Assembly: GCA_964035545.1 (NCBI GenBank)
Contig: OZ037772.1
Coordinates: 2,488,501 to 2,552,500 of the forward strand
Reading direction: 5' to 3'
Length of the DNA: 64,000 nucleotides
Origin: Bugula neritina
Lineage: Eukaryota > Bryozoa > Gymnolaemata > Cheilostomatida > Bugulidae
The notes beneath the pieces were generated by a model. It made no database searches. It was not told where the DNA came from and saw nothing but the letters and a program-made list of their open reading frames with translations. The translations under genes and the position numbers were made by a program. The stretch's first letter is position 1. Every line of letters starts with the position of its first letter. Positions 1 to 64,000 of the stretch are shown here, one piece after another.

Positions 1-231
1 CAGCTCTTTGAGCTTTTGCCTTGTTTTCCAGGTTACATGTATATGTATAACTATAACTAAACTGAAGTTGTGGCAGACACTGGTCCATGTCAAACACACT
101 GGCCTTTTCTGGAAAAAATCTGTACCCTGAATTTCTTTATGAATAGTTACAGTGTTTCTCAAAAAGGGGGAAACTTAATAGAAAACATTTATAAAAAGAG
201 GGAGGGTATGAAAAAGGTGGGACACCACTGA
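1..231. mobile_element. hAT-like MITE, right-end fragment
   Basis: The sequence matches the inner and right part of the complete copy at 56,165-56,808 and ends in the same terminal motif, GGGACACCACTG. Its left part lies outside the window or is deleted. No coding capacity is seen. Confidence 0.5.
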
Positions 232-487
232 GTCAAAGCTATGCCTATATCATCTTATCAAGGAAACAGACACTTGAAGGATGAAATATACTAAAATATA
301 TTCAACATAACAGTGAGAATATAAACTCCTGCACTATCCACTTCTGTCTCACACAAACCTTAATGCTGACAAACTTACTTCCTCTTTTACTGTTACATAA
401 CTCACTTTAATAATAAAATAATAAATAACAGGTTCTTGTAATATTTCTCAGTTTCTTTCTACAGAAATAGAAACAGCAAGTAAATAC

Positions 488-3400
488 CTGTCTTATCCTT
501 ACAGCCAGTCCTCATATCACATCTCATACAGAATATCTGGTGACACTTGGAACACACTTCTGTCAGCTGTTCCTGTTTATGATGTTCACATTCAGTTATA
601 GTATATCTTTGGGGAGAAGCTCTGTAGACCTCAATGTCAATTAACTGATGTCTATCTCCCATCAGCTCTCTGTGATTCTGTATAATAAAGGGCAACAGTT
701 TAGTTGGTTGTATTTTCACCAACAAGTCTGTCATAGTTGACTCACTGCATTGTGAAACTGTGTGTTTAGTATAAAAAGTCACACAGACTCAACATTTCTT
801 TTCAATAATTTTCTACACAAACCAGAACTGGTTTAGTAACTAATCTTGAGAAATTATATAAGAAAGACTCACTTCTTGATGCTGCTGACACAATTTCTTT
901 TGACTCTCAAGACAAAACACAGCAGCTTGTGTTCCACCTTTACACACATCGCAGGGAATGGGTGCCGGTTTGGGTGGAGACTTGTATTCTAACGGGTCTC
1001 CATGCTGAGCTACTGGTAGTGTTGTGAGATCTGTGATGTCATAGTGATCTTTCCTACAATATATAGCAATCAGTATGTTACCTGTGTTAGCTGTGTTTAG
1101 TATATCTCAAGTAATGAAATACTCCATCCACACACACAGCTATGTCCTTGACAAATACTTGAATAAATACTCACCACTCATCAACACACATTCATTATAT
1201 AGACCACAGGCTATCACACAAACACACTTGACTATATTATGTACTTAATATGCTGTAAAATAGTCACTCATGACAAAGAACTGCTACTCAAGAAATAGAC
1301 TCAACTGTAACTTGTATTGTAAAATGACAAGACAAATTACTAGTTAACTACTGAGTGGAGGCCACATTGTCAATAATTATTCACTTCTGTTGCAAGTTTG
1401 TGCAATGCAACTAATTACTGAGGAGTGAATTCTGAGGAGCCAATACTACAACATACTACAACTATTCCCTGCCACTCTTAACCTAGGGCCACACTGTGCG
1501 TATTTTCGCATGCGAAAATTGAAACCACAAGTAGCAAAGGCGTCCACTGTAGCGTCAGTGATGCGTGATAAATAAAGCTTTCATTTTTAAATCGCACTCG
1601 CTTTCAATAAAACGCAATTTACTGGAATATAGCACTAAATAAAGAAATTGGGCTCGCTGAATAGCTACCAGCCAATTAGGTGACGATTCGCACTTGCGTT
1701 GAAAATGCAGAGCGACAAGTGCGAAGGTTTTCTCAACGCGCACAGTGGACACCTTTGCTACTTGTGATTTCAATTTTCGCGTGCGAAAATACGCACCGTG
1801 TGGCCCTAGGCTAACTGCTAGGAGTGGTGCGAAACTGTCATTTCATCATCTTTGGCAATGTGTCAAGAGCTAGTGCACCGTGAGTGCGTGTCACGTGTGA
1901 GTGTTGCCTATCTCGTGCAGCTATCATAAGAAGAGTGAGACATACACTGCGTTTCCATTATCGCATTATGCGAATGGATTTTCTCATTCGCTCTATGGAA
2001 ACAGTTGCATCGAAGCAAAACCGCAGCCGGAAATTACACCGAACGGCTCCTTCGATGAAAATTTTCCTTCGCATTATGCCCATCATGGAAATGGTTCCTT
2101 CGGTTAAATCGAATGAAACTTTTTGTGCCGGAGGCAGAGATCAGCATTTGTGGCGGCTAGTTACATAGTTACGCGATGCTAACAATAATTATAGGTTACA
2201 ACCTACGCTAAAGTGTACTTCGACTTTTAAAAATTTAAATTATTTTATTTATCCTAGCTGCTATTATTTAAAATAATTACTAATCATCTTAAATTTATAA
2301 AACTATTCTGCAAGCCAAAGCTTTCTCAAGCTAAAAATAAGTTGACAGCTAATTTCATTGTGAAAATTTAAATTACTTTTAAGTTGCGTTTATACCTCTG
2401 CTGAAAAAAGTACCGAGTTTAAGTTAATAATGCTTGTGCGGGTACCCCTTTATAGTCAAACTGAAACTCGTTGAAACCATATTGATGCGGTTGCTCACTT
2501 TCTGAAATTGAAATTTGACTCGCATAATAGCTATTTGATGCCTTTTGTAAACGTCGTGAATTAGTGAAGTGGAAACCATAAAAGCGATAATTGAGAAGGC
2601 GTAGGCTATATAATTATAACCGTATAAGTACGTTGTCTAATCGCCAAAGTAATAACTAAATAATGATGTTTACAAGGAGTTATTACTCCTATTCCAAAAT
2701 TGGCCGATTAAGTTATCACAGTACAAAAATTTCAACGAGTGGCTTTTACAATGCAATGCAACTAGGAGAAATTTCAACCCGGCCAAATTGAAATTTTGAC
2801 CGAAAATCGTGAAGGTATAAACGCAACTTTAAGCTTTTGTTTATCGATCAAGAAATACGTTATGCTTTCATTGGTTTATAGTTTAAATAAACTGACTCAA
2901 AGTTTGTGTATTTAGTTGATTTAATCTATCAAAAATGGGGACAGAATTAAAAAATTGTCGTTGTGCATGAACTCAAACTCAAAGTTGGCCATATTAATTA
3001 TCATTTTAGTTCAGTTGCAAAGAGAAGTTAACTTCGTACGGATTGCATAGGAACGTGTGGTTTTTCCTTCGATGTAATCCGTACGGGCATCCGTACGCAT
3101 TCATTCGCCTTCATGGAAACGCAGTGATAGGATAAGTTGTAGATAGTAATCCATTTAACTATCTTCAGTGTAGTACTACTATGTATGTGCAGCAGGTTGG
3201 ATCACAGTCTAAGTCAGAGGGGGGGGTTGGCATAATATAGGCCCAAATCCTCAACACTATTCATGACTCAGTACAAAGCAACACTTAATACAACTGACTG
3301 GTGGTAGAAGAAGTAATCAACTCATCAAAGCTAAAGGAGACACTCAATTCACAGATTATATTAGACACTGATTGACACCCCATAATATTACATTGTACCA

Positions 3401-5250
3401 AATACAATTGTGATGGCTATCTAATATTCTATCAAAATTTCAGCATTGAATTTAACTAAATAGGTCACAGAATCACTGTTTCCTGTCTTAGGGACTGACT
3501 ACTAATTGTCATAAGACCTGCTCTTCAGTCAAATAATTTCCCAGTGACTGCTTGGCCTTGTCAATGGCTATTATGCTTTGGCAGCCCGGATGTTGGCAGA
3601 ACTTTGAACAGCTAGTGGTAATAGTAGCAGCTGCTAGACTCTAGAGCAGGGCTGTCCAACAGGCGGCCCTAGGGCCGGATGTGGCCCCCAGCCTACATTT
3701 ATGTGGCCCTCGAAGGCATAAAGCTAAAATAATTTTTCACTGTTTACATGAATTAAAGTGAAAAGCCACCTTTTAAATGCCTTATTTATACAAATAACAC
3801 AAAAAATGCAGCTGGCAGTAACTATTGAGACTTAATTGTGTAATGATTCATAAAGTTTTGGAATAAAGTAGTTTGAAAAATACTGATGCTGTGGCCCCCA
3901 GCACAAGCTGAAGCTTACAATGTGGCCCTCACTATGAAATATTTCATTTCTGTGGCCCTCGGTTTGAAAAGGTTGGACACCCCTGCTCTAGAGCTATGAG
4001 TCTATCGCATAAGAACTAAAGCTATTGAGCAAACTGCCATCATAAAAGTACCTCTCTCAACATTATATTAAAATAATATAATTCTATTCCTTACAGATTA
4101 CACATAACCATGGACAATAACCAGACACTCCACTCTCACTACACAATCACTACATACTAGTAAACTGTACTTTGTGCCACAGCAACTCTGTTGTCATGAC
4201 AACATCATACATGTTTCTAATTGCAGGAAAGAAGATAGTAAACACAAGTCAATCCAACACAGTGGTTCCCAACCTGGGAGAATCCCCCTATAAGAGGGAA
4301 TTTGGGCTTTTTAGGGGGAGCCTGGATTTCGATTTTGAAAATTTCAAGCAGTTTGTTAAAGACTTTTGAGCTCTTGCAAGTTACATGTACATGTATATCT
4401 ATAAGCATTCATCTTAGCTTATCTATTTAACCAGTTCTGCCATCTCAGTCTACTTCTACATGAATGTGTTTTAATTACAATTTTGGGGTTGGGGTTTAGG
4501 GGTTGGGGTGGGAGGTTTGAAAGCAAGCTGACACAATGTCATCAGCTGCAGCCATAATATTAATAATTGAACTGCTCTGTGTTTTATACATGCATAATAT
4601 AATTATCAGAAATAATTATATTATATTCAAATGTAATAGGAAAAATATTGCATAGTAATCTATATTATCATTATGTCAGTCATAGATTTTTTCGTTTTTT
4701 AAAGGGGGGATAATTAATAGTAAACATTTATGAAAGTGGGGATGATATGAAAAAGGTTGGTCTAACAAGTCTTGTACTGTATGAGAACAAAATAATATAA
4801 TGAGGAGACAACCCCAATCCCATGACATCCAACAGTATACCACAATTCAACAAGAGAGGACAGCTGATGATGCAATCTACATAACAGTTACTTTCTCTAC
4901 CTAATGAAAAGATATCCACACACTCCACAAGTTAGTAACCAGAGTTCACATAGAATATACAGTATTGTTTGCTTTGCATAGACACAGATCAGACAACTCC
5001 TAGATGATAGTGAGAAAATCATACGCAAGCCTATGACATGATATATTGTGTTATGTACTGTAACTCACCTACAATAAGCACATCTAATATGATCCTTCCT
5101 ACCACCGATGTCAGTCTTCAAACATCTCATGCAGTACACATGCAGACATGGCAGAGTTCTGGGATCTTCAAGTTTGTTGAAGTACTGCGAGCAGTACCCA
5201 CAGCGATATGAATTGTTTAGTCTCTTTTTCACAACTCTGGATTCTGCCAT
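488..5250 (-). CDS. TRIM-like RING/B-box protein, left paralog (partial, probably mis-spliced)
   Basis: Three exons are visible on the minus strand. Exon 1 (5,069-5,250) starts at the ATG and encodes a C3HC4 RING finger: CGYC, then CLHVYCMRC, then CAYC. Exon 2 (873-1,053) encodes a B-box-like module beginning CDVCKGG. Exon 3 (488-749) encodes a second B-box (CEHH...CSKC...C...C). Exon lengths (182, 181, 262 nt) equal those of the right paralog. TRIM proteins usually act as ubiquitin E3 ligases; that role is inferred. Coiled-coil and C-terminal exons would lie beyond the left edge. At exon 3 the acceptor reads CACAA where the right copy has CACAG (position 750 is T, 57,322 is C), so normal splicing is probably lost and this copy may be a pseudogene. 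The first intron is about 4 kb and full of transposons. Confidence 0.75.
1482..1810. mobile_element. MITE with long terminal inverted repeats
   Basis: About 70 bp at each end are inverted copies, starting CCTAGGGCCACAC and ending GTGTGGCCCTAGG, with an approximately 190-bp non-coding centre. The equivalent site in the right duplication copy (near 58,407) lacks it, so it inserted in this copy or was lost from the other. Superfamily is not assigned. Confidence 0.8.
1945..3126. mobile_element. Outer non-autonomous DNA transposon with nested MITE (left copy)
   Basis: The ends are inverted: CACTGCGTTTCCAT at the left and ATGGAAACGCAGTG at the right, flanked by ATA on both sides. No transposase is seen. 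A second element (2,381-2,829) lies inside it. The same nested pair occurs at 58,535-59,711, so the nesting predates the segmental duplication. Confidence 0.7.
2381..2829. mobile_element. 450-bp MITE family, copy 1
   Basis: Ends are AAGTTGCGTTTATACCT and its inverted match AGGTATAAACGCAACTT. Other copies are at 18,199-18,645, 39,890-40,271 (diverged) and 58,971-59,417. Non-coding. The 18,199 copy is flanked by TA on both sides, compatible with a Tc1/mariner-like TA target. Confidence 0.8.
3647..3985. mobile_element. hAT-type MITE with 8-bp target duplication
   Basis: Terminal repeats CAGGGCTGTCCAAC and GTTGGACACCCCTG are inverted, and perfect 8-bp duplications CTCTAGAG sit at 3,639-3,646 and 3,986-3,993, as expected for hAT transposition. 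The body is 339 bp and non-coding. Related copies are at 9,470-9,893 and 60,233-60,570. Confidence 0.9.
4260..4765. mobile_element. hAT-like MITE, degraded copy
   Basis: It begins CAGTGGTTCCCAACC, a common hAT terminal motif. The body resembles 56,165-56,808 and the right end is diverged (ATGAAAAAGGTTGG near 4,760). No coding potential is seen. Confidence 0.6.
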
Positions 5251-7440
5251 CTTGGTTATATGATAAGGAAATCCTGTAAAAAATGCATATATACTCTTAG
5301 CATAATATTTTACACTACATCTGTGAAGGTTTCCCAACCAAAGACTGGCCTATTAAGTTCTAAGTCATAACCAGACCATCAATATGTAGAGGAGAAGTGA
5401 AACATGAATACCAGTGAGTTACGTAATACTTTTATGAACAAACAGCAGAATTTGACTCAGCTGCTTATATAAGCTGGAGACTTCATGAACTCCCAATAAT
5501 AATCTGTTTCTAACTGAGTATTTTGACACTACTGGGACAGAGTCCACACTTGAGCATACGATAGACTTTGTTCCTTCCCAGGGTGTACTTTGAACTATTC
5601 CATAGCAAGGAGTGTATAGCATGAGTGAGAAACAGGGGGAACATAGCAGTGTGAGAAAACATAGTTCTATGAACTATTTTGTGCTGGGTGTTGGAAATTC
5701 TTTGTTTCCTTGATAATCTACATGACAAAACTCATTTTAACATTTCTGCAGTGTTAGTGATGCATGATTTAATATGTTACTTAGAGTCACCCTTCCATCT
5801 GTCAGGAAACATGCCATCAATTGCTAGTTTACTATTCTAATCATCTAATAGAAACTATGGTGGTGTGAAACAAACTAATTTAACATGTTTGTGCTTCTGT
5901 TAGGTCAGGTGTAGTTGTTTCATGAGTTGGCAGCTTCTACACTCATCTTTAGCCAATTATTTATTCTACACTCTTACCTAGCAAATGATTTGTTAACACT
6001 AACCTCATATTTTATGTCTACAACATCATATAAATGCGGCTAACCTTATATTCTCAGTAATTTATAGAATAGTCAATTCCAATTATGTAACTTTAATTTT
6101 AATACCTATCATGTAAATATGTTAGTTTTTTAAATGATATAAATTTAGAGGTAAAGATAGTAGCAACTAGTGTTGTTACATAAATTAGAGCAGTGCAGTA
6201 CATGTTAGTTGTATAATCAAAGCTGAGTAAAATAATATAAGCCAACTAAATATGCTATTCACAATGAATACAGAAGGGCAGTGCATTGGAATGTGCAGGG
6301 TATGACAATGTCTCACATGCAGTGATCACTATGACTATGCACTGTCATTAATAACTGACTAGTGCCAGTGGTAAGATATTCTGATATTCAAATCGAGTAA
6401 GTGTAACATTAATTTAAAAACTTGCAATTATAATTATAATTATTATTATAATTATAATGATGATAATGCTATTCAGTGTTGCAATCATAAATTCACAAAG
6501 TAAAGATAAGTGACTCACTGGTTATAAATAATAATATTAATAAACCTACTATAAGTATAACTTCAACTTGTTAAGATAATCATTTTAAATAAATTTAATG
6601 ATGATGGTAGCGAGCGTGGTATTAAAACTGATTGCAACACTGAATCTAATTCTAATAGTTATAGCAATGTAATAAATGTAATACTTATACTGATTGCCGA
6701 CTATTGATAAACTAAGTCTATAAATGTTATACTAACCTCCGCGTTATCAGTGTGTAGCCCTCTTCAGTCAACGTGTGAATGACTGTGTTCAATGACGTTG
6801 TAATGTTACAGCAGAAGGGGCGTGTATCTGTTGAGTCACGTGACCTACAATAACCAGTTACGCTTGGCTTAGGGAACTGCAATGACATTTGGTATATGAA
6901 TATAATATCATTATCATTATTTACATCATGATATTATTATATTCATATATATAACAACTGTCATCGCTTTTGCTTAATTTCAGCACTGAATGCTGATTGC
7001 AGATTGTGTTCTGAATTGAGAAATATAGTTTCTCTATCTTCCAGTTATGTAACAATACTTTGTTACAAGAGATTTCTTCTAGTATAATATTCTGCATGTT
7101 TCTAGATATGTAGTTATTATTGTATATTTAGTTATACTTCTTGTAGATATTCAAATAACTATCAGAGAGGCCTTATTCCTGTTCTGATTACTTGACATGT
7201 GTTAACAATAATTGTCTTTGTATTGTATTCAAACTATTGTATATATCTAAAGAGAGCTCATAAAGACTGGGGAAGCTTCAGAGAACCTTTAAAACAAACT
7301 GAACTACACAGAGACCAGCTCTGATTGAGACAACCAAGTTAATTGGTGTTGAGTGACTCTCTTTCTGATATACCAAATCTTTAGAGAATTATTTATATTC
7401 TAAAACTAGAAAGTTAGAGTTTCTATACCAAAGTATATAA
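5251..7440. other. No gene recognised: AT-rich intergenic DNA
   Basis: Sequence upstream of the left TRIM start codon. The first 1.4 kb corresponds to the right duplication copy. Short (TAAT)n-like runs occur near 6,420-6,470. No convincing exon, RNA gene or promoter element was found. Confidence 0.4.
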
Positions 7441-7511
7441 CTGCTGGGTCAACTATTCCATACCTATTCGTCAGCCTAGCCTCAGCTGTGCCAGTGTTCC
7501 TACAGCATGTG

Positions 7512-7740
7512 ATGTATAGTGTAGTTATATGTGTGGGCTGTCAGGTGACCCACCCTAACTCTAGTAGAAATAGTCAAGTCATGTGATATAACTTCAGGCT
7601 ACATTATATCACATGAGAATGTTTATCTCAAGTATTATATTTATATTAAACACCCCTTAGGGATAAGAGATGTCAAGTTACTAATAATATTTGTATAGTA
7701 CTTGAAGTAACAAACTTTAGATAACAATTTTTCAATTAGA
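7512..7740. repeat. Local dispersed repeat, copy 1 of 3
   Basis: An approximately 230-bp block beginning TGTGTGGGCTGTCAGGTGAC recurs at about 8,837-9,056 and 10,030-10,255 in the same orientation. The flanking 70 bp (GTGCCAGTGTTCCTACAG region) is also shared with about 9,950-10,020. Non-coding. Confidence 0.75.
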
Positions 7741-7789
7741 GTGCCATAGTGTTCCTACAGCATGTGATGTAGTGTAGTTGATTTTAGGT

Positions 7790-7935
7790 AATAATGGCAG
7801 AGGGAAAATGGCACAGGTAATAACGGCACAAGTAATAATGGCACAGGTAAAATGGCACAAGTATAAAATGGCACAAATAAAATGGCACGCAGGTAGAATG
7901 GCACGCAGGTAGAATGGCACGCAGGTAATAATGGT
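7790..7935. repeat. Degenerate tandem repeat (AATGGCAC-based)
   Basis: Units of about 15-17 bp built on GGTAAAATGGCACA repeat about nine times with drift. Reading frames across it are low-complexity only. Confidence 0.7.
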
Positions 7936-8036
7936 TCTGGTATCAAGGGCACAAATGGAAAAAGCCTAGCAGGAAAAAATGGCTTACTGGTGTTTATAAG
8001 TTTTCTTAAACTCCAAACTCAAACCCTCAACTCTAA

Positions 8037-8672
8037 CCCCTTATTCACACTTACCGTACGGTAAAAATAAAATTGCCCTGCTGTTACGTTTGGTCGACAT
8101 GCGTCACACACTGAGAAAAGTACAACGCATGACGTTGAGCTATGACCAATCATAATAAGGCTAATTCTTGTCTGCGGTTACTTGTACTCCTTTGAATATT
8201 ATTCACAAACTATTGCAACATTATTTTCAAAAAATGTGATAATAATGTTCTTGACTAGATAAAAGCATTTAAAAAAAGAAACCTCTCCTTTAAATATATG
8301 TGTCTATTAAATATATAATTGTGCAAACTAATTTGAATAACAAAAATATTTAAGCTGTCCAATTAATTTTTGCATTGTTGGTTTGCATACTTTAGTAATT
8401 AGTGAAATCTACATTTTTAAGCTGAACTTAATTCAAGCAAGGGGAAAAAGATATTTTAATCCTTTGAAACTTTTGAATTTATTAAATTAAATCAACAATA
8501 AGCGATTAAAACAAACCAGCGGAAAGGACTTTTTAAATTTTATAGTACCATATCAACTCTGCCTGGTGTGATTTTTTGAGCCAAGCAGTGCTTGATTAAC
8601 GCTGCAACTTATACCAGGAATGGCTGAAATTTGCTGTTATGGCGTACAATACGTTAAGCGTAATTAGGAGGG
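8037..8672. mobile_element. MITE with TTCACACTTACCGTA terminal repeats, copy 1
   Basis: The left end CCCCTTATTCACACTTACCG is inverted relative to the diverged right end ending ATTAGGAGGG. The internal sequence matches 47,567-48,247, and an internally deleted relative lies at about 43,015-43,236. No transposase frame is present. Confidence 0.7.
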
Positions 8673-8836
8673 TAAACCACAAACTCAAAACCCAAACCCC
8701 AAACTAAGAACCTCATTCTCAAACCTTAACTCCTTCTTAACTACTTAACCTGCCTCAAACCTTAATATTGAAAATGTGCTATATAGTTTTACCTATTTTG
8801 CCAATTGTACCATTATCACCTGACACCAGTGTAGAT

Positions 8837-9056
8837 ATGTGTGGGCTGTCAGGTGACCCACCCTAACTCTAGTAGAGATAGTCAAGTCATATGATATAAC
8901 TTCAGGCTACATTATATCACATGAGAATGTTTATCTCAAGTATTATATTTATATTAAACACTCCTTAGGGATAAGAAATGTCAAGCTGCTAATAATATTT
9001 GTATAGTACTTTAAGTAACAAACTTTAGATAACAGTTTTTCAGTTAGAGCTCTTCT
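8837..9056. repeat. Local dispersed repeat, copy 2 of 3
   Basis: Close match to 7,512-7,740, from GTGTGGGCTGTCAGG to the AACTTTAGATAACAG motif. Confidence 0.75.
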
Positions 9057-9469
9057 GCAGATAAAAAATTTCCATTTAGAAAAACTGGACTGTAAATTTC
9101 ATTGTAAATATTCTATTGCAGTCACATATAAACCTAGTATTGTATAGTTATAATAGTTTTATTAACAAGTTTTAAAATGCAAGCAACTAACTTTCAACAA
9201 AAATAATTTAAGACTTCAAGTGAACTGATAAACTATGTTATTATACATCTGATCAGCTATCAGTCTTCTCATTCTGTCATTTAGTAAACTGTCTGAGAAG
9301 TAGCAGTGGTCATGTGACCATCCTGCAGGTGGTGACAACTACTACACTATGCTAATGGAGTATAGTAGATTATTATATACAATATTTGAATTGTGTTAAG
9401 TGTAAAGTAACACTAGAGTGACCATTAAATTTTAGGTCACTGGCATACTTATATACCAACTATTTAAAG

Positions 9470-9893
9470 CAGGGCTTTTCAACAGGCGGCCCAGGCCGGA
9501 TGTGGCCCCCAGCCTACATTTATGTGGCCCCCAGCCTACATTTATGTGGCCCCCAGCCCACATTTATGTGGCTCCCAGCCTACATTTAAGTGGCCTCCAG
9601 CCTACATTTATATGTGGCCCTCAAAGGCAAAAAACTAAAACAATATTTCACATGTATACATGGGTTAGAGTGAGAAGCTATCTTTCTAATGTCTTACTTA
9701 TACACATGCTATAAAACAGTAACTATTGGAACTTTATTGTGTAGCGATTTATAGGAATTTGGAATAAAGTAAATTTAAAAATGCTGATGCTGTGGCTATC
9801 AGAGCAAGCTAACGTGTCCAATATGGCCTTCGTCATGAAGTATTAATTGCTTTCATGCAGTGGCCCTCGCTCTGAAAAGGTTGGACACTCTTG
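9470..9893. mobile_element. hAT-type MITE with internal tandem expansion
   Basis: It starts CAGGGCTTTTCAAC and ends with AAAAGGTTGGACACTCTTG, the same family as 3,647-3,985. A 22-bp internal segment (core CCAGCCTACATTTATG) is repeated about five times at 9,502-9,620. Clear 8-bp target duplications are no longer visible. Confidence 0.75.
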
Positions 9894-10029
9894 CTTTTAT
9901 TTCTACTACTAGAAAGTTAAAGTCTCTATAACAAAGTATCTAACTGCTGGGTCAACTACTCCATACTTATTAGCCAGCCTAGCCTCAGCTGTGCCAGTGT
10001 TCCTACAGTATGTGTTGTAGTGTATGGAT

Positions 10030-10255
10030 ATGTGTGGGCTGTCAGGTGACCCACCCTAACTCTAGTAGAGATAGTCAAGTCATATGATATAACTTTATAG
10101 GTTGCAGTATATCACATGAGAATGTTTATCTCAAGTATTATATTTATATTTAACACTCCTTAATGATAACAAATGTCAAGCTGCTAATAATATTTTTATA
10201 GTACTTGAAGTAACAAACTTTAGATTACAGTTTCTCAATTAGAGTTGCTCCGCAG
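10030..10255. repeat. Local dispersed repeat, copy 3 of 3
   Basis: Third copy of the 7,512-7,740 block, about 1.2 kb beyond copy 2 and slightly more diverged. The DNA from here to 11,100 holds no recognisable gene. Confidence 0.7.
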
Positions 10256-11138
10256 ATAAAAATTTTCCATCACGAAGAACTGGACTGTAAATTATTCCAA
10301 CCAGATCACTAAGAGCAAAGTCTACAGTAACTATAACTATTGACAATGCCTATGTGCACTCAGCAATATACTACAGTCATATAAACCTAGTATTGTATAG
10401 GTACACCCAAATTAGTTTTAAGAACAATTTATAAAATAGCCTACATGCAAATAGCTTTTAATCAATTAGATTAAGGATAAGTGAATTGATGAAATAAAGT
10501 ATGTAATATTATTAGTACGTGTCTTACCAATTCTTTTCCTGTTGTAGAAAAGGGTCAATTGTTCCCCTACACAAGTATTTGTGGATGTCATCAGTAACAG
10601 TATAAAATTACTTTATTAACAGGGAAACCTGTCAAATACAGTAGCACCTGGAGACAACAGGAGAAGATAATTTCCTTGTTATTAAAATCATGATGAGCAG
10701 TGATAAACCAGGCAGCAGCAAACAAGTACTTAATGATGAATTAATCAGTTTACAACCAATGACTATAACAGTGTAAATTATTGTCAACCTTAGACTAATA
10801 ATAAAAGTGATGAACGCAATTGTTTTATTATGTAAAACTCATCCAATCAGAGGTGTGTATCAATTCAACAATGTCGTCATTATAAGCTGTACAAATTCTG
10901 CATGTTCAAGTGTAAAATACTTGCTTCTAAGAAGCTGTGCTATTTTTATAGGACACATTATTTTGTTTCATATTTTAAATTCTTGAGTTTTAAGTTCATT
11001 TTTAAAATGTTTGAATTAATTAAATATGCATGTCTGCATGTAAGAATTTAGACTGGTAGAGTTTCACCACAGCCCAGCTGTTGTTATACATAATATACTT
11101 TATATTATATTATTTGACTGACATGGTGGTGAATGATT

Positions 11139-11386
11139 GTATACTGTATGACAAAATATACTGTAAAACATAGTATACTGTATAACATAATATACTGTAT
11201 AACATAATATACTGTATAACATAGTATACTGTACAACATAATATACTGTATAACATAGTATATACTGTATAACATAATATACTGTATAACATAGTATACT
11301 GTATAACATAATATACTGTATAACATAGTATACTGTATAACATAGTATACTGTATAACATAGTATACTGTATGACATAATATACTG
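11139..11386. repeat. 17-bp minisatellite
   Basis: About 14 tandem units of the type TACTGTATAACATAATA. All frames across it are periodic artefacts. Confidence 0.9.
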
Positions 11387-11564
11387 AGCTGAATTAAAAC
11401 AGTTTTATATATTTTGCATTTCCGCTTTTATAATATCCAAATTACTTTGCCCGGTGACGCTGTTTAAAAACAAACGTCTGTAGGCGAGCAGTAAAGTTTA
11501 ACGCTAACATCATTTGCTAATAATAATTTGCACTCGCAACACACGCACTGTGTGTGGCAGGTCA

Positions 11565-11930
11565 CTAGCGTGGAATTCTCACACTTCGCTCTTTGCGTTT
11601 GTTGAGAGTGGATAACTCCGGTTGTTTCAAAATTACATATTTCTCATAGCTACATAAGTTACATCTGTTGATTAGGTTTGAGAATGATTTACAAATTTTT
11701 AAAATGATCCATTTTAGGCTGAATTTCGTGTTGTTTTTGTGTCTGCTGAGTTGTGTGTTGTTGGCTTTATCTGCACGTAGGAAAGAGGCTTTATGGTTGT
11801 TGAGTCTGGCTTTGAAGGTAGTTGAACAAAGTCCTATGTATGATTGGCTGGAGTTATTGTCATGTCTTGTCACAGTTGCTTGGTATATTAAGCCTTTGCA
11901 AACCTTATTATATATATTAATAACTTAATG
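11565..11930 (-). pseudogene. Penelope-like element GIY-YIG endonuclease fragment
   Basis: The minus-strand frame contains GLIYQATV, then SYIGLCSTTFKARLNNH, and further on CNLCSYEKYVIL and LNKR. This spacing of the IY and YIG motifs, the Arg in FKARLNNH and the Glu in the CxxC-x-x-E segment is typical of the C-terminal endonuclease of Penelope-like retroelements, which nicks target DNA for insertion. A block between LSRH and NNTKFSLKW looks deleted, the reverse transcriptase half is absent upstream, and the C-terminus is non-standard, so this is a 3' remnant. Confidence 0.75.
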
Positions 11931-12889
11931 CCATTTGCTTATATACTTCATAGCAGCCAAAGTAAAATTTAAAATGTTGATATGGTCAACACCGTTGGAA
12001 CTAAGTAACTAAAATATATGCTAAATTCCATTTTAAACTAACAATGTTTAATTTCAGGATAAATAGGTTAAATAATCAGATCTGAAAACTGCAATAATTT
12101 TGATGATGAAATTTACAAGCTGAGAAATAAGTTGTGTAGTGCTGTATGGTAAAATATATTTTGCAATATTAGAGAAATGATTGGATTAAATAAATTCAAA
12201 AATGTAGCACCAACAGAATTACTAAATTAACAACAGTTTCTAAATATATAAAGTCACAGGGAGGGGCATAACACCCTCCCTACCTTATTCTAGAATCACT
12301 ACTCACAATCTCAGGTTATGGTGGAGTAATTAATGAAAACAGTATAAACCCTATAGCTAAACTTCTTCAAATTTATATGTACAAAAATCACCATCACTGC
12401 CTCAGAAGTTTCGGATAAATTTATTTAGAGTAATCAAATATTTCATTTACAATTAGGTTATATAAAAATCAGACTGCTGGTCTCAGCCAACCAAACAATG
12501 ATTGCATTCTCTGATTGGCCACTAATTATCTAATCAGGAACAGTCTTACAAATCAGACAAATAAAACTGTTGTTAGATATGAGTCTATGAAAAGCAGACG
12601 TCTCCAAGCTGAACCCCAAACTCTTTGTGGGTGGTCCGGATGTCACCAGGAGCAATGTCAATAATATGCAAGTGGGTTGGGGTCTTGGTGTCAATCTCAA
12701 TCACTGTCTGAGCTTCTGATAGTATTTGGAATACTACAAAATGGCAGAGGGCAAACTCAAAATTCTAAACTTGCCCAGAAATCAAAGTGCTTTTGGGTTG
12801 AACTCATTAGTAGTTGTTAAAAAGCCTCAAAGGCAAGCTATATTGTATCTTAATAGAATAAAAGATGCAACTATCGCAATCACGTTCAC

Positions 12890-13105
12890 ATGCAGGTCGA
12901 ATTTACACTATATAAGTTATATTTACACTTTATAGGTCAGATTTACACTATATAGGTTAGGTTTACATTATATAGGTCAGATTTACATTATATAGGTCAG
13001 GTTTACACTATATAGGTCAGATTTACATTATATAGGTCAGATTTACATTATATAGGTCAGATTAACAGTATATAGGTCTTATTTACACTATACAGGTCAG
13101 ATTTA
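12890..13105. repeat. 20-bp minisatellite in collagen intron
   Basis: About 10 units of GGTCAGATTTACATTATATA. It ends only a few bases from the donor of the exon at 13,111-13,246 (minus strand). Confidence 0.9.
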
Positions 13106-15867
13106 CATACCTTGCAATCATCCTGCAGCACTGAATATTGGAACCTGCTGACTGTTACTGTGTATTCTTTTTCACCAGCTGTATATAAAATGACTGACTT
13201 ACTCTTCCCACCACATGCGTCTTCTACTGCCACTGAGTTAATACATCTACAATCAGCAAAGGGAATAGTCATACCAACAACTTGCTCAGCTTAAGAAGAA
13301 GCCAGAGATTGTTCAGATTATCAAGTGACTTGCAACATAGTAGAGGACTAGTATCTGGTGACTAGCAACATCCATACAGGAAACCAACACGTTACTATAG
13401 CAACACTTATCAACATCCATACAGTAAACAAATATATTACTATAGCGACAATTCTCAACATAAAACTTTTGAATATTCTTGACTGTTACTAAGACAGTCA
13501 TAGTTGATACAAGATAAACACTTACAAGTGCTGTTCCCATGTGTTTAGCAACGAATGGCTGATTATCTAGCTGCTGGGTGACGTACGATTTGGTGGCAAA
13601 CTCAGAGGTTTTGGCATTGATGCAAGTGCTCTTCATTTCCTTGCGACAGTAAGCCTGGATAGCATTAGCTATGGAGCCACCATCTGGATCCACCTGACAA
13701 CAAACAATAGATAATACAACTTCTCTATTTCACAATATAACAAACAGTATATAACACACAGTATAAATTGTACCATCCCTTACCTATGTTTCTAGAGACA
13801 TAAGGTAGATGTAGTGATGTAAGCTAACAGCAATAAAACCAACATTATATAATCTGTCAGAATGTAGAAACATTTGACTGAAGAAACGAACTAAATAGGT
13901 GACTCATCAAACAAGAATGTCAATCATCAATGCTAGGAGGAGAAACACATTATAACAGCTGTCTCTATTTTTATTATAATAGTTTCTAGCAGTAAATTAT
14001 AAAATTGTTTGTCTGCAAATTAAACATAAACAATTTGAAACAGGTCCGTCATTTGAGTTCATAAACAGCATTTAAAAGAGCTTTTCCACTACAAAGCAGG
14101 CAACATCAAATCACATCATGGCCATTACTCACTGAGGTACATATTATAGAGCTCATTGTTGGCGCCTGCATCATCTGCTTGTACACCTTTACCGTTGGAC
14201 ATCATTGCACTCATCATCATAGGGGGAGCACCTAACATAACCCATGGTAGAATAAAATAAAAGCTTCAATCACAGGCTATGAATGGAATTCCCAAAAGAT
14301 CATCAATACACAGTTGAAAGAAAATAAAAAAAGATACAAGTAATGAACAATGATTCAGTTTTACTAATAACTAACCAAATACTGGGCTTTACCAGGAGGT
14401 CCAGGACTGCCAGGACTACCCATTTCCCCAACTCTCCCTTGTTCACCCTAGAAATACAGACTATTGGTTTATTACAACTAAACTAACAAGATGAATAACA
14501 ATAACCTGCTGACAGTGTAAGTGCATGCGTGTGTGAGCGTGAGTGTAAGTGTTTACCTTAGCACCATCAGGTCCAGGTGGACCCATAGCACCAGGAGAAC
14601 CAGTTATCCCTTGTTTGCCGTCAGCACCCAGTAGCCCGGGTGGTTCAGCAATACCAAGTGATCCGACATCTCCCCTTGCATCATAAATACCCGGAGATCT
14701 GGGAAATCCCTGAGGTCCCTGGAAACCAGTGGGTCTTACAACAGCAGCACCATTCATATTATCATGAGTTAGGAGTTGCCTTATCTTCTTACCAGGTAGG
14801 AAAACTCTTAGAGCCATGATTCTGTTGATGGCCAATAACTAAGGACAAAGATTGGTTCGACTTAATTCATACCTTTAGGTCCTTGTTCGCCGGGAATTCC
14901 CGGAAGCTCCGTGGGGTCCCTGAGAACCGGTTGGCCCAGACAATCCAGTTGGTCCAGAAGCACCCTGTGGCCCAGCTGGCCCCTATAGTAATGAATATAT
15001 TTAGGAGACACAACTTAGCTGTGAGATATTAGTGAATTATATTTTCTGCAATATTATTGTATTGTATAACATATTATATTATGGTGTATTATACTGCACT
15101 GTTATGTAATATATTACATGATGTGATGTCACTGAAGCAACTTTAGTATTAACATAAATAAACTAAAACAAATAAACAACTACAGGATTGACTAGTGGAA
15201 AACCAGAGAACTGAAATAAATAGAAAACTGAATGAAGAATGTTCCTGCCTTATCACCCTTGTCTCCTTGAGCACCTTCAGGTCCCTGGTTACCGGGGATT
15301 CCCACTGGATCCATGGAGCCAGGAGGTCCTTGATCACCCTGCTCCCCAGGTCTACCATCAGCACCCGGTACTCCAGGTAAACCGTCTCTGAAAAAATTGA
15401 CAACAAATTATAAAAACTAAATCAAATAAAAAGTTCCAAGAAGCTGAATAGGGTAGAGTGAAGCACAAAAAATACCTTCCATCAAATCCGGGTTCTCCAG
15501 TGACCCCCCTTGAGCCGGTTGGACCAGGCATACCAGTTCGTGCAGTTTCTCCTGTCTTTCCATTTCTGCCATCCAGACCAGGTTCTCCAGCTTGTTCGAC
15601 AGGTCCTATGAACCAAGCAGCACCAGTATGCGTTACAAGTGGTCATTTATTAATTCTGGAACACCACATTTCTCAACATTTCTGGTATATTTCTTTGTTT
15701 CCTTGTTCTTACTTAGACAATGCATCATGTGGTAAACAGTATGGTAAAAATGATCCATGAAAACCAGTCAGAGTAACTATCATACACAGTAATCCTGCCA
15801 GTTGAAGTAACAAGCACTGCTGGGATTCAATATGATTACTTAGCCTACTCCCTGCCTTAGTGCAGAC

Positions 15868-16110
15868 TAGCTGTGAGGAGAACCCCAGCATATAGCATAT
15901 CTGTGAGGGAAACCCCAGCAAATAGAATATCTGTGAGGGAAACCCCAGCATATAGGATAGGTGTGAGGGGAATTCCAGCATATATAATAGCTGTGAGGGA
16001 AACCCCAGCATATAGCATAGCTGTGAGGGAAACCCCGGCATATATCATAGGTGTGAGGGGAATTCCAGCATATATAATAGCTGTGAGGGAAACCCCAGCA
16101 TATTATAGAA
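15868..16110. repeat. 30-bp minisatellite in collagen intron
   Basis: About eight units with core CTGTGAGGGAAACCCCAGCA followed by TATA-rich sequence. Open frames across it (for example 15,873-16,178) are repeat artefacts. Confidence 0.9.
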
Positions 16111-17289
16111 TACCTAAAAAGAACAGAAATACACAAGCAAGGACGAGTAACTCCTCATTCTTAGCTGCAGGACCTTGATCTCCTTGTTTACCCTGATAAC
16201 CGATCTCAACAGGTCCAGGTACTCCGTCTTTACCTGTAAGCACCCATTGATAGCATCACAACAGGTGCAACTAGTTTTCAACTTGATTTCTATGTTGCTA
16301 TAATAAACAGTGTGACTGGTCACTATAGAATAGCCTACTAGAAATCTGCTCGCTAAATAAAAGTCAAATTATAGGAGAGAATAGAGACGTCATGACGCAA
16401 GGTAATTGTAAGTTCGTAGAAGGTTTAGTCCATCTAGACCACTGGTTAGTCTAGTCTGTCTACAGCCCTGTGTAGTTTGGTCTGTCTACACCCCTGTCAA
16501 GCTTAGTCTGTCTACACCCCTGTGTAGACCATAATCAAATAATCCAAAGCTCTCTGAAAAAACCAAAATGCTCCGAGACAGAGTTTTTCCTTTTTCCACG
16601 TAACAAACATAAAATAACGAAAACGAAAAAGATCCCAACATAACTTGACAGATTGAACTCAATTGAGCGTAAACATTACCTGGTTCTCCAAAAACTCCGG
16701 TATCTCCTGCAAAACAAGGTGGTCTCCTTTCTCCTGCATCTCCAGGATTGCCGGATATACCAGGCAGGCCATCAACATCGGGTAAACCTTTTTCTCCTTC
16801 AGTTCGGTAAAATCCCGGGTGTATTATCTCTTTCAGAACAGAGTAGCCAATCACATCACTGCACTGATATTGTCAAGCCAGTCAATATTCTTATTACAAT
16901 ATTCAAGCAGGCAGGCAGGCCATCAACATCGGGTGAACTCTCCCTCTCCATGGTAAAATCCCGGGTGTCTTTTGGGACCCATTATCCCTTTCTGTTCACT
17001 GCAAAACAAGATTGACACATAATACAAGTAGGCATGGCCCTGCAGAACAGAACAGAGTAGCCAATCACATCACTACTTTGATATTGTCAGGCCAATCACA
17101 TCGCTGCACTGGAATTGTTAAGCCAATATTCTCAATACAATATTCAGGCAATAGTAAACTGTACAATGCGAAACAACAGTTTATTTTATACTTATTACCA
17201 AATTAAAGTTTACTTCTAGTAAAAACATGGTGGAGAATACATCTAGACCTTGAACAATAAAAGTATGAGCTCCATAATAAACCAGGGTT

Positions 17290-17740
17290 GTTGGGGTCAA
17301 TTACATGTGAATGTAACTAATTACAATTACATGAGAATTTGTCAATTACAATTACAATTATAATTACAGTTGAAATAAATGTAATTAATTACAGTACAAA
17401 ACTACATTGTAAAGCAATTAATTACAATTACATGGCAATGCAAATAATTACAATTACAATTACTTTTGTTCTCACAAAGGACAAATGGAAGTTATGCAAT
17501 TTCACCTCTAGGGTCCAACTAGCAGGGGCAATTTTGACAGGGGTGAACGTGCTTTGTTCGCAAAAGTGATACTATACTACATTGACTTAATCTGTACTTG
17601 TTATTTAACAGTAGTCATGCTAAAAAAGAATACATTTCTTAAGATTTTAAGATTTAAAAGTTTAAAGTAATTGAGATGTAATTGTAAAGTAATTGCAAAA
17701 AATCAATTACATTAGATATGTAATTAATTACAATTACATA
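17290..17740. repeat. Microsatellite-like CAATTA/TTACAA tracts
   Basis: Two blocks (about 17,300-17,465 and 17,660-17,745) of imperfect AATTACAATTACA repeats in opposite sense, lying in a collagen intron. Confidence 0.7.
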
Positions 17741-17859
17741 TGAGTCATTACTCAAGTCACTAGCAGGATATATAGACACAACTTTGGTTGTGGCTACAAG
17801 AGATGTAGAATAACTTGTTAAGCAACTGACAGTGCAAGTTATTATGACTAGCAAACTTT

Positions 17860-18796
17860 TACTGTAACTATACTAACAGAGTAACTATACTAACAGAGTA
17901 ACTATACGAACAGAGTAACTATACTAACAGAGTAACTGTACTAACAGAGTAACTATACTAACAGAGTAACTGTACTAACAGAGTAACTATACTAACAGAG
18001 TAACTGTACTAACAGAGTAACTATACTAACAGAGTAACTATACTAACAGAGTAACTATACTAACAGAGTAACTGTACTAACAGAGTAACTATACTAACAG
18101 AGTAACTATACTAACAGAGTAACTGTACTAACAGAGTAACTATACTAACAGAGTAACTATACTAACAGAGTAACTGTACTAACAGAGTAACTATACTAAA
18201 GTTGCGTTTATACCTCTGCTGAAAAAAGTACCGAGTTTAAGTTAATAATGCTTGTCGGGTACCCCTTTATAGTCAAACTGAAACTCGTTAAAATCATATT
18301 GATGCGGTTGCTGACTTTCTGAAATTGAAATTTGACTCGCATAATAGCTATTTGATGCCCTTTGTAAACGTACTGAATTAGTGAAGCGGAAAGCATAAAA
18401 GCTATAATTGAGAAAGCGTAGGCTATATAATTATAACCGTATAAGTACGTTGTCTAATCGCCAAAGTAATAACTAAATAACGATGTTTACAAAGAGTTAT
18501 TACTCCTATTCTGAAATTGGCCAATTAAGTTATCACAGTACAAAAATTTTTATGAGTGGCTTTTACAATGCAATGCAACTCGGGAAATTTCAACCCGGCC
18601 AAATTGAAATTTTGAGCGAAAATCGTGAAGGTATAAACACAACTTTACAGAGTAACTATACTAACAGAGTAACTATACTAACAGAGTAACTATACTAACA
18701 GAGCAACTATACTAACAGAGTAACTGTACTAACAAAGTAACTATACTAACAGAGTAACTATACTAACAGAGTAACTATACTAACAGAGTAACTTAC
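17860..18796. repeat. 17-bp minisatellite split by a MITE
   Basis: The unit AGTAACTATACTAACAG repeats about 20 times from 17,860 to 18,198 and about 9 times from 18,646 to 18,796, interrupted by the MITE at 18,199-18,645. The array ends exactly at the donor of the collagen exon at 18,797-18,943, so the last repeat unit supplies the splice donor. Confidence 0.92.
18199..18645. mobile_element. 450-bp MITE family, copy 2, inside the minisatellite
   Basis: Same family as 2,381-2,829 (AAGTTGCG... to ...CAACTT). TA flanks it on both sides, and the interrupted repeat resumes in register apart from one base, so the insertion site is readable. Confidence 0.9.
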
Positions 18797-19689
18797 CATC
18801 ATTCTGTAGGTCCAGCCGATCATCAAAGAGTCTGTCCTGCTCAGCATCAGAAAGATCTGGATTGTTGAGAGGATAAAGCTGATAGCATATGTTGGATATG
18901 CATTCAGTAAACTCAGATCCACATTGTTCATCTTCAGTACAGTCTATTAATAGAAACAAAACTCTATAAATAGCGAACTAGTCACTAAATAACCTCACAT
19001 ATCTCACATACACAACATATCTCTATTTTTGATAATTGACTTACAGTATAAGTGATTTCAGTTAGTCATGACTCACAGCATAAGTTACAGCAGCTACTTG
19101 GACTCGCAGTATAAATTATAGTAGGTAGTCATAACTCATAGTATGAAAGTCATCAATAACTCGCAATGTAGGTCATAGCGACTACTCACCTGACAGCCCT
19201 CTTTACAGACACCATGGTGACAGATTTGTCCTTCACTAGGACAGGATGTGTTGTCAGTACACGGATAGAAGCACCTGCAAAAAATGCTGATAATCACACC
19301 AAGTGTGATGCCTCGTTTCTACTAAAAAATCGCAAATAAAATATGTGGAAAATAAAGCAAATTCAGCTTTAAGGTTACACTCTGTTACGTAAATACATAA
19401 CAAAAATCATTCAAAAATCCTGGCCAGCACAGATATAAGTACAACAGAAAGCAACACTTTTAAACTCCAATAGAGTTTAGAACAAAGATTTCGCATTCAA
19501 ACCTGAAGAACATTCTACTAGTTCTGAGTGATAAAGATCCTAGACAACAGTTCTGTCATCTGGTGAAGCCTGCTGATAACATCTTTTCTCCGAACAGATC
19601 TGCAGCTTCCCACAGTCTCTGTCAAAGTCACATACCCCAACACAGGCACCACACTCGCAGGTGAAGCCACACGCACCGTTCTCAGGGTC

Positions 19690-20255
19690 TGAAGAGCAGT
19701 ATAAACTAGTAATATAACTTGGTAATATAAACTAGTAATATAACTTGGTAATATAAACTAGTAATATAACTTGGTAATATAAACTAGTAATATAATTCGG
19801 TAACGTAAACTAGTAATATAACTTCGTAACATAAACTAGTAATATAACTTGGCAAAATAAACTAGTAATATAACTTGGTAACATAAACTAGTAATATAAC
19901 TTGGTAACATAAACTACTAATATAACTTCGTAACATAAACTAGTAATATAACTGGGTAGTATAACTTGGTAATATAAACTAGTAATACAACTTGGTAGCA
20001 TCAACTAGTAATATAACTTGGTAACATAAACTGGTAATATAACTTGGTAATATAAACTAGTAAGATAACTTGGTAATATAAACTGACAATATAACTTGGT
20101 AACATGAACTAGTAATATAACTTGGTAATATAAACTAGTAATATAACACGGTAATATAAACTAGTAATATAGCTTGGTGATATAAACTGGTAATATAACT
20201 TGGTAATATAAACTAGTAATATAACTTGGTAACATAAACTAGGAATTTAATTAAA
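19690..20255. repeat. 26-bp minisatellite
   Basis: About 21 units built on CTAGTAATATAACTTGGTAA, with several variants. It lies just upstream (minus strand sense) of the most 5' collagen exon recognised. Confidence 0.9.
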
Positions 20256-20460
20256 TTAACAAGTAAAAAAATAAATAAATAGTGTTACTAGACAAAGACA
20301 GACAAGATTTAGACAAATAAATAAATTAATAAGTAAATAAATAAATAAATAGTGTCACTAGACAAACACAGACAAGATTTAGTCGAATAAATAAATTAAT
20401 AAGTAAATAAATAAATAAATAGTGTTACTAGACTAAGACAGACTGAGTTAGACAATGAAT
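20255..20460. repeat. Tandem repeat of about 75 bp
   Basis: Three units, each with an AAATAAATAAATAA run followed by TAGTGTTACTAGACAAAGAC-like sequence. Confidence 0.75.
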
Positions 20461-21444
20461 TAGTAAACTGTCAAGTTGGTTAATATGATTACAATAATAT
20501 AGCCTACCCAGTGAGCCCACTCCCTCAACACCTCCAACTACCCACAGTCAGAAACAACCGCAGGGATCAGAAATTCACAGACGGAAAAAGATCTCTGTAA
20601 CCCAGTACAATCTCTAGACCACAAAAATCTCAAACCAGCAGGCTGTGAATTCTGTGATTATGCTTTTCTTTGGCTCTACTCTTTTAGCACTACCGACGGT
20701 AGCACAAGTCAAAGGAGGTGTAACGGTATGGAACTTCTCTATTATTCAATATTTTATTCTAGTTACAGTTAGTCGTAGTCATACTGGTCAAGTTTCACAA
20801 CTTGAAGATAGACCAAAAAAATTGAAAGCATATATGTCTATTAGTGTGCAACTTGAAATGTAACTTAGAAAAGAGAGAAACAGTTAATTTTAACGCATGG
20901 TCTTCAATTAGCAATGCAAAATAAAATAAAATACTAATACAGTTATAGTTATACTCATACCGTAATAGTTATAGTAATAACCATCTTCATAATCATAATC
21001 ATAATGATCATCATCATGTAGCCTACTACTACTAGCACTACTGCTACTACTAGTGGTAGTATTACTATTAGTATTAGTATTACTCTAATACTATTACTAT
21101 TAGTAGTTAGTACTGTGATTATTAGTAGTAGTAGTACTACTACTAGTACTAGTACTACTAGTAGTAGTACTAGTACTAGCTTAAATTATCTAGCAATAAT
21201 CTGGCAAAGACTATCACTATGACTATGAGTATCAGACTCAGTATGAGATTGAGTATGGGATTGAGTATCACTATCAGTATGAGTATCAGTATGTACTATG
21301 TTATCTGACTAAGAGTGAAAGACTAAAAGTAAGAGTAATGAGTAAGACTAGTTACCTCCAGTTACCTCCAGATTACGATCATGCTAGACCACTAGGTAGC
21401 AGAAGCGGCATGCCTCATATGTTTATGGTTGGTCAGAAAGTAAA

Positions 21445-21648
21445 ATGCATACAATAGTCCATAAATTGGTTGCAGTGTGTGTTGCAATATTGTTTATTAG
21501 TACAGGTAAGTTAACCTGTCAATGTTTAGATTATTCTGTGTGTAAATTAGTCTTGCAAGGATTGTTCCCTTTAAGGTCACGGATTGTTCGTGGCAAGAAG
21601 CGGAGTAAGAGTAAGAGTAAGACGAAGTGCAAGTGTTACAATAAATAA
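21445..21648 (+). CDS. Small secreted basic peptide or signal-peptide exon (uncertain)
   Basis: A 67-codon frame with a credible N-terminal signal sequence (KLVAVCVAILFISTG) then CQCLDYSVCK and a strongly basic tail ending KCKCYNK, giving six cysteines in all. A near-perfect splice donor, ACAG/GTAAGT, sits just after the signal sequence, so it could instead be exon 1 of a spliced gene whose other exons are not visible. No family is recognised. Confidence 0.25.
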   Translation: MHTIVHKLVAVCVAILFISTGKLTCQCLDYSVCKLVLQGLFPLRSRIVRGKKRSKSKSKTKCKCYNK

Positions 21649-23085
21649 ATAATACTTATTCAGATTGAGATTATTCTACATAGTCAAAATTGAATTTCCT
21701 ACATTATTTATTTCATAATATTGATTGAATTAAGAACATTTATAATTGTATCGCGATAGCCCTGATGGCTGATACAGACATAAAATGGAAGCAAATATTA
21801 CTTCTCAGCAGTTTGAAAGAAATCAACTAAAATTCGCCTGAAATCAATACGGCGACGCTTATCGTACTTCCAGCTTTGCGGTCAAGTTAAAAGTTGTAGT
21901 TTGCGGGTTTACATGAAAACTCTTAGCGAGTCATTATCGATCATTAACTTCTATCTAGCCTTGCTTCTCAAAAACGGATTTTAAAGTCATAAGAACCGTA
22001 CAATTGGATATTGAGAGGCGTAAGCGCACCGTCTAGATAATCTTGTCGCATTGTGAAATAAATTATGCTATATGCTTGCCGTACCCACTAGGATTAGTGA
22101 TGACTGAGCATAAGTTGCTTTATACTTGTGACTTATAAGTTGTAGTTTTTAACTCAATTTGACGAAACTTATTATCCTTATTTTGCTTGAAAAAGATGCT
22201 ACGCTTTAAAGATTTAATTCTCTTGCATAAGCAAGTTGTAAGTAATACTAATAGTAATACTAATACTAATACTCTAATTAAGTAAGTTAAAGTTGTAGTG
22301 TTAATATAATTTTTTATTCATTATTAATATGAATAAGAATCAATCAGTTATAATTATTGAATAAGTATAACATGATATTGATATTCATATTGGTTATGAT
22401 CAAGATTATCATTATGATTATGATTATCACTGATAAGCGATAAATGATAATAATAATTATTATGATTATGGGTTTATCACTTTTCATTTTTTTAAGTGGT
22501 TATCATTATCATTATGAATATGATTTATGAATTTCATTAATCATAATAAAAGGTGATGAACCTAAATAAAATGATATAAATAAATTTAAAAATTATTATA
22601 AAATAAAAATATAAATATTTATAATGCATATTTCATTTTGATTTTGTAGTAATTACATTTATTATTTTTTAATTTATGTTAACTCACCTTCAATTAGTTA
22701 TACTCAAGTTATAGTTTTTTATATTCCTAGTGATAGTCTCAGCCCTCACGGCTTACAGTTACTGATTGGGATAGACTTTCTACAGCTACTATGTCTACTG
22801 GTACTTGGGTACTCCTACTAATATTGATAGTCATATTGATAGTCCTCTTACCTCTTACACGCATTAGAGCATGTAGCAAGAGGCACACCTCTACAGTTGC
22901 TGATTGCAGGCTAGCAAGTATTTTCAGTATGTTGCACATATACAACTCTGGTGTATTGACTAATCATTTAGCATAGACTTGAGCTCTCGGGCTGTTTTTG
23001 GAAAGAAGCTGCTGTAGTAGGCTGCTGATTTTGCAAAAATGGTTGGGGGATCGTCCTTGCTTGATGCCTTAGTAAACCTAGTATT

Positions 23086-23370
23086 TTAGGTTTTACTGTT
23101 CATCAGTTCATAGAAGTTGGTTAAAGATGCCTGATTTCCCTCATTAGATAGAAGTCGCAACAGTAACTTGTGCCTCAGCTTGAAGCGTCTGTCGGGGAGA
23201 GATTCTAGGTTTAGTTTGTCACGTGCCACAGTGATACTGTCTCTGCCTTTCAATTTAGCAATGAATCTGATTGCATTATTTTGCACCTGTTCTATATCTT
23301 TGATGAGGTATTGCAAACGGGGATCTCAAATTGCTGCTGCACCTTCTAGTTGTGGCCTACTCATACTCAT
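23086..23370 (-). pseudogene. Non-LTR retrotransposon (LINE) ORF2 C-terminal remnant
   Basis: The minus-strand frame reads LQYLIKDIEQVQNNAIRFI and then LNLESLPDRRFKLRHKLL, the pattern found downstream of the reverse transcriptase in Jockey/CR1-like elements. Just upstream the frame continues as QLEGAAAI, then a TGA where these proteins usually have Trp, so it is broken. No RT core is present. Confidence 0.6.
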
Positions 23371-24033
23371 ACTCATGTCGATAATTCATTTAGTTTACCT
23401 TACTATTTTAGTTTCAATAAATACAATTATATTAATTATATTTATAATAATATTAACTATAATATTTAATTCTATACCATGATTTGATAATTATTATTGT
23501 AATCTAAAAATCAAATATGCCTATTAATATTAATTTCATAGTTATGATAATAAAAGTGTGAAATTAAATCATTTTTAATGTTCATTCAATGGTTTAAGTT
23601 TTTATCATTAAAAACAAATGGTTAATTATCGTAATTGATAAGTTAAAGTTGAGATAATCATAATGGTAGACATAATGATAATCGTGAATAGTATAATTAT
23701 CACCTAAAGTAAAAGGTAAACCGTTATCATGTTCATAATGACTACATAAAGTTGAATGTTGTTATGATGGTAAGTTATACTTGTATAATTAAATAAAAGT
23801 AATATTATTTAATTTTACATTTCAAGCTGCAATTACAAAGTTTGACCTTTGATGGTGAAAAGCAATCATCACCATCATCATGCTGATCACTTGCAATCTA
23901 TTCATATTACTAATTAATCATTAAGCATAACCGTCGGTCATCAGACTGAGTCATTTATGGTTGACCTTGTGATTAACATTGGCATTTCGATTTTAGCAGA
24001 ATCTTTCAAATGACAATATGATTATTATCATGT

Positions 24034-24720
24034 TGTTATATTGAGTACTGGGGGTTTTCAACTACTAAGTACCTAATATAACACAGGGTATGCATACAAT
24101 TAGAATATTCTACATGTGTATAACTATAACGCGTTGATAGTTGGTATCACACTTACCGGTATTATTCTTCTCTTTAGTCACATCTGCTTACGACGGACTC
24201 TAGTGTACAAGAGATCTGGAATCCTGTACCAAAGCTGCCACGTTTAGACAGAAGGTTCTCTCATTGCTTACTTCTTGTAGCCAGAGCTCCGTCACTCAAC
24301 ATAAAAGGTAAGGGTACGAAAGTGATAAGTATCTTATAGCTAAAGAGCAAAGTGCTATAATCCTTAGGCTAGAAGTCCTGTTGCGAAACATCATATATGT
24401 GGAAGTATACTTTTAGGGCTAATGTTGTACCATCTCCAATAATTAGTTGTATGTCCTGTATCATGGTGTATAACCTTGTAAGTGTGTGTCTATTTAATGT
24501 TACTGCTATTCTATATAGTAGGCATGCACTATGTATGGAAGAAAAGATATATTATAAATGGGGAAAAGATAAAATACATGGAAGTATTCAATACAAAACA
24601 ATATTAAGCTCTAACTAAGGTTGCAGGGAAGCAGGATGCTATATCTGTAGTATATTATATTGTAGTGGTATAGCATACGAAATGTCAAGTATGAAATAAT
24701 ACTTGAATACATCTATAGCA
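24034..24720 (-). repeat. LTR 1 (3' LTR of left copy)
   Basis: 687 bp, starting TGTTATATTGAGTACT and ending CATCTATAGCA on the plus strand. Contains an antisense 73-codon frame (24,397-24,618) present in all three LTRs, probably spurious. Confidence 0.93.
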
Positions 24721-24730
24721 TCCTCCCCAA
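24721..24730 (-). promoter_or_regulatory. Polypurine tract of left copy
   Basis: On the minus strand TTGGGGAGGA lies immediately upstream of the 3' LTR, the position and composition of a plus-strand primer. An identical tract is at 31,775-31,784. Confidence 0.75.
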
Positions 24731-25444
24731 TTTAGAGAAAGACACCTCCGGTGGCTTATGCTTGTTGAAAGCATAAACAATTAAGCATTACTACTCTGAA
24801 ATAAAAAAAAGGAAGAAAAACCTTTCACAATAGAATGAGTAAAATTTGAAAATTATGTATACTAGCTGTTGTATATATGTATTCTATTAGTACTAGTGAG
24901 TTTATCGATTAGAGTGAGTATTATTTTTTTTTTTGTTCTGGTCACATATTTTTTTTTTCTCACTCATTTCTTACATTGTTCCCTTTTTTTTTGTAACCAT
25001 ATTTTCATTATTTTTTTTTTTTTTTTTTTGATGAACTATATCTGTTGATAAAATAAAAAAAACAAGACTTTAGCTATAAGTAAACATTTACTAAAAATAC
25101 ACTAATTATGAATATTATAAACATAAGTCACAGGAGGTGGTGATAACAATTGACTCCGCATTTTATCCAACTTTGAATATTAAAAAATTCCGCTTGATTT
25201 GATTCAATTTTCCCAATACAGAGCTTACTTAATTTTATTTTAATCAAAAGTCAATTTGATTTCTGCAATTTTTAGTAAGTTTGTTTTATAAGAAGCCAAA
25301 ACTGTAGGAGATGTTAACCTGTAATGCTGAAAAAAATGTTAAAGTACTCCCCCCTGTGAACAACAGGAAAACTCCCGTGTTCCGTTGAAAAACTTGATTA
25401 TTAGTATGGCAGTAAATATTAGTATATCTGGTATATCTGCATGA
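24731..25444 (-). other. Non-coding 3' part of the retroelement
   Basis: Between the protease stop and the polypurine tract. Long poly-T runs at 24,926-25,030 (poly-A on the element strand). Too short for, and without motifs of, reverse transcriptase or integrase. Confidence 0.6.
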
Positions 25445-25951
25445 TTATGTAAAGTAATGAATCGGGTGAGAATATGATGGTATGGCTGCATTCACAGTTC
25501 TTATTTCAAAAGTAGTTAGTGCGTTGGTTTCTCCCATGGGTAGAGTTTCGCCAGAGAAACGAAACTCTCCTTTTGCAAAATTGTAGGTGACATCACCCAG
25601 TTTGCTAAGAAAATCAGTTCCAAGCAGTACCTCATGGCCAATATCATCAGCTACATGAAAACACTGCTTAAACACTTTCGATCCAATTGTAATTTCAGCG
25701 GCCGTGCGTCCTATTATATGAAGTTTAGAGCTGTTAACCCCTTTTGCAGTCAAGGTACCTGAATATAACGGTAGACTCAATCTTTTAGCAATGTCAGAGC
25801 GCATCAATGTCACCGTAGCCCCGGCATCAGCTAATGCTTGATACGGTTTTCCTGCTATTTTGACATCAATTAACGCACTCCTATATTGACTACCATTTAT
25901 TCCTGCTACTATTTCAATGCGGCTACTAGTACTGGGTGTGTCGGCTTCTAG
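25445..25951 (-). CDS. Retropepsin-like aspartic protease, readthrough extension (left copy)
   Basis: This frame continues the Gag-Env frame directly after its UGA stop and stays open for 168 codons to a TAA. About 41 codons in is the active-site motif DAGAT (usual form DTGA or DSGA), and later LLGTDFL, the second conserved strand (hydrophobic-hydrophobic-Gly) of retropepsins. The size fits a single-lobe, dimeric retroviral-type protease that would process the element's polyprotein. It has no good start codon of its own before the active site, so expression by stop readthrough is the simplest route. No RT follows. The Ala in place of Thr/Ser after the catalytic Asp is unusual but known in some families. 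Confidence 0.8.
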   Translation of the reverse strand, partial: LEADTPSTSSRIEIVAGINGSQYRSALIDVKIAGKPYQALADAGATVTLMRSDIAKRLSLPLYSGTLTAKGVNSSKLHIIGRTAAEITIGSKVFKQCFHVADDIGHEVLLGTDFLSKLGDVTYNFAKGEFRFSGETLPMGETNALTTFEIRTVNAAIPSYSHPIHYFT

Positions 25952-25957
25952 TCATTG
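25946..25957 (-). promoter_or_regulatory. UGA stop with CUAG readthrough context
   Basis: The Gag-Env frame ends CAA UGA CUAG at 25,948-25,957. UGA followed by CUAG is the established high-efficiency readthrough context in animal and viral genes. The protease lies in the same frame beyond it. The identical site is at 33,000-33,011. Confidence 0.7.
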
Positions 25958-28900
25958 CAGTTTCGGATAGAGGGGGCGGCGATATTGCTGAATTGAAGAT
26001 GCAGGCGAAGGAGCACTAGGGGTTGGTCTAGTGTCCACCTCTACCATATCTACGAATTCTGTGAAGCTAGTCTGATCGGAAGCGTCCAGGAACCCATCCT
26101 GTTCTCCTGCCTCAACATCATTGTCAGATGTGTTCTCTGTGTCCTCAATGTCGATAGCTGCTACAATATTTCTCCTTCGCTGGCAACAACGATTATATAG
26201 GAAAATACCTAGCAATGCAATTGACAATATGGTGACTAAACAGTTGGATATCAAAGTCCACAATTCGAATGCACTCGCCACATGCCCTCCAAACAGGAAA
26301 GCAAACCAAGAGTTCCCTATCAAGTTTTCTTTCGACTCAATGACATTGTTTTTAAAGGAAACATGTCTGTTGGATTGAATTCCCATTGCTTCTAAAACTT
26401 GTTTCTGTCTTGACAAAGTAGCTAGCAATTCATTCAAGTCAGAGTGTGCTGACAGGTCAGGCCAACTTAAGTGATGGGCACGGCTGTAGATTGTTTCATG
26501 GATTTTAAGAGGGTGTGCACCTAGGGAAATTCCAGGTAAACTCAGGTCTTCTCCAAGATTAACCTTTTCTACGGTACCATCTTGGTTATACCAAAACAAT
26601 TCATCGTTCATCCGGAATGCAATTGCTGATTTGGATGTGCACGGTGCTTGTGCACTTTGTGTGTGAATAATGTTATCCATCGGATCCATGAAACCAGTGT
26701 GCGTTTCCCCACTGAGTTCCAATTCTACTGGAATAAACATGGTGCAATTATTCTCTGGCATAGGGAGCATTTTGTAGCTTTTTATTTCTGTACATGGGTA
26801 AATCTTTAGAAAACCAGGACCAGACTCAGCTCGGATATTGCTTACCCCTAGTAAGTATCTGGCTGTACTCGTCGCATGTTGCTCTGCGAGTAGAGCTACG
26901 GTTTTGAGGACTTGAACTATGTTTTTACAGGTATATTGATAAGATGTCCAATACAGTTTCGATTCGATTCCGAGAATCTGTACTTCTAGGGACTGAGCTA
27001 TAGCGTCCATGACAGCATATGCTGGACTCAAACGACTCCTGCGGTCCCATTCTAATCCAGGAGCCTTTTCAACGTGTTGCGTTAGAGTAGTGTTGAACAG
27101 GTCTGAAGTATTAAAAACGACAAGCAAACCTTGGTCCGACATTGTGCCTGACTTGCCGTCACAAGTGGTGATATTCCCAAAGGGGTTCTTGCGGAAAGTT
27201 AAAGCCAAGTCTTCTTGATCACTAACAAAATAGCCATCAAGGAAACTTCCTTCAACTTCATACCACTCCTCGTATGGACAATTAGCTTCTCGTTCTGTTT
27301 CCCATATCAGCATAGATTGATCTCTGAGTTTGCAGTAGCCATCAGAGTATGAGTTGCAATGGGAAACGTCACCTGCGGTGCTTTCAAAAGAACTTTTCCC
27401 AAATGTCTTGTATACCGAAGCTGAAATATAACTGCATTGTTTCACTTCAAAGTCATGCCACTTGCAGCACCAAACATAAGCTAATCCTGCAGCTTTGTTT
27501 TTTGTAGTGTATGCACCATCACTTCCAGATAGGGCACCTTCATTGCATCTCTTCTCTAGTACCATATTTTCGCATTCGCTGCGGCTAACTGGCAGTGACC
27601 GGTGAGATTCCTTCTTAGTTTTCACGTCCGTAAAAAGTGATATCTGTGTGGAGATGGTGTACAGCATTTTCGTGCATTGATAGGCTGCTGTACGCCATTC
27701 CACTACATTTTTTCTGTAAACCGTAGCCTTCACAGGGGTTGGCGCATGAGTACTATTGGGTCTTGGAGTCGGATCACATTGGAAGTCATGATTCAATTGA
27801 TGAATAGATGGTCGCCTCACTTCACTGGAACTACACACCAAAGGATACCTGGCATACTGCGGCTGTGCCTTCTGTGTAGTGTTAAAAACAGTCGTGTTAG
27901 ACAATGCATTCACTACTGCTGTCAACACTAACACAGATAGTATGCTGGTGAGAGTCTGACTGGCCAAAGCTGGCCCCAGGAGAGCTGTGCCTTTTACTGG
28001 TGCAGTGGCTGCGGCTACACTGATCAGCATACACATTGCCACTAGTGCCAACATGTAGGTTTGCATTGTTGACAAACCAGTCCCCCGTCCTCTACTTCTT
28101 TTCCTTTTGGGTCTCCTGTCAGAGATGAATTCATTTGGAGAGGTTTGAATTGAATTCACTGATTCCTCAGCTATCTCATCTTGAGGAGGCTGAGTCAGAA
28201 GGGCCTCGGCAAATTCATCATCCTCTAGGCTCTCAATAGCATTGATGTGTCGCGTCCCACTGTAATCTTTGGTTTTGCTCTGTTGACCAGAGCACTGATT
28301 ACGTTGTGGTTGCTGGTGAGAGGGTGGTTGAGGTGGGCAGGAAGGAAGTTGTGCTGGTGGATGAGGGTACCGGGGAGAAGATTGGTAGTAAGGTTGAGGC
28401 TTCCCCTGGTTGAAGTATCTACCTCGTCCTCTTCCTCGGTTTGTTGTTCCTCTCCATCCACCACCTCTACCTCTGTCATTTCTCATTCCAAACCCTTGAC
28501 TCTGTTGTTGGTGTTGTTGGTATTGGGGCTGCCGTTGCTCTTTAGCTTGGTTGTGCACTAAAGTTTTCAACCATTCTACCTCTTTTTCTAGCTTTTGAAC
28601 TGAGTCAGATGAGTTTACCGTTGCCACTATTCTCTGGGTGTCATCTCCCATCTGATGTTCTACATTTTCTTGCTTAAGTGCAAGTTTCCTAGCACTTTCT
28701 ACAGTTGTGGGGTTTTTAGAGAGGAGGTGCCTCTTCAATCCTGGCCGTAGACCAGTAATAAAAGCAGATACTAGCACGCTATCTTTATGTTCAAGGGAGA
28801 GGTCAGGCCATTGGGTGTTGGCAGCTTCCATAAATTCGCCATAATATTCTAGTACGCTTTTCTTCCCCATCTTTATGTTCCACACTAATTTGCTTGAGTC

Positions 28901-29968
28901 GACAAACTCTTTGCATAACCTCTCTCGAAGACTCTTGTAACTAATCGCTAGCGTGGGCTCCTTTGCAACTACTGCCTTGAAAACCTGATAGGCACCACCT
29001 TCCAGGGCATCTGGAAGGCTTTGTGCCATCTGATAATCACTAAGCTGCAGTTTTTTTATGTTCTTTTCCCATTTTTCAAGAAATAACTCCCAGCTGGAAC
29101 CAGGAGTTCCTTTAAATTTGGTGTTCTGTGGAGGCTCTCTCAGAATAATAGGTGAGTTGTGAAATTTTCCCGCATCAGCTACTCCAATGCTGTGTTCAGA
29201 TGGTGTTTCAGCTAAGCTTTGGATTGGTGAGTTATGAGGTTTTGGTGATCGTTGATTAGCAATGTGGGGATAACTTGATGTGAATTCCAAGGTAGTATTT
29301 GTAGGTGTAGGTGCTGGTTGTTCATGAAGTTGTCTTCTACTTGTTTTCCGTGACGTAACTGGTGGAGGTAGGCGAGTTCGAGGTGGCGGAGTTGGTTCCG
29401 GCATGACATTTGCATCATTGGTAGATCTTTGACCCAAGGTGAGATTCCGAAAATCTTCAAGTTGTTGTTGTAACTTTTGTTGCTGGATTGTGAGCCGATG
29501 CTCTCTTTCCAGAAACTCATTTTGCTGTTGTTCTTGAACAGCACTCTGTTCCTCATAGAACTTTCTCCGTTGGATTTCAAAACTTTCCTCCATCTCGTAC
29601 CGTCTCCTTGCTTGCTCTTGTCTTTCTACCTCGAGGCGCTGAAACTGTTCCGCCAGTTCATGCTCCTTCGTTTGTTGATACTGTCGCCATTGTTCTTGCT
29701 CATATCTCCATACATCCTTTTGCTTTTCCTGCTCCTCTACAAGTTTCTTGTATTCTAACTCGTAGAACCTTGCAATTTCATGCGGGTTCATTGGGAGTCG
29801 TCTTTCGGACAACTCAACCAATGCGTGAGCTCCTTCTCTTATCGAGTCTTGTGAGAGAGTAGGAGTGTCTAAGCCCGTGGCTACATTTGTGGCACTACCT
29901 GGTGTCGCAATAGTACCAACACTAGTGGTGACTGTAGTTGTGGCGGTGGTCACGATTCCGGTACTCAT
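25952..29968 (-). CDS. Gag-Env fusion polyprotein (left copy)
   Basis: 1,338 codons, uninterrupted. Residues about 60-175: Gln/Glu-rich coiled coil. About 185-290: Pro-rich linker. About 290-440: retrotransposon capsid-like region (SWELFLEKWEKN ... RERLCKEF ... GLRPGLKRHL). About 490-540: RGG/RGR-rich nucleic-acid-binding tail in place of a CCHC knuckle. About 618-628: RRPKRKRSRGR, basic, NLS- or furin-like. From Met635: hydrophobic signal segment, then an ectodomain with many Cys and seven or so N-glycosylation sequons, a membrane anchor near 1,229-1,260, and an approximately 77-residue tail with PSAP (1,317-1,320) and LYPKL (1,333-1,337). Role by analogy: particle assembly plus envelope glycoprotein. 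Env normally follows pol on a spliced mRNA; fusion to Gag is atypical. The Env family is not assigned with confidence. Confidence 0.85.
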   Translation of the reverse strand: MSTGIVTTATTTVTTSVGTIATPGSATNVATGLDTPTLSQDSIREGAHALVELSERRLPMNPHEIARFYELEYKKLVEEQEKQKDVWRYEQEQWRQYQQTKEHELAEQFQRLEVERQEQARRRYEMEESFEIQRRKFYEEQSAVQEQQQNEFLEREHRLTIQQQKLQQQLEDFRNLTLGQRSTNDANVMPEPTPPPRTRLPPPVTSRKTSRRQLHEQPAPTPTNTTLEFTSSYPHIANQRSPKPHNSPIQSLAETPSEHSIGVADAGKFHNSPIILREPPQNTKFKGTPGSSWELFLEKWEKNIKKLQLSDYQMAQSLPDALEGGAYQVFKAVVAKEPTLAISYKSLRERLCKEFVDSSKLVWNIKMGKKSVLEYYGEFMEAANTQWPDLSLEHKDSVLVSAFITGLRPGLKRHLLSKNPTTVESARKLALKQENVEHQMGDDTQRIVATVNSSDSVQKLEKEVEWLKTLVHNQAKEQRQPQYQQHQQQSQGFGMRNDRGRGGGWRGTTNRGRGRGRYFNQGKPQPYYQSSPRYPHPPAQLPSCPPQPPSHQQPQRNQCSGQQSKTKDYSGTRHINAIESLEDDEFAEALLTQPPQDEIAEESVNSIQTSPNEFISDRRPKRKRSRGRGTGLSTMQTYMLALVAMCMLISVAAATAPVKGTALLGPALASQTLTSILSVLVLTAVVNALSNTTVFNTTQKAQPQYARYPLVCSSSEVRRPSIHQLNHDFQCDPTPRPNSTHAPTPVKATVYRKNVVEWRTAAYQCTKMLYTISTQISLFTDVKTKKESHRSLPVSRSECENMVLEKRCNEGALSGSDGAYTTKNKAAGLAYVWCCKWHDFEVKQCSYISASVYKTFGKSSFESTAGDVSHCNSYSDGYCKLRDQSMLIWETEREANCPYEEWYEVEGSFLDGYFVSDQEDLALTFRKNPFGNITTCDGKSGTMSDQGLLVVFNTSDLFNTTLTQHVEKAPGLEWDRRSRLSPAYAVMDAIAQSLEVQILGIESKLYWTSYQYTCKNIVQVLKTVALLAEQHATSTARYLLGVSNIRAESGPGFLKIYPCTEIKSYKMLPMPENNCTMFIPVELELSGETHTGFMDPMDNIIHTQSAQAPCTSKSAIAFRMNDELFWYNQDGTVEKVNLGEDLSLPGISLGAHPLKIHETIYSRAHHLSWPDLSAHSDLNELLATLSRQKQVLEAMGIQSNRHVSFKNNVIESKENLIGNSWFAFLFGGHVASAFELWTLISNCLVTILSIALLGIFLYNRCCQRRRNIVAAIDIEDTENTSDNDVEAGEQDGFLDASDQTSFTEFVDMVEVDTRPTPSAPSPASSIQQYRRPLYPKLQ

Positions 29969-31087
29969 ATTGTTGGTGCGTGACTTATAATTCCCAACTA
30001 ATAAGTGAGTTCAGCAGTACTTGTTTGCAATGTTATTAATGTTTATACTTTGTGCTAATGTACAATTATGTGTCTATTTCTTACTCAAGGATATGTGTGC
30101 ATGTACTATCCTGTATATATGACAAGGTGTGGCTTGCAGCTAAGTACTTTAAGTTAGTGGAAATCTCTTATTATGACCTCTGTACACTACAAATTATTCA
30201 GTTATTTCTGCTATTCAAGCCTAGTCTAAAATCTAAATTTAGTCAACCACAGTAATTAATTAGTTTGATATTCGTACTATGTAGTAAGGCGGTTGTTGTA
30301 CTTAGGTACTATAATACGTAATAGGACAATGCTTTGTACTATAATACACTGACTGCACTGCAGGTGTTGCAATACTTAGTACTGCAATGTAATATTCGTA
30401 TAATGTGTAAATATATAATATACAATTCAGTGATGCTCTGATTGGCAATGCACTGCAAAGTAAATTGTAGATAATTATAAGAAATTATGTTTAGGACAAG
30501 ACTATTAATTATAGTACTTGTCAGCGCCTATACCTCAGCAGACAGTCGTAGACTGAATCTGTTTGGAATTTATTAACTGCTAAATAAGGAGTGTGTTAAC
30601 CTTATCTGCAGCTCACCCAATTATACAACTAAATTAGCCTATTAGCAAAGGGAGGTAATTCACTTCTACAATTAATTATCTCTAGGCTAAAAAAATTAAA
30701 ACGGGCTTGTTTTCACCTTTTAAGCAGCAGAGAAAAATTAAACATATAGGAATTCTCACTCTATTACTATTAGTCTATGGATGTATATTGTTTTGGGGTA
30801 ATATGTAAAAGTTGATCCTTTTTGGCTTCAATTAATATTTTCTCAGTGCGGCCTAGCACTTCTACGGTCTACCCACGAGCAAAATATGAGCTCAGCGAAT
30901 ATAAAACCTACAGGAAAACATTAGTGAACAGCCAAATGAGGCCTGATCAACACTATTTAAAGTATTAATATAATTTTATCCCCTGGCGCACGGGGTGGTT
31001 AACCAAGTGTCAAGAGCTATTAATATAAAGCTGGACACAATATTTAACAAGGGCAACCTTGGGCAAAAGCCAGTGCCTCCTCCAAAA
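29969..31087 (-). other. Leader between 5' LTR and Gag (left copy), with candidate primer-binding site
   Basis: 1,119 nt without a supported ORF. On the minus strand, three bases after the 5' LTR, TGGAGGAGGCACTGGC begins with the TGG expected of a tRNA primer-binding site; the tRNA was not identified. The same leader is at 37,023-38,141. Confidence 0.45.
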
Positions 31088-31774
31088 TGTTATATTGAGT
31101 ACTGGGGGTTTTCAACTACTAAGTACCTAATATAACACAGGGTATGCATACAATTAGAATATTCTACATGTGTATAACTATAACGCGTTGATAGTTGGTA
31201 TCACACTTACCGGTATTATTCTTCTCTTTAGTCACATCTGCTTACGACGGACTCTAGTGTACAAGAGATCTGGAATCCTGTACCAAAGCTGCCACGTTTA
31301 GACAGAAGGTTCTCTCATTGCTTACTTCTTGTAGCCAGAGCTCCGTCACTCAACATAAAAGGTAAGGGTACGAAAGTGATAAGTATCTTATAGCTAAAGA
31401 GCAAAGTGCTATAATCCTTAGGCTAGAAGTCCTGTTGCGAAACATCATATATGTGGAAGTATACTTTTAGGGCTAATGTTGTACCATCTCCAATAATTAG
31501 TTGTATGTCCTGTATCATGGTGTATAACCTTGTAAGTGTGTGTCTATTTAATGTTACTGCTATTCTATATAGTAGGCATGCACTATGTATGGAAGAAAAG
31601 ATATATTATAAATGGGGAAAAGATAAAATACATGGAAGTATTCAATACAAAACAATATTAAGCTCTAACTAAGGTTGCAGGGAAGCAGGATGCTATATCT
31701 GTAGTATATTATATTGTAGTGGTATAGCATACGAAATGTCAAGTATGAAATAATACTTGAATACATCTATAGCA
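31088..31774 (-). repeat. LTR 2 (shared middle LTR)
   Basis: Identical to LTR 1. It serves as 5' LTR of the left copy and 3' LTR of the right copy. Confidence 0.93.
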
Positions 31775-32498
31775 TCCTCCCCAATTTAGAGAAAGACACC
31801 TCCGGTGGCTTATGCTTGTTGAAAGCATAAACAATTAAGCATTACTACTCTGAAATAAAAAAAAGGAAGAAAAACCTTTCACAATAGAATGAGTAAAATT
31901 TGAAAATTATGTATACTAGCTGTTGTATATATGTATTCTATTAGTACTAGTGAGTTTATCGATTAGAGTGAGTATTATTTTTTTTTTTGTTCTGGTCACA
32001 TATTTTTTTTTTCTCACTCATTTCTTACATTGTTCCCTTTTTTTTTGTAACCATATTTTCATTATTTTTTTTTTTTTTTTTTTGATGAACTATATCTGTT
32101 GATAAAATAAAAAAAACAAGACTTTAGCTATAAGTAAACATTTACTAAAAATACACTAATTATGAATATTATAAACATAAGTCACAGGAGGTGGTGATAA
32201 CAATTGACTCCGCATTTTATCCAACTTTGAATATTAAAAAATTCCGCTTGATTTGATTCAATTTTCCCAATACAGAGCTTACTTAATTTTATTTTAATCA
32301 AAAGTCAATTTGATTTCTGCAATTTTTAGTAAGTTTGTTTTATAAGAAGCCAAAACTGTAGGAGATGTTAACCTGTAATGCTGAAAAAAATGTTAAAGTA
32401 CTCCCCCCTGTGAACAACAGGAAAACTCCCGTGTTCCGTTGAAAAACTTGATTATTAGTATGGCAGTAAATATTAGTATATCTGGTATATCTGCATGA

Positions 32499-33005
32499 TT
32501 ATGTAAAGTAATGAATCGGGTGAGAATATGATGGTATGGCTGCATTCACAGTTCTTATTTCAAAAGTAGTTAGTGCGTTGGTTTCTCCCATGGGTAGAGT
32601 TTCGCCAGAGAAACGAAACTCTCCTTTTGCAAAATTGTAGGTGACATCACCCAGTTTGCTAAGAAAATCAGTTCCAAGCAGTACCTCATGGCCAATATCA
32701 TCAGCTACATGAAAACACTGCTTAAACACTTTCGATCCAATTGTAATTTCAGCGGCCGTGCGTCCTATTATATGAAGTTTAGAGCTGTTAACCCCTTTTG
32801 CAGTCAAGGTACCTGAATATAACGGTAGACTCAATCTTTTAGCAATGTCAGAGCGCATCAATGTCACCGTAGCCCCGGCATCAGCTAATGCTTGATACGG
32901 TTTTCCTGCTATTTTGACATCAATTAACGCACTCCTATATTGACTACCATTTATTCCTGCTACTATTTCAATGCGGCTACTAGTACTGGGTGTGTCGGCT
33001 TCTAG
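32499..33005 (-). CDS. Retropepsin-like aspartic protease, readthrough extension (right copy)
   Basis: Identical to 25,445-25,951, shifted by 7,054 bp: same frame as the upstream Gag-Env, DAGAT active site, LLGTDFL strand, TAA stop. Shares the in-frame UGA-CUAG junction at 33,000-33,008. Confidence 0.8.
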   Translation of the reverse strand, partial: LEADTPSTSSRIEIVAGINGSQYRSALIDVKIAGKPYQALADAGATVTLMRSDIAKRLSLPLYSGTLTAKGVNSSKLHIIGRTAAEITIGSKVFKQCFHVADDIGHEVLLGTDFLSKLGDVTYNFAKGEFRFSGETLPMGETNALTTFEIRTVNAAIPSYSHPIHYFT

Positions 33006-36000
33006 TCATTGCAGTTTCGGATAGAGGGGGCGGCGATATTGCTGAATTGAAGATGCAGGCGAAGGAGCACTAGGGGTTGGTCTAGTGTCCACCTCTACCA
33101 TATCTACGAATTCTGTGAAGCTAGTCTGATCGGAAGCGTCCAGGAACCCATCCTGTTCTCCTGCCTCAACATCATTGTCAGATGTGTTCTCTGTGTCCTC
33201 AATGTCGATAGCTGCTACAATATTTCTCCTTCGCTGGCAACAACGATTATATAGGAAAATACCTAGCAATGCAATTGACAATATGGTGACTAAACAGTTG
33301 GATATCAAAGTCCACAATTCGAATGCACTCGCCACATGCCCTCCAAACAGGAAAGCAAACCAAGAGTTCCCTATCAAGTTTTCTTTCGACTCAATGACAT
33401 TGTTTTTAAAGGAAACATGTCTGTTGGATTGAATTCCCATTGCTTCTAAAACTTGTTTCTGTCTTGACAAAGTAGCTAGCAATTCATTCAAGTCAGAGTG
33501 TGCTGACAGGTCAGGCCAACTTAAGTGATGGGCACGGCTGTAGATTGTTTCATGGATTTTAAGAGGGTGTGCACCTAGGGAAATTCCAGGTAAACTCAGG
33601 TCTTCTCCAAGATTAACCTTTTCTACGGTACCATCTTGGTTATACCAAAACAATTCATCGTTCATCCGGAATGCAATTGCTGATTTGGATGTGCACGGTG
33701 CTTGTGCACTTTGTGTGTGAATAATGTTATCCATCGGATCCATGAAACCAGTGTGCGTTTCCCCACTGAGTTCCAATTCTACTGGAATAAACATGGTGCA
33801 ATTATTCTCTGGCATAGGGAGCATTTTGTAGCTTTTTATTTCTGTACATGGGTAAATCTTTAGAAAACCAGGACCAGACTCAGCTCGGATATTGCTTACC
33901 CCTAGTAAGTATCTGGCTGTACTCGTCGCATGTTGCTCTGCGAGTAGAGCTACGGTTTTGAGGACTTGAACTATGTTTTTACAGGTATATTGATAAGATG
34001 TCCAATACAGTTTCGATTCGATTCCGAGAATCTGTACTTCTAGGGACTGAGCTATAGCGTCCATGACAGCATATGCTGGACTCAAACGACTCCTGCGGTC
34101 CCATTCTAATCCAGGAGCCTTTTCAACGTGTTGCGTTAGAGTAGTGTTGAACAGGTCTGAAGTATTAAAAACGACAAGCAAACCTTGGTCCGACATTGTG
34201 CCTGACTTGCCGTCACAAGTGGTGATATTCCCAAAGGGGTTCTTGCGGAAAGTTAAAGCCAAGTCTTCTTGATCACTAACAAAATAGCCATCAAGGAAAC
34301 TTCCTTCAACTTCATACCACTCCTCGTATGGACAATTAGCTTCTCGTTCTGTTTCCCATATCAGCATAGATTGATCTCTGAGTTTGCAGTAGCCATCAGA
34401 GTATGAGTTGCAATGGGAAACGTCACCTGCGGTGCTTTCAAAAGAACTTTTCCCAAATGTCTTGTATACCGAAGCTGAAATATAACTGCATTGTTTCACT
34501 TCAAAGTCATGCCACTTGCAGCACCAAACATAAGCTAATCCTGCAGCTTTGTTTTTTGTAGTGTATGCACCATCACTTCCAGATAGGGCACCTTCATTGC
34601 ATCTCTTCTCTAGTACCATATTTTCGCATTCGCTGCGGCTAACTGGCAGTGACCGGTGAGATTCCTTCTTAGTTTTCACGTCCGTAAAAAGTGATATCTG
34701 TGTGGAGATGGTGTACAGCATTTTCGTGCATTGATAGGCTGCTGTACGCCATTCCACTACATTTTTTCTGTAAACCGTAGCCTTCACAGGGGTTGGCGCA
34801 TGAGTACTATTGGGTCTTGGAGTCGGATCACATTGGAAGTCATGATTCAATTGATGAATAGATGGTCGCCTCACTTCACTGGAACTACACACCAAAGGAT
34901 ACCTGGCATACTGCGGCTGTGCCTTCTGTGTAGTGTTAAAAACAGTCGTGTTAGACAATGCATTCACTACTGCTGTCAACACTAACACAGATAGTATGCT
35001 GGTGAGAGTCTGACTGGCCAAAGCTGGCCCCAGGAGAGCTGTGCCTTTTACTGGTGCAGTGGCTGCGGCTACACTGATCAGCATACACATTGCCACTAGT
35101 GCCAACATGTAGGTTTGCATTGTTGACAAACCAGTCCCCCGTCCTCTACTTCTTTTCCTTTTGGGTCTCCTGTCAGAGATGAATTCATTTGGAGAGGTTT
35201 GAATTGAATTCACTGATTCCTCAGCTATCTCATCTTGAGGAGGCTGAGTCAGAAGGGCCTCGGCAAATTCATCATCCTCTAGGCTCTCAATAGCATTGAT
35301 GTGTCGCGTCCCACTGTAATCTTTGGTTTTGCTCTGTTGACCAGAGCACTGATTACGTTGTGGTTGCTGGTGAGAGGGTGGTTGAGGTGGGCAGGAAGGA
35401 AGTTGTGCTGGTGGATGAGGGTACCGGGGAGAAGATTGGTAGTAAGGTTGAGGCTTCCCCTGGTTGAAGTATCTACCTCGTCCTCTTCCTCGGTTTGTTG
35501 TTCCTCTCCATCCACCACCTCTACCTCTGTCATTTCTCATTCCAAACCCTTGACTCTGTTGTTGGTGTTGTTGGTATTGGGGCTGCCGTTGCTCTTTAGC
35601 TTGGTTGTGCACTAAAGTTTTCAACCATTCTACCTCTTTTTCTAGCTTTTGAACTGAGTCAGATGAGTTTACCGTTGCCACTATTCTCTGGGTGTCATCT
35701 CCCATCTGATGTTCTACATTTTCTTGCTTAAGTGCAAGTTTCCTAGCACTTTCTACAGTTGTGGGGTTTTTAGAGAGGAGGTGCCTCTTCAATCCTGGCC
35801 GTAGACCAGTAATAAAAGCAGATACTAGCACGCTATCTTTATGTTCAAGGGAGAGGTCAGGCCATTGGGTGTTGGCAGCTTCCATAAATTCGCCATAATA
35901 TTCTAGTACGCTTTTCTTCCCCATCTTTATGTTCCACACTAATTTGCTTGAGTCGACAAACTCTTTGCATAACCTCTCTCGAAGACTCTTGTAACTAATC

Positions 36001-37022
36001 GCTAGCGTGGGCTCCTTTGCAACTACTGCCTTGAAAACCTGATAGGCACCACCTTCCAGGGCATCTGGAAGGCTTTGTGCCATCTGATAATCACTAAGCT
36101 GCAGTTTTTTTATGTTCTTTTCCCATTTTTCAAGAAATAACTCCCAGCTGGAACCAGGAGTTCCTTTAAATTTGGTGTTCTGTGGAGGCTCTCTCAGAAT
36201 AATAGGTGAGTTGTGAAATTTTCCCGCATCAGCTACTCCAATGCTGTGTTCAGATGGTGTTTCAGCTAAGCTTTGGATTGGTGAGTTATGAGGTTTTGGT
36301 GATCGTTGATTAGCAATGTGGGGATAACTTGATGTGAATTCCAAGGTAGTATTTGTAGGTGTAGGTGCTGGTTGTTCATGAAGTTGTCTTCTACTTGTTT
36401 TCCGTGACGTAACTGGTGGAGGTAGGCGAGTTCGAGGTGGCGGAGTTGGTTCCGGCATGACATTTGCATCATTGGTAGATCTTTGACCCAAGGTGAGATT
36501 CCGAAAATCTTCAAGTTGTTGTTGTAACTTTTGTTGCTGGATTGTGAGCCGATGCTCTCTTTCCAGAAACTCATTTTGCTGTTGTTCTTGAACAGCACTC
36601 TGTTCCTCATAGAACTTTCTCCGTTGGATTTCAAAACTTTCCTCCATCTCGTACCGTCTCCTTGCTTGCTCTTGTCTTTCTACCTCGAGGCGCTGAAACT
36701 GTTCCGCCAGTTCATGCTCCTTCGTTTGTTGATACTGTCGCCATTGTTCTTGCTCATATCTCCATACATCCTTTTGCTTTTCCTGCTCCTCTACAAGTTT
36801 CTTGTATTCTAACTCGTAGAACCTTGCAATTTCATGCGGGTTCATTGGGAGTCGTCTTTCGGACAACTCAACCAATGCGTGAGCTCCTTCTCTTATCGAG
36901 TCTTGTGAGAGAGTAGGAGTGTCTAAGCCCGTGGCTACATTTGTGGCACTACCTGGTGTCGCAATAGTACCAACACTAGTGGTGACTGTAGTTGTGGCGG
37001 TGGTCACGATTCCGGTACTCAT
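33006..37022 (-). CDS. Gag-Env fusion polyprotein (right copy)
   Basis: Identical in predicted protein to 25,952-29,968. Conservation of a 1,338-codon frame in both copies shows only that the duplication is recent; it is not independent evidence of selection. Confidence 0.85.
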   Translation of the reverse strand: MSTGIVTTATTTVTTSVGTIATPGSATNVATGLDTPTLSQDSIREGAHALVELSERRLPMNPHEIARFYELEYKKLVEEQEKQKDVWRYEQEQWRQYQQTKEHELAEQFQRLEVERQEQARRRYEMEESFEIQRRKFYEEQSAVQEQQQNEFLEREHRLTIQQQKLQQQLEDFRNLTLGQRSTNDANVMPEPTPPPRTRLPPPVTSRKTSRRQLHEQPAPTPTNTTLEFTSSYPHIANQRSPKPHNSPIQSLAETPSEHSIGVADAGKFHNSPIILREPPQNTKFKGTPGSSWELFLEKWEKNIKKLQLSDYQMAQSLPDALEGGAYQVFKAVVAKEPTLAISYKSLRERLCKEFVDSSKLVWNIKMGKKSVLEYYGEFMEAANTQWPDLSLEHKDSVLVSAFITGLRPGLKRHLLSKNPTTVESARKLALKQENVEHQMGDDTQRIVATVNSSDSVQKLEKEVEWLKTLVHNQAKEQRQPQYQQHQQQSQGFGMRNDRGRGGGWRGTTNRGRGRGRYFNQGKPQPYYQSSPRYPHPPAQLPSCPPQPPSHQQPQRNQCSGQQSKTKDYSGTRHINAIESLEDDEFAEALLTQPPQDEIAEESVNSIQTSPNEFISDRRPKRKRSRGRGTGLSTMQTYMLALVAMCMLISVAAATAPVKGTALLGPALASQTLTSILSVLVLTAVVNALSNTTVFNTTQKAQPQYARYPLVCSSSEVRRPSIHQLNHDFQCDPTPRPNSTHAPTPVKATVYRKNVVEWRTAAYQCTKMLYTISTQISLFTDVKTKKESHRSLPVSRSECENMVLEKRCNEGALSGSDGAYTTKNKAAGLAYVWCCKWHDFEVKQCSYISASVYKTFGKSSFESTAGDVSHCNSYSDGYCKLRDQSMLIWETEREANCPYEEWYEVEGSFLDGYFVSDQEDLALTFRKNPFGNITTCDGKSGTMSDQGLLVVFNTSDLFNTTLTQHVEKAPGLEWDRRSRLSPAYAVMDAIAQSLEVQILGIESKLYWTSYQYTCKNIVQVLKTVALLAEQHATSTARYLLGVSNIRAESGPGFLKIYPCTEIKSYKMLPMPENNCTMFIPVELELSGETHTGFMDPMDNIIHTQSAQAPCTSKSAIAFRMNDELFWYNQDGTVEKVNLGEDLSLPGISLGAHPLKIHETIYSRAHHLSWPDLSAHSDLNELLATLSRQKQVLEAMGIQSNRHVSFKNNVIESKENLIGNSWFAFLFGGHVASAFELWTLISNCLVTILSIALLGIFLYNRCCQRRRNIVAAIDIEDTENTSDNDVEAGEQDGFLDASDQTSFTEFVDMVEVDTRPTPSAPSPASSIQQYRRPLYPKLQ

Positions 37023-38141
37023 ATTGTTGGTGCGTGACTTATAATTCCCAACTAATAAGTGAGTTCAGCAGTACTTGTTTGCAATGTTATTAATGTTTAT
37101 ACTTTGTGCTAATGTACAATTATGTGTCTATTTCTTACTCAAGGATATGTGTGCATGTACTATCCTGTATATATGACAAGGTGTGGCTTGCAGCTAAGTA
37201 CTTTAAGTTAGTGGAAATCTCTTATTATGACCTCTGTACACTACAAATTATTCAGTTATTTCTGCTATTCAAGCCTAGTCTAAAATCTAAATTTAGTCAA
37301 CCACAGTAATTAATTAGTTTGATATTCGTACTATGTAGTAAGGCGGTTGTTGTACTTAGGTACTATAATACGTAATAGGACAATGCTTTGTACTATAATA
37401 CACTGACTGCACTGCAGGTGTTGCAATACTTAGTACTGCAATGTAATATTCGTATAATGTGTAAATATATAATATACAATTCAGTGATGCTCTGATTGGC
37501 AATGCACTGCAAAGTAAATTGTAGATAATTATAAGAAATTATGTTTAGGACAAGACTATTAATTATAGTACTTGTCAGCGCCTATACCTCAGCAGACAGT
37601 CGTAGACTGAATCTGTTTGGAATTTATTAACTGCTAAATAAGGAGTGTGTTAACCTTATCTGCAGCTCACCCAATTATACAACTAAATTAGCCTATTAGC
37701 AAAGGGAGGTAATTCACTTCTACAATTAATTATCTCTAGGCTAAAAAAATTAAAACGGGCTTGTTTTCACCTTTTAAGCAGCAGAGAAAAATTAAACATA
37801 TAGGAATTCTCACTCTATTACTATTAGTCTATGGATGTATATTGTTTTGGGGTAATATGTAAAAGTTGATCCTTTTTGGCTTCAATTAATATTTTCTCAG
37901 TGCGGCCTAGCACTTCTACGGTCTACCCACGAGCAAAATATGAGCTCAGCGAATATAAAACCTACAGGAAAACATTAGTGAACAGCCAAATGAGGCCTGA
38001 TCAACACTATTTAAAGTATTAATATAATTTTATCCCCTGGCGCACGGGGTGGTTAACCAAGTGTCAAGAGCTATTAATATAAAGCTGGACACAATATTTA
38101 ACAAGGGCAACCTTGGGCAAAAGCCAGTGCCTCCTCCAAAA

Positions 38142-38828
38142 TGTTATATTGAGTACTGGGGGTTTTCAACTACTAAGTACCTAATATAACACAGGGTATG
38201 CATACAATTAGAATATTCTACATGTGTATAACTATAACGCGTTGATAGTTGGTATCACACTTACCGGTATTATTCTTCTCTTTAGTCACATCTGCTTACG
38301 ACGGACTCTAGTGTACAAGAGATCTGGAATCCTGTACCAAAGCTGCCACGTTTAGACAGAAGGTTCTCTCATTGCTTACTTCTTGTAGCCAGAGCTCCGT
38401 CACTCAACATAAAAGGTAAGGGTACGAAAGTGATAAGTATCTTATAGCTAAAGAGCAAAGTGCTATAATCCTTAGGCTAGAAGTCCTGTTGCGAAACATC
38501 ATATATGTGGAAGTATACTTTTAGGGCTAATGTTGTACCATCTCCAATAATTAGTTGTATGTCCTGTATCATGGTGTATAACCTTGTAAGTGTGTGTCTA
38601 TTTAATGTTACTGCTATTCTATATAGTAGGCATGCACTATGTATGGAAGAAAAGATATATTATAAATGGGGAAAAGATAAAATACATGGAAGTATTCAAT
38701 ACAAAACAATATTAAGCTCTAACTAAGGTTGCAGGGAAGCAGGATGCTATATCTGTAGTATATTATATTGTAGTGGTATAGCATACGAAATGTCAAGTAT
38801 GAAATAATACTTGAATACATCTATAGCA
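38142..38828 (-). repeat. LTR 3 (5' LTR of right copy)
   Basis: Identical to LTRs 1 and 2. Followed at 38,829 by the ATGT target duplication. Its outer end lies 314 bp upstream of the ValRS start codon. Confidence 0.93.
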
Positions 38829-39889
38829 ATGTGATAGTCGCAAAGTTGAAATGCAGTATCGTTTGTCTGAAAATTTCGTGATTTTTCATTAGAATCAGAG
38901 ATGAGATGTCTGTTCGTGAAAAGTCACAGTCTTTCATTTTTGAACTGTGTGGTTTATAGGAGTTTTATCACTGAACTCCCACGCATAACTAAGGCAATAC
39001 TGAGCCATTAGTTTATATTATTAGTATTAATATATCTGTCTATAACTATACTGGGTCAGTAGTTTGTATGTTTAGTATTGAGATATCTATTAGTTCCATG
39101 CCGGCTGATTGTGTTTTAAGGGAAGTCTCACAATAAACGAACATGTCGGAAGTGAACTCTGGTGATGCGCCAACTGGCGAGGTCAAGGTGAAATCTGAGA
39201 AAGAGTTGAAAAAAGAAGCTGCTAAAGCTGCTAAACTAGCCAAGTTTCAAGCTAAACAGGCTAAACAGAAGGCAGAGTCTGCCACGACTACTGAGGTGTC
39301 TGTTTAGTTAGTTACAGGTTCTATATATACTAAGGTAGGTGCAGTAATGGAGAAATTGAGAAAGCCTGTGTTCTAGATTAGAAATGTAGCATAAGAAGTT
39401 GTGTTTTTGTAAGGATTTCAACCCGAACTCCAAACCAAAATTTGATAATAAGATTAAAGAACCTAGGCTATCTCGATTTCTACACTACTGCTCCTAAATG
39501 TTTATATTTTTGTTACTTTCTATCCATATTTATGGTTGTACTTCTACATGAAAGTGTTACTTGAATTACATATTCGTATTGGGACTGTATGGCTGTACTT
39601 TTACCTGGAAGTTGTCTGTATCTGTAGCTAACAATTTCCATTTTATTTTCTTCAAATTTGATTTTTTTTTCTAGAAAAAAGTGAAAGAGAAAAAGGAGAA
39701 GGCTGTAGTAACGTATGTCGATGACACACCAGTTGGCCATAAGAAAGGTTCAGTTCAATTATTCTCTACATTTTATACTCAATTGAGCTCTTCATTCCTT
39801 TACTTACAAGTTTCAGTTGAAGCACTGATTTATCAGTGTACACTGCTCGGTAGTGAACACACAGTTATGTGTGTAAGCAGTTTAAACTG

Positions 39890-40271
39890 AAGTTGCGTTT
39901 CTATCTTTACTGAAAGGAGTTCAGTGTTTCCCGCCCCTCTATAGTCTTACTTAAAGTTGTTGAAATCATATTAATACGGGAGCTCACTCTGTAATACTCA
40001 AATATAACTCGCTTAATCACTATTTGATGTCCTTTGAAAACGTAATAAATTAAGTTGACAGCATAAGTGATAATTGAAAAAGACAGCCGATGTAATTATA
40101 AACATGAATACCCCATATCTAAAGGAGTTATCATTTCCTTTGATTGTTACTCTAAAATTATTTGATTAAGCATGCACAAAGCAAAAATTTTGATGATTGG
40201 CTTTTACAATGAAATGCAACTCATCAAAATTGAATTTCTGACTGAAAATCGTGAAGGTATAAACACTGCTT
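39890..40271. mobile_element. 450-bp MITE family, copy 3 (diverged), in ValRS intron 2
   Basis: Starts AAGTTGCGTTTCTATC and ends GTGAAGGTATAAACACTGC, recognisable as a diverged and slightly shortened relative of 2,381-2,829. Confidence 0.7.
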
Positions 40272-40617
40272 TAGACTGAAGTAATAAGACATCGTATTCC
40301 AATATCCTACATTTAGGGCTGCCCTACTCATACATTGGATAGCCTCAGATTCAAATACTCCTAACAGTCTGCTGTGTATAAGTTATATAAGTTGTAGTAG
40401 TAGTGTCAGGCCACCGTCTTATTTATTCGTCCTGGTTGGTGGTTAGACTATGGGCTATGAATAGATTATTGTATTTATACATGTGTTTATCATATTTGAA
40501 CTGTATGGACCAGTAGAAGACAAGTCTCAACTTAGTATATTTATATACTAGAAGTGTATAGTCACCACCCTTGTTAGAGACTCCTGGTGGAAAGTATTTT
40601 TGTTAAAACAGGTTAAG

Positions 40618-40745
40618 GACTTATTTAGATGTGGCACAGGAGCAATTATGACTAGATGCTCTTCCTAACGTCACAATGGCCTTTGTCAAACAATGGCTTC
40701 GTGTTCACTAGACAAACGCTCTAACCCCTAGACCACAGCTGCTCC
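40618..40745 (-). mobile_element. tRNA-derived SINE
   Basis: On the minus strand GGAGCAGCTGTGGTCTAGGG and GTTAGAGCG form a tRNA-like head with an A-box-like segment, followed about 70 nt later by GGAAGAGCATCTAGTC, resembling the conserved body motif of several animal SINE superfamilies. The B box is degenerate. It lies in ValRS intron 2. Confidence 0.5.
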
Positions 40746-43014
40746 CCTATACTTTATAGTTTTCTATTATTCTAGACACGACGTGTCCCATGCCTGGTTC
40801 TTACTCCCCGTCCTATGTGGAAGCTGCCTGGTACTCTTGGTGGGAGAAGGAAGGATTCTTCAAACCTGAGTATAATCTCAATGGTACACTTCTCATCCTA
40901 GTAAAGTCTATAATATGTGATTGGTTACTTCTAACACGTAGAGGTGTGATTTGTTACTCTGTTGTAACAGGTACTGTGATTGGTTGCTTTTTACTTTGTA
41001 ACCGAGAGAGATGTGATTGGTCGCTTTGTAACAGGTAGAGATGTGCTGAAACTCACACCTGAAGAGAAGTTTATCATCATGATCCCTCCCCCTAATGTGA
41101 CCGGGACTCTTCACCTAGGACAGGCCCTCACGGGGGCGGTTGAGGATGCGATAGTTCGGTGGTGAGATGTTCATTCATATAGATGAGACAACTCCGTACT
41201 TACCTAGTCACTAAACTGGTGGTGTATGTAGCTTATAGCATGTAACAGTAGACACCATTCCTCTGGTGGTGACTACATGACATTTTGGCATCTTGCCAAG
41301 TCACTTTGAGATGTTCCACAGACAGGCTATGAACATCCCCCTGTTAATTCTCTTTTGAATGCTGAGAAAATTTGTTTTAAGTACCGGTTGGCATAAGTCA
41401 TTCATCTATTATATTGATGTTGTTTCAACCACAGATATTTCTCTCAGCACCTTTCCAGAATATCTACAGGTGTCTGATATGCTTGTATTGTCAGGTGTCT
41501 GCAGGTGTCAGTTCTGTTGTATTGTCAGGCACCGGATGAATGGGAAGGTGACACTGTTTGTACCCGGATGTGACCACGCAGGAATAGCCACTCAAGTTGT
41601 CGTCGAGAAAAAACTCGCTAGAGAAGAGAATGAAACTCGACACGATTTGGGACGAGATGAGTTTGTGAGACGAGTGTGGGACTGGAAGAACCAGTAAGGG
41701 AATATTTTATCTTGAACATGCATTTCATAGCGACTTAGTATTCGGGTTTGAGTTTTTATTTTATCTTATTGGTGTTCAGTTGCTACAGTTTGATATAAGA
41801 TAATATAATAGCGTTAATATGATAAAATTCTTATATATACTTGAATATACAAAAAGTTAAATATAGGTTTACTTCATCACACTCTATCATTGGTCTCATT
41901 ATTTAAGTTGCTAATACAACTAAGTTTTGCAGCACAACGATTGGTCAGTGTTATTATATAATTTCTATGGAAAAGGAGACAGAATCTACCATCAGTTGAG
42001 GAAAGTGGGCGGGTCTTATGACTGGGACAGAACTACGTTCACTATGGATGAGGTGAGGAGTTATCCTCTCTATACATATATTATGTTTGAGTAGTGGAGT
42101 CTATATGCCGTGTCGACTGTTTACTGACTCAGTGTGTTATCTTCTCTATGATTGGTTAATCATGAGGCCTGGTCTCCAATCAGCTCACACTTGACACATG
42201 ACTCATATATACTTGTTTATTAGAAATCTTTAAAAGCGGTGAACGAAGCGTTTATCAGAATGCACGAGAAAGGTGTGATCTACAGAGCTAACCGTTTTGA
42301 CCACCGGTCCTGTACTCTCAACTCTGCCATCTCTGATATTGAGGTATATCGTACAGTATCAGTCTGACTCCCGGCTGTGTGTACGTCAACTGGTTATTCA
42401 CTGCGAGACTTGTGTGTTGGTGGTAACTAACCTAATAGTAGTATTCAGACACTACCTGATATATTACATTATGACTATCTTCGAATGAATACATCAATGA
42501 GACCACAGCCACATATTCATTCGTACGAGCATTCATATACATTATATGAACTAATAGAAAAGAATGAGAATGCAGTGACTCACAAGCACACACTACAGTT
42601 TAACCTTTGACCTGTATAGTCTGAGAGAGTTGTATCACTGATTGCAGGTAGACAAAGTAGAGTTGACAGGAAGGACTATGCTCTCTGTGCCGGGCTACAA
42701 GGAGAAGGTGGAGTTCGGAGTTCTCCTTTCCTTTGCATATAAAGTAGAAGATTCTGACGAAGAGATCATTGTGGCCACAACTAGATTAGAAACTATGTTG
42801 GGTTAGTAAACATCAATGTCACTAATAGCTTTGTTGCTTAGCAACGTAATAATAGCTGACTCTGGCTGCCAGTTGAAGTAACTCCAGTAGATCTCTCTAA
42901 CTATTCTTACTTTCTCACTTAGGAGCAGTAGTGGAGAACTTGAGATAGCCTAAGTTGTTTAATTTTATTATTCCATTTTGGTTTAAGGTGCGGGTTGAAG
43001 TTTTCAAAGTCCGC

Positions 43015-43236
43015 TATTAGGTACGATCTATGACGCTACATTGGACATTTATATCCAATGAATTAACGCAAAAGTTTTTCTGTCCAATAGGAGTCCGCCG
43101 CAACTTATTTGAATCAAGCAGTGCTTGATCCTACTGTACCGCAACACCGTACAGGAAGCTCAGACATTTGTAAAAATGGCTGATATTTGCTGTTACGATA
43201 CGATACGGTAAACGTGAATAGGGAGGTTAGTGGTTA
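43015..43236. mobile_element. MITE of the TTCACACTTACCGTA family, deleted copy
   Basis: The right part (ATTTGCTGTTACGATACG ... GTGAATAGGG) matches 8,037-8,672 and 47,567-48,247; the middle is shorter. In a ValRS intron. Confidence 0.6.
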
Positions 43237-43519
43237 ATTAGCTTGATACTAACTTACTGGGAGTTGTGTACTCTGAGTATAGTGACTGTGAAGTTGGATC
43301 TGGTAAACACTCAGTAAATATATAATTGTATATCAAAACTCAATACTGTGAGAGACTATAAAGTCTGGTAACTATTGTAGGTGACACTGCCGTGGCTGTC
43401 CACCCTGAAGACGGCCGATACAAACACTTACACGGGAATTTTGTGAGACATCCTTTTGCTGACAGGAGAATACCTATTGTGGCTGACGACTTTGTGGAGA
43501 TGGAGTTTGGGACAGGTGC

Positions 43520-44692
43520 TCTGTTTCCTGTATATTCATAGCCTGTTGTCCTGTATATTCATAGCCTGTTGTCCTGTATATTCATAGCCTGTTGTCCTGT
43601 ATATTCATAGCCTGTTGTCCTATATATTCATAGCCTGTTGTCCTGTATATTCATAGCCTGTTGTCCTGTATATTCATAGCCTGTTGTCCTATATATTCAT
43701 AGCCTGTTGTCCTGTATATTCATAGCCTGTTGTCCTGTATATTCATAGCCTGTTGTCCTGTATATTCATAGCCTGTTGTCTTGTATATTCATAGCCTGTT
43801 GTCCTATATATTCATAGCCTGTTGTCCTGTATATTCATAGCCTGTTGTCCTGTATATTCAAAGCCTGTTGTCCTGTATATTCATAGCCTGTTGTCCTGTA
43901 TATTCATAGCCCGTTGTCCTGTATATTCATAGCCCGTTGTCCTGTATATTCATAGCCTGTTGTCCTGTATATTCATAGCCTGTTTTCCTGTATATTCATA
44001 GCCTGTTGTCCTGTATATTCATAGCCTGTTGTCCTGTATATTTATAGCCCGTTGTCCTGTATATTCATAGCCTGTTGTCCTGTATATTCATAGCCTGTTG
44101 TCCCGTATATTCATAGCCTGTTTTCCTGTATATTCATAGCCTGTTGTCCTGTATATTCATAGCCTGTTGTCCTGTATATTTATAGCCCGTTGTCCTGTAT
44201 ATTCATAGTGCGTTGTCCTGTATATTCATAGCCTGTTGTCCTGTATATTCATAGCCCGTTGTCCTGTATGTTCGTAGCCTGTTGTCCTGTATATTCGTAG
44301 CCTGTTACCCTATATATTCGTAGTCTGTTGTCCTGTATATTCATAGCCTGTTGTCCTGTATATTTATAGCCCGTTGTCCTGTATATTCATAGCCTGTTGT
44401 CCTGTATATTCATAGTGCGTTGTCCTGTATATTCATAGCCTGTTGTCCTGTATATTCATAGCCCGTTGTCCTGTATATTCATAGCCTGTTGTCCTGTATA
44501 TTCGTAGCCTGTTGTCCTGTATATTCGTAGTCTGTTGTCCTGTATATTCATAGCCTGTTGTCCTGTATATTCATAGCCTGTTGTCCTGTATATTCATAGC
44601 CTGTTGTCCTGTATATTCATAGCCTGTTGTCCTGTATATTCATAGCCTGTTGTCCTGTATATTCATAGCCTGTTGTCCTGTATATTCATATT
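43520..44692. repeat. 23-bp minisatellite, about 51 units, in ValRS
   Basis: Units with core TATATTCATAGCCTGTTGTC run for 1.17 kb with few variants, starting about five bases after the donor of the exon ending at 43,515. The exon expected next is missing, so array growth or recombination may have accompanied its loss. Confidence 0.95.
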
Positions 44693-44904
44693 TCAAAGCC
44701 TTTTGTGTGTAGGGACAAAATAATTTAACAGGTCCGTGTGTTAAATATAGTATTCTGCTAAGGTAAGAATTCTACTATGTCATGAATTGAGGTGTCAGGT
44801 CCCTCAGCTTACTGAGATACGGAGGGAGAACTAAATTGGAGTCTATTCGTATAGCACTGAGTACTGTTTGGTGTGTGAATCTAGTATTCCGTGTTTTTGA
44901 CAAA

Positions 44905-45039
44905 GAGGTGACATAACTCCTAATTGTGTGACATATTTCTAAGTTGATATGGTTTTTCCTTGCATTATATAATATATAATGCAAGAAAAAACCATATCAA
45001 CTTAGAAAAATGTCACACAATCAGGAGTTGTGCTACCTC
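44905..45039. repeat. Near-perfect inverted repeat (hairpin), arms about 66 nt
   Basis: The left arm from GAGGTGACATAACTCC pairs with the right arm ending GTTGTGCTACCTC, with the centre at TATATAATATATA. It could be a small foldback MITE or form a long RNA hairpin. Confidence 0.85.
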
Positions 45040-45635
45040 GAAGGAACAAGTAATTTTTACCTTTTTGCGTTTATGAAAAGAAACACAACTCCATGTTGTT
45101 ACTCATAAGTGGCGTAACTCCCAATATTACTTATAGTTATTTACCAAAATGAAGCAGGTCTTTCTTCTGTAATGCAACATGGTAAAGTTGTATGGCTTGA
45201 ACTTGCCTTGCTCACTGCACTACAAGGTCTTATTTTCCTATTTTGGCTGTTTCACAATTAGTCAACTTGATAGCAAGATAATATTGATCTACATAGGTTT
45301 TAGTGGTTTAATACCATTTGTGTACAGGTGACAGGTGTGTACAGGTGACAGGTGTGAGCAGGTGACATTTGTAAGCAGGTGACAGGTGTGAGTCTATTAG
45401 CAATTTATACCCCATGTAAGTATCATGTGCAGGTTTGATGCCTGTAAAGCTGTTTAGAGAAAGTTGGAAGACTTGGGGCTATACAAAGGAAAGGAAGACA
45501 ACTCTATGGTAGTTCCTGTATGTACGTGAGTCGTCTTCTCTTTACAATCTTATCCCAACTTGTTAGATTTCTACAAGTTCCATTACATCCTCTTCATACA
45601 CGTCCAGTTAGAACTTTTTCTAGTCATGTTTACTT

Positions 45636-45821
45636 GTGAGTCATTTTACTTAGTTTAGTACACACCATATATCTCTGGTTCTTGGCTATTTTTCACAGTT
45701 TAGCTGCTAATGTGTATAGTTTCTTACATTAAAATGTTGAATTAGCAGCTCAACTGTGAACAATAGCTAAAAACTAGAGGCATATGGCTCTGTGTGCTAA
45801 ATCAAGTAAAATGGCTCATAG
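45636..45821. repeat. Inverted repeat with about 78-nt arms
   Basis: The left arm GTGAGTCATTTTACTTAG... pairs imperfectly with the right arm ending AGTAAAATGGCTCATA; loop of about 25 nt. Likely a foldback MITE in a ValRS intron. Confidence 0.75.
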
Positions 45822-46079
45822 TTACAGATCTCAATGTAATAGAAGTTGTCCTCTCTTGTTCTTTTAAAGAATAGCTCCATTAACATATCCACTATATTTT
45901 ACAAAGCTGTTGAGTTGAACTGTTACTATGTGTGTCTGTCTGTTAACAATGACCTCCACACTGTGTTCTCTTGTGTTATAGTCGATCTAAAGATATCATT
46001 GAGCCGATACCCAAACCACAGTGGTATGTGGCGTGTGACGATATGGCAGCCAAGGCTGTAGAGGTACTTGTATTATATA

Positions 46080-46825
46080 TTGTGTATAGTATATAATATA
46101 TTAGTACTGTATAGTATATATATTAGTACTGTATAGTATATAATATTTTAGTACTGTGTATAGTATATATATTAGTACTGTATAGTATATATGTTAGTAC
46201 TGTATAGTATATATATTCGGACTGTATAGTATATCTATAGCATAGTATATCTATAGCATAGTATATCTATAGCATAGTATATCTATAGCATAGTATATCT
46301 ATAGCATAGTATATCTATAGCATAGTATATCTATAGAATAGTATACCTATAGTATAGTATACCTATAGTATAGTATACCTATAGTATAGTATACCTATAG
46401 TATAGTATATCTATAGTATAGTATACCTATAGCATAGTATACCTATAGCATAGTATATCTATAGCATAGTATATCTATAGCATAGTATATCTATAGCATA
46501 GTATATCTATAGCATAGTATATCTATAGAATAGTATACCTATAGTATAGTATACCTATAGTATAGTATACCTATAGTATAGTATACCTATAGTATAGCAT
46601 ATCTATAGTATAGTATATCTATAGCATAGTATATCTATAGCATAGTATATCTATAGCATAGTATATCTATAGCATAGTATATCTATAGCATAGTATATCT
46701 ATAGTATAGTATATCTATAGTATAGTATATCTATAGCATAGTATATCTATAGCATAGTATATCTATAGTATAGTATATCTATAGTATAGTATATCTATAG
46801 CATAGTATATCTATAGCATAGTATG
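46080..46825. repeat. 16-bp minisatellite filling a ValRS intron
   Basis: Units of AGTATATCTATAGCAT, with TACC and TATAG variants, fill nearly the whole intron between 46,063 and 46,836. Confidence 0.93.
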
Positions 46826-47112
46826 TATACTGCAGGTAGTAGAATCAGGCAAGCTAAAGATCATACCAGACTATCACACAGTCACTTGGTACAAATGGCT
46901 GAGGAACTCTAGGGACTGGTGTATCTCCAGACAGCTATGGTGGGGGCACAGAATACCAGCCTACTTTGTGCAGATCCAGAGGCAACCTAAGGCTGAGGTA
47001 TGACTCATTCTTCATCTTGTCTTGTGTTATTTACAGAAAGCAAGTGGGTTTAGCACAGACCTAATATTTACCACAGACTATGTTTATATTGATAAACTAT
47101 GAATTCCCTTTA

Positions 47113-47290
47113 ATGTGGCCCTTTCCGGAGTAGGTGTGGCCTTTCTAGAGTGGGTGTGGCTCTTTCCGGAGTGGGTGTGGCCATTTCTGGAGTGGGTGTG
47201 GCCTTTCTAGAGTGGGTGTGGCCCTTTCTGGAGTAGGTGTGGCCTTTCCGGAGTGGGTGTGGCCATTTCTGGAGTGGGTGTGACCCTTTC
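47113..47290. repeat. 20-21-bp minisatellite
   Basis: About eight units of GTGTGGCCTTTCTGGAGTGG type just downstream of the last ValRS exon found. Confidence 0.88.
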
Positions 47291-47566
47291 ACTGGTTTTC
47301 CATGGATCGATCTCAGATCTATATTGGTGAGATCGCTCCATGAAAAGACATCAAAGATCGATCTCAGTCGTCCATGGAAAGCCTGTGATTATATTGTACA
47401 TTGTTCATCGTAGCTCAGTGACCTCTTGACATCTGTATATTTTACATAGTCTCTTGACCTTTATATTTTGTACATAGTCTGGTGACCTCTTTACCTCTAC
47501 CCCCTCATTCACACATTTCTCATTTCTCATACATGGAAAGCCCGTGATAGTCTGGTGACCTCTTTA

Positions 47567-48247
47567 CCCCCTCATTCACTTACCGTATCGTACGCCGTAA
47601 CAGCAAAAATAAAATGGCGACGCTGTTGCATTTTGTCAACGGGTGTTCACACATTGCCGTAAAAGTACAATGCATGACGTTGAGCTGTGACCAATCATAA
47701 TAAAGCCAACTCTTGTCTGCGGTGATTTGAACGCCTTTGAATAGTATTTACAAATTATTCGCAACATTCTTGTCAAAAGATGTTATATAAATGCTATTTA
47801 CTAAATAAAAGCAATTACATGAAAAGAATCTTTTTTTTAATATATCCGTTTTTAAAATAATTGTGCAAACTAATTTAAATAATGAATATTTAAGCCGTCC
47901 AAATCATTTTTAAGTTTTTGGTTTGCTTGATTTTGTGATTAGGGAAAGCTAGATTTTTAAGCTGAGTTTAATTCAAACAAGCCGGATAAAGATTTTTTAA
48001 TCTTTTAAAACTTTTGAATTTGTTAAATTAAATCAAAAATAAGCGATTAAAATATACTAGCGAAAATGTTCTTTAAATTTTAGTACCAGATCAACTCTAC
48101 CCAATAGGAGCCTGCCGTGATTTTTTGAATCAAGCACTGCTTGATCAACGCCGCAACGTATACCAGGGTACGATTTAGCCCGGATGTTAACAAAAATTGC
48201 TAAAATTTGCTGTTACGGTGTACGGTACGGTAAGTGTGAATAGGGGG
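47567..48247. mobile_element. MITE with TTCACACTTACCGTA terminal repeats, copy 2
   Basis: The left end CCCCTCATTCACTTACCGTA is inverted relative to the right end TACGGTAAGTGTGAATAGGG. 681 bp, non-coding, collinear with 8,037-8,672. Short palindromic pieces with TTTCCATGGATCGATCTCA lie on both sides (47,293-47,390 and 48,262-48,330). Confidence 0.8.
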
Positions 48248-48428
48248 TACATCTTGTACATACACCGGCTTTCCATGGATCGATCTCAAGGCAATAAGAC
48301 CATGGAAAGACGAAAGATCGATCTGAGAAGTAGAAAAATAAATGTTCGCTAAAATGCTGTCTGCTAATAAAAATGATAAGTTATTGATAATTACTAAGCA
48401 AATTACTTATTAATTATGATAGTCATAT

Positions 48429-48734
48429 TGTGGTGGCTCGTGGAGCTACCAGCAACACAATACGCAAGGTTGCGTATTGACCCGGAACAATGTATTAGCC
48501 AATTAGCTAGGCTGTTTTATGAGTAGTAGTAGCAGCTTCGCGCTACTAGCTCAGTTGAGGATAGTGCTGTAAGTTAAATAGACGTGCGTATCATTACTGT
48601 TGTACATTAGATTTTATTATGTATTCTTGTATTAAAATATAACGATATCTACTCGACTTAACTCGGTGCAGTTTCTCTAGTGATAAATAGACTCTCTTGG
48701 TGGCACAGCAACCCTAAAACTGAAAATTATAACA
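48429..48734 (+). repeat. 5' LTR of the gypsy element
   Basis: Starts TGTGGTGGCTCGTGG and ends ATTATAACA; about 306 bp. Four bases later TGGCAGCGGTGGGA is a typical primer-binding position beginning TGG. The exact left edge is uncertain by a few bases. Confidence 0.65.
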
Positions 48735-48767
48735 GTCGTGGCAGCGGTGGGATAGTGTACATCAAAG

Positions 48768-49634
48768 ATGGAGACTGAAAATGCTAGAATGCAACCACCC
48801 CCAGTAGAAGGTGAGCGTAGAAATGCTGTTAATCCTGTAAATCGTGAGGGAGAAGAAGCTTATAGACATTGCTTGAAAGCTCCCACCTTTACTGGGTCGG
48901 AAGATGTCGAACAATTTATACAAGAATTTAGAGAGGTAATGGAGGTTGCTCAATGGCCGCATAGAGTGGCCCTTATCCAATTGCGGAGAGCGGTGACGGA
49001 GCAAGCCAAGCCATACGGAGTGGGAACGGACGTAGACGGGATACTGGCTGCGCTGCGGGCCCGTTTCGGCATCTCTACAATAGACGCTAGGACCAAGCTA
49101 GAGAGATTGTGCCGCAACCCGCGGACATCGCTGCAAGAACATGCCGCGACGGTGAAGAAGCTGGCGCAGATTGCATATAGCGATCTGCCAGCACAACACC
49201 AAGAGCGTTACACCTATGACGCCTTTGTCCAGTCACTAAACGACCTGGGCCTAAACCATCAACTACGAGCTAAAGGGATAACCAGAATAGAGGATGCCCT
49301 GAAGGCTGGAGAAGCTTACCTGTTGGCTACCCAAATGCATCGAGCACAACGGAGCCCACCAGTAGTTGGAGTCAGCGCTGCCAGGGCTACGACAGGTCCC
49401 GAAGCCCTCCCGCTGGAAGCCGAAGTGGACCGTATGGTAGAGATGCTGGGACAACTGGTAACCATTCTGGCCGGTGCTGGCCCCGGTCAGGCCCTGCGGG
49501 TGCCCCCAACACCTGTGGGGCAGGGCTGGAGTAGCGCTGATCAGGACCAGGGACAGAAAGGACGACCCCAATACCAGGGGGCGTTAAACTGTCACGGCCT
49601 GCGGACACTCTCCCTCCCCGCGGGCCGCAACTAA
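48768..49634 (+). CDS. Gypsy Gag
   Basis: 288 codons with the capsid-type retrotransposon gag pattern (TFTGSEDVEQFIQEFREVME, then LRARFG, then TSLQEHAATVKKLAQIAY). Near the end CHGLRT overlaps what looks like a degenerate CCHC knuckle read in a shifted frame (about 49,590), so the C-terminus is probably frameshifted. It forms the particle in the intact family. Confidence 0.85.
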   Translation: METENARMQPPPVEGERRNAVNPVNREGEEAYRHCLKAPTFTGSEDVEQFIQEFREVMEVAQWPHRVALIQLRRAVTEQAKPYGVGTDVDGILAALRARFGISTIDARTKLERLCRNPRTSLQEHAATVKKLAQIAYSDLPAQHQERYTYDAFVQSLNDLGLNHQLRAKGITRIEDALKAGEAYLLATQMHRAQRSPPVVGVSAARATTGPEALPLEAEVDRMVEMLGQLVTILAGAGPGQALRVPPTPVGQGWSSADQDQGQKGRPQYQGALNCHGLRTLSLPAGRN

Positions 49635-49932
49635 AGGAGTATGGTGGAACACGCCGTCGTCTGTCCGTACGGACACGACGGAACATTCCACCCGAGTGGC
49701 AGGTACCACGCAGGACTAGTAGGCCCGCACAACGGCCCAGTACCTTCTCCCTGCCACTCGCTAACCGGTTTCACCGGTTACCTCGGGAAGAGGAGCCCGC
49801 CACTGAAATGGAGCCAGAAGGCCCAGTGGAGAGCCCCAAACCCCGCCGGCACCAACCTCGCCGCCGGAAGCCCCGTAAACCACGGGTGAAACCTCCGCCG
49901 TCCTGTCAATCCAGGACAGCACATGCGGGGGG

Positions 49933-50160
49933 GTGAAAGTACAACCACATGGAGAGAGCTATTTCCTACCCGGAAAGGTGGCTGGCAACGCCGTCACTTT
50001 CCTGCTCGACTCCGGTTGTACTACCAACCTTCTCAGTCGTAGAGTCTTTGAGGCACTGCCCCGCCGGGACAGGGATAGAGTACGACCGTATACTGGAGAA
50101 CATGGCACCCTGGCAGACGGGTCATGTATCCCCTTTTATGGTATTTTATGGCAGTCCCAA
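49933..50160 (+). pseudogene. Gypsy protease, 3'-truncated
   Basis: The frame has FLLDSGCTTNLLS, the active-site region of Ty3/gypsy proteases (DSGC), then LADGSCIPFYG. After about 50,150 the recognisable sequence jumps to the pre-RT segment (VPTHLRELYE) in another frame, so the C-terminal half of the protease and the spacer are deleted. Confidence 0.75.
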
Positions 50161-51020
50161 CACATCTCCGGGAGTTATACGAGACGGCCAGTGGTGGCTG
50201 CGCGAGTAACAGAGAACGCCAAGCTATGGCTAAGTTACTACGCGATTACGGTGATGTGTTCAGCAGCGGAGAGCATGACGTGGGACTGACTGGAATTGTC
50301 AGACACAAAATACCGCTGACTGCAGGGACAATCCCCGTCCGGCAGCCCACGCGCAGGCTGGGGCCGGAGAAAGAGAAAGAGGTTAGCCGACAAGTACGGG
50401 ATCTTCTGGACCGGGGACTGATAGAGCCCGCCCATAGTGCGTGGAGCTCGCCAGTCGTACTGGTCCGGAAGAAAGACGGCAGTTGGCGGTTCTGTGTGGA
50501 CTACCGCAAACTCAATAGCGTAACCATACAGGACGCCTACCCTCTACCTCGTATTGACGAGTCATTGGATGCCCTAGCTGGCAGCAAGTACTTCAGTACG
50601 TTAGACTTGCTAAGCGGCTATTGGCAGGTTCCTCTGAGTCCCGACGCCCAAGAGAAAGCGGCGTTTATCACACGGGACGGTTTGTGGAAGTGGAAGGTGC
50701 TGCCCTTCGGGTTAACCTCCGCCCCAGCCACCTTCCAGAGGCTGATGGAACAAGTCCTTAGCGGACTCCATTGGAAGACACTGCTGGTCTACCTGGATGA
50801 TGTCATCGTAATCTCTCCAGACTTCGAGACACATGTCAGTCGTCTGCAGGAGGTTTTCGAGAGACTCCGAGGTGCCGGTCTCAAGCTCAAACCTTCCAAG
50901 TGCGCTCTATTGCAGCCGGAGGTCAAGTACCTGGGGCACGTTGTCGGTCGAAACGGCGTGGCAACGGATCCCGAAAAGGTACGGGCGGTAGAAGACTGGG
51001 TCACCCCCCCCAAGACTTGA
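50150..51020 (+). pseudogene. Gypsy reverse transcriptase
   Basis: Contains the RT series: LLDRGLIEPAHSAWSSPVVL, KKDGSWRFCVDYRKLN, FSTLDLLSGYWQV, LPFGLTSAPATFQ and the catalytic LVYLDDVIV. Copies element RNA into DNA. The frame breaks at a run of eight C (51,004-51,011), after which the connection domain continues in the next frame. Confidence 0.9.
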
Positions 51021-52675
51021 CCGGACTCCGGGCTTTCTTGGGGCTGGTAGGGTATTACAGGCAATACATACCAGACTTTGCGGGCATAGCCCAGCCGTTA
51101 AACCGGCTCACCGCAAAGGGAGTGACGTGGCAGTGGACCCCAGTCGAACAAGAAGCGTTCGACCGCCTCAAGGGCTGCCTACTAACGGCGCCCATCTTGG
51201 CCTACCCAGACCCCACTCTGGAGTACATCCTCGACACGAACGCCAGTGACCAAAATGTTGGCGCTGTGCTGTCACAAGTGCAGGAAGGCCGAGAGGTAGT
51301 AGTAGCCTACTACAGCAAGTCTCTCTCACCCGCTGAACGAAATTACTGCACTACCCGCAAGGAGCTGCTGGCAGTAATCAAGTCAGTGAAGCACTTCAGA
51401 CCATACCTATACGGCAGGAAGTTCCGGCTGCGTACGGATCATGCCTCGCTGATCTGGTTGTGCAAGAGAGCAGAGCCCTCCAGTCAGGTCGCCCGGTGGC
51501 TCGAAATCCTAGCAGAATTCTCATACCGGATCGAACATCGACCGGGCAAGAGACACAGCAATGCGGATGGGTTGAGTCGCCGACCTGACGGAGGTTGCAA
51601 ACAGTGTCTCAACATCGAGAGGAGGGATGGAGGTCCCCCGCGATGCGAGTTGGAGACGCTGGCTCATCACGGAGCACCGTTTGACTGGGACCAAGGTCAA
51701 CTCAGGCAAAGAGTTGATGAGTCCCCGGAGGATGTACAAAACCTCCGCGCCAACCCTGTACTGGCCGGTAATGTTCGAGAGCTGAAGAAGCTCCAAGAAG
51801 AGCTGCCTGGAGTCGTGGCAGACATATACCGGGCCAAAAGGGAAGGGCGACGACCCAGCGAGGAACGCATACGACAGGGATGCGCCGAGTTCCGGCTATA
51901 CTGTCAGCGTTGGGACTCGCTGCGGATCGGGCAGGATGGGTTGCTAACCATCTCTCTAGTTGCCAGCGGCAGACACCCGGAAAGGAAGAGGGTAGTCTGC
52001 CCCACGGCCATCCGCCGTGAGTTGATTTGGGATACTCACAAACAGGCCCACGCAGGGGTCAAGAGAGTGATATCCAAATTACGACTCCGGTGGTATTGGC
52101 CGCAGATGGAGCGTGACGTCCGGCTCAGAGTCAAACAGTGTGAGATCTGCCAGGCCAGTAAGCATAGCCGCCCCCCTGGTGAAGCAGGATGGCGGAGGCT
52201 ATACGCTGGTAGGCCCTGGCAAGTAGTCGCTGTAGACCTGGTCGGACCAATGCCCCTGACCCCCAGAGGCAATAATTGGATCCTAGTACTAACCGACCAC
52301 TTTACTAGGTGGGCGGATGCTCTGGCTATCCCAGATGCATCAGCCCCAACAGTGGCCAGGGCGCTAGACCAACATGTATTCTGTTATTTTGGGCTTCCCG
52401 AACAGATACACTCTGATCAAGGCGCTCAATTCCAGTCTCAACTGATGAGCGACCTTTGCCACCTCTGGGGAGTAAATCAGAGCAGGACCACCCCCTACCA
52501 CCCTCAAGGTAACGGGGTGGTGGAGCGCAACAACCGGATGCTAGGTGATGCACTCCGGAGTCTCCTCCTTGGACGAGGTCAAGAGGAATGGGATACGGTA
52601 TTGCCGCAAGTCATGCGTGCATACCGTAGCACCCCACACACCAGTACTGGTGAGACCCCAAAAAAACCTCTTGAT
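51011..52675 (+). pseudogene. Gypsy RNase H and integrase
   Basis: RNase H starts at EYILDTNASDQNVGAVLSQ, where the usual catalytic Asp of the TDAS motif is Asn (AAC at about 51,238). HYSKSLSPAERNY-type and RTDHASLIWL segments follow. Integrase has the HHCC zinc motif (H...H...CEICQ), catalytic core Asp in VAVDLVGPMP, Asp in HSDQGAQFQ and Glu in GVVERNNR. A run of seven A near 52,659-52,665 breaks the frame before the C-terminal domain. Confidence 0.9.
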
Positions 52676-53195
52676 GCTCGGGAGAGAGACTCGTGTCCCT
52701 GACCATCTCACCTATCACGTTCCAGAGCAAGACAACTCGGTTCACGAGTATGCCAGTGAACTAGTGGAACGGATGAAGGCCGCACACGATATACTGCGTC
52801 AACAGCAGTGGAAGGTGCGGCACGAAGATTCCGATGAACCACCTCTCTATCAAACGGGAGATAAGGTGTGGATGGTCAATTACCGTAGGCGTCGCGGACA
52901 GGCTGATAAACTGAAGCCTAAGTTCGTAGGCCCCTACGTGGTCGCCGAGGCTATGCCCAATCATACGTACAAGATTGAGCGCTCAGGACAGGTGTCTATC
53001 CAGAATGAGTCTCGCTTGAAACCGTATTGGGCTAGTCCCGACGGAGTGGGAGAAGCCCCCCCAGTGTTAGAGCCCAGGAGGCAGACAACAACGCGCGGGC
53101 GACGGCGGCATGGATCTGAATACGAAGTGGTCATACCGCGGGAAGAAAACTTGGTGAGAGAGGAGCGGCAGCTACTCCAACATCATCACATATAA
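52666..53195 (+). pseudogene. Gypsy integrase C-terminal GPY/F domain
   Basis: Continues integrase in a shifted frame: LGRETRVPDHL, TGDKVWMVNYRRR, then KPKFVGPYVV (GPY motif) and RLKPYW. No chromodomain follows. The frame ends at a stop at 53,195 with a purine-rich stretch just before it but no 3' LTR. Confidence 0.85.
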
Positions 53196-53953
53196 AATAC
53201 TTGACAAGAACCAACCACAGCCACCTGAGTCCCACCAGCAAACACTGCTCTACCGGCCATCATCAAATTACAATATTCTCAGTAATGGCAGTCAAAAAGT
53301 ATCAAATTATTCATTTTTAAATTATCTGATGACCAAAACAACAGCAGCACTAGACTGAAGTCAAACTACAACTTATAACTCATGTGTAGCTGGAAGTCTG
53401 TACAGTTGTTAGACTGAGCACCTCTAAAATTACTGTAAAACACTTGCATAGTATACTAACTAGACATGCTGATAGGTGGGTTTGAACCCCTTTGCAGCAC
53501 CAACTCACTTAGCAGTGTGGAGTCCCTATCCTCTACTCTACCAGGTGAACCCTTGGAAAGGAAGACTGAATAGAGAGTTTACTAAGAGCTCACTGCACAC
53601 TACACAGAGTACACCTTAAACCTATACAGTATATTATACACTTTTACCTGTGCTTACATCCTGCATGTTACTGCAGCTGGAAATAAACTTATTGCAGGGA
53701 GGCAGTATTATTCACTAATATTATTATTAGCTACAAGTCATGTGATGAAGATTATAACATCTACTATCAGCATGTTACAGTCTTTACTACATAACTTTTA
53801 GCTAAAAATAACATCAGTGACTTGATAAAAACTAACAATATCATAATATATCTTATGAGTAGAAGTTGTTTACTGTTTATTAAAATATATTATTTACTAC
53901 AACATAATTATATATAAAGTAACTAAACTTACTATAATAAACAGAGTATTTAC
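53196..53953. other. Region between gypsy remnant and TRIM exon, with tRNA-like repeat
   Basis: At 53,471-53,552 (minus strand) GGTTCACCTGGTAGAGTAGAG and GGGGTTCAAACCC resemble A- and B-box elements of a tRNA, probably a SINE remnant. The terminal exon(s) expected for the right TRIM gene were not recognised here. Confidence 0.4.
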
Positions 53954-56900
53954 CTTCAAGTGAGAGGATGAGGAGAGGTCCATATGCTGTACAGATGTGA
54001 ATCAGTTCAGATGTTGGATCAAACGAAATACCAGATGGTACTGAGATGTGAGGGAACTCCCACATTAGAGTGAGAGTTCTGTTCTCCACTTTATATCTTC
54101 CCACTTTACCATCTTCAGTGAGGTCTCCTATGAGGAGAGTTGAGTCTGGGAGGATGCATACAGGTAGAGGGTTCTTTATCTCAGGAAGTGGGAACTTCTG
54201 TATTTTATTGTCAACTAGGTTATAGACAACCAGCTGTTTCTCACTCCTGTCTACAATATAGAGCAGTGAGTCGTGCTGAGCTATTCTATAGTAAGTGAGT
54301 ACATCTACTGACTGCTTGTAGAGGGAGCGAGTCTTCTCAAAGGAGTTCGGATCAAGAAGTGAGACTTCAGCTGTTTTCTCCTCTCTGTTATACGAGCAGC
54401 CAACCATCACCCCTTCAGGTTGGATTATCTCCCCCCACACTGTAGTGTTGGTGTGTTTCACTGAGCTGATAGTATGCAGAGTCTCTCTATTTATTACTTC
54501 TACACCTTCTCCTGTCCCACACACCAGATGTCCATCAGCTGAGATGTTTACTGTCCAATACCAGTCACGTACAGGAAGTCCATCAGACTGGAGAGAAGAT
54601 GGTGGCTGCAGCAGCTTCAGTCCCAGACTGTCTTCACTGTCTGCAACAACAAAATAACAATTCTATAACTTGAGAATCTCATCACCTGAGGAGGTGGGAA
54701 CAGATTTTCAAACTTAAAACTAAAAGATGTTTTAATACAAGCAGTCTGTAGTTACTACAAGTTGCTACGTGATGCACAGGTCTAAGTGAGAATATCTTGT
54801 TAATACTGACAGCAGGTAGTCAGCATAACACAGTTTAGCAGCTCACTTATACATCATAAACTCTGAAACACTGCAGGAATGTCTCATAATGTGAGAGTAG
54901 AACAAAACTCAATTCTCTAATAAATAAACTCTATCTACTTATTCTACTATTAAAATATTCAATGAAAACAATTTAACTGATTACAAGCAGAAAGTTATTT
55001 ATAGTTGGTGTTACTATTTATAGACTCCACCTACACGTTGGTACCAAGATGCTGTCTGGAAGTACACACTTCTCTATTACACCAATATCTGTAGCCTTTT
55101 CCATCTTCTCACTCATCTCTTTGTAGTCTCTCACAATCCCTGCATCATTGAACTTATCAACTGCATGTTGTACTGTGTCCAGCAGAGACTGTCTGCCCAT
55201 CGTCTTACTCAAGGCCAGCTCTATTCTATAATTATCCACTATCTGTGTGCAGCTCTTCAAATATCCATATATTTCTAGCCTCAGGTTTGTAGCTCTCTTT
55301 CTAATCTTTTCTATCTAATAAATAGTAACACAGTGTAACCACATCTGCACCTCACAACCTCTGCACTCGAAATGAAAGTGACAGATCACCCACTGAGTGG
55401 ACAATGACTCAGTCACGTGACACTCTATACACAGCAGAGAGCTAGTACATCACGTGACTAGTCTCCTCCTCCTGACACCTGTCAATCACTCAGACAGCCA
55501 ACCTCCCTGTGTGAGTGATTGACAGTTGCAGAAGGATGAGTGAGTCATCTGTATTAACAGGTTCCTCTGCACTGAGTAACATGTGATGAATGACTACTGC
55601 TACTTTTACACAGAATGATAATACTTTAATGGCCAGTTAATTCTAGTGGCAAATAAAATTCATTTCTGATTACAACTCAAAGACCAAATGCAAATTCCAA
55701 TTTCAGACGAACAGAAATAATATTACATGGCATCACCATGTCAGCATACCTGAGCGTCAGCTACAGCGTTTACTCTGGCAACCATCTTCTTCACTTCATC
55801 TTCTATTTTACTCAGTTCTTTCCAGGCATCCTTTGAGATGTCATTCAACTCTGCAACTTTCTCAGACAGAGTCTCTATTCCACCAGTCAGACTTTCTCGT
55901 AACTCACAAGACAAATCACTCAAAGATGCCAAGTCATGGGATGCTACTGTCTCCTCTGTATACATAAAATCACACTATTTATAAAAGCATTATTATAGAT
56001 ATGATATTGTACTTATTCTACACCTACTACCTGTACCTACAGGTAGATGATGTATCACTATACACATACTATGTGATAACTAGACAGTTGGTTGGACTAG
56101 AAAGATGTCAGAGGTTAGCTCATTAATCACTGCACTTGGAATGAAATAGTTGAAAAAATTAAAGCAGTGGCTCTCAACCTTGGGGAATTTCCCCTTCACA
56201 GGAAATTTGAGCTTTTTTAGGGGTTTTCATTTCTAAAATTTCACAGAGTTTGTTATCAGCTTTTTGAGCTCTTGCCTTGTGTTCCAGGTTACATGAATAT
56301 GTATAATTATAACTCTTTCATTTTATGTAGTTCATTTATTTATCCACATTACACTCTACAATCTAAGTTTACTTCTACATCCATGTGTCTAATATTCACT
56401 CTACTCTAGCTGCTACCCCTCCTACTACGAATGGAGGCTAAAAGATTTATTGAAAGTAAACAGGAAGTTTTTGTAGTCAGTAGAACTGATCGCCATAAAC
56501 TATTTACTGCATACCTAGTAGATATATTTGCTGTACTAAAAACTCTGAACCTAAAATGAATGAGTATAATCATCAACTCACTGCTTTTAATACCAGCATC
56601 ACTGCTTTCAAAGCTGAACTGAAGCTGTGGCAGACACTAATTCATGTCAAACACAAAGTGCTTTTTTCTACACTCAATGAATTATTATGAAAACAACCTG
56701 TCCAAGATTTTCTTTATAAATGAAATTACAATTTTATCAAAAAGGCGAAAACTTAATAGAAAACATTTATAAAAAGGAGGATGGTATGAAAAAGGTGAGA
56801 CACCACTGAGTTAAAGCTATGCCTATACCATCTTATCAAGGAAACAGACACTTGAAGGATGAAATATACTAAATATTCAACATAACAGTGAGAATATCAA

Positions 56901-59900
56901 CTCCTGCACTATCCACTTCTGTCTCACACAAACCTTAATGCTGACAAACTGACTTCCTCTTTTACTGTTGCATAACTCATTTTAATAATAAAATAATAAA
57001 CAGGTTCTTGTAATATTTCTCAGTTTCTTTCTACAGAAATAGAAACAGCAAGTAAATACCTGTCTTATCCTTACAGCCAGTCCTCATATCACATCTCATA
57101 CAGAATATCTGGTGACACTTGGAACACACTTCTGTCAGCTGTTCCTGTTTATGATGTTCACATTCAGTTATAGTATATCTTTGGGGAGAAGCTCTGTAGA
57201 CCTCAATGTCAATAAACTGATGTCTATCTCCCATCAGCTCTCTGTGATTCTGTATAATAAAGGTAAACAGTTTAGTTGGTTGTATTTTCACCAACAAGTC
57301 TGTCATAGTTGACTCACTGCACTGTGAAACTGTGCGTTTAGTATAAAAAGTCACACAGACTCAACATTTCTTTTCAATAATATTCTACATACAAACCAGA
57401 ACTGGTTTAGTAACTAATCTTGAGAAATGATATAAGAAAGACTCACTTCTTGATGCTGCTGACACAATTTCTTTTGGCTCTCAACACAGAACACAGCAGC
57501 TTCAGTTCCACCTTTACACACATCGCAGGGAATGGGTGCAGGTTTGGGTGGAGACTTGTATTCTAACGGGTCTCCATGCTGAGCTACTGGTAGTGTTGTG
57601 GGATCTGTTATGTCATAGTGATCTTTCCTACAATATATAGCAATCAGTATGTTACCTGTGTTAGCTGTGTTTAGTATATCTCAAGTAATGAAATACTGTA
57701 GTAATTTGTGCAATTACTGAGCGTGAGTTATTTACTTGCGTATAGTTAGCTGGTTATTCTGCTAGCAATTACTAGGGTAGCTGTCGAGTAATTATATTTA
57801 TTATCCACAATAAAGCATAAAACAAACATCACATCAAATTATCCTATACATCAGTCAACTACTAACACATGTTACTACTTCAAGCCTCCGCTTACAACAA
57901 CGTGATATAATCTTAATAACCCGGGAAGTGTCACGTGACTCGGAAGCATATCTTCCGGAGCTGCTAATTGGTTGCTACATAAGAGTCTAAGTATTCCAAG
58001 AGTAGGGAGAGGGCGATTCCTGTATTTGTACTTGCACTACTCACTACAATACTCCATCCACACACACAGCTATGTCCTTGACAAATACTCAAATAAATAC
58101 TCATCACTCATCAACACACATTCATTATATAGACCACAGGCTATCACACAAACACACTTGACTATATTATGTACCTAATATGCTGGAAAATAGTCACTCA
58201 TGACAAAGAACTGCTACTCAACAAATAGACTCAACTGTAACTTGTATTGTAAAATGACAAGACAAATTACTAGTTAACTACTGAGTGGAGGCCACATTGT
58301 CAATAATTATTCACTTCTGTTGCAAGTTTGTGCAATGCAACTAATTACTGAGGAGTGAATTCTGAGGAGCCAATACTACAACATACTACAACTATTCCCT
58401 GCCACTGCTAGGAGTGGCGCGAAACTGTCATTTCATCATCCTTGGCAATGTGTCAAGAGCTAGTGCACCGTGAGTGCGTGTCACGTGTGAGTGTTGCCTA
58501 TCTCGTGCAGCTATCATAAGAAGAGTGAGTCATACACTGCGTTTCCATTATCGCGTTATGCGAATGGATTGTCTCATTCGCTCTATGGAAACAGTTGCAT
58601 CGAAGCAAAACCGCAGCCGGAAATTACACCGAACGGCTCCTTCGATGAAAATTTTCCTTCGCATTATGCCCATCATGGAAATGGTTCCTTCGGTTAAATC
58701 GAATGAAACTTTTTGTGCCGGAGGCAGAGATCAGCATTTGTGGCGGCTAGTTACATAGTTACGCGATGCTAACAATAATTATAGGTTACAACCTACGCTA
58801 AAGTGTACTTCGACTTTTAAAAATTTAAATTATTTTATTTATCCTAGCTGCTATTATTTAAAATAATTACTAATCATCTTAAATTTATAAAACTATTCTG
58901 CAAGCCAAAGCTTTCTCAAGCTAAAAATAAGTTGACAGCTAATTTCATTGTGAAAATTTAAATTACTTTTAAGTTGCGTTTATACCTCTGCTGAAAAAAG
59001 TACCGAGTTTAAGTTAATAATGCTTGTGCGGGTACCCCTTTATAGTCAAACTGAAACTCGTTGAAACCATATTGATGCGGTTGCTCACTTTCTGAAATTG
59101 AAATTTGACTCGCATAATAGCTATTTGATGCCTTTTGTAAACGTCGTGAATTAGTGAAGTGGAAACCATAAAAGCGATAATTGAGAAGGCGTAGGCTATA
59201 TAATTATAACCGTATAAGTACGTTGTCTAATCGCCAAAGTAATAACTAAATAATGATGTTTACATGTTTACAACTCCTATTCCAAAATTGGCCGATTAAG
59301 TTATCACAGTACAAAAATTTCAACGAGTGGCTTTTACAATGCAATGCAACTAGGAGAAATTTCAACCCGGCCAAATTGAAATTTTGACCGAAAATCGTGA
59401 AGGTATAAACGCAACTTTAAGCTTTTGTTTATCGATCAAGAAATACGTTATGCTTTCATTGGTTTATATTTTAAATAAACTGACTCAAAGTTTGTGTATT
59501 TAGTTGATTTAATCTATCAAAAATGGGGACAGAATTAAAAAATTGTCGTTGTGCATGAACTCAAACTCAAAGTTGGCCATATTAATTATCATTTTAGTTC
59601 GGCCGTCACAGTTGCAAAGAGAAGATAACTTCGTACGGATTGCATAGGAACGTGTGGTTTTTCCTTCGATGTAATCCGTACGCATTCATTCGCCTTCATG
59701 GAAACGCAGTGATAGGATAAGTTGTAGTTAGTAATCCATTTAACTATCTTCAGTGTAGTACTACTATGTATGTGCAGCAGGTTGGATCACAGTCTAAGTC
59801 AGAGGGGGGGGGGTTGGCATAATATAGGCCCAAATCCTCAACACTATTCATGACTCAGTACAAAGCAACACTTAATACAACTGACTGATGGTAGAAGAAG

Positions 59901-60798
59901 TACCAACTCATCAAAGCTAAAGGAAACACTCAATTCACAGATTATATTAGACACTGATTGGCACCCCATAATATTACATTGTACCAAATACAATTGTGAT
60001 GGCTATCTAATATTCTATCAAAATTTCAGCATTGAATTTAACTAAATAGGTCACAGAATCACTGTTTCCCGTCTTAGGGACTGACTACTAATTGTCATAA
60101 GACCTGCTCTTCAGTCAAATAATTTCCCAGTGACTGCTTGGCCTTGTCAATGGCTATTATGCTTTGGCAGCCCGGATGTTGGCAGAACTTTGAACAGCTA
60201 GTGGTAATAGTAGCAGCTGCTAGACTCTAGAGCAGGGCTGTCCAACAGGCGGCCCTAGGGCCGGATGTGGCCCCCAGCCTACATTTATGTGGCCCTCGAA
60301 GGCATAAAGCTAAAATAATTTTTCACTGTTTACATGAATTAAAGTGAAAAGCCACCTTTTAAATGCCTTATTTATACAAATAACACAAAAAATGCAGCTG
60401 GCAGTAACTATTGAGACTTAATTGTGTAATGATTCATAAAGTTTTGGAATAAAGTAGTTTGAAAAATACTGATGCTGTGGCCCCCAGCACAAGCTGAAGC
60501 TTACAATGTGGCCCGCACTATGAAATATTTCATTTCTGTGGCCCTCGGTTTGAAAAGGTTAGACACCCCTATACAAGCCTATAACATGATATATTGTGTT
60601 ATGTACTGTAACTCACCTACAATAAGCACATCTGATATGATCCTTCCTACCACCGATGTCAGTCTTCAAACATCTCATGCAGTACACATGCAGACAGGGC
60701 AGAGTTCTGGGATCTTCAAGTTTGTTGAAGTACTGCGAGCAGTACCCACAGCGATACGAATTGTTGAGTCTTTTTTTGACGACTCTGGATTCTGCCAT
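53954..60798 (-). CDS. TRIM-like RING/B-box/coiled-coil protein with beta-propeller-like C-terminus (right paralog)
   Basis: Six exons on the minus strand join in phase: 60,617-60,798 (RING: CGYC...CLHVYCMRC...CAYC), 57,447-57,627 (B-box, CDVC...), 57,060-57,321 (second B-box, CEHH...CSKC), 55,750-55,955 and 55,031-55,314 (coiled coil), 53,954-54,636 (repeated strands such as DGHLVCGTGEGVEVINRE and DSTLLIGDLTEDGKVGRY, an NHL/WD-like propeller). The last junction works only with the second AG of a CAGACAG acceptor. Domain order is that of TRIM-NHL-type E3 ligases; substrate unknown. After 53,954 a donor (GAAG/GTAAAT) predicts at least one more exon, not found before the truncated gypsy element, so the 3' end may be lost. 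The paralog at 488-5,250 shares the first three exons. Confidence 0.82.
56165..56808. mobile_element. hAT-like MITE, complete copy
   Basis: Ends CAGTGGCTCTCAACC and GACACCACTG. Flanks AATTAAAG and AGTTAAAG are an 8-bp target duplication with one mismatch. 644 bp, non-coding, in a TRIM intron. Confidence 0.8.
57697..58048. mobile_element. Solo LTR
   Basis: 352 bp starting TGTAGTAATTTGTGCAA and ending TTGCACTACTCACTACA, flanked by ATAC at 57,693-57,696 and 58,049-58,052. The left duplication copy shows the empty site (AAATACTCCATCC near 1,118), proving insertion after duplication. Contains the palindrome CGGAAGCATATCTTCCG. Confidence 0.88.
58535..59711. mobile_element. Outer DNA transposon with nested MITE (right copy)
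   Basis: Same as 1,945-3,126: CACTGCGTTTCC ends, with the 450-bp MITE inside at 58,971-59,417. Small indels separate the copies (for example near 59,263). Confidence 0.7.
58971..59417. mobile_element. 450-bp MITE family, copy 4
   Basis: Near-identical to 2,381-2,829 and carried by the segmental duplication. Confidence 0.8.
60233..60570. mobile_element. hAT-type MITE, right end at a deletion junction
   Basis: Match to 3,647-3,985, but the final G and the right target duplication are gone: the sequence passes from ...GACACCCCT directly into ATACAAGCC, which corresponds to about 5,019 in the left copy. Confidence 0.82.
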
Positions 60799-61889
60799 CT
60801 TGGTTATATGATAAGGAAATCCTGTAAAAGATACACATACTCTTAGCATAATATTTCACACTACATCTGTGAAGGTTTCCAAATCAAAGACTTAACCATT
60901 AACAATAAACCATACAAAATAAAGTGAAAAATAATGTTAAACAAATGCAGTTAATAACACTGGTATACATGAGAGTCAGCTACAACATGCTGAGCTCACA
61001 GCTTTAACTGTCTAACAAAGGCTGTATTGTTTCCATTGTAATCACTGAATAGGTTTTTGCTGGTGACTCAAACTCCTTATACAATAAATATGAAGCAATG
61101 TTGTGTGCTTCAGTGAACACTTTTATTCTACTTCTATTGAACATCACTAATCAAGTGTTTCTAATATATAGAGGAGAAGTGAAACATGAATACCAGTGAG
61201 TTATGTATTACTTCTATGAACAAACAGCACAATTGGACTCAGCTGCTTATCCCCTCATTCAAAGATATCAGCCAGTTTTACAATGTTACCTGCCCATTTT
61301 TGGGCTAGATACATTGCGTGGGCTCACGCTAAGACACAAAATAAGGGGAAACATAGCAGTGGGAGAAAACATAGTTTCATGAAATATTTTGTGCTGGGTG
61401 TTGAAAATACTTTGTTTTCTTCATAATCTGAATGACAAAATTTATTTTAACATTTCTGCAGTGTTGGTGACGCATGATTTAATATGTTACTTAGAGTCAC
61501 TCTTCCACCAGCCAGAGAAAAAGCCATCAACTGCTAGTTTGCTATTCTAATCATCTAATAGAAACTATGGTGGTGTGAAACATACTAATTTAACATGTTT
61601 GTGCTTCTGTTAGGTCAGATGTAGTTGTTTCATGAGTTGGCAGCTTCTACACTCATCTCTAGTCAATTATTTATTCTACACTCTTACCTAGCAAATGATT
61701 TATTAACACTAACCTCATATTTTATGTTTACAACAATGGTAGATCATATAAATGTGGCTAACCTAGTCATATGGGTCAATATTGGGTGATAATCACCAAG
61801 ATTATCATTATAAATAAATTTAATGATGGTAGGGGACCTGGCAGTAAAACCAACTGCAACACTAAATCTAATACTGATAGTTATAGTAG

Positions 61890-64000
61890 AGCAATAATAG
61901 TAACTTACACTTTATAGTTATACTTATAGTAAATGTAATGCAATGAGTAAAAATTACCAATACTAATTAGTAATTACTCATACAACAATACTAATAGTAA
62001 TAGCAGTAATCCTAATAGGAGATGCAATATCAATACTAATTGTAATTACTAATACTAATAGTAATACTTAAAGTTAATACAAATATTTATATAAATAAAA
62101 TAGTGCGAAACTGAAATACTTAGTCTCAATTTTTATATAGTTATACCAACAGTAAATCGAATAGCAATACTAAGAGTAATCTAATAGTACATGTATTACT
62201 AATAGACTAATACTTATAGTACGTAATAGTAATCTGTAATCGTAAGCTACTACCACTACTGCTACTGTAGACGTAGTAGTACTAGTAGTAGTACTAGTAC
62301 TACTGTTATAACGGGAACTTGTGGTATCCCGCTACAACTTACTGTACAGCTGTTACTAATATGGCTAAGCCTTAGTGATTTACTATAACAGTATTATATG
62401 CATATACTTTATGGTAATTACCTTGTAGATTGTTGGTGACTCCTCTCGTTCCTGGTACGTCTACCTGAAGCTGGGTCTTACAGAGAAGTGACTTCAGATA
62501 GCTGTTGGGTGTAGCAAGATACTTCTTGCCGGTTAGCTCCACGTCAGCTGCTTCAGGATAGGTTGGAGTATTACAAGGGTGGCTGTAATACTTAGGTTTC
62601 CTGCCGGTTGGTCCACGTCAGCTGCTTCAGGATAGGCTATTGCATTTACAAGGGTGGCTGCATTTCCATATAAGGATAGAGCCAAGAAGCTGCAGGATCA
62701 GGGTGTTTGACGTATAGGAACTGACTTCAAAGCGAAAATGTAATTATAATTGTAGCGAAATTAGTACATGTTATAGACAGTAGGAAACAGATGGGCTATT
62801 GTGATGGCATTAGTTCTCTCTAATCCGTATAACAATGGAAAGTTAATATCAATGTGGGGTTTAGCTGGGCGTTAGGAAATGAGAATGTAGAATGACTCAG
62901 TGGGAATTGAATAAATCTAAAGTTCATAATTCCACTACAACACTACTACTAGTATTACTACTAGTAGATCAATTTTTCAGTATTAAAACTTGAACCTAAA
63001 CTTGAAGTCGATTAATTTTTTTATAATAATAATAAATTTAATATCATTAATAATAATACGATATTCATATTTAATTTTATATTATTCGATAAATCATTTG
63101 ATTAATTAATTATTGATCATATGCCTATGGGCTATGGTATTACTATGTCTATTGTAAATTTCAAATCAAAGACTCAAAGAGAAACAATTATATTTAATTA
63201 ATATTATAACATCAACTGTAAGAATTTCAATTTATATAACTTATAAATTAAATATAACTTAGTCTTAAGCTTAATCTTATATTGGTATTATATAAGTTAT
63301 AAGCCTAGACTTAAACCTAAAGCCTAAAGGCTAAAAGTAAAAGTAAAAGTAAAAGTAAATCTAGAACTAAAATAGTAAAATACTAAATAGTAAATACTAA
63401 AATAGTAAATCTAACTGCAAGTATTAAAGTGCGGGTACCTGATTAATTTGAGAAATGATGAAATGACTCAAACTGTTCTCACCTCACGAGAGTCAATAGT
63501 GTCAGTCTGTAAACTGGTAAGAAACTTGGTAACTAGTATTTATTACTAGTAAGTAGTAACTAAGATGAGGCGCAATAAAACCAAAATAACGAGGAAGTTC
63601 TGCGCGCAGAAGGATTATTACACGTCACTCAACTACAAAGGTCGGCTCTATAATAATCACGTGAAAGAAATGTTGCATTCATTGAGCGGAGCGCTATATT
63701 TTAGCGTCGAAGAGAGACAACTCTTAGGTTGAAATCTGAAAAAATTATCCAGGGCACCCAGGTGTGCGCGTTTTTCAATTGAGCTATTTTAGAATATCCA
63801 ATTCCGGTCCTGTATATTTTCAAATTACAAAAACACCGATAACATCCATGTCCTTTTTAGTAGCAAAATCTTTACAAGGACTTTGTCTCTTATTAGTAGT
63901 ATTGAGTGTCAGCTAGCACTTGCATCTTTTTGTTTGTACTTTCATTATGTAAAATATCTTTATTATGTTTAAGTTGAGCTGTTTAGTACTAGCATATTCA
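61890..64000. other. AT-rich flank with simple repeats
   Basis: AAT/ATA- and AGT-rich microsatellite-like DNA (61,900-62,310; 62,930-63,420). A tandem pair of about 70 bp (GGTTGGTCCACGTCAGCTGC-like core) lies at 62,529-62,665. GC is higher near 63,570-63,760 but no start exon was recognised. Confidence 0.4.
62422..62600 (-). CDS. Possible isolated exon
   Basis: A minus-strand frame reads HPCNTPTYPEAADVELTGKK and later CKTQLQVDVPGTRGVTNNLQ, ending at a good donor (CAAG/GTAATT). The end resembles the LQVD...VT segment of discoidin (F5/8 C) domains, but this is weak. Its 5' part overlaps a 70-bp tandem repeat. No partner exon is visible in the window. Confidence 0.3.

What the first reader, a model, noticed from the sequence alone, without database searches (positions are those of the whole stretch)
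24034..38828. Pol-less LTR retroelement with Gag-Env-protease order
Between well-formed LTRs (TG...CA, polypurine tract, 4-bp target duplication) the only coding content is a Gag-like plus envelope-like fused frame followed by a retropepsin. Known envelope-bearing retroelements place env after pol, and known non-autonomous LTR elements usually keep Gag or nothing. An element that keeps Gag, glycoprotein and protease but no RT or integrase would be a particle- and entry-competent passenger relying on another element's polymerase, or a deleted derivative of a family with env upstream of pol.
Basis: partly seen in the sequence, partly recalled or inferred. Interest (0 to 1): 0.92.

Follow-up and report, generated by a model that had tools for sequence, protein, structure and literature searches.

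The report
Retroelement fusing capsid and envelope proteins
A mobile element in what is probably an animal genome encodes its virus-like shell protein and its cell-entry (envelope) protein as one continuous protein, an order I did not find described in the papers searched, although this copy has lost the genes for copying itself.

Summary
On the minus strand lie three identical 687-bp LTRs and two identical internal regions (period 7,054 bp) between ACAT duplications. Each internal region has one 1,338-aa frame: Gag capsid, then a class III (gB-fold, Monjiviricetes-type) glycoprotein. A retropepsin follows in the same frame behind only UGA-CUAG, a motif that drives readthrough in tested human genes. 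No RT or integrase was found.

The fused frame is not a local accident. Three other full-length proteins (1,173-1,374 aa, 40-53% identical in Env) hold Gag and Env in one frame; another keeps the Gag tail plus Env. All six complete tails carry a YPxL late-domain motif near their end; five end in Gln. The nearest proteases (49-58% identical) begin Ty3-like PR-RT-RH-IN polyproteins, two of three showing the unusual DAGA active site.

Best reading: a pol-deleted copy of a Ty3/Gypsy-like family ordered Gag-Env-[leaky stop]-Pro-Pol, with Env inside the Gag polyprotein and its tail acting as Gag's budding domain. Not shown: that the polymerases lie behind Gag-Env, that readthrough occurs, or that particles form. 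This copy lacks the zinc knuckle, so its competence is doubtful.

The parts
38142..38828 (-). 5' LTR, 687 bp, TG...CA; contains a consensus splice donor CCG|GTAAGT (GT at 38264)
31088..31774 (-). middle LTR shared by the two tandem copies, 100% identical
24034..24720 (-). 3' LTR, 100% identical
38829..38832 (.). target site duplication ACAT (5' side)
   Evidence: read
24030..24033 (.). target site duplication ACAT (3' side)
   Evidence: read
38124..38138 (-). PBS-like run TGGAGGAGGCACTGG, 3 nt after the LTR; no tRNA matched; same run at 31070-31084
   Evidence: reading as a PBS is inference
31775..31787 (-). PPT-like run AAATTGGGGAGGA before the 3' LTR; same run at 24721-24733
   Evidence: reading as a PPT is inference
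33006..37022 (-). Gag-Env single frame, 1,338 aa, first copy
25952..29968 (-). Gag-Env single frame, second, identical copy
35796..36062 (-). Gag capsid region matched by Retrotrans_gag (residues 321-409)
   Evidence: best fold matches dArc1/Arc/PNMA2/Ty3 capsids
33009..35120 (-). Env part (residues 635-1338): hydrophobic signal-like segment, class III ectodomain, TM about residues 1239-1257, cytoplasmic tail
33063..33074 (-). late-domain-like motif PSAP (residues 1317-1320)
33012..33026 (-). late-domain-like motif LYPKL (residues 1333-1337), one residue before the stop
33002..33008 (-). UGA-CUAG, candidate readthrough site between Gag-Env and Pro; same at 25948-25954
   Evidence: motif described in PMC4132726
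32499..33005 (-). retropepsin piece, 168 aa plus stop, same frame as Gag-Env, active site DAGA; copy at 25445-25951
31775..32498 (-). A/T-rich 3' region with no pol remnant found; the place where pol would lie
37023..38141 (-). 5' leader, 1,119 nt, three ATGs upstream of the Gag-Env start

Best explanation
This is a non-autonomous (pol-deleted) copy, present as a tandem pair, of a Ty3/Gypsy-like LTR retroelement family whose order is Gag-Env-[UGA]-Pro-(RT-RH-IN). Gag and Env are one polyprotein: Gag stays in the cytosol, an internal signal segment sends the Env ectodomain into the ER lumen, and the Env tail returns to the cytosol. That tail carries YPxL, often with PS/TAP or PPxY, so it serves as the family's p6-like budding domain just before a leaky UGA-CUAG that yields some Gag-Env-Pro(-Pol). 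Signal peptidase and the element's protease would then separate Gag from Env. The window copy lacks polymerase and integrase, so it would have to be copied by a relative's enzymes. Shown: anatomy, the single frame, its recurrence in relatives, fold and profile matches, motifs and protease kinship. Inferred: polyprotein processing, readthrough, budding, entry, mobilisation in trans, and that the related pols lie downstream of Gag-Env.
For: Of 7 family proteins seen, 4 (P0001, P0002, P0003, P0005) hold Gag capsid and Env in one frame, 1 (P0004) holds the Gag tail and Env, and 2 (P0006, P0007) start inside Env and cannot tell. Capsid and Env identities over the 6 pairs of the four full proteins run together (30-56% and 39-52%, r = 0.87), as for one inherited unit (pairs are not independent). 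Env matches class III glycoproteins and Gag matches Arc/Ty3-type capsids. Late motifs: [LIV]YPxL in 6 of 6 complete tails (1-22 residues from the end), PS/TAP in 4 of 6, PPxY in 3 of 6 (P0007 dropped, its frame departs before the TM). Five of 6 complete tails end in Gln. Pro is in frame behind UGA-CUAG; in the window, both strands, 14 of 2,546 TGA are followed by CTAG, two of the 14 being this site in its two copies. UGA-CUAG marks efficient readthrough in four human genes (PMC4132726, abstract and passages); UGA-CUA is a type II viral context (PMC3542737, passages). The three protease hits are 1,242-1,281-aa proteins with RT, RNase H and integrase; ALADAGA is visible in two of three. P0009 is nearest Ty3 Gag-Pol among solved structures, E 1.5e-100. 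The window frame follows the pol family to IPSYS and then ends.
Against: No DNA of a relative was read, so no contig shows Gag-Env followed by pol, the stop codons of relatives were not seen, and the pols could belong to Env-less cousins. No 3' RNA structure supports readthrough (z = +0.63). The window Gag lacks the CCHC knuckle. Env model confidence is low (pLDDT 52, pTM 0.40). The Pfam scan did not report PF24664 in P0003 or P0006, and it is under the cut-off in P0005. Retrotrans_gag is under its cut-off in P0002, P0003 and P0005. P0008 begins inside the protease and its profile match is under the cut-off (16.2 vs 28.2). The capsid fold match is modest (best Foldseek E 0.017, none at 0.001 or better). 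A consensus splice donor in the LTR leaves room for a spliced Env message. DAGA, although family-typical, has Ala where retropepsins usually have Ser or Thr (recalled).
Confidence: 0.6

Rival explanations
1. The family is always pol-less: Gag-Env-Pro elements are a stable class of non-autonomous passengers that never had pol downstream of Env, and P0008-P0010 belong to ordinary Gag-Pol cousins that supply polymerase and integrase.
For: The window copy has only Pro after Env, identical in both tandem copies. A pol-poor, env-bearing non-autonomous element has a precedent (TelKA2n, passage of PMC5408684).
Against: A lone Pro that breaks off at the PR-RT linker looks like a truncation. The longest contigs that hold P0002, P0003 and P0005 are 8.5, 11.3 and 8.3 kb, long enough for a pol, although their content is unknown.
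Confidence: 0.2
2. Env is made from a spliced subgenomic RNA, as in retroviruses; the open frame between Gag and Env is incidental or serves only as a linker.
For: A consensus donor CCG|GTAAGT lies in the LTR, and moderate acceptor-like AGs (71-76% pyrimidine) lie about 110-290 nt upstream of Met635. A Met lies at or near the start of the hydrophobic segment in the four full proteins and P0004.
Against: If Env were made only by splicing, the frame need not stay open; it does in 5 of the 5 family proteins that reach into Gag. No strong polypyrimidine tract stands directly before Env.
Confidence: 0.25
3. An ordinary broken element: recombination joined Gag, a captured glycoprotein and a protease remnant, with no function as a unit.
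For: The zinc knuckle is lost and pol is missing in this copy.
Against: The same fusion is intact in relatives only 40-53% identical in Env, and the tail motifs are kept.
Confidence: 0.08

Closest known systems
Anakin (BEL/Pao elements of mosquitoes carrying a chuvirus-like glycoprotein; PMC7642597)
   Same: an LTR retroelement that captured a glycoprotein of negative-strand RNA virus (Monjiviricetes) type
   Different: Anakin's backbone is BEL/Pao with GAG-PR-RT-RH-INT plus a glycoprotein; the paper describes other BEL env-like genes (Roo, Tas, Cer-7) as downstream of the polyprotein (passages). Here Env is fused to Gag and lies upstream of Pro, and the related pols are Ty3-like.
Errantiviruses / gypsy (Metaviridae with baculovirus-type env)
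   Same: Ty3-type pol and an acquired fusion protein
   Different: recalled: env is a third ORF after pol, class I F-type, expressed by splicing. Here it is class III, within the Gag frame.
TelKA and TelKA2n of bdelloid rotifers (PMC5408684)
   Same: env acquired from negative-strand RNA viruses; TelKA2n is a non-autonomous env-bearing element lacking most of pol
   Different: class I paramyxovirus-type F as ORF3 downstream of pol (passages)
Foamy virus Env leader (PMC7828637)
   Same: an Env with a long N-terminal leader subunit whose interaction with Gag is discussed in budding (passages)
   Different: there the leader is not Gag and Env is a separate gene (recalled)
Gammaretrovirus Gag-stop-Pro-Pol; alphavirus UGA readthrough (PMC3542737)
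   Same: a downstream enzyme reached through a leaky stop in frame; UGA-CUA is a listed alphavirus context (passages)
   Different: in gammaretroviruses the stop is UAG with a compact pseudoknot and follows Gag alone (recalled); here it follows Gag-Env, and no 3' structure was found

Membership tests
LTR retroelement | two LTRs, TG...CA, target site duplication | tested here: met
   687-bp identical LTRs, TG...CA, ACAT on both outer sides
LTR retroelement | PBS and polypurine tract | tested here: inconclusive
   a PPT-like run abuts the 3' LTR; the PBS-like run is offset 3 nt and no tRNA was matched
Ty3/Gypsy (Metaviridae) | Gag with a Ty3/Arc-type capsid | tested here: met
Ty3/Gypsy (Metaviridae) | PR-RT-RH-IN pol in the element itself | tested here: not met
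   only PR was found in the window element
Ty3/Gypsy (Metaviridae) | related pol of PR-RT-RH-IN order and Ty3 affinity | tested here: met
   P0008-P0010, 49-58% identical in PR; P0009 nearest Ty3 Gag-Pol in the PDB (only P0009 of the three was searched)
Ty3/Gypsy (Metaviridae) | placement in an RT tree | not tested
   no reference RT set was at hand
Monjiviricetes class III glycoprotein | profile match | tested here: met
   PF24664 27.2 bits vs cut-off 27 for the Env part; 4 of 7 family proteins reach the cut-off (P0001 as Env part alone, P0002, P0004, P0007); P0005 is below it, P0003 and P0006 were not reported, though the precomputed label of P0003 has it
Monjiviricetes class III glycoprotein | gB/G-type fold | tested here: met
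Anakin | BEL/Pao backbone with glycoprotein in addition to a full pol | tested here: not met
   no pol in the element, Env upstream of PR; related pol is Ty3-like
Programmed stop readthrough (UGA-CUAG) | motif and continued in-frame coding | tested here: met
Programmed stop readthrough (UGA-CUAG) | measured readthrough | not testable with these tools
   needs a reporter or ribosome profiling
Programmed stop readthrough (type II viral) | 3' RNA stem-loop | tested here: not met
   120 nt fold, z = +0.63, 149 of 200 shuffles at least as stable; long-distance pairing not tested

The most novel reading that the evidence does not exclude
A lineage of animal retroelements, possibly infectious, in which the envelope glycoprotein is an internal domain of Gag (capsid-nucleocapsid-Env-late domain), so that capsid and spike are made one to one from the same message, and pol is reached by UGA readthrough from the end of the Env tail: a structural polyprotein in the style of alpha- or flaviviruses inside a retroelement, with the order gag-env-pro-pol.
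Probability: 0.5. Interest if true: 0.9.

Novelty: new variant of a known kind. Interest (0 to 1): 0.77.

Why it matters
In the passages read here, env-bearing retroelements keep env as a separate gene after pol, so Env supply and Gag supply can be regulated apart. A family that makes Env as part of Gag would show another way to turn a retrotransposon into a virus, would suggest how a spike is brought to the budding site without a separate packaging interaction, and would make part of the question of how retroelements gain infectivity testable with simple reporters. It would also be a capture of a class III negative-strand-virus glycoprotein by a Ty3/Gypsy-type element; PMC10084718 found many Gypsy fragments next to Jingchuvirales glycoproteins but no clear evidence of capture by Gypsy (abstract and passages).

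Tried and rejected
Search for relatives with DNA context: viral contigs scanned four times, no relative; genome contigs once, one weak 29% hit to Gag residues 328-386 in a Candidatus Scalindua MAG (L001), not used. The window's own genome could not be searched: the genome search gave no answer in 8 tries. The Env protein search scored only the 7,994 candidates sharing most words and returned 4 hits, none of them named as a glycoprotein of an exogenous virus.

Troyka (PMC12440569) was set aside: CG...CG termini, 3-bp duplications, no envelope (parts 1-3 of 5 read). The Ty3/Gypsy pol elsewhere in the window (50124-53195) as the partner: only about 30-43% identical to P0008-P0010, and no link to the element was found. 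Pol remnants in the 3' region: none above chance. A 3' RNA structure at the stop: none. A PDB sequence match for Env: none at E up to 1. PHROGs: none. A chuvirus as the specific Env donor: not favoured over other negative-strand viruses by the fold search.

The statement that I did not find this order in print rests on 8 of my 10 paper searches (two searches concerned readthrough) in an open-licence library. Their listings were seen, and passages of the papers named in this report; subscription papers and Repbase entries were not searched.
Full report
What is there. On the minus strand of 24034-38828 stand three identical 687-bp LTRs and two identical internal regions with a period of 7,054 bp; there is no mismatch between the two copies. 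The outer flanks carry ACAT on both sides, so the array looks like one insertion that was later doubled, most simply by unequal LTR-LTR recombination, or doubled by the assembler; no reads were at hand to decide. The LTR is TG...CA; a PPT-like run abuts the 3' LTR and a PBS-like run starts 3 nt after the 5' LTR.

The stop and the protease. The retropepsin (51.5 bits to gag-asp_proteas, cut-off 28.2) is in the same frame as Gag-Env, separated only by UGA followed by CUAG. Fourteen of the 2,546 TGA trinucleotides of the window (both strands) are followed by CTAG, two of them being this site in its two copies. UGA-CUAG is the motif shared by four human genes with efficient readthrough (PMC4132726, abstract and passages), and UGA-CUA is a type II viral context (PMC3542737, passages). 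The 120 nt from the stop onward fold no better than shuffles (z = +0.63), so no 3' structure is in evidence.

Relatives. A search of 5.8 billion proteins with the whole frame found two: P0002 (1,374 aa, 46%) and P0003 (1,370 aa, 44%). A search with the Env alignment, in which only the 7,994 candidates sharing most words were scored, found four more: P0005 (1,173 aa, Gag with CCHC plus Env), P0004 (740 aa, the Gag tail plus Env) and two fragments that begin inside Env (P0006, P0007). Of the seven proteins, the five that extend upstream of Env all continue in frame into Gag. Identities in capsid and Env rise and fall together over the six pairs of full proteins (r = 0.87), which fits one inherited unit, although six pairs from four proteins are not independent. 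P0002, P0003 and P0005 show a CCHC knuckle by pattern, above the Pfam cut-off only in P0005; the window protein does not.

Late-domain motifs. All six tails that are complete carry [LIV]YPxL 1-22 residues from their end; four carry PS/TAP and three PPxY (P0007 was left out because its frame departs before the TM). Five of the six end in Gln; the stop codons of the relatives themselves were not seen. Naming these motifs as ALIX-, Tsg101- and Nedd4-type late domains is recalled knowledge, as is the fact that in retroviruses they sit in Gag, often at its C-terminus. Here the C-terminus of the Gag-Env frame has them, which suggests that Env was inserted upstream of a p6-like end of Gag, or that the Env tail took over that role.

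Where pol went. A search with the protease piece found three proteins, all with RT, RNase H and integrase, 1,242-1,281 aa. The unusual ALADAGA active site is visible in two of them, and the third starts downstream of it, so DAGA looks typical of this protease family and is not decay. The window frame follows these pols through the protease up to the first residues of the PR-RT linker and then stops, with no pol trace above chance in the following 0.7 kb. The nearest solved structure to P0009 is Ty3 Gag-Pol, E 1.5e-100. That these pols sit behind Gag-Env in their own genomes is inferred; only their protein sequences could be seen.

How it most likely works. One message yields Gag-Env; an internal signal segment preceded by a basic stretch (RRPKRKRSRGRG) places Env in the membrane with Gag on the cytosolic side; the tail's late motifs recruit budding machinery; a minority of ribosomes pass UGA-CUAG and add protease (and, in autonomous kin, polymerase). 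Cleavage by signal peptidase and the protease would free capsid from spike. These steps are inference. A spliced Env message is the main rival: the LTR holds a consensus donor, but no strong acceptor stands directly before Env. This copy would need polymerase and integrase in trans, and its missing zinc knuckle makes RNA packaging doubtful.

Comparison. Anakin couples a chuvirus-like glycoprotein to complete BEL/Pao elements, and other BEL env-like genes are described as downstream of the polyprotein (PMC7642597, abstract and passages). Bdelloid TelKA has a paramyxovirus-type env as ORF3, and TelKA2n is non-autonomous yet has an env-like ORF (PMC5408684, abstract and passages). A survey of Jingchuvirales glycoproteins found many next to Gypsy fragments, two within complete transposon boundaries (one unclassified element, one Anakin), and no clear evidence of capture by Gypsy or Copia elements (PMC10084718, abstract and passages). 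I found no paper describing an Env fused behind Gag and ahead of Pro in an LTR element, within eight searches of an open-licence library (calls listed under Tried and rejected). The verdict is a new variant of a known kind: an env-capturing LTR retroelement with a gene order and expression logic that I did not find described.

Noticed in passing
window 48756-53195, + strand: A separate GC-rich Ty3/Gypsy element with RT, RNase H and integrase segments and a Gag-like frame (by eye) spread over several frames; no LTR pair was found by a repeat search of 39000-64000.
   Followed up: partly
window 462-5349 and 57034-60855, mainly - strand: Near-identical frame fragments with RING/B-box-like cysteine patterns occur at both ends of the window, pointing to a segmental duplication of a TRIM-like gene region (comparison and domain naming by eye).
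   Followed up: no
window 43521-44690 and 46226-46824: Long minisatellites: 23-bp unit x 51 copies (94% matches) and 16-bp unit x 37 copies (96% matches).
   Followed up: no
window 40760-41035 and 41359-41694, + strand: Exon-like stretches that look like valyl-tRNA synthetase (recalled motif, not searched), which suggests a eukaryotic, probably animal, host.
   Followed up: no
window 53880-54662, - strand: A 260-residue stop-to-stop frame with beta-propeller-like repeats by eye; its 214-aa ORF has only a weak MRJP match, E 0.049.
   Followed up: no
P0001 about residues 553-575: The CCHC zinc knuckle seen in P0002, P0003 and P0005 is degenerate in the window copy, while the Arg-Gly-rich stretch upstream remains.
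   Followed up: partly
Gag-Env linker, P0001 about residues 577-600: A short motif (about E/D-D-E/D-F-A-x-x-L-x-S/T-Q-P-P) just upstream of Env is kept in 4 of the 5 proteins that reach it; P0003 keeps only its first half. Its role (cleavage site, binding site or splice acceptor at the DNA level) is unexplained.
   Followed up: no
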